Part shown: positions 1 to 64,000 of the stretch, piece by piece
How the letters are laid out: each line of letters starts with the position of its first letter
Numbering within the stretch: position 1 is the stretch's first letter
From: Onthophagus taurus
Taxonomy: Eukaryota > Arthropoda > Insecta > Coleoptera > Scarabaeidae
Assembly (NCBI RefSeq): GCF_036711975.1
Contig: NC_091967.1
Coordinates: forward strand, 23,746,001 to 23,810,000
Direction: 5' to 3'
Length of the DNA stretch: 64,000 bases
Program-made: the position numbers and the translations under genes
The notes under the pieces: generated by a model
The model's database searches: none
Told to the model about the DNA's origin: nothing
Seen by the model: only the letters and a program-made list of their open reading frames with translations

Positions 1-726
1 GTTGTACAACACCGTTTATTTTTAGCTTAACTAAGAGTTTGTTATTATTATTTTTTCCCTTCGTATTAGCTTTAATTATTGAAATAACTTTCATGTATAA
101 TTTTTATAATATTATTTTTCACGTATTTGTCTACTAATCGTAGATTGAAAATAATAATTAAGATGAGCTTTCGCTTTTTTGTGAAGCTTTCGCGTTTCGT
201 TCTTTTTGTCTGGTTTCTTTTGGTAATTTGTGTGCCACTTCATAATTATTATAATTTTAATTAAATAATTTAAAAAAATTAACGCATATCACACTATTAG
301 TTTTTAAGATAACGCAACACACACTTTGTACGCTTTATTCTCTTGAAATATAAATAATAGATTAGTCGCTCTGCAACAGGTGAACCAAAAAGAAATAAAA
401 TGCGGCTGAACCGAACGAAAGATTTAACAAAGAAAAATAATGAATAATAAAACGTCAAAAATAAGTCGAATTTTCGTATAGGTCATAATTTGTTTTATAT
501 ATATGTGTAAGGTATAATGTTATTTAGGTCCATTCATTTCCTAATTATTTGCGCCAATACTTTATTTACATTGTATTTTATGTCTATTAAATTATTTGAA
601 AAAAAAACTTTCTTTTTTATTGAACCTGTTTGCTTTAAATCATTTGAATTCTGGTAATATATATTTTATATTGGGATTCCAAACGGAGCTGCAGAAACTT
701 AAAACGCTATGCACATACGCAAAATA
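1..726. other. AT-rich sequence, no feature recognised
   Basis: No open frame with recognisable content, no TIR and no tandem array was seen. Simple A/T runs dominate. Confidence 0.5.
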
Positions 727-1330
727 CTACAATCTTCTTATAGTATAAATATTTGTAAAATTTATCTCATAACGAAGCCAAGGCATCATGTTGCCAAGAC
801 TTAGTTCGACATGAAATGTGACGCCTAAGTCCTTGACCAGAATCACTGTAGGTATGGTATCATGACCCAGGCTGTAATCGTATCTGATCGTGCCTGCCTT
901 CTTTGTAAAAGAAATAACATTACATTTTTTAGGGGTCAGTGTCAAAAAATTTGAGCTGCAATAAATACGTAGCGCATCAATGTGGCGCTGTAACCTCGAG
1001 CAATCCAAAGGTGAAGAAACTCGAGTAAAAATTTTTGAATCATCACACATCAAGCAATGAGAGTGTTTAATTCTTGAAAAAATATCATTGTAATATAAAC
1101 ATTAAATAGAAGAGGTCTTAAGTGACTCCCTTGCAGTACACTATTGATGTAAGTGACCATTGATATTCATTTTCAGAGTCCTTCCACGTGTATAGGAGGC
1201 AAACCAACGCATAAGATGTTCGTCAATGTCAAACATACGAAGTTTTGAAAGAAGCAAAACATCGAAAGCGTTACTAAAATCAGTATAAGTGGAGTCAACT
1301 TGACAGGAATCATAGAGTTTAAAATACAGT
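727..1330 (-). pseudogene. LINE reverse transcriptase fragment (Jockey/CR1 group), decayed
   Basis: The minus strand encodes pieces of a LINE reverse transcriptase. The block TYTDFSNAFD (motif A) lies near 1290. It is followed by a frame running down to 727 with LTLTPKKCNVISFTKKAG and KDLGVTF, the region after the YADD motif. The same order and similar words (NFSKCHTITFTRK, VDLGVTLDQK) occur in the better-preserved LINE at 44294-46699, so this is a distant, older relative. Frameshifts and stops separate the pieces, and the YADD box itself is not intact. The fragment stops where the MITE half begins at 1331. It has no expected function. Confidence 0.7.
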
Positions 1331-1372
1331 GTGTTAATTAATTATCGTACCCGACGTCATCATTGCAAGTAT
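1331..1372 (+). repeat. MITE left half (GTGTTAATTAATTA family), split by a LINE
   Basis: Begins GTGTTAATTAATTATCGTAC and continues GACGTCATCATTGCAAGTAT, the left arm of a roughly 135-bp palindromic MITE seen complete at 14474-14608 and 17132-17265. The right half resumes at 5078. Everything between the two is a later LINE insertion with GTAT repeated at both junctions (1369-1372, 5078-5081). Confidence 0.75.
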
Positions 1373-1565
1373 TTCTATTAAAAGAGAGATTATCAACGAT
1401 TATCTAATATCTGCTATCCCCCCTGCTTCTTCGCTGCATCAAATAAAAAGCTTTCACCTAAATACATGTAAAACTGGAGTCAAGGTTTGCGAATTCAAAC
1501 TAGTCTTTCAGGCAGAAGTCGAGCAAGTTTTTCTCTCAACGGAAAACACATCAGCTAGTGCTGAT
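1373..1565 (+). pseudogene. LINE copy J1, part 1 (5' truncated, up to the RT DGIS motif)
   Basis: Reading on the plus strand gives NDYLISAIPP, then FEFKLVFQAEVEQVFLS and STENTSASADGIS. This is the linker and first reverse transcriptase motif of a Jockey-group LINE. The copy is 5' truncated at the MITE junction (1373). The frame is interrupted exactly in the DGIS motif by a hAT transposon at 1574 and continues at 4091 with ISQCILTLFYPH. There are stops and small indels upstream, so it is dead. Confidence 0.75.
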
Positions 1566-1573
1566 GGTATTTC

Positions 1574-4086
1574 CAGTGATGGGCGCGGGGTAAATACCCG
1601 GCGGGTAGGTATTTATAAAATGGGTATTTATCCTTGTAATTACCCCGGCTCAGGGTAAATACCCAAACAGCGGGTATTTACACTTGCGCGCACGGCGTCA
1701 ACGGGGCGCGTCTCGCAAGCACCTGTATTCTTGTTTAAACTTGTTTGTGTAATTTTTGACTGTAGTTTTGTTGCGCGTAGTTCCTTATAGAGTAGAACAC
1801 GAAATAAAACCGTAATTTAAATAAAAATATACTTCATTTAAATTAAAAAAAAATAAAAATATCTTTTTGTGTAGTAAAAAAACGTGTTGTAAAAATGCCG
1901 AAAATTAAGGGCAAGGCTTGGACATTTTTTAATACTCATGAACAGGCAGGTGTAATATGCAAATATTGCAATCAACGGTATAAACACGGCAATGTTAATA
2001 AAATGACAACTCACATTGTTAAAAACTGTATTAAGTGCCCACAACATTTAAAAAATATTTTAAAAAACCCTAGTTTGGTGAAATATATAGATCAATCGGT
2101 AGTAACTTGGCAAGAAAATAATCCAGTGAGTGTTGTGCCTGGATCTAGTTCTTTTGAAAGCCCTGGAAGTTCTATGTCAACATTATCTTCATCATCAGCA
2201 ATTACACCGTTTTTCGATACTATGGATCCTGCGACAAATGTATGTTTTACTATAAAATTGCTATCAGTCAAAACTTACAATGATGATTTTCTTTTGATGT
2301 AGGAAATGCTCAATCAACGTCTGGCAAAAGCTGTTTTCATCAGCGGCGCGCCATTCTCGTTAGTAGAACATCCATTATGGATCGAGTTTTTTAAAGCTAT
2401 TCGCCCCGCATTCGTGCCTCCTTCCCGAAATCGTTTAGCAAGAACATATTTAGAATCACAGTATGTCGAAATGAAAAATAATGTTAATTCTACAGTTAAT
2501 AATTGTAAGCACTTACATTTACAATGTGATGGTTGGTCTAATCTGCGCAACGAATCCATTATAAATTTTTAATATCTACTCCCGCTCCACTTTTTGTTGA
2601 TTTTGTTTTTTCGGGGGAAAAGCGACATACAGCAACATATTTGTACAAACAAATAGAAATAGTAATGAAAAAGTATGATACCGAAAAATTTCTGGTAGTC
2701 ATTGGTGATAACGCGACGAATATGAGAGCAAGTTTCAGACTACTGCAAGAAAAGTATCCTCATATTGTACCGCTAGGATGTTTGGCACATTTGTTACATT
2801 TATTATGTGGTGATGTTGTTAACAGTTCATCAATTAAAACAAAAATAGCAGATGTGATTCAAATCACAAAAACTATTAAAAATAGTCATATGCTTAAAGC
2901 AACTTTTGATCAAATAGGAAGAGAAAAAGGTGTTACAGTCGCTCTTAAATTACCAGCACTAACGCGATGGGGTAGTTATTACCTTAGCGGTAACCGAAGG
3001 AGTAATAATCACATTAGAAATAAAGAAAAAAATTCTTTATGATAACTCTTGGAATCATATCCAAAATATGATGTCGCTGTTAGAACCTATAATAAACTTA
3101 TTAATAAAAGTACAATCTAATGAACCACAAATACATATTGTCTATAGAGAATTAACAAAACTGGAGTCGACTTTAATGGACATCATTAATGTCATCAATT
3201 TCGAAGAATTCGAAAAGGATAATATTATTAAAAAATTGGTCGACAGAAAGAAGTTTGCACTAGGCGACATACATTTTGCCGCAGATTTGTTAAATCCATC
3301 AACTCAGGGGTGCGATTTAAATCCCACTCAGTTGTTGGACGCAATGACATTTATATATAATATGGGAAAGCATTCTCATATAAATGAAATAAAGTTAAGA
3401 TCCGAGTTAGTAAATTTTCGTTATAAAGAAGATATATGGGCAAGAACCATTTTATGGGACGGACATGATTCTATGCCACCACTTTTATGGTGGAGAGGTT
3501 TGAGGGGAACTTGCGAATTGGCAGATATCGCCATTCGGATATTAAGTGCACCCATAACATCAGCGACAACAGAAAGAACCTTTAGCGCGTTTAGTTGGCT
3601 GCACTGCAAAAAAAGAAATCGGCTGACTACGACAAATGCCGCTAAATTAACATATTTAACTTACAATGATAAGCTATTAAATACATATAAAAGTAACACA
3701 AACCAAAATATAACAGATACCGACAAAAATGAAGAAAGCGACGATGAAATGGACGAAGACGAGCAATTGTCAACGATTGAAGACATATCATCAGACGAAT
3801 CTGTCTTAATTTAGATTATATCAATTTATTATGATTAAAAATGAATATATTATTTAGCGTTTCTTGTTTTATTTTTATGAGTTTTTGTGTAAATAACCAG
3901 TGTTAATGATTTTTATTAAAAAAGAACTTTTATTTTTGAATTAAACTTGTTTACTTTTTTAGTGATCTTTGTATTGATTTTAAATTTTATAAATACCTCT
4001 AAACACCCAACTTGGGTAAATACCCCAGGGTATTTACCCAGGGTATTTTCCCTTGAAAATAAATACCCGGGTATTTAACAACACTG
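1574..4086 (+). mobile_element. hAT-superfamily DNA transposon, about 2.5 kb
   Basis: The ends are CAGTGATGGGCG at 1574 and ...TTTAACAACACTG at 4086, short imperfect TIRs of hAT type. The target GGTATTTC (1566-1573) recurs as CGTATTTC (4090-4097), an 8-bp duplication with one change, separated from the 3' TIR by three extra bases (GAC). Both subterminal regions (about 1586-1685 and 4014-4080) are packed with copies of the palindrome GGGTAAATACCC and variants, probably transposase-binding sites. The interior encodes a BED-finger/hAT-dimerisation transposase with frameshifts. The element sits inside LINE copy J1. Confidence 0.9.
1895..3814 (+). pseudogene. hAT transposase with BED zinc finger, one intron, two frameshifts
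   Basis: The start at 1895 gives MPKIKGKAWTFF, followed by a BED finger (CKYC, then THIVKNC). A GT-AG intron of 63 bp (2240-2302) removes an in-frame TAG and joins DPATN to EMLNQRLAKA, the expected hAT sequence. RNase H-like segments follow (LQCDGWSN; VIGDNATNM, which holds a catalytic-type Asp; LGCLAHLLHLL). The C-terminal dimerisation block is ILSAPITSATTERTFSAFSW to NRLTTTNAAKL. Two single-base lesions break it: a lost base in the T run near 2569 and a frame change near 2990. An acidic tail ends at 3814. It is recently dead or near-dead and would need complementation in trans. Confidence 0.88.
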
Positions 4087-4089
4087 GAC

Positions 4090-5077
4090 CGTATTTCACA
4101 GTGTATATTAACGCTATTTTATCCACATATTATTGAATTCTTAACACATATTATCAACACCTGTCTCGAAACCAACACATTTCCCTCCTCTTGGAAGGAA
4201 AATCACCAACAGCTTTTTAGGATGTACGGCCAATTAGCCTACTGCCAACAATTTCGGAAATTTTTGAAAGGATTTTAGAGAAGCAACTATCTGATAACAA
4301 AATAATACCTGCATTGCAGTCAGGGTTTAAACCTCTACATAGCTGTGAATCGGCGCTGCTTCATATCTGTGATGATATTGTCCGTGCGTCTGATAGGGGA
4401 ATGGTTACGGTTTTGGTTCTTACAGATTCCTCTATAAGAACACTACTCTCATCTCTATTTTACATTACAGTGGCCTGGGCAATAACTCCCTCTCTTTTCT
4501 TACTCAATATTTAACGGGTAGATCGCAAAGGGTGATCTTAAATGATCGCCAGTCTCTACGGCGACCATTAGCCTCTGGCGTACCGCAGGGCAGTATTCTC
4601 AGTCCACTTTTATATAATGTATATACATCCACGATGTCAGAACGACTTCAATACTGTAAATTTCACTCATATGCTGATGACACCCAGATTTACTACTCGT
4701 TCCCACCTGCAGATTTTCGGCGTGCAATGAATTTTATAAATAGTGATATATCAAACATTTGGCAATACTCGAAAGAACATTCTTTGCACATTAATAATAA
4801 TAAAACGACAGCTATTGTGTTTGGATCGGACCACGCCCGCGCGTGTCTAGGTCAGATGGACTTGGTTATAGACGGGCAACAAATTGAGTTTCGAGCATCG
4901 GTTAGGAATCTGGGTGTTATAATGGACATATCACAATTGGTCATGTTTGAAAATCGTCTGTTGCATTTGAGCAGCAAACGAAACTTCACCGATTTTTATT
5001 TCTACTTGGTTTTCTTTCCTTATTCTGTATTGATTTTGTTATATTGTAGAAATGAAAATAAGGTTATTATTATTATT
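4090..5077 (+). pseudogene. LINE copy J1, part 2 (reverse transcriptase to (ATT)n tail)
   Basis: The frame resumes after the hAT target duplication as ISQCILTLFYPH, then IINTCLETNTFPSSWKE. After frameshifts it reads ALQSGFKPLHSCESALLH, SGVPQGSILSPLLYNVY, YADDTQIYYSF (the catalytic YADD box near 4675), HINNNKTTAIVFGSD and RNLGVIMDIS. Just after 4930 the coding sequence jumps into a 3' untranslated stretch ending in (ATT)n at 5060-5077. The C-terminal part is therefore deleted. It belongs to the same Jockey-group family as 5700-10345 and 60135-62447, which share the (ATT)n tail. Confidence 0.8.
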
Positions 5078-5180
5078 GTATGCAACCAATATCACAGTAT
5101 TTTTATTTCAATACGCAAATCCTTGCCATTGGTGAAATACTGTGATATTGGTTGCATACTTGCAATGATGACGTCGGGTA
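5078..5180 (+). repeat. MITE right half, partner of 1331-1372
   Basis: Starts GTATGCAACCAATATCACAG and carries the internal inverted copy CTGTGATATTGGTTGCATAC, then GCAATGATGACGTCGGGTA. The outer right arm (expected ATAATTAATTAACAC) is missing and the sequence changes at 5181. Confidence 0.72.
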
Positions 5181-5699
5181 TTACATCATTTTTTGTCAGA
5201 GCCCCATCTACCAGTATTGATTCTCAGACAAATATGGAAAATTTCCTGATGCTGATTAGTCCGCATCAGGAATTCTAACTTTAACAAGTATGCTACGAAC
5301 TGGTTATACACCGCCAAATAGATATGATGTCTCCAGCCAACTAATAAATGACATTTAGGTGATTCAGGTCATAGATCTGTCTAGGCAAAAGTAGAAGAAA
5401 ATGTTGGTGCAATGTGCATCACGAGCTAATTATAGTGTGTGTGTGACAGACGTTGAAAATGAACAAATTCACTTAATAAATTCTGTAGATACATCTAGAC
5501 ACAGCCATACTGCAGAATATTTGCTGAAATTATTAAAAAATTAGCACTAGAATAAGATTGTTTCCAGCATTTATTTATTGTATCAATTGACACGGTTTCG
5601 AAAGAACGCGAAGATTAGTCGACGAAATTGACTTTTGATATGTTTTTACTTATTTGATGAAAGATGTATGAAACCATTCAACTAATACATTGGATTAAC
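5181..5699. other. Unassigned decayed sequence
   Basis: No confident homology. A short frame around 5400-5540 reads LVQCASRANYSVCVTDVENE and onward to SHTAEYLLKLLKN, which looks like a coding relic, but I cannot name it. No TIR or tandem structure was seen. Confidence 0.3.
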
Positions 5700-6718
5700 C
5701 AACTTTGTCTCTGCTTGTCATATAAATTCGCACAGTTTAAACGCGCACATTGATGATTTCATTGCAACATTCGAATCTAGTATCTTCGGTGTTATAATGG
5801 TGAGCGAAACATGGCTAAACCCTTCCCCTTACCATCCGCCTTATTTACTTTACCTAATTATGTGTAATTACGTGCCGAGTTCCAACTTGTGAAGATAAAA
5901 TGTGCAGGCAATGCGGTTTTATTTGGCGTCTTTTATTGTCCTCCTCTCGCCAATTACTTTAATAAGGCGCAGGAGATTCTTGAGAGACACTCTCTTCATT
6001 TTGATACAATCCTTTAATAGATGATTTCAACACCAGCTTATTGAAAAATGATGCATGTTGTGAAAAACTACAATTTATAACTTCGTCACAAAATCTATGA
6101 TCTTACCATCTCTGCCAACTCACCGTTCGTCTTCCTCTCATAGTATTCTTGATCCCGTCTGGACAATATTCCTACGCTGGGTCAGTTGCCTGCACTTCAA
6201 TTTTCGAATCATGACTTAATTTACTGTGCGTTGCAGTTACGACGTCAGGCTGCTTCCCGGCGCTTTGTGATCCACCGTGATCTTCAAAGTATAGATTGCA
6301 GGTTATTGTTGTCTGATGCGAGCGAAATTGATTGGCAGCCACTTTACCGATTGCCTGACATAGATGCTAAGGTGGAGTACCTTAATTCCAAGGTTCTTGA
6401 CCTCTATGACAAGCAAGCTCCGGAGAGGCGACGGAAAGATTGCACTACTGTCAGAGGTTGTCTGGAGCCACTCATAAGACATTTTGGAAAACAATGCGAT
6501 TACTTGGCCTTATAGAGTCTCCCACAGATCAACTCAATTTTGATGCTGCTGCTCAAGATGCTGAGATCTGGGATGCTTTAACTTACTCCAAGTCCACTAG
6601 TGTCGGAGCAGATGGTATTGGACTCAGATTCCTCTTACCCATTCTGGATATAGTTATTACTCCCCTAACACATATTTTCAACTGTTCTTTTGAACAGTCT
6701 AAATTTCCCTCAATCTAG
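5700..6718 (+). pseudogene. LINE copy J2, part 1 (endonuclease and start of RT)
   Basis: Around 5740-5830 the translation HIDDFIATFESSIFGVIMVS followed by ETWLNPS is the APE-type endonuclease of a LINE. From 6186 comes ALQFSNHDLIYCALQLRRQ and the linker region. From 6440 comes THKTFWKTMRLLGLIES and VGADGIGLRFLLPILD, the first RT motif, ending FEQSKFPS at about 6715. The next codons (WKIAHVIPIPK) lie at 7964, so a 1.2-kb LTR-like block is inserted here. There are many frameshifts and stops. Confidence 0.78.
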
Positions 6719-6723
6719 CAAAT

Positions 6724-7925
6724 TGTAATAATTCGGGAATTATTTAATGGTTTTCGGAATAAACCATACGAATTGTATATTCCTGGCGTGCAACCTTTTT
6801 CTTCTAAAAACCAAACATCACGTCTCGCGTTTACGACCGACGTCCGGAATGGTGACCAGACGTCGAAATAAATTTTGGGAAAGGTTAACGTATCAGCAAA
6901 TTTATGGGGAAACGTAGATTACGAAAAAGTCGCTAAAAATACAATAGACGTTAGAAAACGTAAAGTTTGATGGCTCCCACAGTTTGGGATTTACGTGATG
7001 TATTTTTGGATTAGCTAGTGGCGGATGTTATCTTCTGGCCCCGTGATCAAAAATTGTTCCCTTCCCCAAATTCCCTCATTGGCTCAGAAAATTATTTAAA
7101 AACACCCGCCCCGTATTTTGGATTGGCCCAAGTGTCGGGGACATGCAGGCGATAGGAACGCCTCAAGAAGGTTTTTGCACCCCTCCAACACCCGAGGTTA
7201 CTTAAAAGCTTGTAAGACCTTTTTCAAGACAATCATAATCACATAACAATCACATGAGAATCAATTAGAATCACAACGAACCTAAGAGATTTTTGAGTCG
7301 AAACGTCGTCAGCGCTCCGTTAGATAGCAACTTAGAATTCGCATTAACACCAATTCTAACAATAAGTGTCGTTGCATATCGAGAACTGTGACTTAGTTTC
7401 AATTGTAAACATTCTTTGCATTTCGGGCATCCGTGTCGTGTCGGAAATTGTGTTTCCACTGAGGATTTGGTGCGAGAGTGGTGTTGGAACCTTCCCGGTT
7501 AAATTCCGAGCCACCAAAAAGGATCCAGGGTTACGATCCATCGGCGTACCACCAAATCGGAATACAAGTCCTGAGTAAGTTTGTTTGCCAGTTTCCGTTA
7601 TCACCTATCTGTCAACGAGTATTAGCTGTCGGGGTTAGATTCAGGAGTATCTCTTTTTAAGTAACGTCGGGTCATAAATAAGCATAGATAGATTTTAAGG
7701 TTCATTTTGTTCATTGTCAATTATTTCTTGTTATTTTATTAATATAGTTTAAGTGTGGTTAGAACACTTGTCTTTTGATTTTCCCCTTTTCCTGACAGAG
7801 CCTTAGTGAAAGAACCCACGGTTCTGAAATAGTGACCGCGCGCTTGTCATTTAGTTTTGATTGATTTGCTAAGATCAATTAGGGGTCCTTCAGACTAAGA
7901 GTTAGGAAGCGCGAAATACTGTTTC
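6724..7925 (+). mobile_element. Probable LTR (about 1.2 kb) of a retrotransposon, inserted in LINE J2
   Basis: The block interrupts LINE J2 between FEQSKFPS and WKIAHVIPIPK. It begins TGTAATAATTCGGG. At about 7926-7938 it is followed by TGGTGGCAGCGGT, a sequence resembling the tRNA primer-binding site just downstream of the 5' LTR in many Ty3/Gypsy-type elements. It contains no long ORF, as expected of an LTR. No gag or pol follows: LINE sequence resumes at 7964, so only the LTR and a short leader remain. The exact 3' end and a target duplication are not clear, so this call is inferential. Confidence 0.45.
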
Positions 7926-7963
7926 TGGTGGCAGCGGTATTACCAAAGGTCGAGACCGTTCAG

Positions 7964-8658
7964 AGGCGGTCTCACCACAAAATCGCCCATGTTATTCCTA
8001 TCCCAAAAATTAAATCTCCGTCCCATGTTGGTGGCTTTCGACCCATTTCTATTCTATCTACGTTCTCAAAAGCTATTGGACATTTATCTTATTTACAGAT
8101 TCAGAAATATCTTGAGGAGTTTAATCTGATTAACAAATTCCAGTCTGGTTTTCGTGAAGGGCGTGGTACTACTACAGCACTGATTAAGATCACCGATGAT
8201 ATTAGATCTGCTTGTGATAAGCGTTGTGTTACCTTGCTAGTGTTACTTGATTTACTTGCCTTTGATTCGGTGGACCATGCCTTCCTGTTAACTAGGCTTT
8301 CTGCTATTGGTTTTACCTCTTCTTGTGTATCTTGGTTCCAGTCCTACCTTTCCTATCGGTCTTTACGTGTCCGCGTGGAATCTGTACTCTCTTCTCCTGT
8401 TGACATCAAATGTGGAGTTCCCCAGGGCAGTGTGCTGGGTCCTTTGCTCTTCTCAATTTTCATAAATAGTAGTAGTGATGGTATCTCGTGTAACTATCAT
8501 TTGTATGCAGATGACCTTCAACTTTATATTTCGTCAACTGTTAATAACCTCTCAGATGCTTTGTTGCATCTTAACAACGATCTCTCTACCCTACTTGATT
8601 GGTCTAGACGTCATGGACTTAACCTGAATCCACTCGCCCCTTGCTGGCACAATTTAAT
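7964..8658 (+). pseudogene. LINE copy J2, part 2 (central RT)
   Basis: The frame 7928-8713 covers HVIPIPKIKSPSHVGGFRPI, then FREGRGTTTALIKITDDI, CGVPQGSVLGPLLFSIFIN, YADDLQLYISS and DWSRRHGLNLNP. These are RT motifs in correct order with an intact YADD. The motif-A aspartate block reads LLVLLDLLAFDSVDH, with LLAFDSV in place of the usual FSKAFDSV. The LINE sequence is cut at 8658 by the end of a hAT element and resumes near 9595. Confidence 0.85.
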
Positions 8659-9590
8659 TCAGCGATGCACAGACTTATTAAGACTAGGGCCACTCGGGCA
8701 AATCATGAACTGATGGCGGGCCGCCAGAAGTATAGGTAATTAAAGACAATAAAGAATTGATAATAATGTATTAAAATAGAAAAAGAATTTATTAATTTGA
8801 AGCGTAGCACTGCATAGTGCTTACAATCTTTTTTATATTTGGCTCAAATTTACTTGTAGCAACACGTAAAACTGCTTCCAAACTATCATTTGCAAGGCGG
8901 TTTCGATTTTTTGTTTTATTGTTATTTAGTATTGAAAAAGTTTGTTCACATATATAGGTAGAACCAAATAAGCTGGCACATTTCAGAGCGTTTATGCGCA
9001 ACTCTTTGTACATATTTTTATCAATGCAGCGGTAAAAGTTCTGCAAGTCTCCTTCGTTGAATTTGTTGCGTAAATCTTGGTCGTTTTGAATGTCGATAAT
9101 TTCTAACTGCATTGACTCTGGCGCATTTTCAACTGAAATCGTGAAAGGATTGCTGAATATGTCCAACAGAGGTTTCACTTTTTTAAACTCCGAAAATCTG
9201 TCTTGAAAAGATTGAATCAAAATATCTAGCTTTTCTACATAACTGAAATTAATCGCAGTTTTGTTGAATTTTTTAGCCATTTTCTTATAATTCGGAAAAT
9301 GATTGTAATTTCCAGAATTCAATTGCGATCTGAAAAGTGTCAGCTTACTTTGAAAGGATGATACGTGAGCGTAGAGCTGGGATATCAGTTGATTTTTACC
9401 TTGAAACCGTGTGTTCAAGACATTCAAATGATTTGTAATGTCAACTAAAAAAGCCAAATCACACAACCAATCAGGATTGTTAAGTTCCGGGATATCCTTT
9501 TGCTTTTCCGCCAGAACCATTATATTCCAATTTCTTCTATTAAATTTAGAAATCGTTCCAGTGTCAATCCACGACTTAGCCACCTTACTT
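8659..9590 (-). mobile_element. 5'-truncated hAT element (ZBED/GTF2I-like type) inside LINE J2
   Basis: The right terminus (at 8659 on the plus strand) reads CAGCGATGCACAGACTTATT followed by AGACTAGGGCCACTCGGGC. This is close to the common hAT terminus CAGTGTTTCCCAAACTTTTT and its 'ggcccac' follow-on. The transposase is on the minus strand, and the element is truncated at about 9590, where LINE J2 resumes. Confidence 0.75.
8792..9583 (-). pseudogene. hAT transposase C-terminal half
   Basis: A 263-aa open frame with LCDLAFLVDITNHLNVLNTR, then FQGKNQLISQLYAHVSSF and the C-terminal hAT dimerisation region SLFGSTYICEQTFSILNNNK, then NRNRLANDSLEAVLRVATS. This is the C-terminal part of a ZBED/GTF2IRD2-like hAT transposase. 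The N-terminal BED finger and first catalytic region are missing because the element is truncated near 9590. The frame itself is clean, suggesting a fairly young insertion compared with the LINE around it. Confidence 0.85.
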
Positions 9591-9594
9591 CTGT

Positions 9595-10345
9595 ATAATA
9601 CAGTAAATCTCCATATTCGCTTTCGCTTTTGAATAAAACGTCGCTACTACCTTCCTCCTGTTGTACGTCGTAATCTTTGTTATTCTCTCATTTTCCCACA
9701 CATTGATTATGCCGATGCTGAGTATCCCGATCTGTCCGCAGCCCTTCGGGGTAAATTGGAAAGACATCAGAACAATTGTATACGGTACATTTTTGATTTA
9801 GGAAAGTTTCAGCACATTACTCCATATCGTAACAACCTGCAGATGCTGCCTTGCCAGAGTCGTAGATCATTTCGGATGCTTGCTATGTTATAGAAAATTG
9901 TCCATACCCGCACTCCTGCTTATTTGTCTGACGCCTTTCACTTTTTAGCATCACATGACTTGTCCACTCGATCAATGTCGGACTCTACACTCATGTTTCC
10001 AGTTCATAGTACTGAAATCCACCACAGATCGTTTACAGTGCAGTCGATTGCGTTATGGAACGATTTGCCTGCTGTTGTTTGCAATGCAGTTATCTCTTCA
10101 ACTATCATCTTCCTGACCTATACGTGTTTGTTTTCTTCTCTAGTCTGCCATTCATTTATCTTTTACTGCCTTTTTGTGCCTATTTCCTTCCTTGTAATAA
10201 CTGACTGTCGATCCGTTATATAATTCAAATATGCTCAGTTTTATTCATCATTCAGTATTACTTTTTCGGTAGCCATAATTATTTATTTAAAATTACATAT
10301 ACACTGTTACCAGTTGGGTCTCTTGGGAGAAAATTATTATTACTA
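9595..10345 (+). pseudogene. LINE copy J2, part 3 (C-terminus and 3' tail)
   Basis: Pieces read YADAEYPDLSAALRGKLERH, NCIRYIFDLGKFQHITPYRN and, in the frame from 9924, HFLASHDLSTRSMSDSTLMF followed by RSFTVQSIALWNDLPAVV. This is the conserved C-terminal region of Jockey-group LINEs, matched by LCLYHKIILHKRPPYLYNK in copy J3 (61862-62120). The tail ends in ATTATTATTACTAAT near 10345. Confidence 0.75.
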
Positions 10346-11699
10346 ATAGAGCGGATGTCATCCATACATTCTTAATTGAATGGTAATCAACTGAAATATT
10401 AGCGTTTTTAAAAGTTCTGGGATTTTTAGCTTTGACAATAACCATCATTTTGAGTTTATGAGTACCATCACTATTGATACATGGGAGAAAAGTTAAGTCT
10501 CTCTTTGGAACTTTTTCGCCCTGGCGCTAAAGTTTCTTTGACGTGTACTAATAACATACATTAGGTAGCAGCCTCCAAAATAGTGCTAATTGTATATCTG
10601 GCTAGGTAATAAGTTATTACTAATAACTTAAGCTTGTTCATTTTTTCACAAAAGGCTGAATTTCTGTAGGATTGTTTGACAGCGTTTTCCCACCAACTGT
10701 TAAAATAGACCTTCCTTTTTGGCTGTTCTATCAATGTCAGTAAATATCTCTACAAGCTTCCCGTAACTTTTCGTAGTTACATTTTCCTTAGATTCACCTA
10801 CATACTCAAGTTTGGTCCTTTATAAACTGTCAAAGAACCTCCTAAAGTCTATGAATATACAGCGCAAGTCAGTATTATACTCATAATATTTTTCCATTAC
10901 TTGACTAAAGAGAATAATTTAGTCATTTCTTATAGGTAGATGATTTCCATTTTCCATTTTTTTAGCATACCTCCTCTTTGTCATATTACGCATATCATTT
11001 TGTGCAGTCTCTTTTTCATCTTCATTAGAGCCCTTTTTATCTCGTCAAAAGATTCCACGTTTGGTTCGGCAGTCTTTCTGTTTCTGGATTACCTGCTGCG
11101 TCCTCTACATTCAGCACTTCCGAGAAATATCTTTCCTTCTCCTTCTTTTGGGATATTAGCGATTGTAATTTGGGCATAGCTACTTGCATTGTTGCGTCTT
11201 GACGGGTGGTACCAACTTATTTTATGGCCCATGGTAAATATTTACATATTTATTGCGTGGAGACGGAAAATGTTTCTTTTGGAATGTTTTACAAACAAGA
11301 CACGTTAGTTAACGTATTCGACATGATCACTTTGTTTTTGACGGGGACAGTCAGTAATCAGTAGTTAAATGTTGTCCTGCGCATTTGACACAACGCGAAT
11401 CTGTATTACAGTAAATTTTTGTGTGAGCAAAGTTTTGGCACCTTTGCATTGTGGTAATCTCTTCTAGGGTGAGAAGGTTCAACGACTACTACGTTTAAAA
11501 TTTCACAAATATATTTTATGTATATTGTTACAAAATTATTTTTCTTATATAAATATATCAAATTCTGGCCTTTAACAGTACTAAGCAATAAAGACGAGTT
11601 ATAATTATAATTTCAATAAACAATAGCAATAATTTTAATTAATTTGTAAAAATATAAATGAGAAAATGATGATAAAACACTTTATATCTTATTAGTGGA
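10346..11699 (-). pseudogene. Heavily decayed LINE reverse transcriptase, minus strand (about 10560-11180)
   Basis: On the minus strand, around 10930-10760, the translation EKYYEYNTDLRCIFIDFRRF followed by FDSL and YVGESKENVTTKSYGKL resembles the motif-A region (FIDFxxAFDS) of a LINE RT. Fragments such as GLFNSWWENAV follow. No continuous frame remains. Outside this stretch (10346-10560, 11181-11699) nothing recognisable was found. Confidence 0.4.
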
Positions 11700-14600
11700 T
11701 TAAGAAATAAAAGTGATTTTTTCAAAATCAACGCTCTCATTAATAATCTCTTTAAACAGATGTCCTGTATGTTTAGCACGAAACAATGCTTGGCAACAAC
11801 GCATTACATCACTGGACTTTATATTGCCGCCAACTCGTTGTTTGATAAATTTGTAACGCCTTAAATACTCCTCTAATTTGGTGATTAAAACTTTGTTGTC
11901 TCTGGTATTATACCTAAAATAAATGTTATTATTAATATTCAATGATTATTGATTCAATAAGTTAAAATAATTACTCTTCAATGACTGTATCCATAAAATC
12001 ATTGAAAACATCGTGTCCTACAAAGCATTTTAAACCATCTATAAAAGCCGAAAAAGTAGCTATGGTTTGTAAAATATCGTTGATTTCGTCTTCATATTGT
12101 CTGCACAGACCTTGCATTTCTTCCACTTTCGTTTGAACAGCTTTTTTTGCGGTTTCTTGATCTTTAATTTCGGCAATAACATCCTTATCCAATTCTCTTT
12201 GTTCAACTAATTCGATAGTTTTAGACGTTTTGCTATTGAAAATTAAGTTAGCCATAAATTTAAAGGGTTTAAAAAGATTTCTCCAGTTAAAGTTTTTAAA
12301 TATATTTTTCCAGTCAAAGGATAAATTAAAGCCTGTGTTACTTGTGTTCTCATTTTGTACCTCCATTGGAATATGTCTAATTCTGAACATATTATTCTTA
12401 AGCTCATTGATGTTGTTTTGGCAACTGTTCAATTCTTTTCTGTACTCTTCAATATCAATAATCGCATAATTATATAACACGACCAGTTTTATGAGTGGTT
12501 CTAATAGACGACGTATTACCCTTTTCGCTTCATTGATACTCGCTACTCCACGCATCGGAGCTGGATTCAAATTTGATATATAACTTATTAAACTATAACA
12601 AAATGAGTAATTATTAAAAAGATGTACAAATTATGGGAATAATCTTAAAAAGCAAATAAAGCAAGACTTTGGAAAATTTACAAACTATTTTTTTCCAGCA
12701 ATAAATGGAGGTCGTACTAAGAGAGAGGTCATACTAGGAAAGGTTTGAAAAAATATGGGATGTGAAAAAGGGAGCTATCACGAAGGTAGCACGAGTTGCA
12801 AAAATGTGGAATGCTACGATGAAGGGTGTAAGAATATATTTACGTGCTCATTGATCAGGGTAAACACACCTATTTTTGGAATCGCAGGTCAATCTCCAGA
12901 CCACACTCGACCAAATTGAATCCTTATACTGAATATAATATTGAAGCTCAAATCCTGTCAAAGTTAGCAGCATATCTACCAACGCAAAAACCATCTAATT
13001 CAAATTGGAAACAGTTACAAGACATTCCTTTAGCTGATAATGATTATTGGTCTCAAAGGCCTACAGATATTATTTATTACTCTTGGTGCAGATGTGTACG
13101 CTCAACTAATTCAAGAAAGCTGTCATGTATGCTCATGACCGAAAGAAAACGTGCTCGCTACGTTTCGAGCGCGCCTACCAGTACCCCCAGTACTGTTAAG
13201 CTAGGTGTCCACTTGAGAGAAACTTCTGAGAGTAACTCTCGATATCTACTCTCAACTCTGTGTCCACTTGAGACTGTTTTAGCTCTCCGAGAGCTTTCTC
13301 TCAGGACCGTGTCCACTAGCGAAATGTGTCCGTGCTATGGAAAGTAAAATTTATTTTCTTTCAATGCTTGGTGTTTGTAAACATGGATGTAAACAAAATT
13401 GCAAGTGCAATAGTGTTGTACAAAATTTGAAAAAAAAAAACTGAAAAAAATAAAAAGAAGCCTCAATTGCTGAAAGAGACTAGATGTTGCTGGCAGGAGA
13501 CTAAGTACTACTAAGGAAAACTAGATGTTGCAAATGAAGCAGATTCTTCTTACAGAAGACTGCACACTACTACCAGAAGACGAAATACTGTTGGTAGAAG
13601 ACTAGATATTGCTGCAAAAGACTAGATATTGCTGGCAGAAGACTAAGTATTGCTAGTGAAAAACTAGATATTGTAAATGAAGCACATCCTTCTTACAGAA
13701 GACTACATACTACTACTAAAAATCAAATACTTTTAGCAGAAGACTTAATTTTACTGTCAGAACATCAAATTATGTTGTCAGAAGTTACTATTACTAATGG
13801 TACAAATCCCGTTTAAATTTCTGTCCAATAGTTGTTAAAATTGCATCCTTCCCGATTTCTATGTTCATTAGATTTGTTATTCCAAAGAATTGAATTTTCT
13901 TCATACACTTCAATTAATTCAAATATTTCTTTCACAAAGAAGAAAAAATTCACGATAATAACCAAGAACCTAGAACTAACAGTCAACAATACAAGAATAG
14001 AAAAATTGGATAAATTCAAATACCTGGGGACATGGCTGTCTGAAAACTGGACATGACACAACAAAATTACAAGTCACATAGAATAAGCTGTTAGACTTTG
14101 ACTTAAAGTTGAGACTAAGGTTTGTGAAATGTTATGTAAGGACGGTGCTTCTGTTGACTTTTGGTACAGGCAGTAATGTGGAGTTAGAAACATAACAATG
14201 GCTTTCACTGGTTTTGAAATGACAAAGATTTTGTGCTTTTGAACTACTTTTTTAATGATTTTATATATTTTTTAAATATTTATTAAGTTTGCTATATTCG
14301 TTTCATTATTTGGTTACTTTCTCAAATCCAAGGAACTGCTTGTCTTATTTAACTCCAAACTTGGCCAATTTTTTACTTATAAAAATCTATTTCGTGGCTG
14401 AATACCCCTTTCATAATAAAATGTATGAATGAATTTTTCAAATCTGATAATAGTAAAATATCAGAAATATAGTGTGTTAATTAATTATCGTACCTGACGT
14501 CATCATTGCAAGTATTGCAAGTACGCAAATCGCGTATTGCAATACCAATACTGTGATATTGGTTGCATACTAGCAATGATGACGTCGAGTACGATAATTA

Positions 14601-17600
14601 ATTAACACTAGTGAGGAACGTGTAGTGATTTTGCGAAAAGCCGGATATCCGGCATATCTATCCGGTCATTATGGTTATAATTTCTGGTGCATTTCTGAAG
14701 TGTACCCTATATTGCCACATTAATGCGACATATGAATAAAAATGAAATTAATAAGAAAGCTGATAAGATATGTAAACTTATTTGGATTCAAGATACAAAA
14801 TGAACTTTTTTGATGCTGATTTAACTAACGAAGCAACTCTAAAGAAAATACTTTAATTAATAATTGGCGAGATTTCCACAGGGATCCTTCAAGAAATTAA
14901 TTTTATAACGAATATTGAAAGTTATCGATGAAAATTGCACCATCGAAAATTTTATCAAAACTTCAAATATTGTTTTCTCAAAAACTAAAAGATATTTTTC
15001 AAAACGGGTTAGTTTATTGGAAAGAAGACACTTTTATTAACACTTTAGGAAATTTTCATACTCATATTCCAAGAACTGGATTTTATATGAATTATTAAAA
15101 TTTAATGGGCAAAAATTGAAAATTCGAAAAAATTGTCGATCATTTCAAAAATGTATTTCTCAAGAACTAATAGTAATTTTTCAAAAGGGCTTGTTGCATT
15201 AAAAAGAGGATACTATAATTAATAATTGGTGATATTTTCACAAGTATTCTTCAAGAAATTAATTTTATAGCGAATTTTGAAAATTATCGATGAAAATTGC
15301 AACATCGAAAATTGTATCAAAACTTCAAATATTGTTTTCTCAAAAACTAAAAGTTATTTTTCAAAACGGATTGGTTCATTGGAAAGAGGACACTTTTATT
15401 AACATTTTGGAAAATTTTCATATTCATATTCCAAGAAATCGATTATATACGAATTATTAAAATTTAATCGGCGAAAATTGCAAAATTCGAAAAAATTATC
15501 GATTATTTCAAAAATTTATTTCTCAAGAACTAAAAGTGATTTCTCAAAACGGCTTGTCGCATTAAAAAGAGGATACTTTAATTAATAATTGGCGATATTT
15601 TCACAAGGATCCTTCAAAAAATTAATTCTATAGCGAATTTTGAAAGATATCAATGAAATTTGCGACATCGAATATTGTATCTGAACTTCAAATATTGTTT
15701 TCTCAAAAACTAAAAGTTATTTTTCAAAACGGGTTGGTTCATTAGAAAGAGGACACTTTTATTCACATTTTGGGAAATTTTTATATTCATACTCCAAGAA
15801 ATCGATTTTATACGAATTATTAAAATTTAATATATAATATAAATTCAATAAAAAGCAATACTTTTTCTAGTCTTTTTCAATTTATTGTCTAACCGGTTTC
15901 GGCTTACGCCATCATCAGAGAGAGACATTAGAAATATAGATTAGATGTTAGCAACTTATTTTATTTGAGACAAAGAGTTGTTCTTTGTCACCAAAGAACA
16001 ACTCTTTGTCTCTTTTATGTATCCATCCCATTAGTGCCCGTCAATCCAAGTTTTATTAGTATTGTTTTATATTTTAACGTGTACATTTTAACTTTTAACG
16101 TGAGTTTTAATGTGTTCATATTTATAATTTTAACTTGTATACCTTTGTGAAGCCGTTTATATGAACAACTAAATGGAAAATAAGTTGCTAAAATCTAATC
16201 TATATTTCTAATATCTCTGATGATGGCGTACGCCGAAACCGGTTAGACAATAAATTGAAAAAGACCAGAAAAAGTATTGCTTTTTATTGAATTTGTTATA
16301 TAAAAAATAACTGGTCAACATGGATCAAACTCCCTCATCTAATTAAAATTTAATAGGCGAAAATAGCCTATTAAATCTTAAAACTTCTAATATCATTTTC
16401 TCAAAAACTGAAAGTTATTTTTCAAAACGGATTGGTTCATTGGAAAGAGGACACTTTTATTAACATTTTGGGAAATTTTCATATTCATATTCCAAGAAAT
16501 CGAATTTATACGAATTATTAAAATTTAATTGGCGAAAATTGCAACATCGAAAATTTTATCAAAACTTCAAATATTGTTTTCTCAAAAACTAAAAGTTATT
16601 TTTCAAAACGGGTTGGTTCATTGGAAAGAAGACACTTTTATTAACACTTTGAGAAATTTTCATACTCATATTCCAAAAAATGGATTTTATACGAATTTTT
16701 AAAACTTAATCGGCAAAATTCGAAAAAAATTGTCGATTATTTAAAAATTTATTTCTCAAGAACTAAAAGTGATTTTTCAAAACGGCTTATTGCATTAAAA
16801 AGAGGATACATTAATTAATAATTGGTGATATTTCCACAAGGATCTTTCAAGAAATTAATGTAATGTAGTCAGAAACATAACAATGGCTTTCACTGGATTT
16901 GAAATGACGAAGATTTTGTGCTTTTGCACTACTTTTTTAATCATTTTATACATTTTTTTTAAATATTCATTTTGTTATTTGGTTACTCTCTTAAATCCAA
17001 GGAACAGTTTGTCTTATTTAACTCCAAACTTGGCCAATTTTTTATTAATAAAAATCTATTTTGTGGCGTTTCATAAAAATGTATGAACGAATTTTTCAAA
17101 TCTGATAATAATAAAACATCAGAAATACAATGTGTTAATTAATTATTGTACCTGACATCATCATTGCAAGATGCAACCAATATCACAGTATTGATATTGC
17201 AATAGGCGATTTGCGTATTTGGTTGCATACTTGTGATGACGTCAGATATGATAATTAATTAACACAATGTATATCTAAAGGAATTTAGATAGAATTTAGT
17301 TGCCTTTATTCCTAATTCACATATAAAAGAAATAATAGATTTAACATTCACTTACCTGCTAATATTTTTTTTAGAAATATTAAAAGTTTCTTCATAAAGT
17401 GTCATTTCCTGCCTAGTAAAAGTTTGTCCTTGTTGACTACCAACTATATATTTAAATGTTTCATTATCAATAAAAAATGTATTCTCATTAGTAACAGGAT
17501 TAAAGTTTCTATTAATCTTTTGAATATCAGCAAAGAGTTTTCTCAGACAAGCATCAGTGTCTGCACACTTGAAATTTCTCATGCGTCCATGTGTATAAAG

Positions 17601-18107
17601 AAAAACAGTATTCTTTATAATGTTTTTATCTAATTGTTCAAAAATCTGTTTAAGACAAACTTCAAATTCAGGTGTGAGTCGTGTAACATCAGGTTTAAGT
17701 AAAATACAAATTCCATCTATTGAAGGCAATTCAGAAATTAAACTTAAAGTCATTTCACTATTCATGGTATCATAATCTAGTCCTCGAGTATCCCCAACAC
17801 CCGGTGTATCAATAACCTCCAAGATAATCCCATGTTCCTCATCATTAAAGGTATATATAAAAGGTTTTTGAGTGGCTGATTGTCCTGTTCCGGGTATCTC
17901 AAATTCACTTTTACCCACTTCAATAGTTTCCATAGAATTATCGTCCTTATATAAATTAAATTTGGTTGGCACAAGCACATTACATCTCCCTTTTGCGATT
18001 TGATGCACGGATTTTTCAGAAAAATAGTTACCAAACATGTTTACAAGCGTTGATTTTCCAACACCCGTTTGTCCCAGTAACAGTATTCTTACTCTTCTTG
18101 ATGCCAT
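11700..18107 (-). CDS. AIG1/IMAP-like GTPase, three exons, 527 aa
   Basis: Exons on the minus strand are 18107-17356, 12592-11975 and 11913-11700. Splice phases agree at both junctions: AG + T gives Ser, GA + G gives Glu. The ATG at 18107 (context AAAATGGC) starts MASRRVRILLLG; an in-frame ATG upstream at 18173 is less likely. Residues 1-220 form a P-loop GTPase domain: GQTGVGKST (Walker A), DTPGVGDTRG (G3), FLYTHGRMRN in the G4 position. The pattern fits the AIG1/septin-like family. Exons 2-3 encode a charged alpha-helical, probably coiled-coil C-terminal half (RRLLEPLIKLVVLYNYAI, RELDKDVIAEIKDQETAKKA). Intron 1 is 4,763 bp and full of repeats; intron 2 is 61 bp. It is likely a cytosolic or membrane-associated GTPase; immune or vesicle roles known for GIMAPs are not shown here. 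Confidence 0.88.
12844..13165 (+). pseudogene. BEL/Pao retrotransposon fragment (protease region)
   Basis: Translation gives AAYLPTQKPSNSNWKQLQDI, then PLADNDYWSQRPTDII, and after a frame change LGADVYAQLIQESCHVCS. This matches the protease-to-linker region of BEL/Pao retrotransposons, where 'LPSQ...W..L..L.LADP.F..P..ID.ILGADVY' is typical. It is a short relic inside intron 1 of the GTPase gene, with no LTRs found. Confidence 0.6.
13206..13440 (+). mobile_element. Possible PIF/Harbinger transposon 5' remnant
   Basis: 13206-13320 contains repeated GTGTCCACTTGAGA and GTGTCCACTAG words and matching inverted CTCTCAGGAC-like stretches. At 13383 an ATG begins MDVNKIASAIVLYKI, the sort of N-terminus seen in insect Harbinger nucleases. 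The frame stops quickly in an A run and passes into a minisatellite. The call is weak. Confidence 0.3.
13480..13800 (+). repeat. Short-unit degenerate minisatellite
   Basis: Irregular copies of GAAGACTAGATATTGCTGGC and variants (AGACTAAGTATTGCT, AGACTACATACTACTACT) repeat every 20-40 bp. A close relative of this motif makes the array at 20080-20800 beyond the other end of the gene. Confidence 0.75.
13950..14160 (+). pseudogene. LINE RT fragment (thumb region)
   Basis: The frame ending at 14056 reads FTIITKNLELTVNNTRIEKL and DKFKYLGTWLSENWT, the segment after YADD in many LINEs (FKYLGt.i..d). Only about 60 residues survive. Confidence 0.55.
14186..14473 (+). repeat. Duplicated 280-bp unit, copy 1
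   Basis: This stretch (AACATAACAATGGCTTTCAC ... TTTTCAAATCTGATAATAGT) is repeated with few differences at 16862-17131. In both places it is followed directly by a complete MITE. The two copies flank the satellite-carrying element at 14609-16861. Confidence 0.85.
14474..14608 (+). repeat. Complete 135-bp palindromic MITE
   Basis: Starts GTGTTAATTAATTATCGTAC and ends with its exact reverse complement, GTACGATAATTAATTAACAC. Inside, GACGTCATCATTGC is inverted to GCAATGATGACGTC. Other copies lie at 17132-17265 (complete), 1331-1372 plus 5078-5180 (split) and 18548-18618 (half). Confidence 0.9.
15887..15926 (-). ncRNA. Hammerhead-like ribozyme motif
   Basis: On the minus strand: GTCTCTCT, then CTGATGA, a T and a GGC-loop-GCC hairpin, GAAA, ACCGGT as a minimal stem III, then TAGAC, which can pair with GTCT as stem I. 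The core CUGANGA...GAAA order fits the hammerhead. Penelope-like elements are known to carry hammerheads with minimal stem III. Activity is not shown. Confidence 0.55.
16212..16248 (+). ncRNA. Hammerhead-like ribozyme motif (second arm)
   Basis: Plus-strand counterpart of 15887-15926: CTGATGATGGC, a loop, GCCGAAACCGGTTAGAC. The core bases are intact. The stem II loop differs (GTAC in place of GTAA), and stem I is weaker because the 5' strand reads ATCT. Confidence 0.5.
16862..17265 (+). repeat. Duplicated 280-bp unit copy 2 plus complete MITE (17132-17265)
   Basis: Repeats 14186-14608 almost base for base, including the MITE. Because both copies of the unit have the MITE at the same point, the duplication is later than that MITE insertion, or the MITE and unit moved together. 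Confidence 0.85.
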
Positions 18108-18179
18108 TTTCGACTTATTTATTTTAGAAGGCACAAAACTAAGCCACTGAAATGCTGGAGTAACGAACAACACCTAAAT

Positions 18180-18400
18180 ACTTCAATCTGAAACTTATAA
18201 ATGAATCACAAATGAACTTGATACTGATAAGAAACCATGTAAATAACCTTGTAATGAATTATGCCGACGACGTTTATTGTTTCATCAACGAATTAAAATG
18301 GGAAAGTACCGAAAAAATCCTAAATAAAATGACATGAGTACGTTCTCAATGTTCTCCTATATACAATGAACGACAAAAATAAACGTAACTAAACTAAATT
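18180..18400 (+). pseudogene. LINE RT fragment with YADD motif
   Basis: Translation at 18235-18330 gives VNNLVMNYADDVYCFINELK followed by WESTEKILNKM, the catalytic YADD region of a LINE RT. No more of the element is recognisable. It lies just upstream of the GTPase start on the opposite strand. Confidence 0.5.
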
Positions 18401-18547
18401 TAATGATTAACATGAAGCCTATATAATGTCAACTTATTTGCTGTTAAAATAAAGTTTCGATATTACGCCTTTTTGCAAAATTACTTTATAAACACAATTT
18501 TGAGTACGTTCATGTATTATTATTTCATCGTGGAGGTCTTATACAGA

Positions 18548-18618
18548 GTGTTAATTAATAATTGTACTGACGTCATCATCGAAAGTATGCAACCAATATC
18601 GCAGATAGTATTGTGACG
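18548..18618 (+). repeat. MITE half copy (GTGTTAATTAATAA)
   Basis: The left arm GTGTTAATTAATAATTGTAC, then GACGTCATCATCG and GTATGCAACCAATATCGCAG, matches the complete MITEs. The right half is lost. 18619-18825, between this and the next LINE relic, holds nothing recognisable. Confidence 0.75.
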
Positions 18619-18825
18619 CGACGATTGTTTGTAAAAACGATGCCGAATTGACTGACTTTAAAGCTGTTTAAAATAGATTTAGATATATTTTAACACTTAA
18701 AAAAATAATTTAAATAGAAAAAGGTAAAGTTAGATTTCCTTTTATTTAAAATAATTTTTAGTGTATAAATTGAAATTAATGTTGAATTAATGTTTTACTT
18801 ATAAGTACGAAGGCTTTCACGGTCT

Positions 18826-19435
18826 GTGTTAATTAAACTAAAATTAGAACTAACACAACTTTCGGGGTTTGCAGTGCGTCTTTTAATAAAAGGTTTGACG
18901 TTTCGAACAAGAAGAGTTAAGCCTCTTCAGAATAATCCCAAATCTAGTACGGATTTAGAGAGGGACACTCCACGGTTCACCAACTGGCAAGAGCCAATGT
19001 TTGCGGATGACATGTTAATAATGGGACAAAACGACATCCTTATTGATGCTATTGAAACACTTCAAAGGTCAGTGGACAAAATCCAGAAATGGTTATCAAA
19101 ATGGGTCATTCTGCTCAATGCCAGACCAAGATTTTTTCGCTAAGACTTTAACGAAATGGTCGTTACATTATTATAAACGATCAACAAATACAGTGGAAAG
19201 CAAAAGATGAAGCCATTAAATACCTCGGAGTTCTCTTTGATCACCGCCTCACTTAAACGAAAACTCGAAACTCGAAACTCTACATAAACTCAAAGGTCAA
19301 CCAACGATATGCCAGGTTTCGCCAATTGTAATCTCTGATCAGCAGAAAATCACCACTGCAAACTGAGTGCACTCTAGTTCTTTACAAAGCTCTCGTCAGG
19401 CCACTAGTAACGAATACAAGGTCAATATGAGAAAA
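18826..19435 (+). pseudogene. LINE RT fragment (FADD motif to thumb)
   Basis: From about 18990 the translation reads FADDMLIMGQNDILIDAIET, LQRSVDKIQKWLSKW, then after a frame change IINDQQIQWKAKDEAIKYLG and VLFDHRL. This is the post-catalytic RT region of a Jockey-group LINE; FADD stands in the YADD position. Frameshifts split the rest (LETLHKLKGQ; TLVLYKALVRPLVT). No intact gene. Confidence 0.65.
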
Positions 19436-19489
19436 TTGAACTCTGAGCACTCTTATTTTGGGAGGTGTACATGAAAATTTAAAATTTTT

Positions 19490-19815
19490 CTGTTTTATCA
19501 ACGACGAACAAAGAAGTTTGAAGCCGAGGTTGCTTGCAGCCGAGGCAATAGTTTTGAATTCAACTTTTATTGTTTTTCTGGTTTGTAAATGATGACCAGA
19601 AAAGTTTAAAGCCGAGGCAAAAGTTTTGTATTCAACTTTTTTCCTGTTTTGTAAGTGACGACCAGAAAAATTTTAAGCCGAGGTCGCTTGCGGCCGAGGC
19701 ACTTGTTTTATATACAACTCTTAAACGTTTTTCTAGTTTACAAGTGATGATTAGAAAAGTTTTAAGCCGAGGTTGCTTGCAGCCGAGGCGCTCGGTTTGG
19801 TACATACAGGGGTGA
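19490..19815 (+). repeat. Minisatellite built on GCCGAGG...GCCGAGGC
   Basis: Units of about 66-90 bp carry TTTCTGGTTTGTAA...GATGACCAGAAAAG and the GC-rich core GCCGAGGTTGCTTGCAGCCG AGGC (core starts near 19521, 19611, 19677, 19767). The flank GTGTACATGAAAA and ATTGAACTCTGAGCA just before it recurs at 21196-21245. Confidence 0.75.
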
Positions 19816-20079
19816 GTTGTTAGTATCACATGAACTCTGAAATTACTGTTCAGAGCAAACAAAAAATTGATTATAAACCAAACATGATTTTTCATGGCAA
19901 TACTTATGTGTTCAATAAAAGAATGTGAAGAATATGAACAAGAAACCAATAGACTTGTCTAGTTATTGCACAGGACAAGAAATCACCAATACGGAAACAT
20001 TGCCAATGCAGGATAAGCACAAAAGCAAAGTAACAGCTGCAGAAATGAGGTACTGGGTGGTACAAGATCCGTATAGATA

Positions 20080-20800
20080 ACAAGAGGCTCCTAAAAAGAT
20101 CTAATGCTTCTAAAAAACTAAATACTGCTTTCTGAAGACTAGATACTGCTCTGGAAGATTAAATACTGCTTTCTGAAGACTAGATACTGCCGACAGGTCT
20201 AAATACAGCATCTGGAACACTAAATACTACTTTCTAAAGACTAAAATTCCTTTGTGGAGACTAAATACTGCTTTCTGAAGACTAGATACTGCTGACAGGT
20301 CTAGGTACTGCAAAAGAAAGATAAGATATTGTTGGAGAAAACATACATAATGTTGGCAGAAGACTAGATACTGCTTCTAGAAGACTAAATACTGCTTTCT
20401 GAAGACTAGATACTTCCGACAGGTCTAAATACAGCGTCTGGAACACTAAATACTGCCTTCTAAAGACTAAAATTGCTTTGTGGAGACTACATACTGCTTT
20501 CTGACGACTAGATACTGCTGACAGGTCTAAATACTGCAAAAGAAAGATAAGATATTGTTGGAGAAAACATACATAACGTTGGCAGAAGACTAGATACTGC
20601 TTCTAGAAGACTAAATACTGCTTTCTGAAGACTAGATACTTTCCACAGGTCTAAATACAGCGTCTGGAACACTAAATACTGCTTTCTAAAGACTAAAATT
20701 GCTTTGTGGAGACTAAATACTGCTTTCTGAAGACTAGCTACTGCTGACAGGTCAATGTCAAGGTGCAAAAGAAAGATAAGATATTGTTGGAGAAAATATT
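20080..20800 (+). repeat. Two-level tandem repeat (about 23-bp motif in about 226-bp blocks)
   Basis: The short motif GAAGACTAGATACTGCTTTC and variants recur throughout. A longer block ending TGCTGACAGGTCTAAATACT GCAAAAGAAAG recurs near 20277, 20503 and 20728, a period of about 226 bp. Minus-strand frames through the array look coding-like only because the motif length keeps them open; they are not genes. Confidence 0.85.
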
Positions 20801-20804
20801 AAAA

Positions 20805-20872
20805 AGGCGCCGACGCCCCCTTTTAGGCGGCGTCCGGGTGCAGTGCTTGCCCGGGCGCCGCCCGGCGCCGCC
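20805..20872. other. Isolated GC-rich segment with GGCGCC/GGCGGCG motifs
   Basis: About 68 bp of very high GC (GGCGCCGACGCCCCC, GGCGGCGTCCGGG, GCCCGGGCGCCGCC) in an otherwise AT-rich region at the end of the tandem array. It is self-complementary in several registers and could form hairpins. 20873-21730 shows only the short repeat of the 19410-19475 flank at 21167-21245 and otherwise nothing recognisable. Confidence 0.6.
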
Positions 20873-21734
20873 TTGTAAATAAATAAAGTACTTGGTAAAT
20901 TTGAAATGTGAATTGGTCTAAACAAAATTTTTGGTTAATAAAATTTTTAACTGTTTAGCTGTCAAACTTTTCAATTCGACGGTAATGAAAGCTACAACAG
21001 TACTCATACGGGTGCTGTAATGAGACTCCTTACAGCATCCGATGCTGTAATGAGATTTTAGTAACATTTTATGGAACCAGTTCAAGTTGGTGACATTGGA
21101 TCATTAATTTTTTAGTTGTCAATGTGACAATGTTTGTCTATGGATGTTTAAACACGTTCTTAGCATCGAATACAAGGTCCACAATGATGAGGACATTGAA
21201 CTCTGAGCAATTTCTCTTATTTTGGGAGGTGTACATGAAACATTTTTGTCAGGTGAATACATTTTGTGTTTTGACAGTTTCTAATTGTCAATTCAAATTT
21301 CTATTTTCAAGTGTTACGGTGTTACCAACTGCTACATACCTATTTCCCTACATTGTCAAAATTTATTTTATTTTTGAGAAAAAAAAGGATAAAAACTCGA
21401 ATTACAAAAAATGGCATAAGAAACACGTTTCATAAGACTTAAAGCTAATTAAGTGATAATTTTCGGGTTTCTTGAACGGAATTTAATGGTATTACAGAAG
21501 CAGCGTCTTCCTCATTTAATCTCTTTTTCTGCGTTTTTATGGTTTCTATGGTTACATATCATAAATTGAACTTGAACAATTTTCAATTTAGAAAAAAGTC
21601 CAATTTTTACACAAAAATGGGAATAATTAGTTAACTTCTATAGTTAGAGTATAAAATTTGTGCGATTTAATGGTTTTAACATATCCAACGCATTATTTAT
21701 GATGAGATAAGTTTGAAAATCAGGAATAAAAATG

Positions 21735-22009
21735 TTTATCTACAACTATTGAATTATCTATTCGTTATACATTTGATTTTTGACGGGTAATGACACGCAT
21801 TACTCATGACCATGACTGACAAAGTGTTGAATAATGAAGCCATAATTCCACAGTTCTGCCACGGCCTACTAATCAAAAAATAAAATATTAACAGAAATGG
21901 CAGCTTTCTTATATTGAGGTTATGTCTGAAATGTCTATCAAGTTTATTTTTTTTCCTTTTTTTTGATTTTTTTTTTCAAAATTAATTAATGAGTTATAAA
22001 AGAAAATTG
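21735..22009 (+). repeat. 250-bp dispersed repeat (copy 2 at 22237-22490)
   Basis: ATCTACAACTATTGAATTAT to AAGTTTATTTTTTTTCC recurs at 22237-22490 with small changes (both contain GACGGGTAATGACAC and CAGAAATG(G/A)CAGCTTTC). The second copy is bounded by ATCTACAACTATT and its inverse AATAGTTGTAGAT, suggesting a short TIR element inserted into the satellite. Confidence 0.7.
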
Positions 22010-23990
22010 TTGAAATCGTCAACATTTTTATTTTTCTTGGGTTGCGTTGGTACTGCTGATCGATGGATTAAAATAACTTATTAGATATGTTTTATGGATT
22101 AATTCTAAACCATTTTTGTAGGAAATGTTTTTCTCCAACGGTTATAATTATTGAGTTATACAAGAGAATTGTTGAAAACGTCAACATTTCTATTTTTTTT
22201 ATGTTATGTTGGTAATACTGATTGATGGAATAAATATCTTTATCTACAACTATTGAATTATCTATTCGTTATACAATTGATTTTTGACGGGTAATGACAC
22301 TCATTACCCATGACAGACAAAGTATTGAATAATGAGGCCATTATTCCACCCTTCTGACACTGCCTACTAATCAAAAAATAAAATATTAACAGAAATGACA
22401 GCTTTCTTATATTGAGGTTATGTCTGAAATGTCTATCAAGTTTATTTTTTTTTCGTTTTTTTGATTTTTTTTTCAAAATTAAATAGTTGTAGATAAAGTA
22501 TAGTATTCAACTTGCGTATAATGGATGTTACCCACTCAGATTACAACACTCGCTCGCTTCGCTCGCTCGTGTTGCAACTTCTTCTTCGTGGGTAACAGCC
22601 GCCATTATACGCTTGTTGAATAATATACTATTATGTAATACGTTTCATGAGTTAATTATAAACGTTTTTTGTTTAAAAAGTAATTCTCCATCATTCATAA
22701 TTAATAAGTCATAACCGCAAACTGTCAAAAATATTAAAATTTGGTTTTATTTTTGGGTTGGGTTAGTTCTACTGACCGCTGGATTAAAATAACTTGTTGG
22801 ATATGTTTTATGGATTAATTCTAAACCTTTTTTGTAAGAAATATTTTTTTCCATCGGTTATAATTAATGAGTTATAAAAGAAAATTGTTGAAAACGTCAA
22901 CATTTTTATTTTTCTTGGGTTGGGTTGGTACTGCTGATCGATGGATTAAAATAACTTATTAGATATGTTTTATGGATTAATTCTAAACCTTTTTTGTAAG
23001 AAATGTTTTTCTCCAACGGTTATAATTATTGAGTTATACAAGAGAATTGTTGAAAACGTCAAAATTTCTATTTTTTTATGTTATGTTGGTAAAACTGATT
23101 GATGGAATAAATATCTTTATGCAATACGTTTCATGAGTTAATTATAAACGTTTTTTGTTTAAAAAGTAATTCTCCATCATTTATAATTTGTTAAATTATA
23201 ACCACAAACTGTCAAAAATATTAAAATTTGGTTTTATTTTTGGGTTGGTTTGGTTCTACTGACCGATGGATTAAAATAACTTATTGGATATGTTTGATGG
23301 GTTAATTCTAAACCTTTTTTGTAAGAAATTTTCTTTCCATCGGTTATAATTAATGAGTTATAAAAGAAAATTGTTGAAAACGTCAACATTTTTATTTTTC
23401 TTGGATTGGGTTGGTACTGCTGATCGATGGATTAAAATAACTTATTGGATATGTTTTATGGATTAATTCTAAACCTTTTTTCTAAGAAATGTTTTTCTCC
23501 AACGGTTATAATTATTGAGTTATACAAGAGAATTGTTGAAAACGTCAAAATTTCTATTTTCTTTATGTTATGTTGGAAATACTGATTGATGGAATAAATA
23601 TCTTTATGCAATACGTCATGAGTTAATTATAAACGTTTTTTGTTTAGAAAGTAATTCTCCATCATTAACTGAGAAAAAAAATTAAACAAAATTAAAAACT
23701 AAAATTATAACTGCAAACTGTCAAAAATATTAAAATTTGGTGTTATTTTTGGGTTGGGTTGGTTCTACTGACCGATGGATTAAAATAACTTATTGGATAT
23801 GTTTGATGGGTTAATTCTAAACCTTTTTTGTAAGAAATATTTTGTCCATCGGTTATAATTAATGTGTTATAAAAGAAAATTGTTGAAAACGTCAACATTT
23901 TTATTTTTCTTGGGTTGGGTTGGTACTACTGATCGATAGATTAAAATAACTTATCGGATAGGTATGTTTTATGGGTTCATTGAAAATATC
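22010..23990 (+). repeat. Satellite array: 162-bp monomers in 488-bp trimers
   Basis: Three diverged monomer types alternate, marked by CTACTGACCG (22770, 23259, 23766), CTGCTGATCG (22053, 22931, 23418) and ACTGATTGATGG (22217, 23096, 23583). Neighbouring monomers are 159-183 bp apart and the same type recurs every 487-509 bp, a higher-order trimer. The array is interrupted at about 22230-22640 by a dispersed repeat and a MITE-like palindrome. Confidence 0.85.
22498..22632. repeat. MITE-like palindrome with CGCT-repeat centre
   Basis: TAGTATTCAACTTGCGTATA ATGG...TTACCCAC on the left is inverted on the right as GTGGGTAACAGCCGCCATTA TACGCTTGTTGAATAATA. The loop is CTCGCTCGCTTCGCTCGCTC with GTTGTAATC/GTGTTGCAAC-type flanks. 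Confidence 0.65.
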
Positions 23991-24229
23991 GTAAAACCAG
24001 CAAGTGCAATTATCTTGGTTATTATTATAGGCGAAGTATTATAACTAACAATAAGACATTATGGACACTTTTTTACAGAAAATTTGATGACGTAGTCAAA
24101 AAAATTTTTCAAAAAAAAAGGGGCTTAGGTTCACTAAGACTATACGTGAGCAAAATATCCGAACACAATTTTTAAACACCTGGTATAAAGAAACTCTTTA
24201 AATAAGCGCCATCTCTAGGGAGATTAACT

Positions 24230-24598
24230 CTATATTAAAATTGATCACAATTTATAACGGGTACAATTTTAAACTTAAGATCCTAAGCTTTCTGGTATAA
24301 CTTAAAATTATCATTAAATAATACATAATAGAACAGAAAATGCTATTTAACTAAATACTATTTACTATTAAAGTTAAAATAAGGCTTGTTTATATAAAGA
24401 AAACTTTTTAGTAAACGCCATCTTGCGCCATCTATAGGATCTTCTCAATGACTAAAATTGATTATAATTTTTTAGGTTATATCGTTTTAAACCTAAATTA
24501 AACTTAAATTTGAAGTTCACATAGGTTTAACTTTCTCCGGCGAGATTTAAAGTAAAGGTAGTTGTTCGTACTACGGAATAAAAAGATTAATTGTGAAA
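24230..24598 (+). promoter_or_regulatory. Upstream region of gene A, shared with gene B
   Basis: Blocks such as AAAATTGATTATAATTTTTT AGG, TCCGGCGAG and GATTAATTGTGAAAATGG occur in the same order upstream of gene B (39110-38905, minus strand). The distal part (about 24290-24365) recurs inverted at 39165-39240 and at 41445-41515. It probably holds promoter and 5' UTR; no TATA box or start site can be fixed by eye. Confidence 0.5.
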
Positions 24599-27500
24599 AT
24601 GGATACAGAACCAAAAGAAGTGGTCCCACCATCAACAGATTCTGGCTCTAAAAAAACCGTATTAAAAGAAACCCCTTCAGTAAATGCAAATAAAAATGCA
24701 CTGGCAAAACAGCCAATAACGGAACAAACGAATCTCCTTAAAGAATATTTTAACAGCGTCGCAAATCGTGAAGTTTTACATTTAAATGTAAAATCTGTAA
24801 CCCCGGTCCTTTCAGTCAATTTAGGGATTGATTTGAAAATGGTTTCAACTCGCATGAAGTATGTGTTAGCAGAGGCATTATGTTATTTTATGAAAGTTTG
24901 GCCTGGATGGTCCACTACAGATTACAAGAATCCGTTATTAAAAGATGACTGTTTTTCCAAATATCAAGATTATTTGCGATCAAAATTAATGTATATCATT
25001 GATAATGAAAGCCAATTTCGTAAGGATGGTGACTTTCAAAGAGGGGAAACGGTTTCTGTGGAATGTCAAACAGATATACCATCAAAAACTAATAAAGCAG
25101 AAGCTCCTTTTAATTTGGTTATAACTGGACAACCAAGTGTTTTGAATAATATTGTTTTTATTGAAGTAGAAAGTAAGAATTTATTTTACTTATTTTATTT
25201 ATTTTTATTTCCTAAAAAATTCTATAATTTTTTGTGTGTGGAGGTTTTCTTTTATTATTTTATTATGAAATCATTACACCATTCCCTCCTTTAACTATTT
25301 ATTTCTAAATCATTACAAACGACGTTTTGGGACTATTCCCATCATCAGGTTTAATAATTTTTGTCATCTAAAGAAACAACAATTCAATGATTTATGTAAC
25401 TATAATTATTTAACAATGAAAACATTTATTATACCTAAACCACAATATGTAGAATACGACTCTTACCAAAAACTTTTTGCAATTTTATCATTGATCATCT
25501 TTTAATTTCTACCCATCTCATCACGCCTACACATCACGTCTTTTTGAAAATTTCTCAACAAGGTCAAATTTGAATTCTATTCTTTGTTCCCTCGCTCTAT
25601 TATACAGGGTGTTTCAGGCTTTTGTAGCAGGACTTTAACAGTCGATAGATCTTTTAAAATTAGCTCAAAAACTTCATATAAACATAGGTCGAGAAACGCT
25701 TTGTTTTGAAGATACAGGGTGTTTGAGTTAAATTTTTTAATTGATTTTTATTTAATATTACACGTGTATTTCAACCGATTATATTCAAATTTGGTATACG
25801 GAGGTTTTTTGGCATGATAAAGATGATTCTGGAGTGCGTTTTACTATAGCGCTCTGTAACGTATTCTTTACGGATTAAAATAACAATAACTTTTCTGACA
25901 GTATACTTTTTGGCTTTTTGAATAAAAATTCTTATAGTCGGTACTTTTTTAAGCAAAAATGGTACTCTTATCAAAATGTGTTAAAGTTGATCGATTTCAA
26001 GATAATCCGCTTTTTATTATTCGATACAGACCAATTTTTTTTGAGGATTGTTAAAGATAGGTATAATAATGTTTGCCATTGAAACAAAGTAGGTAAATTC
26101 ACTAATGTTTTAGTTTATTGTACCAAGTGTCAAATCAGCAGTAGTTGTTGATCGGTGTTAAATTAATTTTTCTTATTCGTTAACGTGTTAAATTCAATTT
26201 TCTTGTTTATTAACGTGCTAAATGTATTACTCTTTTTCCTAATCGTGTTAAATTGTTTTTTTTTACCATTTTATAATTTTTTGTTTGCTGCATAAAAACT
26301 TTATAAAATGCCGTTTATTTTTCCTAACCATGAGTTAGCGGATATTCATTTTGTTTATTGGTTTGCAAACGAAAATTCAGCAGATGTAGCCCTAGAGTAT
26401 AGGAAAAGATATCCAAATAGAAGACATCCGCATTCTTCTGTGTTTGTGAAAGTGCATAGACAAATAGTTGAACAAGGGCTAAATAATGACGGGTAGATCG
26501 TAATAATGACAATGTTACACTGCAAAGAAACTCTAGAAGAAGAATTTTGCGTGAGTTCGATAGAGACCCCACTACGTGTGTTAGAAGTTTCGAATGCCTT
26601 ACGAATTTCTAAGGCGCGTGTTTATCGCCTTTTAAAACATGATCATAGACATGCTTATCATTTACAACCCTTGCAAGGATTGCAACAAGGCGATGAAGAA
26701 CGGCGTGTAACGTTTTGTCGGTGGATTGCTAAAGCATCAACAAACGAGACTTTTTAAATAACGTAATGTAGATTGTAAACTTTCACAATTTACATGTTTT
26801 GCTATCCCAACGCAATTCGGCCACGAAACTTCCAACATGAATTTAGTGTCACCGTCTAGGTAGGTGTTTATAATAATCATGTTTTCGTGTCATTCGTGGG
26901 CACACATTTTTTAACTATCTTTAACTATCCTCTAAAAACATTGGTCTGTATCGAATAATAAAAAGTGGATTATCTTGAAAACGATAAACCGAGGGGTATT
27001 TCGCAGGGGAATTTTGGTGTACAATCTTCAGGAATTAGTAAGGAATTAGTGTGGAATTAGAGGAATTAGTGGGGAATTTGGGGAATTACTCTGGAAATTC
27101 GGGGAATTAATAAGAGAATAATGGAATTAGAAAAAAATTGGAAGAATCTGGAAGCGAAGTAGATTGCGCAAAATGGCGTCGTGTCGCATAAAACTGCTAA
27201 CGCGTGATCGCCCTCTTTGATTTTGGTTCTACAAACGCATGGGTGTAGTTATTTCCCTATTTGCATAAATAAATCGAGAACAGTGGTATATCACAAGTGA
27301 GAAGTGACCGAAAATTTACGTGAAATTTAAGTGAAATCCGAAAATTTATAAAATGTTACCAGCACACCAACAGGTCCTACTTTGGATGGTCGAATATTTC
27401 AAAAAGAAAAGAAAATCACACAAAAAAGAAATTCAAGCATCTGTGCCGAGATCTGTGTCTAGTAATCAAGAAGGGGCTCCTAAGAAGAGGGTTAAAACTT

Positions 27501-30500
27501 CTGTTGAAAATTCAGAATTTTTAAATGAAGAATCTCCTGAGGAATTAGACAATCCCGAGGATAATCCCAGGGGGATTATTAATCAGAGACCTGTCGTAAA
27601 CCGAGCCGTGAACTTAACAGATGAAAATGCTTTAATTTTTCGAAATTTGAAGGCGTGGGCAAAATCGAAAGCAGAAACTAATTTATGGGAAAAGCTTCAG
27701 CATAAATTTGATGATATTAAAGTTGTAACTTCGTTGGACCAACATGACAGTATCTTCTCCAAAGTAACCTGCTTCTGCAACGCGACATACAAACTTCCCA
27801 AAATACTTAAACCTGGATGGATGAAGGAGGAAGCTAAAAATTTGGCATCAGAATTATGGGATTTTCCTCAGACGGCGATACTCGGCTTTTAAGAGCTATG
27901 CGTTTAAATACTTTGAAGTCTCGTTTAGCACCTGAATATAAAAAAAATAACAAAACAACCCCAAAAGATTCTGAGCTACTCCATTCTTTGCCAGTTCCAG
28001 ATTGGGAGTGGTACCACTGCAACTTCGAAAAAAATGATGAATGTTATGTACAGGCACCACCCATATTTTAACAAAAATGCGTACTCGTTTCCTAAAATCA
28101 GGAATAAATTTGCCAATTGGGAAATACACTGCCACCTCTAGTCATCTCAGGGAATTGATCTTAAAGGTTCCAAAAGACAAACATCTCCTGACAGATTCTG
28201 ATCTCAAAAGTGAAGACAAGATGAATTTTGCATCCGCAGAAAAAATGTGCAGTTTGATAGTAATTGAACAACTGAATAAGGAAATTCCGCAAAGTGAAGG
28301 TAGTGTGGCGTATCTTAAGCTTATGTACTACATCGAATCGTCGTTCTTAAATTCCAGCACTGAGTTGGGTACTAGATTACATCGCATCTGGTATGTTGTA
28401 TTTTTTACTACGATCTGGAGAGCCTGGATTCAAGGAAAAAAAGAATATAAAATAACAGATAACTTTTTAACCAGTAATTGTTACCTTTGTATCGAGATGA
28501 ACGCCCACGCTTTGATTAAACTAATATGGAAGCTTAAAAGCGGTGAGTTAAAACCAGAGATGTTCAGTATCGGTATTTTTGGTAGCCAAGCATGTGAATC
28601 CTTATTTCGGGCTGCCAGGTCCATGACCTCCACGTATTCAACAATAATAAATTTTAGTATAAAGGATATGCTAAACCGAGTTGAGAGAATTAAGACAACA
28701 ATTGATACAATAAACGATCTTAGGGGAACTTTTACATTTCCAAGGGAAGACAAAAGATTACAAAACAGCCTGAAGAAAGAAAATTTACCACGTGAAAAAG
28801 AAATTCTCAATTTGGATATCAAAGCTACAGTTGAAGAAGCTTTACAAAATGTCATAGAGGACATGAAACAATTTGGAATCAATGCACAAGAAAATGATTG
28901 GAAATATATGCAAGTACCGTTAATAAGACACAAACAAAATAACGAAGTAACACAGGAGAATGAAGACATCGACGAAAACCCCGAAGAAAATGAAATTGAC
29001 CAAGATGTGGCAAAAACGAATAATATCAGTAATGATGATGATATAGTTATGGACGAGGTTATGGACTTAATTTCTAACGAGAGTTCTAATGAAGATCGCG
29101 AATGTGATAAATTAATTCCTTACGCTTAAAATAAAATTCAAAAATTTTAAGTCATTATACCTCTTGTAACAACTATCCTGGGACACACTGTATATTATTT
29201 AGTATTGTAAATCATGAGTTATTAATCAAGTGTTTGGGATAAAAATTATTTAACAAAATATCATATATTTTTTGTTTTATTTGTTTCAAAAATGGTTTAT
29301 CTGTCAATTTTATTGCTCTATACAGGTGTCTCAGCGAGACCGGTCATTAGACGTTTCTGGGGTTCTGGCGAAAATAAAAATTTGAAAATTCAAACTTAAG
29401 TATTATCAATTACGATCTCTTCGACTAAAATATTTTCAGATTTCTTGCACTTCCGATTATACCGGAAGTCGCAACCTACTTTATTTTTTTAAATGGACCT
29501 GTACATTTTTACATATTTGGATTTGTCTGTTTTCAAGGTTTATAAATAACTTTACTTTTTGTAATTTGATTCGGCCGTTCTCGAGTTATTCGAATTTTTC
29601 TAGAAAAATCTGCGCCAGCAGACATTTGTTCAAAAAATCAGAGAACACTCAGAACATGCTTAAGCAACATGATGGAGTATGTTTTGGTGCCGAGAACGGC
29701 TGTCTAGAACGTTTGGTCACAAAAAAAATGAAGTTATGGTGCTTCCAAGTTTCGAAAAGTTAACGTGCCATAGTAAAGTGACCAAACGATCTAGACAACC
29801 GTTCTCGGCACCAAAACATACTCCATCATGTTGTTTAAGCATGTTCTGAATCATAAATTGATATCTTAAAAATCGAGTGTTCTATGATTTTTTGAACAAA
29901 TGTCCGCTGGAGCAGATTTTTCTAGAAAAATTCGAATAACTCGAGAACGGCCGAATCAAATTGCAAAAAGTAAAGTTATTTATAAACCTTGAAAACAGAC
30001 AAATCCAAATATGTAAAAATATACAAGGTGTTCCATTTAAAAAAATAAAGTAGGTTGCGACTTCCGGTATAACCGGAAGTGCTAGAAATCTGAAAATATT
30101 TTAGACCAAGAGAACGTAATTGATAATACTTAAATCTGAATTCTTAAATTTTTATTTTGGCCAGAACCCCAGAAACGTCTAATGACCGGTCTCGCTGAGA
30201 CACCTGTATATATAATTGTTCATCGTGTTTATAATTTGTGATTTTGGGTGATTACTGTGGTAATTCAATAATCTATCACTACTTATATCTTATTTATACC
30301 ATTTCGTCTTTATTATGTTATTGTCCTTATCGATGATTATTGACATATCCAAAAAACTTATTTCCACCGTGAATTTTAATCTATCGTTATAATCATTAAA
30401 AACGTTCAACAATTGGGAATATTACCCCTTAGGCAAGATAATTAATAGATCATCTATACATATACTTCGTTATCAACAAAGGTTTTATCGGTGTTTTAAT

Positions 30501-32459
30501 CAACTGTGTGTCTAATAAATCATTTAAAACTATCCCGCTTAAATTTTCGCTTAAACTCGACCCCATTGGTAATCCAAAGATTTGTCTATAATATATTTCA
30601 TTATACAGTGTGTCCATAAAGTAACGGATATAGGTGATATTATGAACGGTTTATGGAAAAATACGTGAAACGGGTCTAAAGATTTAAATTTTTTGCAATT
30701 GTTTGGTGTAGATTTTAAATTTCTTTCGCAATTTTTAAGCGAGTTATGACGTCATCGGTATTTTTTTCAAATGGCAATCCCCCATTTTTATTACGGAATA
30801 TGAAAGAAGATTTTTTTCTGAATCTAATACAGTCAATATTAATATTGCTTACATAAGAAAATTTTCGAGAAAAATTACTTTAAAGTTTAATTACTTCAGA
30901 TTAGTTGACATGATGAAAATAGCAGTAGCCATGAGTAACTATGGTAACCAATTAGTTTAAACAATTTCCTAAGTGTCAAAAACTGATTTAGTAAGTAGTT
31001 GACCTCTTTAATAAAACATATTCTGATCACCAACTCATTAGCCAAAGTATGGTGAGCCTAGCTGTGACTAAATTTATACAGCATGGCCATCTCTCGAAAC
31101 ATTTCTGGAAGTCTGGCCTACTAAATGTTGCAAGGGAAGTTCAACCAATCGTGGTTTTGGCTGGGGAAGAAAGCCCTCATGTTACTGTAAGGAGTATTGG
31201 ATCTAATTTGGACATTAGTAAATCAACGGTTTATAAAATTTTAAAACCCGCAAAATATCATTCCCATAAAGTAAACCTGATTCACGAGCAATGAATCGTA
31301 GTTTTTGCAACGATGACGAAGACTTTGTCAAAAACATAATTTTTTCGAGGAAGGGACATTTACGTCGTTTGTAATGACTTAGAAATAAATAGTTAAAGGA
31401 GGGAATGGTGTAATGATTTTATAATAAAATAATAAAAATTTCTTTTTATTTTTAGATAACATTTTAATAAAACAGCATTTAGAGAAACCATGGAAACAAT
31501 TATGTTCAATGACATATTTTTTAAATCATCCTTATGTTAAGATTAGTGTTGATTTACCTAAAGTTCGATTTTCACGATCTAACGTCCATGTTTATAAACG
31601 TTATATAACAGATGGTGGGGACACAACTACTTGCCCCCCAACCGACTTTATTAGTGAAGTTGTGAACACCTTTCCAAATTCCACACCTAAAGTTTATTCA
31701 TATGACTTTATATCCGCTTATTTTAAACAATTAACATCCATATTGACGAAATATGACGTTAAGAATCATCTTTTAATTCGAAGCATCTTTGGCGAGTATT
31801 TACAAGATATTAAAGATTGCAATATGCATGGGGGTACCATGGCAGCACCATTTATGGTAACTTATAACATTGGTGGAAAAGTTTATGTTCGTAACAAAAA
31901 AATGGTTGTTAGTACTAGTAAAAAGTAAAACAAAATTTAATTAAAACCAATTAAATAGTAAAAACTATTTTGTTTTAGCAAAGATGCAAATGCAATAAAT
32001 TTTTGCGAAATCCTAACTCCTAAAGTGACATTTGCACTCCAAGAATTTAATGTTGTTGAAGATACAAATGCAAAAGAAATTTCTTTCATTGACTTAAACA
32101 AAATAGAGTCAATGTCTAAAGAGGAACATTTAACACTAATAAATGCTTTTAATAATTGCGTAACGTTTCATTGTACGTTGTGCAATAAAGTCTATCAAGG
32201 AGAACGTTGCTATTCAGATTGTTTGGACCATTTTCGATTTTTACACAAAGGCGAGCAAGCGGTTGTATGTTTTAAATGTCGGAGGACGTTTGAAGTAATT
32301 AATTTGGCGTCTACTCGATGGGCTCATAATTGCCAAGTCACTCAAATGTTATTTAAAATGGAAGATGGTAAAGGAGGAGGGGAAGGCAGTGAAAATGTAT
32401 CTATGAGTCAAGGGGGAGTTGATGGTGATAAATCTAAGAGTTTAAATGATAAAGTTTGA
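24599..32459 (+). CDS. Gene A: unknown duplicated gene, three exons, 507 aa
   Basis: Exons are 24599-25172, 31456-31924 and 31979-32459; the phases agree (A+AT, AA+C). The ATG at 24599 has context AAAATGG. I do not recognise the family. Residues 1-60 are polar and probably disordered; 60-150 are a helical domain (MKYVLAEALCYFMKVWPGW, DYLRSKLMYIIDNESQF). Exon 2 is a compact conserved domain (YFLNHPYVKISVDLP, TTTCPPTDFI, MAAPFMVTYNIGGKVYVRNK). Exon 3 has a Cys/His-rich, zinc-finger-like module (FHCTLCNKVYQGERC, DCLDHFRFLH, CFKCRRTF, RWAHNC) and a Gly/Ser-rich tail. Intron 1 is 6,283 bp and contains a nested Penelope-like element; intron 2 is 54 bp. Paralogue B (37339-38907) is nearly identical in exon 2 (469 nt in both), arguing for selection on the protein. 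A nuclear or nucleic-acid-binding role is only a guess from the Cys/His module. Confidence 0.8.
25317..25353 (-). ncRNA. Degenerate hammerhead-like motif at a Penelope terminus
   Basis: Minus strand: AAACCTGATGA, T and a GGGA-ATAG-TCCC hairpin, AAAACGTCGTTT. Stem I AAAC/GTTT and the CUGAUGA box are intact, but the expected GAAA reads AAAA, so it is probably inactive. Confidence 0.4.
26308..26757 (+). pseudogene. DUF4817-type mariner transposase, N-terminal part
   Basis: The start MPFIFPNHELADIHFVYWFA and VALEYRKRYPNRRHPHSSVF followed by KVHRQ is the DUF4817 helix-turn-helix of insect mariner-like transposases. After a stop at 26495 the second helix-turn-helix follows (VLEVSNALRISKARVYRLLK, then HPY-like DHRHAYHLQPLQGLQQGDEE and RRVTFCRWI). 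The DDE catalytic part is missing; only a scrambled trace remains to about 26860. Non-functional. Confidence 0.8.
27353..29129 (+). pseudogene. Unclassified transposon-like protein, two frameshifts
   Basis: Three frames (27353-27892, 27856-28071, 28041-29129) join into one protein of roughly 570 aa. The N-terminus is basic (FKKKRKSHKKE). The middle reads NLTDENALIFRNLKAWAKSK, PDWEWYHC and LTDSDLKSEDKMNFASAEKM. The C-terminal block has RLHRIWYVVFFTTIWRAWI, DNFLTSNCYLCIEMNAHALI and GSQACESLFRAARSMTSTYS, followed by an acidic tail. I recall this kind of protein as a multi-copy, uncharacterised insect family, which suggests a DNA transposon, but I cannot name the superfamily. The frames shift near 27880 and 28065. 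It lies inside the composite mariner in gene A intron 1. Confidence 0.6.
29323..30206. mobile_element. 884-bp fold-back element with about 400-bp inverted arms, TA target
   Basis: TA + CAGGTGTCTCAGCGAGACCG at 29323 is matched by CGGTCTCGCTGAGACACCTG + TA at 30206. The arms (29323-29720 and 29778-30206) are near-complete inverted copies with a spacer of about 57 bp. They include ACTTCCG...ACCGGAAGT and CCGAGAACGGC/GCCG...CTCGG stretches. No ORF. It interrupts Penelope RT sequence that continues on both sides. Confidence 0.9.
30207..30603 (-). pseudogene. Penelope-like reverse transcriptase fragment
   Basis: Minus strand: YYRQIFGLPMGSSLSENLSG IVLNDLL (the PLE 'GLPMGSPLS' motif), a DDLLIILPKG block in the YVDD position, then ISFLDMSIIIDKDNNII and WYK...DRLLNYHSNHPKSQI, the post-catalytic PLE signature. 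The frame continues across the fold-back at 29320 with AIKLTDKPFLKQIKQKIYDI LLNNFYPKHLI. Frameshifts are present. The fingers and endonuclease are missing. Confidence 0.82.
30604..31345 (+). mobile_element. Truncated mariner-like element with HTH relic
   Basis: Starts TA + CAGTGTGTCCATAAAGTAAC at 30603. The frame 31049-31294 gives TVRSIGSNLDISKSTVYKIL followed by KPAKYHSHKV, a Tc1/mariner helix-turn-helix. No right TIR was found before Penelope terminal sequence resumes at about 31350. Confidence 0.6.
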
Positions 32460-32849
32460 AGTTAAGTATTAATTTATATTTGTAAAAATATTTACTAGTT
32501 ACTAATCATTTATTTTATTAGTATCGAATTAAGATTAAGTGCTAAAGATAAGTATTTTTTTTTACCATTACAATAAAATATAAATATTATAAAATTAGTT
32601 TTAATTATTTAACCCGTTTTTGTCCAGTGTTCCAATATTGGAACAGCGACAGTTTTACCCCACCACTTCCGCATTTTCGTGGTTTTTTGCATTCTGCAAG
32701 CCTCATCTTGTCTGTCATAGTCTCATACGTTATTGGGAAGTGCACTACATTGTTAGAATTCCCTCGTTTACAAATCTGACAGTGTACTATGCTCATGTTT
32801 ATAGTGCAAAAATGTTTGTTAAGATCTTGCCAAATTTTATGCGTTTATT
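32460..32849. other. 3' flank of gene A, AT-rich
   Basis: The start (TAAAGTTTGAAGTTAAGTAT, TTAAGTGCTAA-GATAAGTA) corresponds to the 3' flank of gene B (37338-37180), so the duplication extends here. An AATAAA near 32571 could serve polyadenylation. The rest is unassigned. Confidence 0.45.
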
Positions 32850-33320
32850 ATGGTAATTTACCGTTATTTTCGAATGTTCCAATTTCGGAACAATGGGAGT
32901 GATTTTCTATATAGGTACTGTTCTACCAAAGAGCTTATTGATTTGATGGAAAGTGATGAATTTTGGGAAGCAGACATTTATATTATTCCACCTAATGATG
33001 GAAGAGACTTTGAGGAAGATAGTGATGATGAAGAACTTCCTTCAGATATAAATCATTTGACTGAATTCGATAAAACCGCTCACATCGGAGACGCCGAAGA
33101 CAGATAATTCTAGTGAAGAAGACGATTTACCTCTTTCTCGTTTAATCAACACAAATTATAATCATTCGTCTAAAAGAAATGTGATTTGACTCCAACTTTG
33201 CCGCTATTTGTTTCACCAAGCCAATCTCGTACATACAACTTTACCGATGCTGTTTTTTGTTTTGAAAGTTTTTTTGATGAAGAAATATGCACTTTCTTGA
33301 ACGATATGTTTGTACTTTAT
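32850..33320 (+). pseudogene. piggyBac-like transposase N-terminal relic
   Basis: ELIDLMESDEFWEADIYIIP PNDGRDFEEDSDDEEL, then after lesions LTPTLPLFV and YNFTDAVFCFESFFDEEICT FLNDM. These match the order in piggyBac/PGBD transposases: acidic N-terminus with 'DIYIEPP', then 'F.p.elFelFFdDEv...i...TN.YA'. The catalytic core is absent and a tandem array starts immediately downstream. Confidence 0.55.
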
Positions 33321-33740
33321 GCTTAGCAAAAAAAGTTTTTCTGTATCATGCTTCGGATACCGATTTGCTTTCACACTCTTCTAATTTTCATATATTTGAA
33401 AAATTCTCTACAATGATGTATCTAGGAGCAAAAATGTTACAGGGCATTGTGTTAAGGGTACAATTTGCTACAACTTTTGTTGTAAAAGTTTTTCTGTATC
33501 ATGCTACGGATACCGATTTTTTTTAACGCAGTTCTAAATTACATACTTTTTGACAAATTCTCTATATTGATGCATTTGGGAGCAAAAATGTTACAGGGCA
33601 TTGTGTTAGGGGTACAATTTGCTACAACTTTTGTTGTAAAAGTTTTTCTGTATCATGCTACGGATACCGATTTTTTTTTTAATACTCTTCTAATTTTCGT
33701 ATTCTTGAAAAATTCTCTACATTGATGCATCTGGGAGCAG
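33310..33740 (+). repeat. Tandem array, about 155-bp unit, 3 copies
   Basis: Units marked GGAGCAAAAATGTTACAGGG C and GTTTTTCTGTATCATGCT recur near 33414, 33569 and 33724. The unit is related to the array at 39600-40640 (both contain TTTGCTACAACTTTTGT and AAAAGTTTTT). Confidence 0.85.
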
Positions 33741-33963
33741 GGCATTGTGTTAAGGGAACAAAGGTTGTTGATCCTTGTATTTCTGATCATAAGGCAGTTT
33801 CTTTTGAGTGTAAAATCATACACCTATCGTCTAAACAACAAGCTAGGCGTACTTATAGACCTATTACTGAACATGGATTGCTATATTTCTATAGGTGTGT
33901 GAAAAAAATCAATTTTTCCTTTGTTGAAGATACAAACGTAGACATAAACCAAAGAAATTGTAT
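33741..33963 (+). pseudogene. LINE endonuclease C-terminal fragment
   Basis: DPCISDHKAVSFECKIIHLS contains the SDHxxV box that closes APE-type endonucleases, followed by RRTYRPITEHGLLYFYRCV and NFSFVEDTNVDINQRN. A short piece, open in frame. Confidence 0.55.
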
Positions 33964-34337
33964 ACAGGGTGTCAGATAAAAAACGCCCCAAGCTGTAACT
34001 CTGTCATTTACATTCCAATTTTCATGAGCGAGGTATCAAATGAAATGGTTTGATGAATACTACGATTCATACTACAAATAAATTTTTTCCAACGCCATCT
34101 TCAAATTCAAGTGATTATTAACTTTTGTTTTTCAAATTGCTGCGTATATTTTTCTTCACGTCATTGGATAGAGTTTGTTTTTCTGACTCCATTGATGTAC
34201 AATACATACATTTTAAATGTAATATTAGCAGAGAAAAAACACCTGTATATGCAGGTTGTCATACAAGAATGCCGCAAGCTGTAACTCTGTCATTTACATT
34301 CCGATTTTCATGAGCGAGGTATCAAACGAAATGCCTT
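33964..34337 (+). repeat. Two direct copies of a mariner-type terminus
   Basis: CAAGCTGTAACTCTGTCATT TACATTCC(A/G)ATTTTCATGAGCGAGGTATCAAA(T/C)GAAATG occurs at 33997-34052 and 34271-34332. The first copy follows TATACAGGGTGTCAGA and the second TATGCAGGTTGTCATA, so both look like the same end of a TA-target element, in the same orientation. Confidence 0.65.
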
Positions 34338-34597
34338 CTTTGATCCATCAGTGTAGATGTAGATGGTCAACGTTTTGCCCGAGCTTGAATTGCTCTGGGG
34401 TATCGTTTCAATGCCAAAATGTGGCTTGCCTAAGAAAGTAGGTGTAATGTAGTCTGTGCAAGCTTTAAGGAGGGGTTGTTTTTCGAACAGCCTCACTCCA
34501 GAACTTACTCCGGACTATTCCCATTTTCACAACCTCGTTATCATTTACTGATTGCAATCGAAGCAACGCCATCACGGCCACCTCCCTGATAAAAATA
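34338..34597 (-). pseudogene. LINE C-terminal (RNase H side) fragment, split by a Tc1 element
   Basis: Minus strand: IFIREVAVMALLRLQSVNDN EVVKMG, then further down a TDGSK box (YIYTDGSK) typical of LINE RNase H. The upstream part is at 36353-36665. Removing the Tc1 element and one TA restores LPLD-IFIREVA in frame. Confidence 0.7.
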
Positions 34598-34702
34598 CAC
34601 TGTTGGAAATAATTCATGAGCACACGCTGTATAATCTGAACGCGTGTGTATAGCGCAATAAAATTTGGTATGGAAGTAGCACTAAAGTAGTGTAACTTAC
34701 TC

Positions 34703-35724
34703 TCACATGGAGAGCGTCACAACCCCGCCGTATATCCTCGAGTATCTACCGTGAGCTTCGCGTACCATAGCTACACCACATGGCATGGAGTCTATAAGTC
34801 GCTGTATTATAGCGAGAGTGATGGCCAACAATGCCACCTCAACTCGTCTCCATAGCTCCACAACGTTAGCCGGGGAAGCTAGATAACGTTGAAGTCTCCG
34901 ACCAGTCATGTCCCAAACATGTTCGATCGGATTCAGATCCAGAAAACGAGCTGGCCATGGAGGCATTCGTATACGGTGCTCTTCCACAAAGGTCTACACA
35001 ACACGCCCAATGTGCGGTCGGACGTTGTCGTGCATGTATAGCAGACCTGGGCGCTGCCGAACGTAGAGAAGCACAACGGACCGTAGCACCTCATCTACGT
35101 ATCGTTGACCCGTCATGGTCTGCTATACACGCAGCAGACGTGTACGTCCACCATGTGTAATCACACCCCATACCATAATGCTCGGTTGTCGGTGGATAGG
35201 GCGTTCTTGCACACACTGCTCGAGTAGACGATCACCACGTCTGCGACGAACTAAAATTCGCGCATCACCGGTGCTCAATTCGAATCTTGATTCGTCGGAA
35301 AGCAAAATGACCCTCTACTCGGCCACCCACTAATGCCTAGCGTCCGTGCCTAGAATCCGCTGTATCTCACCACGCGCGCGCAGTCTACTATCTACCAAAC
35401 GCCGCCGTACAGTTCGCGTAGTGAGTGCACCATCCCCTGCCGGTGGACAAACAGCTCCACGTTGCCTTGAGGAGGACGCACACGACGCTAAAGCGGTCAG
35501 CATAAGAGCGCGATCCTCGTATGCTGGGGTCGCGGCTGAAGGTACCTATGTCCTACCTCAGACCATTCTCGCCATGCCCGTTGCACTGCCGATAACGATT
35601 GCTCGAGACTATGCGCAATTTCACGGAACGATACACCCTCAATGTGCATACCCACAAACATTCCTCGCTTAAGTAACGCGATCATCCATTGCGCACAGAG
35701 TACGATAACAATGTGGTCCCTCAC
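34703..35724 (-). pseudogene. Tc1/Tc3-type transposase, frameshifted
   Basis: Minus-strand frames in order: 35724-35497 with FVGMHIEGVSFREIAHSLEQ SLSAVQRAWREW (helix-turn-helix); 35305-35123 with LSDESRFELSTGDAR and VMVWG-like IMVWGVITHGGRT (the DD region); 34987-34703 with PPWPARFLDLNPIEHVWDMT GRRL (the final DDE block). These are the three parts of a roughly 340-aa IS630/Tc1 transposase, broken by frameshifts near 35480-35310 and 35120-34990. The GC content is higher than that of its surroundings, suggesting a fairly recent arrival. Confidence 0.88.
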
Positions 35725-35917
35725 ACCACACTAAAAACGATCGGTATTTTCCATCCACTTCGGTCTCCATAGCGACGTGTTCCACTTGGAAGAGCGGCTC
35801 AGTCAACGTCAACAATGCCGCGACGGAACAACTCGAAACTCGATGAATAAACTCGTCTACAGTAAACCTTTGTGCTCCGCTAATATTATTAATTTATCTT
35901 CACGCGTTCAGATTATA

Positions 35918-36317
35918 CAGGGTGGTCCGGGCCTCCGGGCACAAAATTAACCTCATATACTAGAGCAAAAATGAGGACGATTCGTGAAAAAAAATTATTA
36001 TAAAAGTCTTCAAATGGCCTAGATATATCAGGCGTGCATTGATGCCGGCGGGAGTGCAACAAATTTTAGGGACAACCCTGTATAGCATGTTGCCGCCGCC
36101 CGATCAAAATTGGTTCAATGATTTTGCTTGATATTTGTTTACCCTGTACCAAATTTCAACGCTCTACCATAAATGGTATTGAAAATATTTAGAAAAATGT
36201 GTTAAAATTTCGGAACTTTGATGGCCCATATCTTGGCCATTTGAAGACATTTATAATAAATTTTTTTCTTTTAGTATATGAGGTTAATTTTATGCCCCGA
36301 GTCACCGGAACACCTTG
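35918..36317. mobile_element. 400-bp MITE inserted in the Tc1 right TIR
   Basis: TA + CAGGGTGGTCCGGGCC at 35918 and GGAACACCTTG + TA at 36317. Longer subterminal inverted sequence (TTAACCTCATATACTA / TATATGAGGTTAATTTTATG) is present. The TA target lies within the Tc1 TIR, whose two halves match the intact left TIR. Confidence 0.85.
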
Positions 36318-36352
36318 TATAGGGTATGTTCGTGAATTATTTCCAACAGGTA

Positions 36353-36665
36353 TCTAGGGGCAGCACGTTCAGCATAGTCTTCATCGCAATCGTAGGTGTA
36401 GATCTCATAGCGCTTGTGATTAGCAGGCAGGCCAGTCGTTGCAATTGATGCAGCAATTTAGTTTTATATGCATGTTGTAGTGCTGAGCACCAAACTATGG
36501 CTCCGTGAGCTACCATGGGTCTAATCACAGATGTGTAGATCCATATTGTAACTTTCGGATTTAGTCCCCAAGTATTCCCAATAACCCTTCGACACTGGGT
36601 CAGTATAATCGGTGCTTTTTTGGTTTTGCAACTAATGTGTGATGTCCAAGTTAGTCCAAGATAAC
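36353..36665 (-). pseudogene. LINE RT C-terminal fragment (upstream part)
   Basis: Minus strand: LTWTSHISCKTKKA, PKVT-like WGLNPKVTIWIYTSVIRPMV AHGAIVWCSAL, LQRLACLLITSAMRSTPTIA MKTMLNVLPLD. This is the C-terminal RT region of a LINE of the RNase H-bearing group. It joins the piece at 34338-34597 when the Tc1 element is removed. Confidence 0.75.
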
Positions 36666-36679
36666 ACTAAAATATTAGA

Positions 36680-37140
36680 GGTACTTGTGGAACTAGCCAT
36701 GGCCCCTCAAAAATTGCGTAGTGTAATAATAATGTTTGGGATCAGTACCGCCGGCATTGATCGTTTTACAGGACTTGCCATGACTCGGTCGCTGTTGAAA
36801 CACTGGCTATGCGTACAACGCCTCTCCTCTGCACCAAGACTAGTCTTCCGCGGTTGTTCTTGGTAAGTCCGGTAGCCCAAACTTCGCTACTATACATACA
36901 TCTTTCCCGATTTAAAGCAAGCCGTGTTTATGTGATCTCGGAACATACATTTGCTGTCCAGAAACAACCCCAGATACGTAACTAACATGCCGCTGTTAAT
37001 TGCGATCTCCATGATATTAAAAGTGACATCCAGCGGTATTCGCAGCCTGTCGTTTTGCACCTAGTGTTCTCAGATGTGCAGTTAGTCAACATCCTATTCA
37101 TAAAAAAGTTAATGCCATAAGTAGTTGGGGACAGAAAAAT
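36680..37140 (-). pseudogene. Second LINE RT fragment (R1/Jockey type)
   Basis: Minus strand reads VTYLGLFLDSKCMFRDHINT near 36960 and SSEVWATGLTKNNRGRLVLV QRRGVVRIAS near 36800-36880, RT thumb-region motifs. Stops intervene. It is different in sequence from the fragment at 36353-36665, so it belongs to another LINE. Confidence 0.6.
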
Positions 37141-37338
37141 CTTCCATTGAGCGGAGAATATCGGTAAAATACATTGTTAAAATTTTATAACATTTATTTT
37201 AGTGGTAAAAAATTACTTATCCTTAGCACTTAATTTAAAAACTAAGATAAAAAGATAATTATATAAGATTATTAAGTAATAGACATTTTTTAAGTATAAA
37301 TAGACTTAATATATTTAAAATTAAAACTTCAAACTTTA

Positions 37339-38907
37339 TTATTTATCGCCGTCAACTCCCCCTTGACCCACCAACACATTTTCACTTCTTTCCTCTCCTC
37401 CTTTTCCATCTTCCATTTTAACTAATCCTGGAGCGACATAGCAATTATTATGAGCCCATCGAGTCGACGCCAAATTAATTACTTCAAACGTCTTTCGACA
37501 TCTAAAACATACAACCGCTTGCTCGCCTTTGTGTAAAAATCGAAAATGATCCAAACAATCAGAATAGCAACGTTCTCCTTGATACACTTTATCGCACAAC
37601 GTACAATGAAACGTTACGCAATTATTAAAAGCATTTATTAGTGTTAAATGTTCCTCTTTAGACATTGAGGCTATTTTATTTAAATCAATGAAAGAAAGTT
37701 CCTTTGCGTTTTCATCTTCAACAACATTAAATTCTTGGAGTGCAAATGACACTTTTGGAGTTAAGATTTCGCAAAAATTTATTGCATTTTTGCTGGAAAT
37801 AAAAGATTTTTTTTTATTATTTAATAGGTTGTTATCATTACTTACTTCTTATTAATGCTAACAACCATTTTTTTATTACGAACATATACTTTTCCGCCAA
37901 TATTATAAGTTACCATAAACGGTGCAGCCATGGTACCCCCATTCATATTGCAGTCTTTAATATCCTGTAAAAACTCGCTGATGATGCTTTGAATTAAATG
38001 ATGATTGTTAATATTATACTTTGTCAATATGGATGTTAATTGTTTGAAATAAGCGGATATAAAGTCATATGAATAAACTTTAGGTGTAGAATTTGGAATG
38101 GTGTTCACAACTTCAGTAATAAAGTCTGTTGGGGGGCAAGTAGTTGTGTCCCCACCATCCGTTATATAACGTTTATAAACATGGACGTTAGATCGCGAAA
38201 ATTTAACCGAAGGTAAATCAACACTAATCTTAACATAAGGGTGATTTAAAAAATATACCATCGAAGGTAATTGCTTCCATGGTTTTTCTAAATGATTTTT
38301 TATTAATATGTTATCTAAAAACAGAAAGAAAATATTTTTAGGAAACAAAAATAAATAATTAATTCTGACTGTCTAATTCAATAAAAACAATATTATTCAA
38401 AACGCTTGGTTTTCCAGTTATAGCCAAATTAAAAGCAGCTTCTGGTTTATTAGTTTTCGATGGTATATCTGTTTGAGATTCCACAGAAACTGATTCTCCT
38501 CTTTGAAAATCACCATCTTTACGAAATTGGCTTTCGTTATCAATGATATACATTAATTTTGATCGTAAATAATCTTGATATTTCGAAAAACAGTCATCTT
38601 TTAATAACGGATTTTTGTAATCTGCAGTGGACCATCCAGGCCAAACTTTCATAAAATAACATAATGCCTCTGCTAACACATATTTCATTCGAGATGAAAC
38701 CATTTTTAAATCGATTCCTAAATCGACAGAAAGGACTGGGGTTACAGATCTTGAATTTAAATGTAAAACTTCACGATTTGCGATACTGTTAAAATATTCT
38801 CTAAGGAGATTAGTATGTTCCCTTGTTGGCTGTTCTGCTAGTTCATTTTTATTTGCATTTACAGAATCTGTTGATGGTCCAACCATTTCTTTTGGTTCTG
38901 TATCCAT
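37339..38907 (-). CDS. Gene B: paralogue of gene A, three exons, 486 aa
   Basis: Exons on the minus strand are 38907-38370, 38314-37846 and 37792-37339. Both introns are short (55 and 53 bp), with phases identical to gene A. The donor of intron 1 reads GTCAG rather than GTAAG, which is weaker but still GT. Against A, exon 1 lacks 12 codons in the disordered N-terminus (the SGSKKTVLKETP region), exon 2 has exactly the same length (469 nt), and exon 3 is 9 codons shorter. The Cys/His module (FHCTLCDKVYQGERC ... CFRCRKTF ... RWAHNNC) is kept. No stops or frameshifts, so it is probably functional. Function unknown. It lies head-inverted to A, with about 4.9 kb between their 3' ends. Confidence 0.8.
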
Positions 38908-39340
38908 TTTCACAATTACTCTCTTTATTCAGTAAGTAGTAAGAACAGCTACAGCAGAAATTTAACCTTCACTTAAATACCTCGCCGGAAAAGATTAAAA
39001 CTACGTAAACTACAAATTTAAGTTTAACTTAAGTTTAAAATGGTATAACCTAAAAAATTATAATCAATTTTAATCATTGAGCTAAACCTCCAATAGATGG
39101 CGTTTACTAAAAAGTTAATGTAACCTTATATATCCTCTTATATATCCTCTTACCTTATATATTACGGTTAAATAGTATTTTCTCTTCTTTATGTGTTATC
39201 TAATCTTAATTATTTAAGTTATTACAAGAAAGCTCAGATTCTTAGTAACCTTACAAAATATAATCAATTTTATTGTGTTAAAGTACCTAGAGATGGCGCT
39301 ATTAAAAGGAAACTATTCGAGCTTAAAATAGCTTGTCACT
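38908..39340 (-). promoter_or_regulatory. Upstream region of gene B, duplicated with gene A
   Basis: Matches 24230-24598 in inverse orientation (AAAATTGATTATAATTTTTT AGG; TTCCGGCGAGG; ATTGTGAAAATGG). The likely promoter lies here. 39341-39600 beyond it has no recognisable feature. Confidence 0.5.
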
Positions 39341-39599
39341 GTATGACACCGCTTGTCAGTGGATGTCACTGCCAGCGTTACCAACCCTACCGATATACGA
39401 CTTAATCTACCGATTTTCAAAATTTTAACAAAGTATTATGAAACACATCGTACTTAAAATCAATACAATTGCGACAAAAATTGTACTTTATTGGAATACC
39501 CTACTTCTATTGCATAAAAGTATATACCAATGATCTGGCAACGTTGCTCGAGCGACATTGCCGTACTGTACACGTCATAAGTAAACCCTCTGCCTAATT

Positions 39600-40640
39600 T
39601 GAAGACGGTTCAAAATATAATATTGTCAAAATAGATATTGACGCATCCAAGAGCAAAAATGCAAGAGAGCAATATTGTTAACAATAAAATTTGTTACAAC
39701 TTTTATTGTAAAAATTTTTTTGTGAGACGCAGCGATTCCAGAATATTACCTTTAATAACTTGAAAAAGCAACAAATTCATAAAATTTTCAAATTTTCGTA
39801 TCTATCTCGATATTGACGCATTTAAGAACAAAAGTGCAACAGAGCAATATTGTTAACAATAAAATTTGCTACAACTTTTATGCTAAAAGTTTTTTTGTAA
39901 CATGCTGTGATTTCTAAGGGTTACCTTTAATTACTTGAAAAAGCAACAAATTCATAAAGTTTTCATATTTTCGTATCTACCTCGATATTGATGTATCTAA
40001 GAGCAAAAGTGCAAGAGAGCAATATTGTTAATAATAACATATGCAACAATTCTTATTATAAAAGTTTTCTTATAGCAAGCTCCGATACCTAAGTGTTTCC
40101 TTTAATAACTTGAAAGAGCAACAAATTCATAAAATTTTCATATTTTCGTATCTATCTCGATATTGACGCATTTAAGAACAAAAGTGCAAGAGAGCAATAT
40201 TGTTAACAATAAAATTTGCTACAACTTCTGTGCTAAAAGTTTTTTTGTAACATGCTGCGATTCCTAAGGGTTACCTTTAATCAATTGAAAAAGCAACAAA
40301 TTCATAAAATTTTCATATTTTCGTATCTATCTCTATATTGACGCATTTAAGAACAAAAGTGCAAGAGAGCAATATTGTTAACAATAAAATTTGCTACAAC
40401 TTTTGTGCTAAAAGTTCTTTTGTAACATGCTGCGATTACTAAGGGTTACCTTTAATCACTTGAAAGAGCAACAAATTCATCAAATTTTCATATTTTCGTA
40501 TCTATCTCGATATTGACGCATTTAAGAGCAAAATGCAAGAGAGCAATATTGTTAACAATAAAATTTGCTACAACTTTTGTACTAAAAGTTGTTTTGTAAC
40601 ATACTGTGCTTCCTAAGGTTTACATTTAATATCTAGATAG
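39600..40640 (+). repeat. Tandem array, 162-180 bp unit, about six copies
   Basis: Units begin ATATTGACGCATTTAAGAAC AAAAGTGCAA and contain GAGCAATATTGTTAACAATA AAATTTGC, AAAAGTTTTTTTGTAACATG C and AACAAATTCATAAA. Starts lie near 39640, 39820, 39988, 40166, 40346 and 40508. Related to the array at 33310-33740. Confidence 0.88.
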
Positions 40641-41860
40641 TAATATACCAAACTGGCATATTACTATCTACGCAGACAGCTTTAGACTTTCATAAAGAGT
40701 ATTTGGAAGTGTATGGGTTTCAATACATGTCATATTGTTAAGCAGGCGTACACAAGATTCCATAGAAAACTTGTTTTTGTTGATTAGAAGCCGTCGAGTA
40801 ACACCAGATGCAAGAAAATTCAAAACGTCGATGAGACTATCAAGACTTATCAAGCAAACAACAACAAGAATCAGATAAAGCTGATAATAAAGATGAAGAC
40901 CAGACATGGTTGATAATTAATAACTGCATCCAAGATCTCTACATGCTTCAGGCACAAGAATCTCATAACCATACTGCAAATCTGGATGACCATGCTAAAG
41001 CTTGATTGTATTATTTGGCAGGGACATTAATTCACAAAATACGTAAAAACAACACATAACATTTGAATGTATTGAATATACTTGATAAGCAATAAAATCA
41101 GCAGTGACGATTCTATTCACCAATATTTGGATCTATTTTTCATTAAAAGAAAAATCATGTACTGAATATAAAGAAACAAGCAATTATGTAAGATAATGAG
41201 AGGTTTGTGAGGTATTTTAGTTAGATCAGTACACTTACCTCTATTTGGCTACATATATTTCTATCTGTATTTTTTTCGCAATAAACTATTTAATTTTTTA
41301 TGTTGTTTCATTAAATAGTCCCTTATTATTATTTTAAATTTGCCGCGTGACTTTCGAGCCAAAATGGTGGCAAACCGCGGTACTTTCATAATCTAGGGAC
41401 TTTAGTTTTCTTATATAAATAAGAATTACTTTAAATATTATGGTTAAATAGTATTTTCTCTTCTATTATGTATTATATAGTGATAATTATTGAGTTATAA
41501 CAAGCAAGCTCAGAATTTAAGTTTAAAATGGTATGGCGGTGCTTATGCATAACTAATCGAACGTTTCCTACGTTTCCTATTAACCGTTAACACGCCTGTT
41601 TTTTTTTATATTTTCTTACAATTTCATTATAAACTGAATAATTAATATATATACATTTTAATTATATATTATATAAACATTTATATGACTTATTTTGATT
41701 AAGTTATTAATTGATTCCTATTTAAACTAGTGATCAATCGAAACAATCTTTTGAAATGTCACATTTGATTAATGTTCAAAATCACCTGACAGCTACTTGT
41801 TATTCTTTTTGAATAAGTTTATTACGTTTTCAAGTTGCTCATTACAACAGTAATATAATA
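40641..41860. other. Intergenic sequence upstream of the E3 ligase gene
   Basis: A minus-strand 79-aa frame at 40668-40907 is unrecognised and not supported. 41345-41400 is less AT-rich (GCCGCGTGACTTTCGAGCC) and could be promoter-proximal. 41445-41515 is a partial copy of the distal upstream block of genes A/B. Confidence 0.4.
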
Positions 41861-44800
41861 ATGGGTGCAATAGCTAGTCGGCAAAGGGCCGGTGTTGAAG
41901 AAGCTGATGTGGTACCTAATTACGCGTACAAATATCCACCACCTTCTGGAAACTATTTTGGGAGCCACTTTATAATGGGGGGCGAAAGATTCGATACACC
42001 GCAACCTGAGGCTTACTTATTCGGCGATAACACTGATTTAAATTTTCTAGGAAGTCCCACAGCGGTATGTAATCACTTTGGTTAATAATGTACTTACTTA
42101 ACCTATATCTTTTGTTATAGTTTCCTTATCCACCTCCCCAACCAAATGAACCAACAAAAACCTTAAAAAGTTTGGTAAATGTCCGTAAAGAATCTTTAAG
42201 GTTTGTTAAAACAAATTTGGAGAACTGTAAAGTGCATTTAATTGATGATGAAAATGCTGATGTAGAGCTGGGGAAAGCTCCACAGTTTAATTTGGAATTT
42301 ACTTTTGATTGTGATGTTCCATGTGCTATTACTATTTATTATTTTTGTACTGAAGAGTATACAGCTAATGGTGTTAGGTAATGTATTTTTAAAAATTTAT
42401 TTAATAATCTTATTAAATTATTTTTGATTAGTTATATCCCTAAAGATCCTTTAATGGTCTCGGAGGTTTACCATTATAAGCGTGGAGCAAACCAACAGTT
42501 TGCACAACCAACACATGTTTTTTATCCCTCTTTATATAGTGATGATGAGCTTTTATATGATACCGATAGGAAAGTTATTCCAATAGCCATTCATTGTGTT
42601 GCTGAAAAAGGACCAGAAGGTAGAATTATCAAAATTGTAATAAAATTATACCATTAATTTTATGTTTTTATTAGATATGAGACAATCTCATACAACAATA
42701 GCTGTTGTTGAGAAAGGAATGGATGGAACACATATTTTAAAAGCTCTCAAACAGAAATTATTTGTTGATGGATTGTGTTATTTATTACAGGAAATATATG
42801 GGATTGAGAATAAACAAAGTGATAAAGTAAGATTTGTTCAAAAATAACCAAATGGAGTTGTTTTATATTTAAAAAATTATTTTTTGTAGTCTTCTAGTGA
42901 TGATGAAACTGATGATAATGGTTCTGATTGTGTGGTATGCATGAGTGAAGTACGAGACACACTGATTTTACCTTGTAGACACTTGTGTTTGTGTAATTCA
43001 TGTGCAAACACACTTCGTTATCAAACAAATAATTGTCCAATATGTAGAGCCCCGTTTAGGGCTTTATTACAAATCAGAGCATTACAAAAAACGTCAAATC
43101 CCATTTTACCACCTGTTAATTTACCAGATGTAAGTTTTATATTTTAATTGTCAGCAAGTACAGGGTTTGTCACGACTAATGGTGGAACGGATCTATCTAT
43201 ATATATAGCTTTTAGTTTTTGAGAAAACAATATTTGAAGTTTTGATAAAATTTTCGATGTTGCAATTTTCATGGATAACTTTCAAAATTCGCTATAAAAT
43301 TAATTTCTTGAAGGATTCTTGTGGAAATATCACCAATTATTAATTATAGTATTCTCTTTTTAATGCAACAAGCCGTTTTGAAAAATCGCTCTTAGTTTTT
43401 GAGAAATAAATTTTTGACATTTTTGACAATTTTTTCGAATTTTACAATTTTCGCCGATTAAGTTTTAAAAATTCGTATAAAATCCATTTCTTGGAATATA
43501 AGTATGAAAATTTCTTAAAGTGTTAATAAGAGTGTCCTCTTTCCAATGAACCAACATGTTTTGAAAAATAACTTTTAGTTTTTTAGAAAACAATATATGA
43601 AGTTTTGATAAAATTTTCGATGTGCAATTTTCATCGATAACTTTCAAAATTCGCTATAAAATTAATTTCTTCAAGGATTCTTGTGGAAATATCGCCAATT
43701 ATTAATTAAAGTATTAAAGTAACCTCTTTTTAGAGTTGCCTCGTTAGTTAAATCAGCATCAAAAAAGTTCATTTTGTATCTTGGATCCATGTAAGTTGAC
43801 ATTCTTACCCGCTTTCTTATTAATTTCAATTTTATTCAAATATCGCTGTAATGGGGCAATATAGGGTTGGGTTGGGTTGTGCATAATTTCTGATGCACTT
43901 CAAAAATGCATCAGAAATTATAACTATAATGGCCGGATAGATATGCCGGATATCCGGCCGAAGGGGATGCCAAATATCCGGTATCCGGCTTTTCGCAAAA
44001 TCACTATCCGTTCCATCACTAGTCACGATAAGCTGAGCTATATGTATGTGACAAACTACTGGCACTATATTTCTGGAAATTTGCATATAGCGTTTATCCA
44101 AGGTGCTCGTTTCAGCTAAAATATTTTCAGTTTTATTTATTTATTTATTTTATTTATTTATTGATATCGGGGAGCAACAACAGGACAAACCCAATAAAGT
44201 TGCTCCACATAATTATTATATACGAAAACCTTAAAGTAATATTTAATATGATTACAAATATGTTGTTATCTTAAATTAACATTATTAACATTATTAAATA
44301 TTTAAATTACACATGATGTGCGCAGTCTTCACAGCCTCGCGGACCGCAAACTTAATATTTCGTGGATTACTTGAAAAAAGATCGCAACTCACCCGATCCG
44401 CGGTTCTTTCCATCCTCAGAATAGGCGAGTTACGATATGCGTTTGTTCGTGGAGTGGGCATATAAAAAAGGAAGTCGTACCGTAACTGACGAGGAGGAAC
44501 ATGAAAATCAATTCTCGCCATCAGCGATGGGGAATCAGTATGACCATTGACAAGCTTGTACAAAAATAAAACGTCATTATATGCTCGTCGCTGGGAGAGC
44601 GTTAGCAATCCGAACATTTCACAACCAGACGCATAGTTACTGTACACTTGTTGGGTTTTATAACACAAATATTTAATCAGTCGTTTTTGGATTCCTTCTA
44701 ACCTAGTGATATATACGGAATATTGAGGATTCCAGATTACGCTACCAAAGTTTAAGATGCTGTTGACATATGCATTGTACATACTTATAATTGCGTTGTG

Positions 44801-47800
44801 GTTTGTGAAATCCTCGGAAGATCGCTTTATAAAGCCCAGCATTCTGTATGATCGAGCAACCACACCATCTACATGAACATTGAAACGTAGTTTTTGATCT
44901 AGTGTTACACCAAGATCAACTGTAGATGTAACTCGACGCAACTTATCATAGTTAAGGATGTAATCATATTTTATGTAATTCTTTTTCCTGGTGAATGTGA
45001 TGGTGTGACACTTAGAAAAGTTTAAGTGTAATTGATTACTTGTACAGAAATTGCAAATCCTATCAAGATCTGCCTGTAATTTAACACAATCGTCGATGTT
45101 TCGAATAGAAAGGTAAATTTTTAAGTCGTCAGCGTACATCAGGCAACGCGAATTAAGAATATTATTAAAAATGTCGTTTATGTAAATTAAAAACAGTAAA
45201 GGACCGAGATGACTGCCTTGCGGCACTCCGGATGTAGTGTGAATTAAGCGTGACTTATAGCCACCAATATGTACAGACTGAGAGCGATCGGACACGTATG
45301 AACCAAACCAACGCAACAAATTGCCAGAAATACCAAAAAGTTGCAATTTACTTACCAACAGAGAGTGATCAACTTTGTCGAAGGCCTTACTAAAATCGGT
45401 GTACACTGCGTCCACTTGAACATTTTCATCGAGCGACGCAAATAGAAAATCGGTATATTCTAAAAGATTAGTTTCGACTGAACGCCCGGAAAAAAAACCG
45501 TGCTGATTAGTATTAATACATCCACGAATTTGAAAAAATACACTGGCGTACACCAACTTCTCAAAGACCTTTCCAAGTATGGGTAATATAGATATTGGAC
45601 GATAATTGACAACGAAGTGTCGATCACCTGATTTAAAAATGGGTGCAACGTTGGCTCGCTTCCACGCATTCGGAAACACTCCCAGCTTAATGGATTTATT
45701 ATATATCAGCTGTAAAGGAACTGATATTGCCTGAGCACAGTTTCTGACCAGTATAGCAGGTATACCGTCAGCACCAGGACCCTTATTCAAAGCTACTTGA
45801 CGCAATGCCCCCTCCACTTCAATGAGATCAAAGTCATGAATGAGTACGCGCGGAGAATCAACCGTCCCCACCGCATCATAATGGGGAGCAGACGGTGCTG
45901 CGAAAACTGCACTAAAATAATTCGCAAATAACGAACAGATGGCATCGCCGCTCGATGCCTCAACCCCATCCAGAATTACAGTTGATGGGATACCCGTACC
46001 GCCTCTTCTGCGTTTGAGATATGCCCATAACTGCTTTGCGTCCAATGCAACACCATCCTGCACACGTTTAATATACGCTTTATAATCCTGATCAATCAGG
46101 TATTTAGAGCGTCCGCGCAGAAGACGAAACGTTAAATAGTCCAACTGATTTCCACAACGCTTCCACTTTTTATGCGCTTTATACTTTTCCTTTATTACTT
46201 TTATTGTGCTCTTAGAGAACCAAGCCGGGTAACCATTCACAGGATGGCATTTGTGTGGTACAAATTTTTTAATGGCTAAAGACAAATGATTATAGAAAAT
46301 ATCCGTAGCAGTGTTGACATTATTTACATCTGCAAATACGGTTTCCCAATTAATGTCATTAAGGTAATCACTGATATCATTAAAAGCAGCTCGTTTAAAG
46401 TTATAAGTAGTAGGAAGTCGTTCAGTGAGGTTGATTACAGGTGCAATACTGCACGCCAACTCAAGTGACGAATGAGCTACGTCTTCTGGAAGTAGAGAAG
46501 AATCACTTAGTTGAATTCTAGATACAGTTACAAAGCGTTCCAAGACCAAATCTAACGTGTTGCCAGATATGTTTTTAAAAGAGTTATGCTGATTAAATTC
46601 ACAAAGTGAAAGGACGTCTAAGAAATCAGTTGAACGTGGGCTAGCAGGAGAGGCAGTACACATTCCAAAACCATCGATATTCCAAACTATCTCGGGCAAG
46701 TTGAAATCGCCTCAAATCAAAAATTTATCATCACGGAAGCGGTCAACAATGTGTCTCAATTCATTACAAAATACATTTAATGCAACATTATCATTAGGAG
46801 GAATGTAGATACAACAAATATGCAGTTTGCTTATACGCTTATCGCAATAAAGTGTTACACAAATAGCTTCATTGGCTGGAAACCAGTCTGACCTCTGAAC
46901 ACTGCGAAGACTCGCACTAACACCTATCAGCACACCACCCCCCCGAGACACACCACCCGGAACCGCACCAACACGATCTCTTCTGTAGATGTTGTAGGAA
47001 GTAGGAAGAAGCTCGGCCGAATTGATACCAGGGTGGAGCCACGTCTCCGTTAGGCATAGCACATCGACGTTGGTATTTAGCGCATTATTATAAATAGTAA
47101 TCAGTTTGGTACGAACGCCACGGACGTTTTGATAATATACTGAAAGGCCAACCATTTTTGAGCGTTTGTTTTATTAATTCTTTTTAATTATTATATTAAA
47201 TTAATTATTTAAAGGCGTGAGAGGTCATCAGGAGATCTTATATGGACTACCGGCGATGATTCATTCTTTCTGGCAAAAATCTTGCAATCACGTGTCCATA
47301 CAAAGCGATAGTTTTTATCTTTAGCAATCCCTCTCGTTCGAGCAAACAAGGCCTTATTATCCGGCGTCAGATGATCATTAACGAAACAGCTCTCCCCCAC
47401 CCCCTCAATATGCAAACCCTGTCGAGAACCAGGTACGGACATCCTTTTGTTGATTGCCGCCGCCAAAAAAGCATCGCGCTTTAGGCGGCTGCAAAACCGC
47501 ATCACTATGGCCCGTGGAGCTTTATTTTGCTTATCAAAGTGTGGAACACGATGAATGGCATCAACGTCTGTCGATGAGAATTGGACTCCTACATGTTTGG
47601 CAATGTTGTCTACAATAGACAAGAGATTTTCATTTTCACGTTGGGGAACACCATGAATTTCAACATTACTCCTACGGGAGTACTGCTCAACCTCATCCAG
47701 CCTCGCAGTCAAACTCGTTACCTGCTCTCGTAAGCGGCTATTTTCAGTGGTTAACTGATCAACAATTTTTATCTTTCCATTGAACGATTCAAGCAACTTT

Positions 47801-50800
47801 TCAAAATCACTAATCCGGTTGCTACAGAAATTTACAGAATCAAGTAAGCTATCGTGCTTACTCCGCATTTCAGTACGCATCTCCTTAACCATATCATATA
47901 CGGATTCTAATGTGACGGTTACAGGGCGAAGTTGATTAGGTGGCGCAATTGAGCTACGGCGTTGCGGGGGCCGTTGTGGCGATCGACAGACGCTGCATCT
48001 CCACGAAGCGCCCGGTACGGACAGCAACGCTTGCAATGCACTGTCCAAGTCCGTGCATTTCAAGTGATACCACGTATCGCAAGTCTCACAATGAATGCCA
48101 GGACCTGATTTTCTCCCCACCAATTGATGACACGCTCCGCACTTCGATGCCGGCATAATGGCCAATTTGTCACACCACAGGACGGAAAAATTACCCAAAA
48201 ATAAATTTCGAATTTACTCACGTTACTTACTTGTTAACTGAGATTGGTTGTATAAACTTAAAGGTTATTACTTAAACACACTATGGACCCGAAACACACA
48301 GAGAACGGAGACTGTTATACTCGGGAAAATTACCGAAATTTACAGAGCCTCAAAAACGCGTGTACACGAGCCCAAGTACGTAGTATAATTTTCTTCAACT
48401 TCCGGTTATACTTCGTTATTTTAAATCGAATGTAACAATTTTTATTGAATTTTCGATCACCGCAAAATTTTAATATAATTTCATGTAAGTCATCATATGT
48501 CTAGAGTGCACCATTTTTGATTTGTTTCAGTTTTTTCGAAAATTTTGCCAGATGCAACCCTTCAATAAAATTAATTTTTCGTCATTACTTTAGTCCGGCT
48601 AAATATTCTCAGGATTTGCACAGAGTGGACCCATAGCTTACATAATCCTTGAAAAGTTTTGTTAAACATTATACCGGGTGGTTAGAAATTTGCGCCGAAT
48701 TTCCCTATCTCGAAAAGTCGAAAAGTTTATTTTTTTAAATGGCAACCCCAATTTTCCTTCACCAGCATAATGTACGCTGAAAAATAAGGGAACTTTGTCC
48801 GTTACATCCCTGGGACTTACATCCCTATATCTAAAATGTTGATTTGAGGGAAGTGATATGAAACAAAAGCTATTGTGCGCTAGAATGTAACGATATTTTG
48901 TGTTTAACATCAAAACGAAGGAATTCGCTATTTTCGAAGATACAGCCCATGGGTGAGGCCTGCATTCAAAAATTCTCCTCAAAGCCCGATCTCCACACAT
49001 TATGTAACTTTCATAATAGAATAAAACTTATAACAGTAGAAGAGAAATGAAGGTACTATATTTAACAATATGAATGAAAAATAAAAAATAAGAATGAAAA
49101 ATTGATATAACTACAGGTGTCTCACGTAACTGGTTCATTGTCTTCATCACTGGTGAGCGGAAATATGGGGTTTCTTTTGGTCTCGATATGCCCAGAACTA
49201 AGAAAATCTTTATGATTTTTTTGACATTTTTCCTTGTGGGCGTTAGGTTTGTTAGGCATCTCTCATTAACTGTTTGACACGTCCTGTCCAAAAGTTTATT
49301 ACATTCGCCATCAATACAAAATAAATTTCATATATCGGCGTTGGAATAATCTGCCATGATGTTCAATGACTTTGCACCCGTCGTCAAATGTAACTAATGA
49401 CAACAATAATACTAACATGGACCAAAAATTGGCAAAAATTCCATAGCTTTCTAACAAAAACACCTGCATTTCGTGCATGTTTTAATAAATTTCCCAATAC
49501 GAAGCAAACTACAAAAAATAGGTATATGAATGTTTACAGATAATTTGTAGAAAATTAAATTCCCTTTCTGATAGACTAAAAAAATATGAGGCGTTCCATT
49601 TAAAATTTTCGACTTTTTCGTCATTGAATATGGAGAAACAGTAATTCCATTTTTGACCATGCTGTATAAGATACTCCGATACAACAAATGACAACCAAAA
49701 TAAATAATAAATTGTGGTTAAAACCAAAATAACTCAAAAACTAAAAACGCCAGGTACCAATAAGTTTTATCAAAGTCAACATATTTTTAAACGTTCTATT
49801 AAAAGGCGCAATAAAATAGCATTCCATTTAAAATAACGACGTTATGGTCTATTTCCGGTAGACCGGAAGTGGCAGCCATCTTAAAAGTATTTTAGATCGA
49901 AAGTTCCGAGTGAACAACGCATGCTACCAAAATTTCAAACCTCTACGAGTAGTGGAACCTGAAAAAGTTGTAATGAACCAGTTACGTGAGACACTTGTAT
50001 AGTAAATGTTCGAACTGGTTGCCCTCAACTTTCAAAAATTTGTGAATTCTTTTTAAAAACCTGGCATAAGTGACACTTCGAATTTCTTACGAAGAAAGAT
50101 TCGAAATGCATCACGAACTCCTTCTTGGCATTCTTCCTTTGTTGTAATCGGTGTAGCATACATGATGTCTTTTATACGACCCCTAACAAAAAATCTAATC
50201 GAGTGATATCTGGCGAACGGGAAGTCATTTATGGGGTCCGTTGTTAGCTATCCAACGATCTTCAAGATTTTGTAAAAAGTTGTGTTGCCGTGTTGTTGCC
50301 GCGTTGGTACCACAGCTGATTCCAGTTTAGATTTAGCGGTTGTAGATAATTTTGTAAAATTTCCAGATATGTTTCGTCCGAAATAATGAACAAGAATTAA
50401 AAACAAAAGTTGCCCTATAATTTTCAATAAGCTTACCATTCAAATTTTCGTTATAAAAGTGCAGCACTAGCACGCCATCATTTTGTATTTAAGACAAATA
50501 ACTTTTTCTTTTAGTACTTCTGATGTTTTAATTTAATTTTATTTATGCTCTACCGGTTTCGGCCGCAGCCATCATTCAGAAGCGTCTACAATTAAACCAC
50601 ATACAATTATTAACAAAATAAAATATAAAATGAAACTGTGATATTAAAACAACATGGGTTAACCTAATCTAAAAATAACTTACGTCAATGGTCAGGTATA
50701 CAATAAACAAATACTTCGATTTTTCTATCTTTTAACAAATGTTCACCAAAAAAATGACAAAAATCACAAAATAACGTGAAATAAAAACCTGTTTCATGTA

Positions 50801-53800
50801 ATATTTTTACTCGAAATCTCAAAGAAATTGACGTTATTTTGAAACGAAGTTATTTTTAGATTAGGTTAACCCATGTTCTTTTAATATCATACTTTCATTT
50901 TATATTTTATTTTGTTAATAATTGTATGTGGTTTAATTGTAGACACTCCTGAATGATGGCTGCGTCCGAAACCGGTAGAGCATAAATAAAATAAAATTAA
51001 AACATCAGAAGTACCAAAAGAAAAAGTTATTTGTCTTAATTATAAAGCTGATGAATATAGACAAAAAAAAACCTAAATCATTTTGTATGGCAGCTAAAAC
51101 ATTAAAACTCCAGTATCCTTGAAATTGTCTTTCAGGAAATATGTGTAGATTAGTATTACTCCAATAAGGAGAGTTATGCCAGTTAAACACACCATTCTTG
51201 TGAAATTTTGCCACATCCGTCCAAATTATTTTTTCCAAAAAATCTTCATCTTCTTGAGTTTTAATCAACATAAATTCACAAAAATCAATTCTCCTTTGAT
51301 CGTCACCTGGCCTTAAACTTTGTGCCAATGAATAAGGATGAAAGTTATGTTTTTTTTTTAAATCTTGTGATTGCTTTTCTCAGATATTCCCAAATCTCTT
51401 TTAGCATCTAATAGCGAATTTTCAGGACACGCTTTGAAGTACCCCAAAACTGTAATTTCATTTTCTTCGTTATCTACGATTGGTTTAACTCTTTTGTGCT
51501 TTCCAACAAACTGGCCATAGGTTCTACAATTACTAAATCCTAAATCGAACATGATTAACACTTTTGCTACGTAAACGTAGCATAGTAGTACTTAATAGTT
51601 TTTGTGCCTTCGGTTTGGTGCTTCAATATATATTAAACCGGAAGTTGGAGAAAACTGAAAATATTTTAGCTGAAACGAGCACTTCGGATAAACCTGTATG
51701 CAAATTTTCACAAAAATAGTGCCAGTAGTTTGCCATATACATATAGACTCAGCTGGTCGTGACAGACCCTGTACATTTTGCGTTTTTAGGGTACAGGTGA
51801 TAATATCCCCCCAGGATATGAAGCAGTGTCATTAATTGAAGCGTTAAATGGCCCTTGCGCTCCAAGACAGCCCCCATCTGCGGCAATGCCTGACCTTGTA
51901 GAAACTCCAGAAAACGAACAGACAATGCAAGCCGCTCACATTTTAAACAGACATTCGTCTAGTTCCAAATTAGCGAAAGATATCGATTCTGGAACACCGG
52001 AGGTGAGTATTGTATTAATTAAACATGTTGAGGATTATTAAAAATTTTGTTTGGTAAAGTTTGGAATGTCTATATTATTATCATCTCGCGACGATGAAAA
52101 AGAGGCTCCAAAATGTCCTTTATTGGCCAATACAGATATATTACATGGTAGGAATACGGAAAGTCTCGTTAGAAATCGAACGTCCTCTCGACATTCTCTT
52201 AATAAAGAAGAAAAAGAGGAGGTAAAAATGTGTACAATTGGACCATGTTTATCAGAAGGGGACCAACTGTCAAAATATAAAAGTGGCAGGAAATCGTTCC
52301 AAAGTTAAAACATTGTAGATATATTGAAGATTTTAGTAATATTTTTATTTTATGGGTTTATGAGTATCATATTTAACTAATCTTTAAATAATAATAACGT
52401 TGAAGAAAAAATATTGAAACAGGCGAGATTAGATTTTCAGAATGAAAGTATAAAACATAAATAATTAAATTAAACAAGTTTTTAGTTTAGAAACTCATTT
52501 ATTTTTTATACTACAAAAAATTAAACTATACAGTATTTTAAAATCGAGGTTTTCGCCAAAACCATCTAAATCGTCGTCAAAATCCATGCCTTTGAGGCTC
52601 TTGTAGAAATTTTTAGCATTCAAGGGAATAAAGGGCATTAAAGACTTAATGTCCTGCAACTTTTTGTTTGAAATTTCTGTACCGTTAGGCCAAAGAATTT
52701 TTAAGTCGTTGTAGAAAAAGTAAATGGAGCCTTCTTTTTGGACTTTTCTGAAGCAATACTCATTCATGGAACTCGACATTTCCATTATGAGTGTATTTTA
52801 AGTAAATTGAAAATGGTTTGTCCTGTTTTAATTTTATTACTCTGGTTTTTAAACAGCTAACCTTGTTTTTGTTTATGTTTGTTTTTCAGTTAGTAATTTC
52901 TTTTTCTAAGTTTTCTACAGAGAAAAAATGTTCCGTGCTCATATCTGTTATAATCAGTCGGTTTTTTCGCCTGCAATGTTTCATTATATTGAGTTAATCT
53001 TGCGTCGTATAAATTCTTTGATTTAATTTAATTGCCTTTTTTATGTCCGAAAAATCTGAATCATTTGGTAGTACTTAAAGTAGATCGTTTTTAATGTAGG
53101 GTGGCAGCTAAGTATGTGCTTTAGCTTTAAAACGATTTTAACGTTTCTGTTTTGGCCACCACAGCTAACTGACCATATTATTATAGTTTCTGTATTCTGC
53201 TCCAAAAAAAGTTCTATAAATTTTTTTAGACATGACCCTATCTCTTGTGCTTCTCTTCTGGCCTTTCCCTCTTTCCATATAAAACAGTACCCTTTATTGC
53301 CAGAGTGTGTGCCCTCATTATAGAGCCAGAATTGGCGCTTGTAGAAAACAAGATTTGTAGGAATATTGGGCAAAAGCAAGGTTTTTCCATATCATATGTC
53401 AAAATTTGTTTTGAGTTAAAGTTTTTTTTAAGTTGCTATTTCAGCTGCTTCTAGGGGTAAATTGTGTGCTAGTTCCTCCCTGTCCAGTTCCAATACAGCA
53501 TTATGTATTTTGATATTGTATGAATCGCATAAACTGCACGTGTCCTTTATTCTTAGTTTCCTACGCAGATTAAAATTTTTATAAATGATGCTTTTATAGC
53601 TAGCGAAAGATACCTTAATATCTTTGTTTTCACTCTTATACAAATCATACATTTTACGCTCTGTGATATTATAGTTAAAATAGTTAGTCTCAGTTTGCGA
53701 TCTAGAGTAATGCGATTTGTATGTGGGGAACTGTTTTATGTGAGATCTTGCCTCTGGCATCTTTTATTTCTCCAGTCCTAAATTTGCACAGAGCAGTATT

Positions 53801-56307
53801 CATTCTTTTAGAACTTACTCTAAGTGTATTTATAAAAAAAAAATACATACTGGAACAGTGTCCAAACAGTAATTTCGGGTGAAAGACCTCTTTTCAGAAA
53901 TCTTATTTCATTTACGTTTTATAGGGATCTTCTGAACTTTTGCAGCATTAAAAGCTGTTTGCGCATCATAGTTAGCTAACTTGTAAAAGTTTTCAAAGAT
54001 GTGCTTTTTTTTTAGCTTCGCTAATTAAGTTGGCACAATTGCGAGTACAGTTACATCAATAATCGCCTAAGAATTTCTTGCCCCCACAAGTTTTCCTTTT
54101 TCGGTATAGTAGGGTCGGTTGGCTTCTTCGTTTTGAAAGTTTGTCCCTTAAATTTTCTTTTCCTTCCTTTTTAGGCCTTCAAATGTGTTCGCTGATCTCA
54201 TTTTCAACTACATTGTCTTCATTTTCACTACTAGATGGGCTGTTGCTATTTTTAGACGTAATGTCTTTCACAGCTGTTATTCTGAGAAGACGGATGATAA
54301 TCCGAATAATCTTGTGTATGATAATCTTCAGGAACTGTAATGTTATTTTTTGACTCAGAACAGAATTAGTTATTACTCATATCTTCGGAACGTACATTTT
54401 CACTTGTCATAATGGTAAGCTTACAAAATCCAAAGAAATAGACTGTCAGTCGGCATTATTATTAGTCGGCTATTATTTACATATTCAATATGTTTGCTGT
54501 ATCTTACAGCTACTAGCTGGAAATCGAAACGATCAAAACAATATTAATACTTAAAACAACACGTCAAAGAATGCATTTTGACACTCGCTTGGTACTATTA
54601 TCTCTATTTTTATAAGAATGTCGATTGGTCCCTTTCTGATAAACATGGTCCAATTACAAAAAGTTTGTGTTATTTATTTATTCATATAGGATAACAATAT
54701 TGATGAAGATAGCGAAGCAGAAAAGTTATCACCACTTTTACAGCACAATGTTGAATTTATCGGAAGAAATGCGGCTGGTTTGGCACTTAATATGGTTGAT
54801 GTTGTGGAAGCCATTGATGATGAAGCAGAAACCGGTCGAGATGAAAGTGTCCAAGAAAAGCAGAAAGAACGGAAATGTGAGTCAATTATTTTTTTAATAA
54901 AATATACCTATGTATAGAACTATTCATTTTGTAACGTTTTAAATTTTAGAGTTTTCTTCAAACATTTTTTTTGTTGTTTCTATTTTTTTTGTCATTTAAT
55001 AGCATTTGTTTTAATTTTTTTTTGTGCCTAAAAATTTATTTTTTCGAAAACTACTTTTAAAAGTTGACTTTTGCATAGCATTTAGCCATCGTCAAAACGA
55101 TTTTTTTTTGTCAACAGAACGTAAAAGTTTCGTTAATTTGAAGAACCTTAATTTATTGTTATGAACAGATTACAAACACAAAATAATTAACATTTAGTTA
55201 TGTTATCATTTCATTTCAAGTTTAAATGTAAATTCATAATACACTCAGTGGCATAAAAAACGGATCACCTAATATGATGACCAGTTTCAAACTGCAATAG
55301 CTTTTGAAAGTATCGCTCGATTTAAATAAGGTTTTTTTTATTTGAAAGGTCTACCCTTTGCCGATTTCTGTAGGTGCCTCCCCATTTTGGCGCTCTTCAA
55401 TTTCATCAATGGTGAATAACGCTAGTGCGTGTTTCCGACAGTAATAACGTTTTGTTCTAAATTTGACCAAGGTTGCTTGTATTTGCTCGCTTTCGTATCT
55501 TCCTTCTTCATGGTGGTCGTTACCATCATTGATCATGAATGACTGCATTCGATAACATTTTTGGTCTTGTTCTAATAAATAATATTGATTTGTAATGAAT
55601 ATGATTTGAATTTGTAGTGTTACTTTTTTTAAAATGAGCTGAACAGAGTGGTGAATAATATAAAGGATAGTGATCCATCTATGTACACTTTTCTGTTTTA
55701 ACCATGCTAGTGTCACCTACTAGTGTCTAAAGTATTACTAAGGTGTAATATTAAGGGCGAAACATTGGTATATGAGTTTCTACGGGTAGAACAAATACAA
55801 TAAAATTTTAATAAAGCAAATTGCGTCAACTATTGTCGTAAAACAGCAATTACCTCATATCAAATATTCTTAAAATCCCTAATGTTTTTTTAACATTCAG
55901 GTTATTTAAAAAATTAAAAAGAATGAATAGCAATTTAGAAGGAGGTTTTTAAATTTAATTACCCCTCACTTATTTAACCTTACTATTTTTATTTATCTCA
56001 TTTTTTTAAATTACAGTATTAATCTAAAAGAATTTTTAATTTTATGTCAGCTAGAGAAGAGCGTGGCGACGATTCCGATTATTACACCCCCGAAGAACCA
56101 CCAAATCCATCACCCGCGTGCGATTTGTATGAAATGTCGAATAATAATTCGATTGGAAGCACGCCCCAAAGGCTTCCAGGGACACCTTTATCTCACGTTA
56201 GCGCTCGAAGTAGCGGCGATAGTTACACCAGCGGTTCTAGTACACGTCATTTACTCGCATTGGCAAATTTTAACGGATCTTCTAACGAGAAAGCCGTTAA
56301 TATTTGA
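41861..56307 (+). CDS. MGRN1: MGRN1/RNF157-type RING E3 ubiquitin ligase, nine exons
   Basis: Exons: 41861-42064, 42121-42377, 42432-42619, 42675-42826, 42890-43129, 51790-52002, 52060-52221, 54690-54876, 56051-56307. The N-terminus MGAIASRQ fits an N-myristoylation signal. YPPPSGNYFGSHFIMGGERF, FDTPQPEAYLFGDN and DLNFLG are Mahogunin hallmarks, followed by the beta-sandwich substrate-binding region and LLQEIYGIENK. The RING is in exon 5: CVVC, CRHLCLCNSC, CPIC, with FRALLQIRAL after it. Exon 6 has the conserved IPPGYEAVSLIEALNGP. Exons 7-9 encode an acidic/serine-rich tail ending STRHLLALANF. Exon phases agree throughout. It likely ubiquitinates trafficking substrates at endosomal membranes, as known for the family. 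Intron 5 is 8,660 bp because of nested transposons. Introns 1-4 and 6 are 54-63 bp. Confidence 0.93.
43177..44021 (-). mobile_element. Satellite-carrying hAT-like element, complete copy (845 bp)
   Basis: The TIRs are TAATGGTGGAACGGAT and its partner ATCCGTTCCATCACTA, with target GTCACGAC (43169-43176) / GTCACGAT (44022-44029). The body holds about 1.5 units of the 360-bp satellite (inverse of 14857-16861), then the CCGGATATCCGG palindromes and a small inverted repeat AATTTCTGATGCA(C/T)TTC / TGCATCAGAAATT. No ORF. Confidence 0.85.
44294..47155 (-). pseudogene. LINE ORF2: endonuclease and reverse transcriptase, one premature stop
   Basis: The start MVGLSVYYQNVRG opens an APE endonuclease domain (CLTETWLHPG, GGGVLIGV, IYIPPND, GDFNLP, NTLDLVL near residue 200). 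The RT follows: GPGADGIPA, YRPISILPILGK, VYTDFSKAFDKVDHSLL, SGVPQGSHLGPLLFLIYIND, LMYADDLKIY, VDLGVTLDQKLRF, then a C-terminal region. The total is about 953 codons. A single TGA at 46709-46711, just before GDFN, interrupts an otherwise open frame; no frameshift was seen. Except for that stop it would be a working ORF2. It lies 53 bp downstream of ORF1. Confidence 0.92.
47209..48156 (-). CDS. LINE ORF1 protein: PHD finger, coiled coil, FP25K-like C-terminal domain
   Basis: I chose MPASKCGACH at 48156 (315 aa); the in-frame extension upstream has no ATG. A C4HC3 PHD-type finger occupies residues 6-60 (CGAC, HCETC, WYHLKC, WRCSVC). A heptad coiled coil follows (MVKEMRTEMRSKH to LTARLDEVEQ). The C-terminal domain, RRSNVEIHGVPQRENENLLS ... 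AIHRVPHF ... RAIVMRFCSRLKRDAFL ... YRFVWTRDCKIFARK, is the FP25K/L1-ORF1-like nucleic-acid-binding fold used by many LINE ORF1 proteins. It is intact. Role: RNA binding and chaperone in the retrotransposition particle. Confidence 0.88.
   Translation of the reverse strand: MPASKCGACHQLVGRKSGPGIHCETCDTWYHLKCTDLDSALQALLSVPGASWRCSVCRSPQRPPQRRSSIAPPNQLRPVTVTLESVYDMVKEMRTEMRSKHDSLLDSVNFCSNRISDFEKLLESFNGKIKIVDQLTTENSRLREQVTSLTARLDEVEQYSRRSNVEIHGVPQRENENLLSIVDNIAKHVGVQFSSTDVDAIHRVPHFDKQNKAPRAIVMRFCSRLKRDAFLAAAINKRMSVPGSRQGLHIEGVGESCFVNDHLTPDNKALFARTRGIAKDKNYRFVWTRDCKIFARKNESSPVVHIRSPDDLSRL
48387..49113 (-). other. 3' part of the host mariner, no intact gene
   Basis: Contains ACTTCCGG- and TTCCATTTAAAA-type stretches common to the TA-target elements here. 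A TIR-like TACCGGGTGGTTAGAAATTT G at 48673 has no partner that I could find. The minus-strand frame 49000-48662 is probably chance. Confidence 0.4.
49114..49997. mobile_element. 884-bp TIR element, TA target
   Basis: TA + CAGGTGTCTCACGTAACTGG TTCATT at 49114, and AATGAACCAGTTACGTGAGA CACTTG + TA at 49997. Length and terminal CAGGTGTCTCA match the fold-back at 29323-30206, but the arms are only about 26 bp here and the interior differs. The right part contains the TTCCGGTAGACCGGAAGT palindrome also found in the fold-back. The short ORFs inside are not convincing. Confidence 0.85.
50010..51561 (-). pseudogene. DUF4817-type mariner transposase, split by a palindromic insertion
   Basis: Minus strand order: 51561-51358 (N-terminal helix-turn-helix: FVGKHKRVKPIVDNEENEIT VLGYFKACPENSLLDAKRDL GIS); 51328-51038 (RPGDDQRRIDFCEFMLIKTQ, FLEKIIWTDVAKFHKNGVFN WHNSPYW, first catalytic Asp in WTDVAKF); then after the insertion at 50491-51037 the C-terminal part 50490-50010 (EDRWIANNGPHK, P-rich 'PVRxPDIT' region, LDFF-like block, YATPITTKEECQEGV). 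Frameshifts and stops occur. It is the transposase of the element at 43161-51771. Confidence 0.82.
50491..51037. mobile_element. Palindromic Penelope-terminus-like insertion with two hammerhead-like motifs
   Basis: Arms 50491-50682 and 50847-51037 are inverted copies (AAGACAAATAACTTTTTCTT ... / ...AAAGTTATTTGTCTT). Each has an outward hammerhead-like motif: CTGAATGATGGCTGCG...CCGAAACCGGTAGAGC at 50949-50987 (+) and the inverse at 50535-50573. The extra A in CTGAATGA is shared by both arms. The element splits the mariner transposase frame. Confidence 0.75.
52222..54689 (-). pseudogene. Transposon-like uncharacterised gene in MGRN1 intron 7 (about 52495-54420)
   Basis: On the minus strand, in order: a basic segment with KRKFKGQTFKTKKPT and a Cys-rich stretch (54150-54060); AKKKHIFENFYKLANYDAQ; 53760-53428 MPEARSHIKQFPTYKSHYSR, NYNITERKMYDLYKSE, IKDTCSLCDSYN; 53379-53041 NIPTNLVFYKRQFWLYNEGT, EAQEIGSCLKKFI, IIIWSVSCGGQNRNVKIVLK; 52785-52495 SLMPFIPLNAKNFYKSL. 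I recall this as a repeated insect and cnidarian protein; the D/S-x-CGGQN-N block suggests a DDE-like transposase, but the superfamily is unnamed to me. Several frameshifts. TIRs not identified. Confidence 0.55.
54877..56050 (+). other. MGRN1 intron 8, possible Tc1-type end
   Basis: An AT-rich intron. CACTCAGTGGCATAAAAAAC GGATCAC at 55243 resembles a Tc1-like terminus but has no clear partner. The minus-strand 121-aa frame at 55351-55716 is unrecognised. The acceptor used is ATGTCAG at 56050; a nearer ACAG at 56016 would lead into an in-frame stop. Confidence 0.5.
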
Positions 56308-56640
56308 AATTGCGAGATAACTGGTGTGATTTACGCATATTGTGAATCAAAGTAATTGATATATTGAGAATATTATTAAGAGAAAATTAATTATAGGTAA
56401 GAATAATTTTTTTTAATCTCATTTACAATTTTTTAAATTAATACTCATCGTTTTTAAGAAATTAATTTTATCAATAATTTTAATTTTGGTAAATGGAATC
56501 GTTTTTATGGTGATATTTAGACCTTTATTTCCGGTTGTAGGATATTTATGAATTTATCAATTTTGTATTGATCTTTATTTACGTGATAATAAAAGTAATA
56601 AAAAGAAAATTTGAGTCGTTTTTTTTTTGTTATACCTTAT
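56308..56640 (+). other. MGRN1: MGRN1 3' UTR and likely polyadenylation region
   Basis: Follows the TGA at 56305-56307. AATAAA-type signals occur near 56587 and 56598 (AATAAAAGTAATAAAAAG). Confidence 0.45.
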
Positions 56641-56789
56641 TTATTATCATTTTGAGTGGGTTCTATGTGTCTTTAGTCAATAGATCAACTGTCAAGATGA
56701 TAATTCCTAGAGGATAGAGGAAACAACACATTCCCGGATGGAATAATAATAAGGATTCAGCTACTTCAATATCTTGACAAACAACGGCG

Positions 56790-57592
56790 AGAAAAATGGA
56801 AACAAGTCAACACAGGATTTCAAAAATTTAAGCAAAGAAGAAGGTGGCCTTTGTGGACTTGAAAGCTGCGTATGATATAATGTGGAAAGAGTGGCTTGGA
56901 AAAATTGTGTCACCAAATCAGCCCAATAGTTCGGAATACTTTTGAAAACTGAAGGCTAACAATCAAATGGTTTATGAACGGTTTGTCACCGTGCTTCTGC
57001 TTGCATAACAGGTCCGTAGTTGTAGGGCATCAAGTAATCTGCACTTGGTACGAAGTGACGCATTTAGTCCCTCAGTTTATGTCGCATTAATTAAGTCGTA
57101 ATCATACGGCCCATGTGCCCTTTTGCACTTGCCGAAAAATTCTTCATGAAAACCTTATAAGTCTTTCTTCATGAATTGAAAAAAAGAAATGATTGGCATT
57201 AGTCGAATTGCGGCATCTAAACAAATTATTGACACATTACCGCCAAACTGCACTATTTACTTCGGTGGTGAAGGATATTTCCATCATTCCGGCTGTGTTA
57301 ACAAGTAGATCCTGCGGTATTGGTGTCAAAACAACAACTCAACGTAGATTTAACAGCGGCCTAAGAAATGTCCAAGCCTTTATTTTCCGTGTTGCCAAAT
57401 GTTATTTGGCGAATATGCCATCTACGTATCGTAGTCATAAAATTGGTTCCTAAGACTTGGTATACATATTGAAGATGTCAGGTGCTAATAGCGACTCCAT
57501 GCTGGTTGTTCTGTATAAGTTTTGTCAACCGATTTGGTGGATCTGTTGGCATCAAGAGCTCTTTATATGTCATCAGTTAAAATCAAAGAGAA
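56790..57592 (+). pseudogene. LINE RT trace (motif A) and unassigned sequence
   Basis: Around 56840-56950 the plus strand reads AFVDLKAAYDIMWKEWLGKI V after a frame change, the motif-A region of a Jockey-type RT, with RLTIKWFMNGLSP further on. 57100-57592 has no recognisable feature; the 86-aa frame at 57193 has no homology I know. Confidence 0.4.
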
Positions 57593-59520
57593 ATGAATGA
57601 TGGAGACAAAAATGCAGGTCTAGTAATAATGAATAGAATAGATTATATAACAAAAACAAATGATTTCCTTAAAACTAACAATTATACACTAATTAAAAAA
57701 GATCCTACCAACTGTTTCCATATACAACCCAAAAAAGTAATAAAAGAATGTAGCAACACCTTGACAAAGTTCATTTCCACACATTGGAGTTAAATTGTAA
57801 GTGTACTGTTTGCTCGAAAACGGTTCGGAAACAAAATAAAAGGTACTGATTCAAAGAAAAAAAAGGAAGATATTAAAAGGAAAAGACCATGAATAATTAT
57901 TATTAATTTCTTACTTTATTGTCCCTATCGCTGTTCCCTATCGCGATTTCGACACCATATCACAGTTTTTATATATATTATAATAATGCGTAACTTATAA
58001 AAATAATTTTAAAAAGTCGCGTTACAAAGCCGAAGTCAAAAATATGTGTGTATGGTTCGGGTCGAGCCGTAATTCTTAAATTTTTGCTAAATGCCCGCGC
58101 TTGCGCAGCCAGTACAATTTAACTCCAATGAACCCAAAAACACCTAGATTGTACGCACTACCAAAGCTACATAAAGAAAACACACCCATGCGGCCGATCA
58201 TCTCAAGCATTGATTCTAGCACATATAGAATAGCAAAGTTTTTGGTTCAATTTTTTAAAATTCATGTTCCCTCCAAATCAAAATTTAGTATCAACAATAG
58301 ACAAAACGTAATAGAACTATATAAAAAACCTGCTATACAGAAGGAATCATTAATCATTTCATTTGATGTTACAAACTTGTACACAAATATACCCATAAAA
58401 GAATCTTTAAATATTATAAAAGATATGCTTAAATTACTCAAAATCTGCACTGAATAAAACTTTTGTAAATTTGATAACAAGATATATGAATTTAATGACG
58501 GTCTCTCAATGGGATCACCACTCAGTGGACTTATCTCAGACATATTTTTAAATAAATTGGAAGAAGATCTTATTATAAATCCACAATATGAAAATATAAT
58601 CACATGGTTACGTTATGTTGATGACGTTCTAGTTATAACAAGGCAGAATTATTTAAAAATGATTGATGATCTGTACAAATATATTAATAACCTTCATAAA
58701 AACATTACATTTACATTGGAAATGGAAAGAGACAACAAGCTAAACTTTTTGGACTTTACACTGATTAGAGAGAAGGATAAGATCGCTTTCGATATTTACC
58801 GAAAACCGACACAGAACAGCAAAATTATTCCGCATGATTCATACCACGATTATACACAAAAATTAGCAACATTAAGATCATATATACACCGAGCATTTAA
58901 TTCAGAATTAGATCAGAGTAACTTTGAAAAAGAAATATCAATAATACAAATAATAGCAAAAAATAATAATTACCCCGAAAATACAGTACAAAAATTGATA
59001 GACAAGAAACATTTTAAAATGAATTTAAAACAAATTTGATCTAGAAACAACAATAGATATTAACAAACCAAATAAATTCAAAACAATAACTTACCCAGGT
59101 ACAATATCACACAAATTGAAAAAACTTTTAAAAAATATAACATAAATTTAACATTTAAAACTACACACACTATTCAAAATACTCTTGTTAATAACAAAGA
59201 TAAATTAGATATCTTACACAGAAAGTGGCGTATACCAAATAGAATGTAATAGTTGTCAAGCCACATATATCGGAGAGACTGGACGTAATTTCAAAACTAG
59301 AATCAAAGAACATCTAACAAAAGAAAATTTGGCATTCGGAAGACACATAAATTTTAATAATCACGATTTCGATATAGAGAAAAATACAAAAATTTTACAC
59401 AAGAGGAATAAAGGCTATTTATTAGAAATATTGGAAATATACGAGATAACTAAATTTAAAAAACAGAATCCTGACAAAATAGCATTAAACGAACAAATAA
59501 ATCACATTATTCCTCCATTA
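57593..59520 (+). pseudogene. Penelope-like element: RT and GIY-YIG endonuclease, broken
   Basis: The 5' part NDGDKNAGLVIMNRIDYITK T corresponds to the PLE 'ADKG...vim....Y' start. From 58113: YNLTPMNPKTPRLYALPKLH K, RPIISSIDSSTYRIAKFL, LIISFDVTNLYTNIPIKESL (motif A), DGLSMGSPLSGLISDIFLNK LEE, WLRYVDDVLVITR (catalytic YVDD), NKLNFLDFTLIREKD, FDIYRKPTQNSKIIPHDSYH. Near 59220-59586: SGVYQIECNSCQATYIGETG RNFKTRIKEHL, the GIY-YIG endonuclease with its key Tyr, Arg and Glu-region. It is broken by an insertion at 57800-58112, a frameshift near 58450 and stops near 59039-59220. Confidence 0.9.
57782..58130. repeat. Insertion in the Penelope ORF bounded by an 18-bp inverted repeat
   Basis: CATTGGAGTTAAATTGTA at 57782-57799 is the exact inverse of TACAATTTAACTCCAATG at 58113-58130, which codes for PLE residues YNLTPM. 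The 310 bp between is unrelated to the PLE and includes GGTTCGGGTCGAGCCG and CCCGCGCTTGCGCAG. Confidence 0.65.
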
Positions 59521-59522
59521 TA

Positions 59523-60029
59523 CAGGGTGATTTACATAAGAACCGACACAGAGCAGGGGCATGTAGAGGACAATAAATTAAGATGATTTAAAATAACTTA
59601 CCTCTATACTAAGTTGTACACCTGAGGAGTTATATTACTTCAAAGTTGGCTCTTAAATTTTTAAAAAGTTCAATATCTTCGTAATAAATTAAGCTAGAAA
59701 AACCAAATTTGGTATACGTTATGAGTGTACTAAGAGTATTAGTTGGTAGCAAATTGAACTCAATTGAGGCATTTCAAAGTGTTGATTAAGGGTGATGGTA
59801 CCTTAAATTTTGACAGATCTTTTTTAACCTGTTGACGTATTTTATACATTACTACTTCATTTCATGTGGAATTTAATTCTAAAACTTTTTTTACTCTTAT
59901 TATTTTTTAAAAAACTTTGTCGTTTTCATAAAAAACTTAAATAACTAGAGATAAATTGCGTTAAATCATCTTAATTTATTGTCCTCTACATGTCCCTGCT
60001 CTGTGTCGGTTCTTATGTGAATCACCCTG
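59523..60029. mobile_element. 507-bp MITE with about 65-bp TIRs, TA target
   Basis: TA + CAGGGTGATTTACATAAGAA CCGACACAGAGCAGG at 59523, and the inverse CCTGCTCTGTGTCGGTTCTT ATGTGAATCACCCTG + TA at 60029. The TIR continues to AATAAATTAAGATGATTTAA. It is inserted just before the stop codon region of the Penelope-like element. Confidence 0.92.
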
Positions 60030-60031
60030 TA

Positions 60032-60134
60032 TAGTAATTTAAAAGATTCTTTTAAAAATCTTTAACACTACCCTTCCTTTTCTATATTCTACTTGAAAAG
60101 CAAATGTATATATTCTCGAAATAGTACTTGTGTT
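60032..60134 (+). mobile_element. Penelope-like element, 3' untranslated part
   Basis: Short PLE stretch between the MITE and LINE J3. It ends with the target TTGTGTT (60128-60134), repeated after the LINE at 62448-62454. Confidence 0.6.
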
Positions 60135-62447
60135 ATTTTATTTTAAGAAATGAGATGTTAAGTCATCAACGACAAGGTAAATTTTTTAAACGAAACATTG
60201 CTTTATCTATTTGACCGTCATACGCCTTTGCGCACTACTTCTATTCGCAAAAACTATTGCCCCTGGGTTATCGATACCATTAAAGTTCTTATGAAACTTC
60301 GTGATCAGGCTTACGGTAGATTCCGCCTGAGCAGGTGCCCAACTCATTTCCAATACTATAAACAGTTGCGTAATTATACTAATGCTGCCATACGAAGGGA
60401 AAAGCGAGCATTCTTGGAACATTTGTTTCAGGAACGGTCATCCCGTGACCTCTGGAAAAGCTTCAGGAAACTTGGGGTTGTAAAAAATAAGACTCAGATA
60501 CTTGCAGGTACAGGATTCGATGCTGATTCGATTAATAATTTCTTTATTAGTTCTCAGACTGACTCTGCTGGGGTTATAGAATTGATTGAGTTTTATTGGA
60601 ATAACACGCTTCCACAAGTCACAGACAAACTTTATTTCTCTCTTACAACTGAATCTGAGATTTTAAGCATCTTAAGGGGAATAAAATCTAACTCAACTGG
60701 TATTGATGGCATAACTGCTAAAATGATTGTTTTGTGTTGTCCCACTATTTTACCTTTCTTGTGTCACGTTGTTAACTACTCAATCGAGCATTCCGTATTC
60801 CCTGATGTCTGGAAATGTGCCTTGGTCACCCCAATCCCTAAAACTTCTAATCCCCGGGAGTTGAGTCATTTACACCCTATTAGTATCTTACCCCTACTCT
60901 CCAAAGTGTGTGAAAGAGTCATAGCGGAAAGACTCCGACATCATCTCGATTTGTTTGATATCTTACCAGATTGTCAGTCTGGTTTTCGTGCGGGTTTTAG
61001 TAGTTCTACTATGGTGTTGGCGGTGACGGATGAAATTTTAAAAGCTATTGATAATAAACAAGTTACAATCTTAATTCTTTTGGATTTTTCTAAGGCATTT
61101 GACCGAATTCATCATGAAACTTTACTGGCCGTGCTGCACTACATTGGTTTATCTGAAGAATCTATCCAATTTATCCAAAGTTACTTATCTAATCGAAAAC
61201 AGTCAGTGGTACTTAATGGACAAACATCTGGGGCTGTGGATATTGTTTCTGGTGTCCCACAGGGGTCTATTGATTATTGTACACCATATATATATGCTGA
61301 TGATACACAGCTTCTTTATTCCTTTAATCCATACAATTATGAGACAGCGGAAAGAAATATAAATCATGATTTACATAAGATTGTGCAGTTTGCCGCTAAA
61401 CTCTGTCTTCATATAAACGCTTCCAAATCATCGGCCATGGTTTTTGGAGACAAATCCTCTGTAGAGTTTGTAAAATCCAATCTTCATTTGGTGATTGGCG
61501 ATAATGAGCTGGTGTTCGGGGACAATGCTAAAAGCTTGGGTATTATTATTGATGAACGTCTCCGTTTCTGTGAACATGTTCAGTCTCTTCTACGGAAAGC
61601 CTATGCTACTTTAAGGTTGCTTTATAATAATAGGTACATCTTAAACCAAAAATTGAAACTACAGCTTTGCGATGCTCTTGTTTTGTCTATATTTAATTAT
61701 GGTGACGTTGTTTACCATTCATGTCTTGATAGTGTACACTCGGATAAGATTCAAAAACTTCAAAACTCTTGCTTGCGATTCATTTATGGTATCCGTAGAA
61801 GAGAGCGCATATCACACGCACTAAGTAGTGTGGGCTGGATGGCTAAATATGTCACGACGTAGAACTCTTCACTGCCTGTGTCTCTACCATAAAATTATCT
61901 TGCATAAAAGACCTCCTTATTTGTACAATAAAATTAAATTTCGTACGGATGTTCACCACATTAATGTTAGGCATAGGCATGCCTTGACGATACCTCTTCA
62001 CCGCCTAGAAATGTTTAACGTAGTTTCTCTTATTGTGTGCCTAACATGTACAATCGGTTACCTGATTCAATTAAGAATCTTGGTCTGCTTTCCTTTAAGG
62101 GCATGGTTAAGGAGTTTTTGGGTGGGTGAGTGAGCAATGGAAGGATTTTTAAAATTTTTTTTTTCTTTTTTGTATACGATTACTGTCTTACTTTGCGCAT
62201 TTAAAATTCATTTAAAATTTATTTAAATATTATTATGACTTGAATCATATAACTATATTGTTTTGATTATTATTATTTGTTGTATTTTTTTTTTCGATGG
62301 GTCATTGAAAAACAGGACGACCTCGGATTTTCTCTGGTCGCTCTGACATGACTCTTTTCGATTGGAGTTGTATTTTCTTCATATATTGCTATGTACTTAT
62401 GTATTTCGTTTATTACCTATCAATAAATATTATTATTATTATTATTA
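60135..62447 (+). mobile_element. LINE copy J3, 5' truncated, with (ATT)n tail and 7-bp target duplication
   Basis: Flanked by TTGTGTT on both sides. It starts inside ORF2 after the endonuclease and ends in a run of ATT (62428-62447). Same family as J1 and J2. Inserted into the Penelope-like element whose terminus resumes at 62448. Confidence 0.85.
60198..62133 (+). pseudogene. LINE J3 reverse transcriptase with internal deletion and late frameshift
   Basis: The long frame 60198-61862 carries the linker (DRHTPLRTTSIRKNYCPW), STGIDGITAKMIVLCCP, HPISILPLLSKVCER, SGFRAGFSSSTMVLAVTDEI, LILLDFSKAFDRIHHETLL (motif A), SGVPQGS, YADDTQLLYSF, LHINASKSSAMVFGD and KSLGIIIDERLRF. Between SGVPQGS and YCTPYIYADD some 15-17 residues expected of the family (LGPLLFSLFIND-like) are missing in frame, so the enzyme would be defective. 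A frameshift near 61845 moves the C-terminus (RRRTLHCLCLYHKIILHKRP PYLYNKI) into another frame, ending about 62133. Confidence 0.9.
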
Positions 62448-62640
62448 TTGTGTTCGTATAAAGATGTGTGGTATTTGTTTTAACTTTTAAGTAATAATTT
62501 GACATAAGTTACAAACTAAATAAGGAATTTTCTATTTTAACGTCTAAACCTTTTAATATGTAGGTGTCTTCTGAAGATGGTAATTTAATTACCGAAACCG
62601 GTCTACACAAAAATAAATAAAAAAGATATCACTTTGTATA
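62448..62640 (+). mobile_element. Penelope-like element terminus (after LINE J3)
   Basis: Continues the PLE 3' end after the LINE insertion and holds a hammerhead-like motif at 62561-62608. An A-rich end AAAAATAAATAAAAAAG follows. Confidence 0.6.
62561..62608 (+). ncRNA. Hammerhead-like ribozyme motif at Penelope terminus
   Basis: GTGT, then CTGAAGA (fits CUGANGA), T, a perfect 7-bp hairpin GGTAATT/AATTACC, GAAA, ACCGGT as minimal stem III, then ACAC pairing with GTGT as stem I. All core positions of the hammerhead consensus are met by eye. Confidence 0.6.
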
Positions 62641-63835
62641 TGATCATTTTATTTTAAATAAAATTAGTGAATATCAAGAATTCATCTATATACATTTAAA
62701 ATTTTTAATTCTGAATGTTGAATCAGCAATAAAAAAGATTAATTGGGTCATTTACAAAACATAACGACGCTTTGGAACGTATGCGTTCTATTTTAGTGTT
62801 ATGTGATAAATTTAGGAGGATCCCTCTAAATTTTCCGAGTTATTATTTTTGGCAATCAACTCCGAGGAGGTGTGTCTAGGTCGCTGACACTTATAATAAC
62901 ATATGTGCCAGTTAAGAGAGCGTTCGTGACCTTCCAAAATCACTTTCGTTTGAATAATACCTACTTAATATTTTTGCGTGGTTACAAAAACTATTTTTAA
63001 GTGTTTTGTATTTTTATCAATAAAACTAAAATTCCAACAAATTTAATTCTAATAAATTAAAATAAATTTTTCAAATTCGATTAAAAAAACATTAAATGTC
63101 ATTAATTTTTTTTAAAATTATTATTTAGAATTTTTAATCGTGTAAATTGGTTGAATATAGCGATGCCGTTAAATTACTCACCCAGTATTCTACTCAATGC
63201 TTAATTGATTGATAAATACTTGGCAAAAATCCAATGCATCTTGGCACAGTGTCATAGAACCATATAAGGATAGATAGGACTAAAAAAAAACGAACGTTAA
63301 ATTTCTTTTAACGATTCGAAAGCGATCGATAATCGTTTGACATGATCGTGTGTTCCAAATTACACGCGGAGTCCTCAATCTTTCTTTATACCGTTTATTT
63401 TTAGCAACTGTTTGAAATTCTTAGAAGAGTTTTTAGCTCTTATTTTTACCATACTCAGCATTGGTCCAAATGAAATCCAAATTTAGAACAACATGCTCTC
63501 CACGTTGTTAGTACAATAGAAATAGATATAAATGTAATAATTAATTCCATTAATAAAAGTTTCGCAATAAATTATATCATGTTCTCTTTTATGCGTAACC
63601 ACATAAATGGAGTGAAATTCATGGGTTAAATTAAACAATCCTTAATTTATTGTATATCCAAGCAAATAAAGAAACCTAAAATGAATCACCACGGTGTCGA
63701 AATGAACACATTTATTTAATTTTTTAAATCAATTATGTAAGCTCTAAGATTTTTTGGTAAACTAATTTAAAATCCTAAGAAATCCTGTTTAAAAATAATC
63801 TTAAAATAAATAAATAAATGTTTTCGTAGAGTGTG
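62641..63835. other. AT-rich sequence, no feature recognised
   Basis: No ORF of interest, TIR or tandem array seen. Confidence 0.5.
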
Positions 63836-64000
63836 TGTTGCCCTGGGAAAGGCATCGTCAAGTGCTGCCTTATTTGGACGAGTTGGAAGAGTTCTGGCTC
63901 CCTACCATAATGCTCTCCATACATGGGCCATCGATACTATGAATAGCCAGCCGTAGGAATAATATAAAAAGAGTGATCGGCCCACACGGGGACGCACTGC
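63836..64000 (+). other. GC-richer edge segment with short coding-like frame
   Basis: The plus-strand frame CVALGKASSSAALFGRVGRV LAPYHNALHTWAIDTMNSQP stands out from the AT-rich flank and resembles LINE-type coding sequence, but it is cut by a stop and the window edge. Not assigned. Confidence 0.25.

Follow-up and report, generated by a model that had tools for sequence, protein, structure and literature searches.

C2H2 zinc finger proteins are defined by tandem CX2C-X12-HX3-5H repeats that are separated by linkers of about 7 residues. In BED fingers, the loop between the Cys and His ligands is longer and variable, and the last ligand is either His or Cys. We analyzed a 64,000-nucleotide stretch of the Onthophagus taurus genome (hereafter, the window) and found two genes, designated A and B, whose proteins carry a C-terminal Cys/His module that resembles the first of these types. 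A and B are recent paralogs (dS 0.24) within a probably cellular family that has at least five intact members (A–E) in this genome. The features of these genes are listed in Table 1.

Table 1. Positions of genes A and B and their parts (window numbering) and of the other three family members (contig numbering).
Feature	Contig	Positions	Strand	Remarks
Genes A and B	C2
Gene A proximal 5' flank, possible promoter and leader		24440..24598	+	Differs from gene B at 23 of 159 positions
Gene A exon 1		24599..25172	+	Donor GTAAGA; start codon included
Insertion in gene A intron 1		25250..31437		Inverted repeats of 76 nt (97% alike) at both ends; other repeats inside
Gene A exon 2		31456..31924	+	469 nt
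Gene A exon 3		31979..32460	+	Stop codon included; bears the Cys/His module
Gene A paired zinc finger signature		32172..32333	+	Residues 413-466; position derived from exons
Gene A AATAAA poly(A) signal		32572..32577	+	Placed like the gene B signal, as judged by eye
Gene B exon 1		38370..38907	-	Donor GTCAGA
Gene B exon 2		37846..38314	-	469 nt
Gene B exon 3		37339..37792	-	Stop codon included
Gene B paired zinc finger signature		37441..37605	-	Residues 399-453; position derived from exons
Gene B AATAAA poly(A) signal		37193..37198	-	
Gene C	C5	1139240-1143004		452 aa spliced, open
Gene D	C5	1148792-1149942		429 aa spliced, open
Gene E	C8	1733893-1735318		466 aa spliced, open

Splicing at GT-AG borders yielded two intact three-exon genes, in agreement with the original prediction: gene A on the plus strand (24599-32460, 507 aa) and gene B on the minus strand (38907-37339, 486 aa). 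They lie tail-to-tail within one contig, and their main homologous blocks are inverted (24196-25218 and 31430-32592 of A versus 39308-38335 and 38340-37177 of B), as expected from the inverted duplication that had been proposed. The homology extends past the coding parts on both sides and is broken in A by a large intron; in the outer 5' flank, three shorter matches are repeats and the edge of homology is uncertain. Exon 2, described at the outset as equal in length and nearly identical in protein sequence between the two genes, is indeed of the same size in both, and its protein is 88% identical. Compared with A, gene B has 3 nt extra in its coding sequence and lacks 6 nt (2 codons) where exon 3 begins and 36 nt near the N end, the latter being the 12 codons whose absence had been predicted. 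A loss near the C end was also predicted correctly, but by alignment it comprises 24 nt (8 codons) rather than 9 codons. The donor of intron 1 in gene B, at position 38369, is GTCAGA, compared to GTAAGA in gene A.

The signature C-X2-C-X15-H-X4-H-X7-C-X2-C-X15-H-X1-2-C was present in all five family members, with identical spacings except for HX2C at its end in B, and a Trp residue was found two residues ahead of the last His in each protein. The eight predicted ligands (C399, C402, H418, H423, C431, C434, H450 and C453, B numbering) are invariant in the five-protein alignment. In contrast, the extra cysteines of a CYSDC motif, which had been listed as part of the module, are not kept in D and thus are not family-wide ligands. 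Based on ligand order, the 7-residue spacer and profile matches to known structures, the module most plausibly comprises a C2H2-like finger and, after it, a C2HC-like one, each with three extra loop residues. Like the C2H2 fingers of ZBTB20, CTCF and ZIF268, it is a tandem pair in which CX2C is followed by the H..H/C order, and its inter-finger spacers (KGEQAVV, KGEQEVV, KGEEPVK and KPESTFT) start with KGE or KPE; the CX2C, HX4H and X7 elements occurred in five of five members. When the family profile was compared with PDB, the matching region (positions 396-457) had ZBTB20 as its best match (E 1e-5 when two stretches were combined and 0.0075 for the best one), and CTCF (0.012) and Aart (0.038) were further matches. 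Unlike C2H2 fingers, both fingers have X15 rather than X12 between the second Cys and the first His, the second finger ends with HX1-2C, and no Pfam model reached its cut-off for A or B. The best finger match of C, D and E in Pfam, judged by E-values only, was zf-H2C2_2 (0.042). Zn_ribbon_11 (PF11682) matched the first finger in two of the five members (E 0.018 in B and 0.081 in A), but this weak match was below the 24-bit cut-off and covered only 21 residues. Short Cys/His motifs may also match by convergence, which weighs against the C2H2 reading. Nevertheless, the novel metal-binding fold suggested previously is unsupported, as ligand order, spacer and PDB match all point to a C2H2-type module.

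Ahead of the fingers, the proteins contain a variable N terminus and a conserved orphan region of approximately 340–370 residues. No full-length domain was found by Pfam, as anticipated by the original prediction, and nothing convincing was detected for the orphan region; PHROGs gave single-member matches only, with E-values of 0.04 or worse. Thioredoxin_17 (E 0.0071), DUF3519, Hormone_3 and DUF7560 were dropped as candidates, each being present in only one of the five members. Many residues of the orphan region are invariant in the five-protein alignment, and the shared motifs, FLxxPYV and Y-V/S-R-N/S ahead of the last intron, suggest a folded domain. AlphaFold models, whose alignments consisted of the two window sequences and not of the five members, were poor for both exon 2 (mean pLDDT 36.9) and exon 3 (mean pLDDT 40.8); in the latter, the second finger appeared as strands followed by a helix (pLDDT about 50) and the first finger was mostly helix.

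These proteins probably represent a fairly fast-evolving cellular zinc finger family, likely nuclear, which binds DNA, RNA or protein and whose N-terminal region recruits other molecules. The zinc finger and cellular-family parts of this explanation are firmer than the regulatory role. The finger pair would bind zinc and may serve as a nuclear module for binding nucleic acid or protein, as C2H2 pairs often do, and the orphan region would recruit partners, so that the proteins might regulate chromatin or transcription. The main alternative, which we regard as possible rather than probable, is a cellular family in which the zinc module formed by the Cys/His pair is structural or binds protein, and the orphan region carries a cytoplasmic or enzymatic function. 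This would fit the many invariant residues in that region, and also the C2HC type of the second finger and the long loops of both, which are unlike those of classical DNA-binding fingers. However, the spacer between the fingers is as long as a classical C2H2 linker and begins similarly (KGE/KPE), and the best PDB matches are fingers of C2H2 transcription factors. It is also conceivable, although doubtful, that the orphan region constitutes an as yet undescribed domain, and that the family is lineage-restricted, fast-evolving and repeatedly duplicating. Germline chromatin and transposon-control proteins often keep duplicating, and A and B would be a young pair that splits a role of this kind.

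Relatives were searched for in a single eukaryotic genome, the window's own (290.8 Mb, 33 contigs), and the family is known here from that genome. All 14 matches of the B protein and all 13 matches of the D protein fell in five loci, as did 13 of the 16 matches of the E protein, and the other three (E 0.15 to 2.0) were dismissed as chance; short or very diverged copies might escape these searches. What had been taken for a two-copy family therefore has five intact members. Every member has a phase 2 last intron at a matching place, and the first intron, in phase 1, is shared by four and absent in D. Because introns are kept, the family appears to have duplicated at the DNA level and not by retroposition. 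Over aligned codons, A is 88% identical to B, 60% to C, 47% to E and 27% to D, the last being only 24-27% identical to any other member. In the five-protein tree, A and B were split from C, D and E with support of 92 (ultrafast) and 95 (standard), and the protein branch was longer in B (0.097) than in A (0.035); the grouping of D with E (63 and 69) is not to be leaned on. C and D are located at a cellular locus, as indicated by their neighbors: an Mlf1IP gene lies between them, a Voltage_CLC gene is found upstream, and downstream is a MutS-domain gene (MutS_I) that we take to be Msh6-like. The one neighboring frame of E that was scanned had no Pfam match. The copies may have spread by DNA-level duplication, perhaps from the Mlf/MutS locus.

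The original prediction had also raised the possibility of an old domesticated or viral gene. If the proteins descended from a transposase or another mobile-element protein, for example of the BED-finger hAT type, the element would have vanished and the gene would have been amplified. We consider this unlikely. A has a weak zf-BED (PF02892) match (E 2.2; 8.8 bits versus a 20.6 cut-off), and the long C-to-H loop of BED fingers and the transposon-rich window would suit such an origin. BED was not among the eight Pfam families found up to E 1 for the five members, nor was any transposase family, and the proteins are without transposase partner domains. Moreover, intron positions are conserved and two of the five members, C and D, are placed among conserved cellular genes. 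Every match of the B and D proteins fell within the five intact genes, and no decayed copy was seen in the genome searches, although short fragments might be missed; thus, these limited searches revealed five loci with five intact frames and not the many dispersed decayed copies of a known transposon or viral family.

An endogenized viral gene family, which could account for rather fast evolution and for the lack of a recognized cellular family, is very unlikely given that introns are shared across the family and that no confirmed relative was found in viral contigs or in phage records. Scans of viral contigs rested on few peptide patterns (two short ones for the family alignment) and on a collection that may lack insect viruses; they returned 8 stretches with exon 2 and 20 with the family alignment as query, none of which was confirmed, and none of nine such stretches in bacterial and archaeal genome contigs was confirmed. 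Ten frames of the window were scanned as well, and none matched a viral Pfam family, three having no match at all. The domestication and viral proposals were therefore unsupported, and we retain the cellular zinc finger family as the best explanation.

Both A and B evolve under purifying selection. Their dN/dS is well below 1, at 0.26 (Nei-Gojobori; bootstrap 0.17-0.38; dN 0.062, dS 0.240), with values of 0.28, 0.22 and 0.31 for exons 1, 2 and 3, respectively. When changes were polarized by C and E, leaving 42 of the 133 differences unassigned, the synonymous and nonsynonymous changes numbered 21 and 17 in A and 25 and 28 in B; since nonsynonymous sites are about 3.6 times more numerous, both branches are constrained. 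We observed 57 amino acid changes, fewer than in any of 2000 neutral simulations that used an equal number of substitutions (133; simulated mean 92.8 changes, lowest value 75); stop codons were absent from only 11 of these simulations. All four coding gaps between A and B (3, 36, 6 and 24 nt) are multiples of 3, compared to one of eight internal gaps found in the flanks and intron 2 (1, 14, 4, 4, 5, 6, 2 and 1 nt; this count omits two gaps at the ends of the flank stretches). Other pairs are constrained yet not slowly evolving, their dN/dS being rather high: A-C, B-C, A-E, B-E and C-E span 0.43-0.49 (A-C 0.43, A-E 0.44), and the D pairs, all with saturated dS, yielded 0.37-0.53 in three cases and no dN/dS value for D-E. 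The idea that A and B are pseudogenes in decay, or an assembly artefact caused by haplotypes, is extremely improbable: heavy transposon load and the 6.2-kb insertion in A would fit decay, but dN/dS, the constraint on both branches and the neutral simulations speak against it, as do dS of 0.24 and the inverted orientation in one contig against an artefact. The evidence for selection covers most of the period that has passed since the duplication, and a very recent loss of A could have occurred.

The proximal 5' flank differs between A and B at fewer positions than do intron 2 and the 3' flank (35 of 123 differing; Fisher p 0.005). This 159-nt stretch, however, was picked after the repeats had been seen, and over the longer 299-base flank 65 of 280 positions differ, which is near the other non-coding stretches. 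The flank was accordingly demoted as a conserved promoter, and at most hints at one kept in both genes.

Intron 1 is 6.28 kb long in A and 55 nt in B, the difference being a 6.2-kb insertion that is absent from B. A DNA search with window positions 24599-26000 gave at least 43 matches (40 of 351 candidates were scored, so that copy numbers are lower bounds). Among the 43 matches listed, only three covered exon 1 (the self match plus two fragments of B), 2 were at 25257-25588 and 38 within about 25595-26000; this concentration identifies the first part of the gene A intron as genomic repeats. The arms of the terminal repeats have diverged little compared with the A-B dS, suggesting that the insertion occurred after the duplication. 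An inverted duplication would have produced the A/B pair, and a transposon would later have entered intron 1 of A. The insertion carries two open frames (27335-27892 and 28041-29129), neither of which had a Pfam match, and for the second of which the PDB search gave nothing better than E 0.5; perhaps they encode an undescribed or diverged transposase. At 29319-30210, the insertion also contains a hairpin-forming element with long nested inverted repeats (arms of 179, 151 and 72 nt, 94-97% alike).

Additional features were observed elsewhere in the window. The interval separating A and B contains a short, acidic open frame (32823-33107, plus strand) that presumably resembles the N-terminal part of piggyBac-type transposases. 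At 1847-3814 (plus strand), BED finger, DUF659 and hAT dimerization pieces in adjacent frames mark a broken hAT transposon, and another hAT piece, weak and below the cut-off, was found at 8792-9643 (minus strand). Long LINE-type open frames are present at 44294-48213 (minus strand) and 60162-61862 (plus strand), with reverse transcriptase matches at 44294-46711 (805 aa, stop-free) and over the second frame. An open frame on the minus strand (17352-18173) matched the AIG1 family of GTPases (E 1.1e-10); the frame at 11971-12630 on the same strand, which had no Pfam match, could be a further part of an AIG1-type gene. Outside the window, telomere-type repeats were not informative about the taxonomic group: six tandem TCAGG units had no match in the genome, and six TTAGG units had two overlapping matches at a single site on C3, compared to 10 for the reversed control.

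A word search of titles and the openings of abstracts did not find the family named, a result that applies to those parts of the literature and does not by itself show its absence from print. With this analysis, an unlabelled part of a transposon-rich region resolves into a defined gene family that has a ligand signature open to testing, evident selection on both A and B, and a candidate place of origin between Mlf and a MutS gene. If its orthologs have already been catalogued as 'uncharacterized zinc finger protein', the family would be ordinary. If, on the other hand, the orphan region is a new domain, the family would offer a handle on a lineage-specific regulator.
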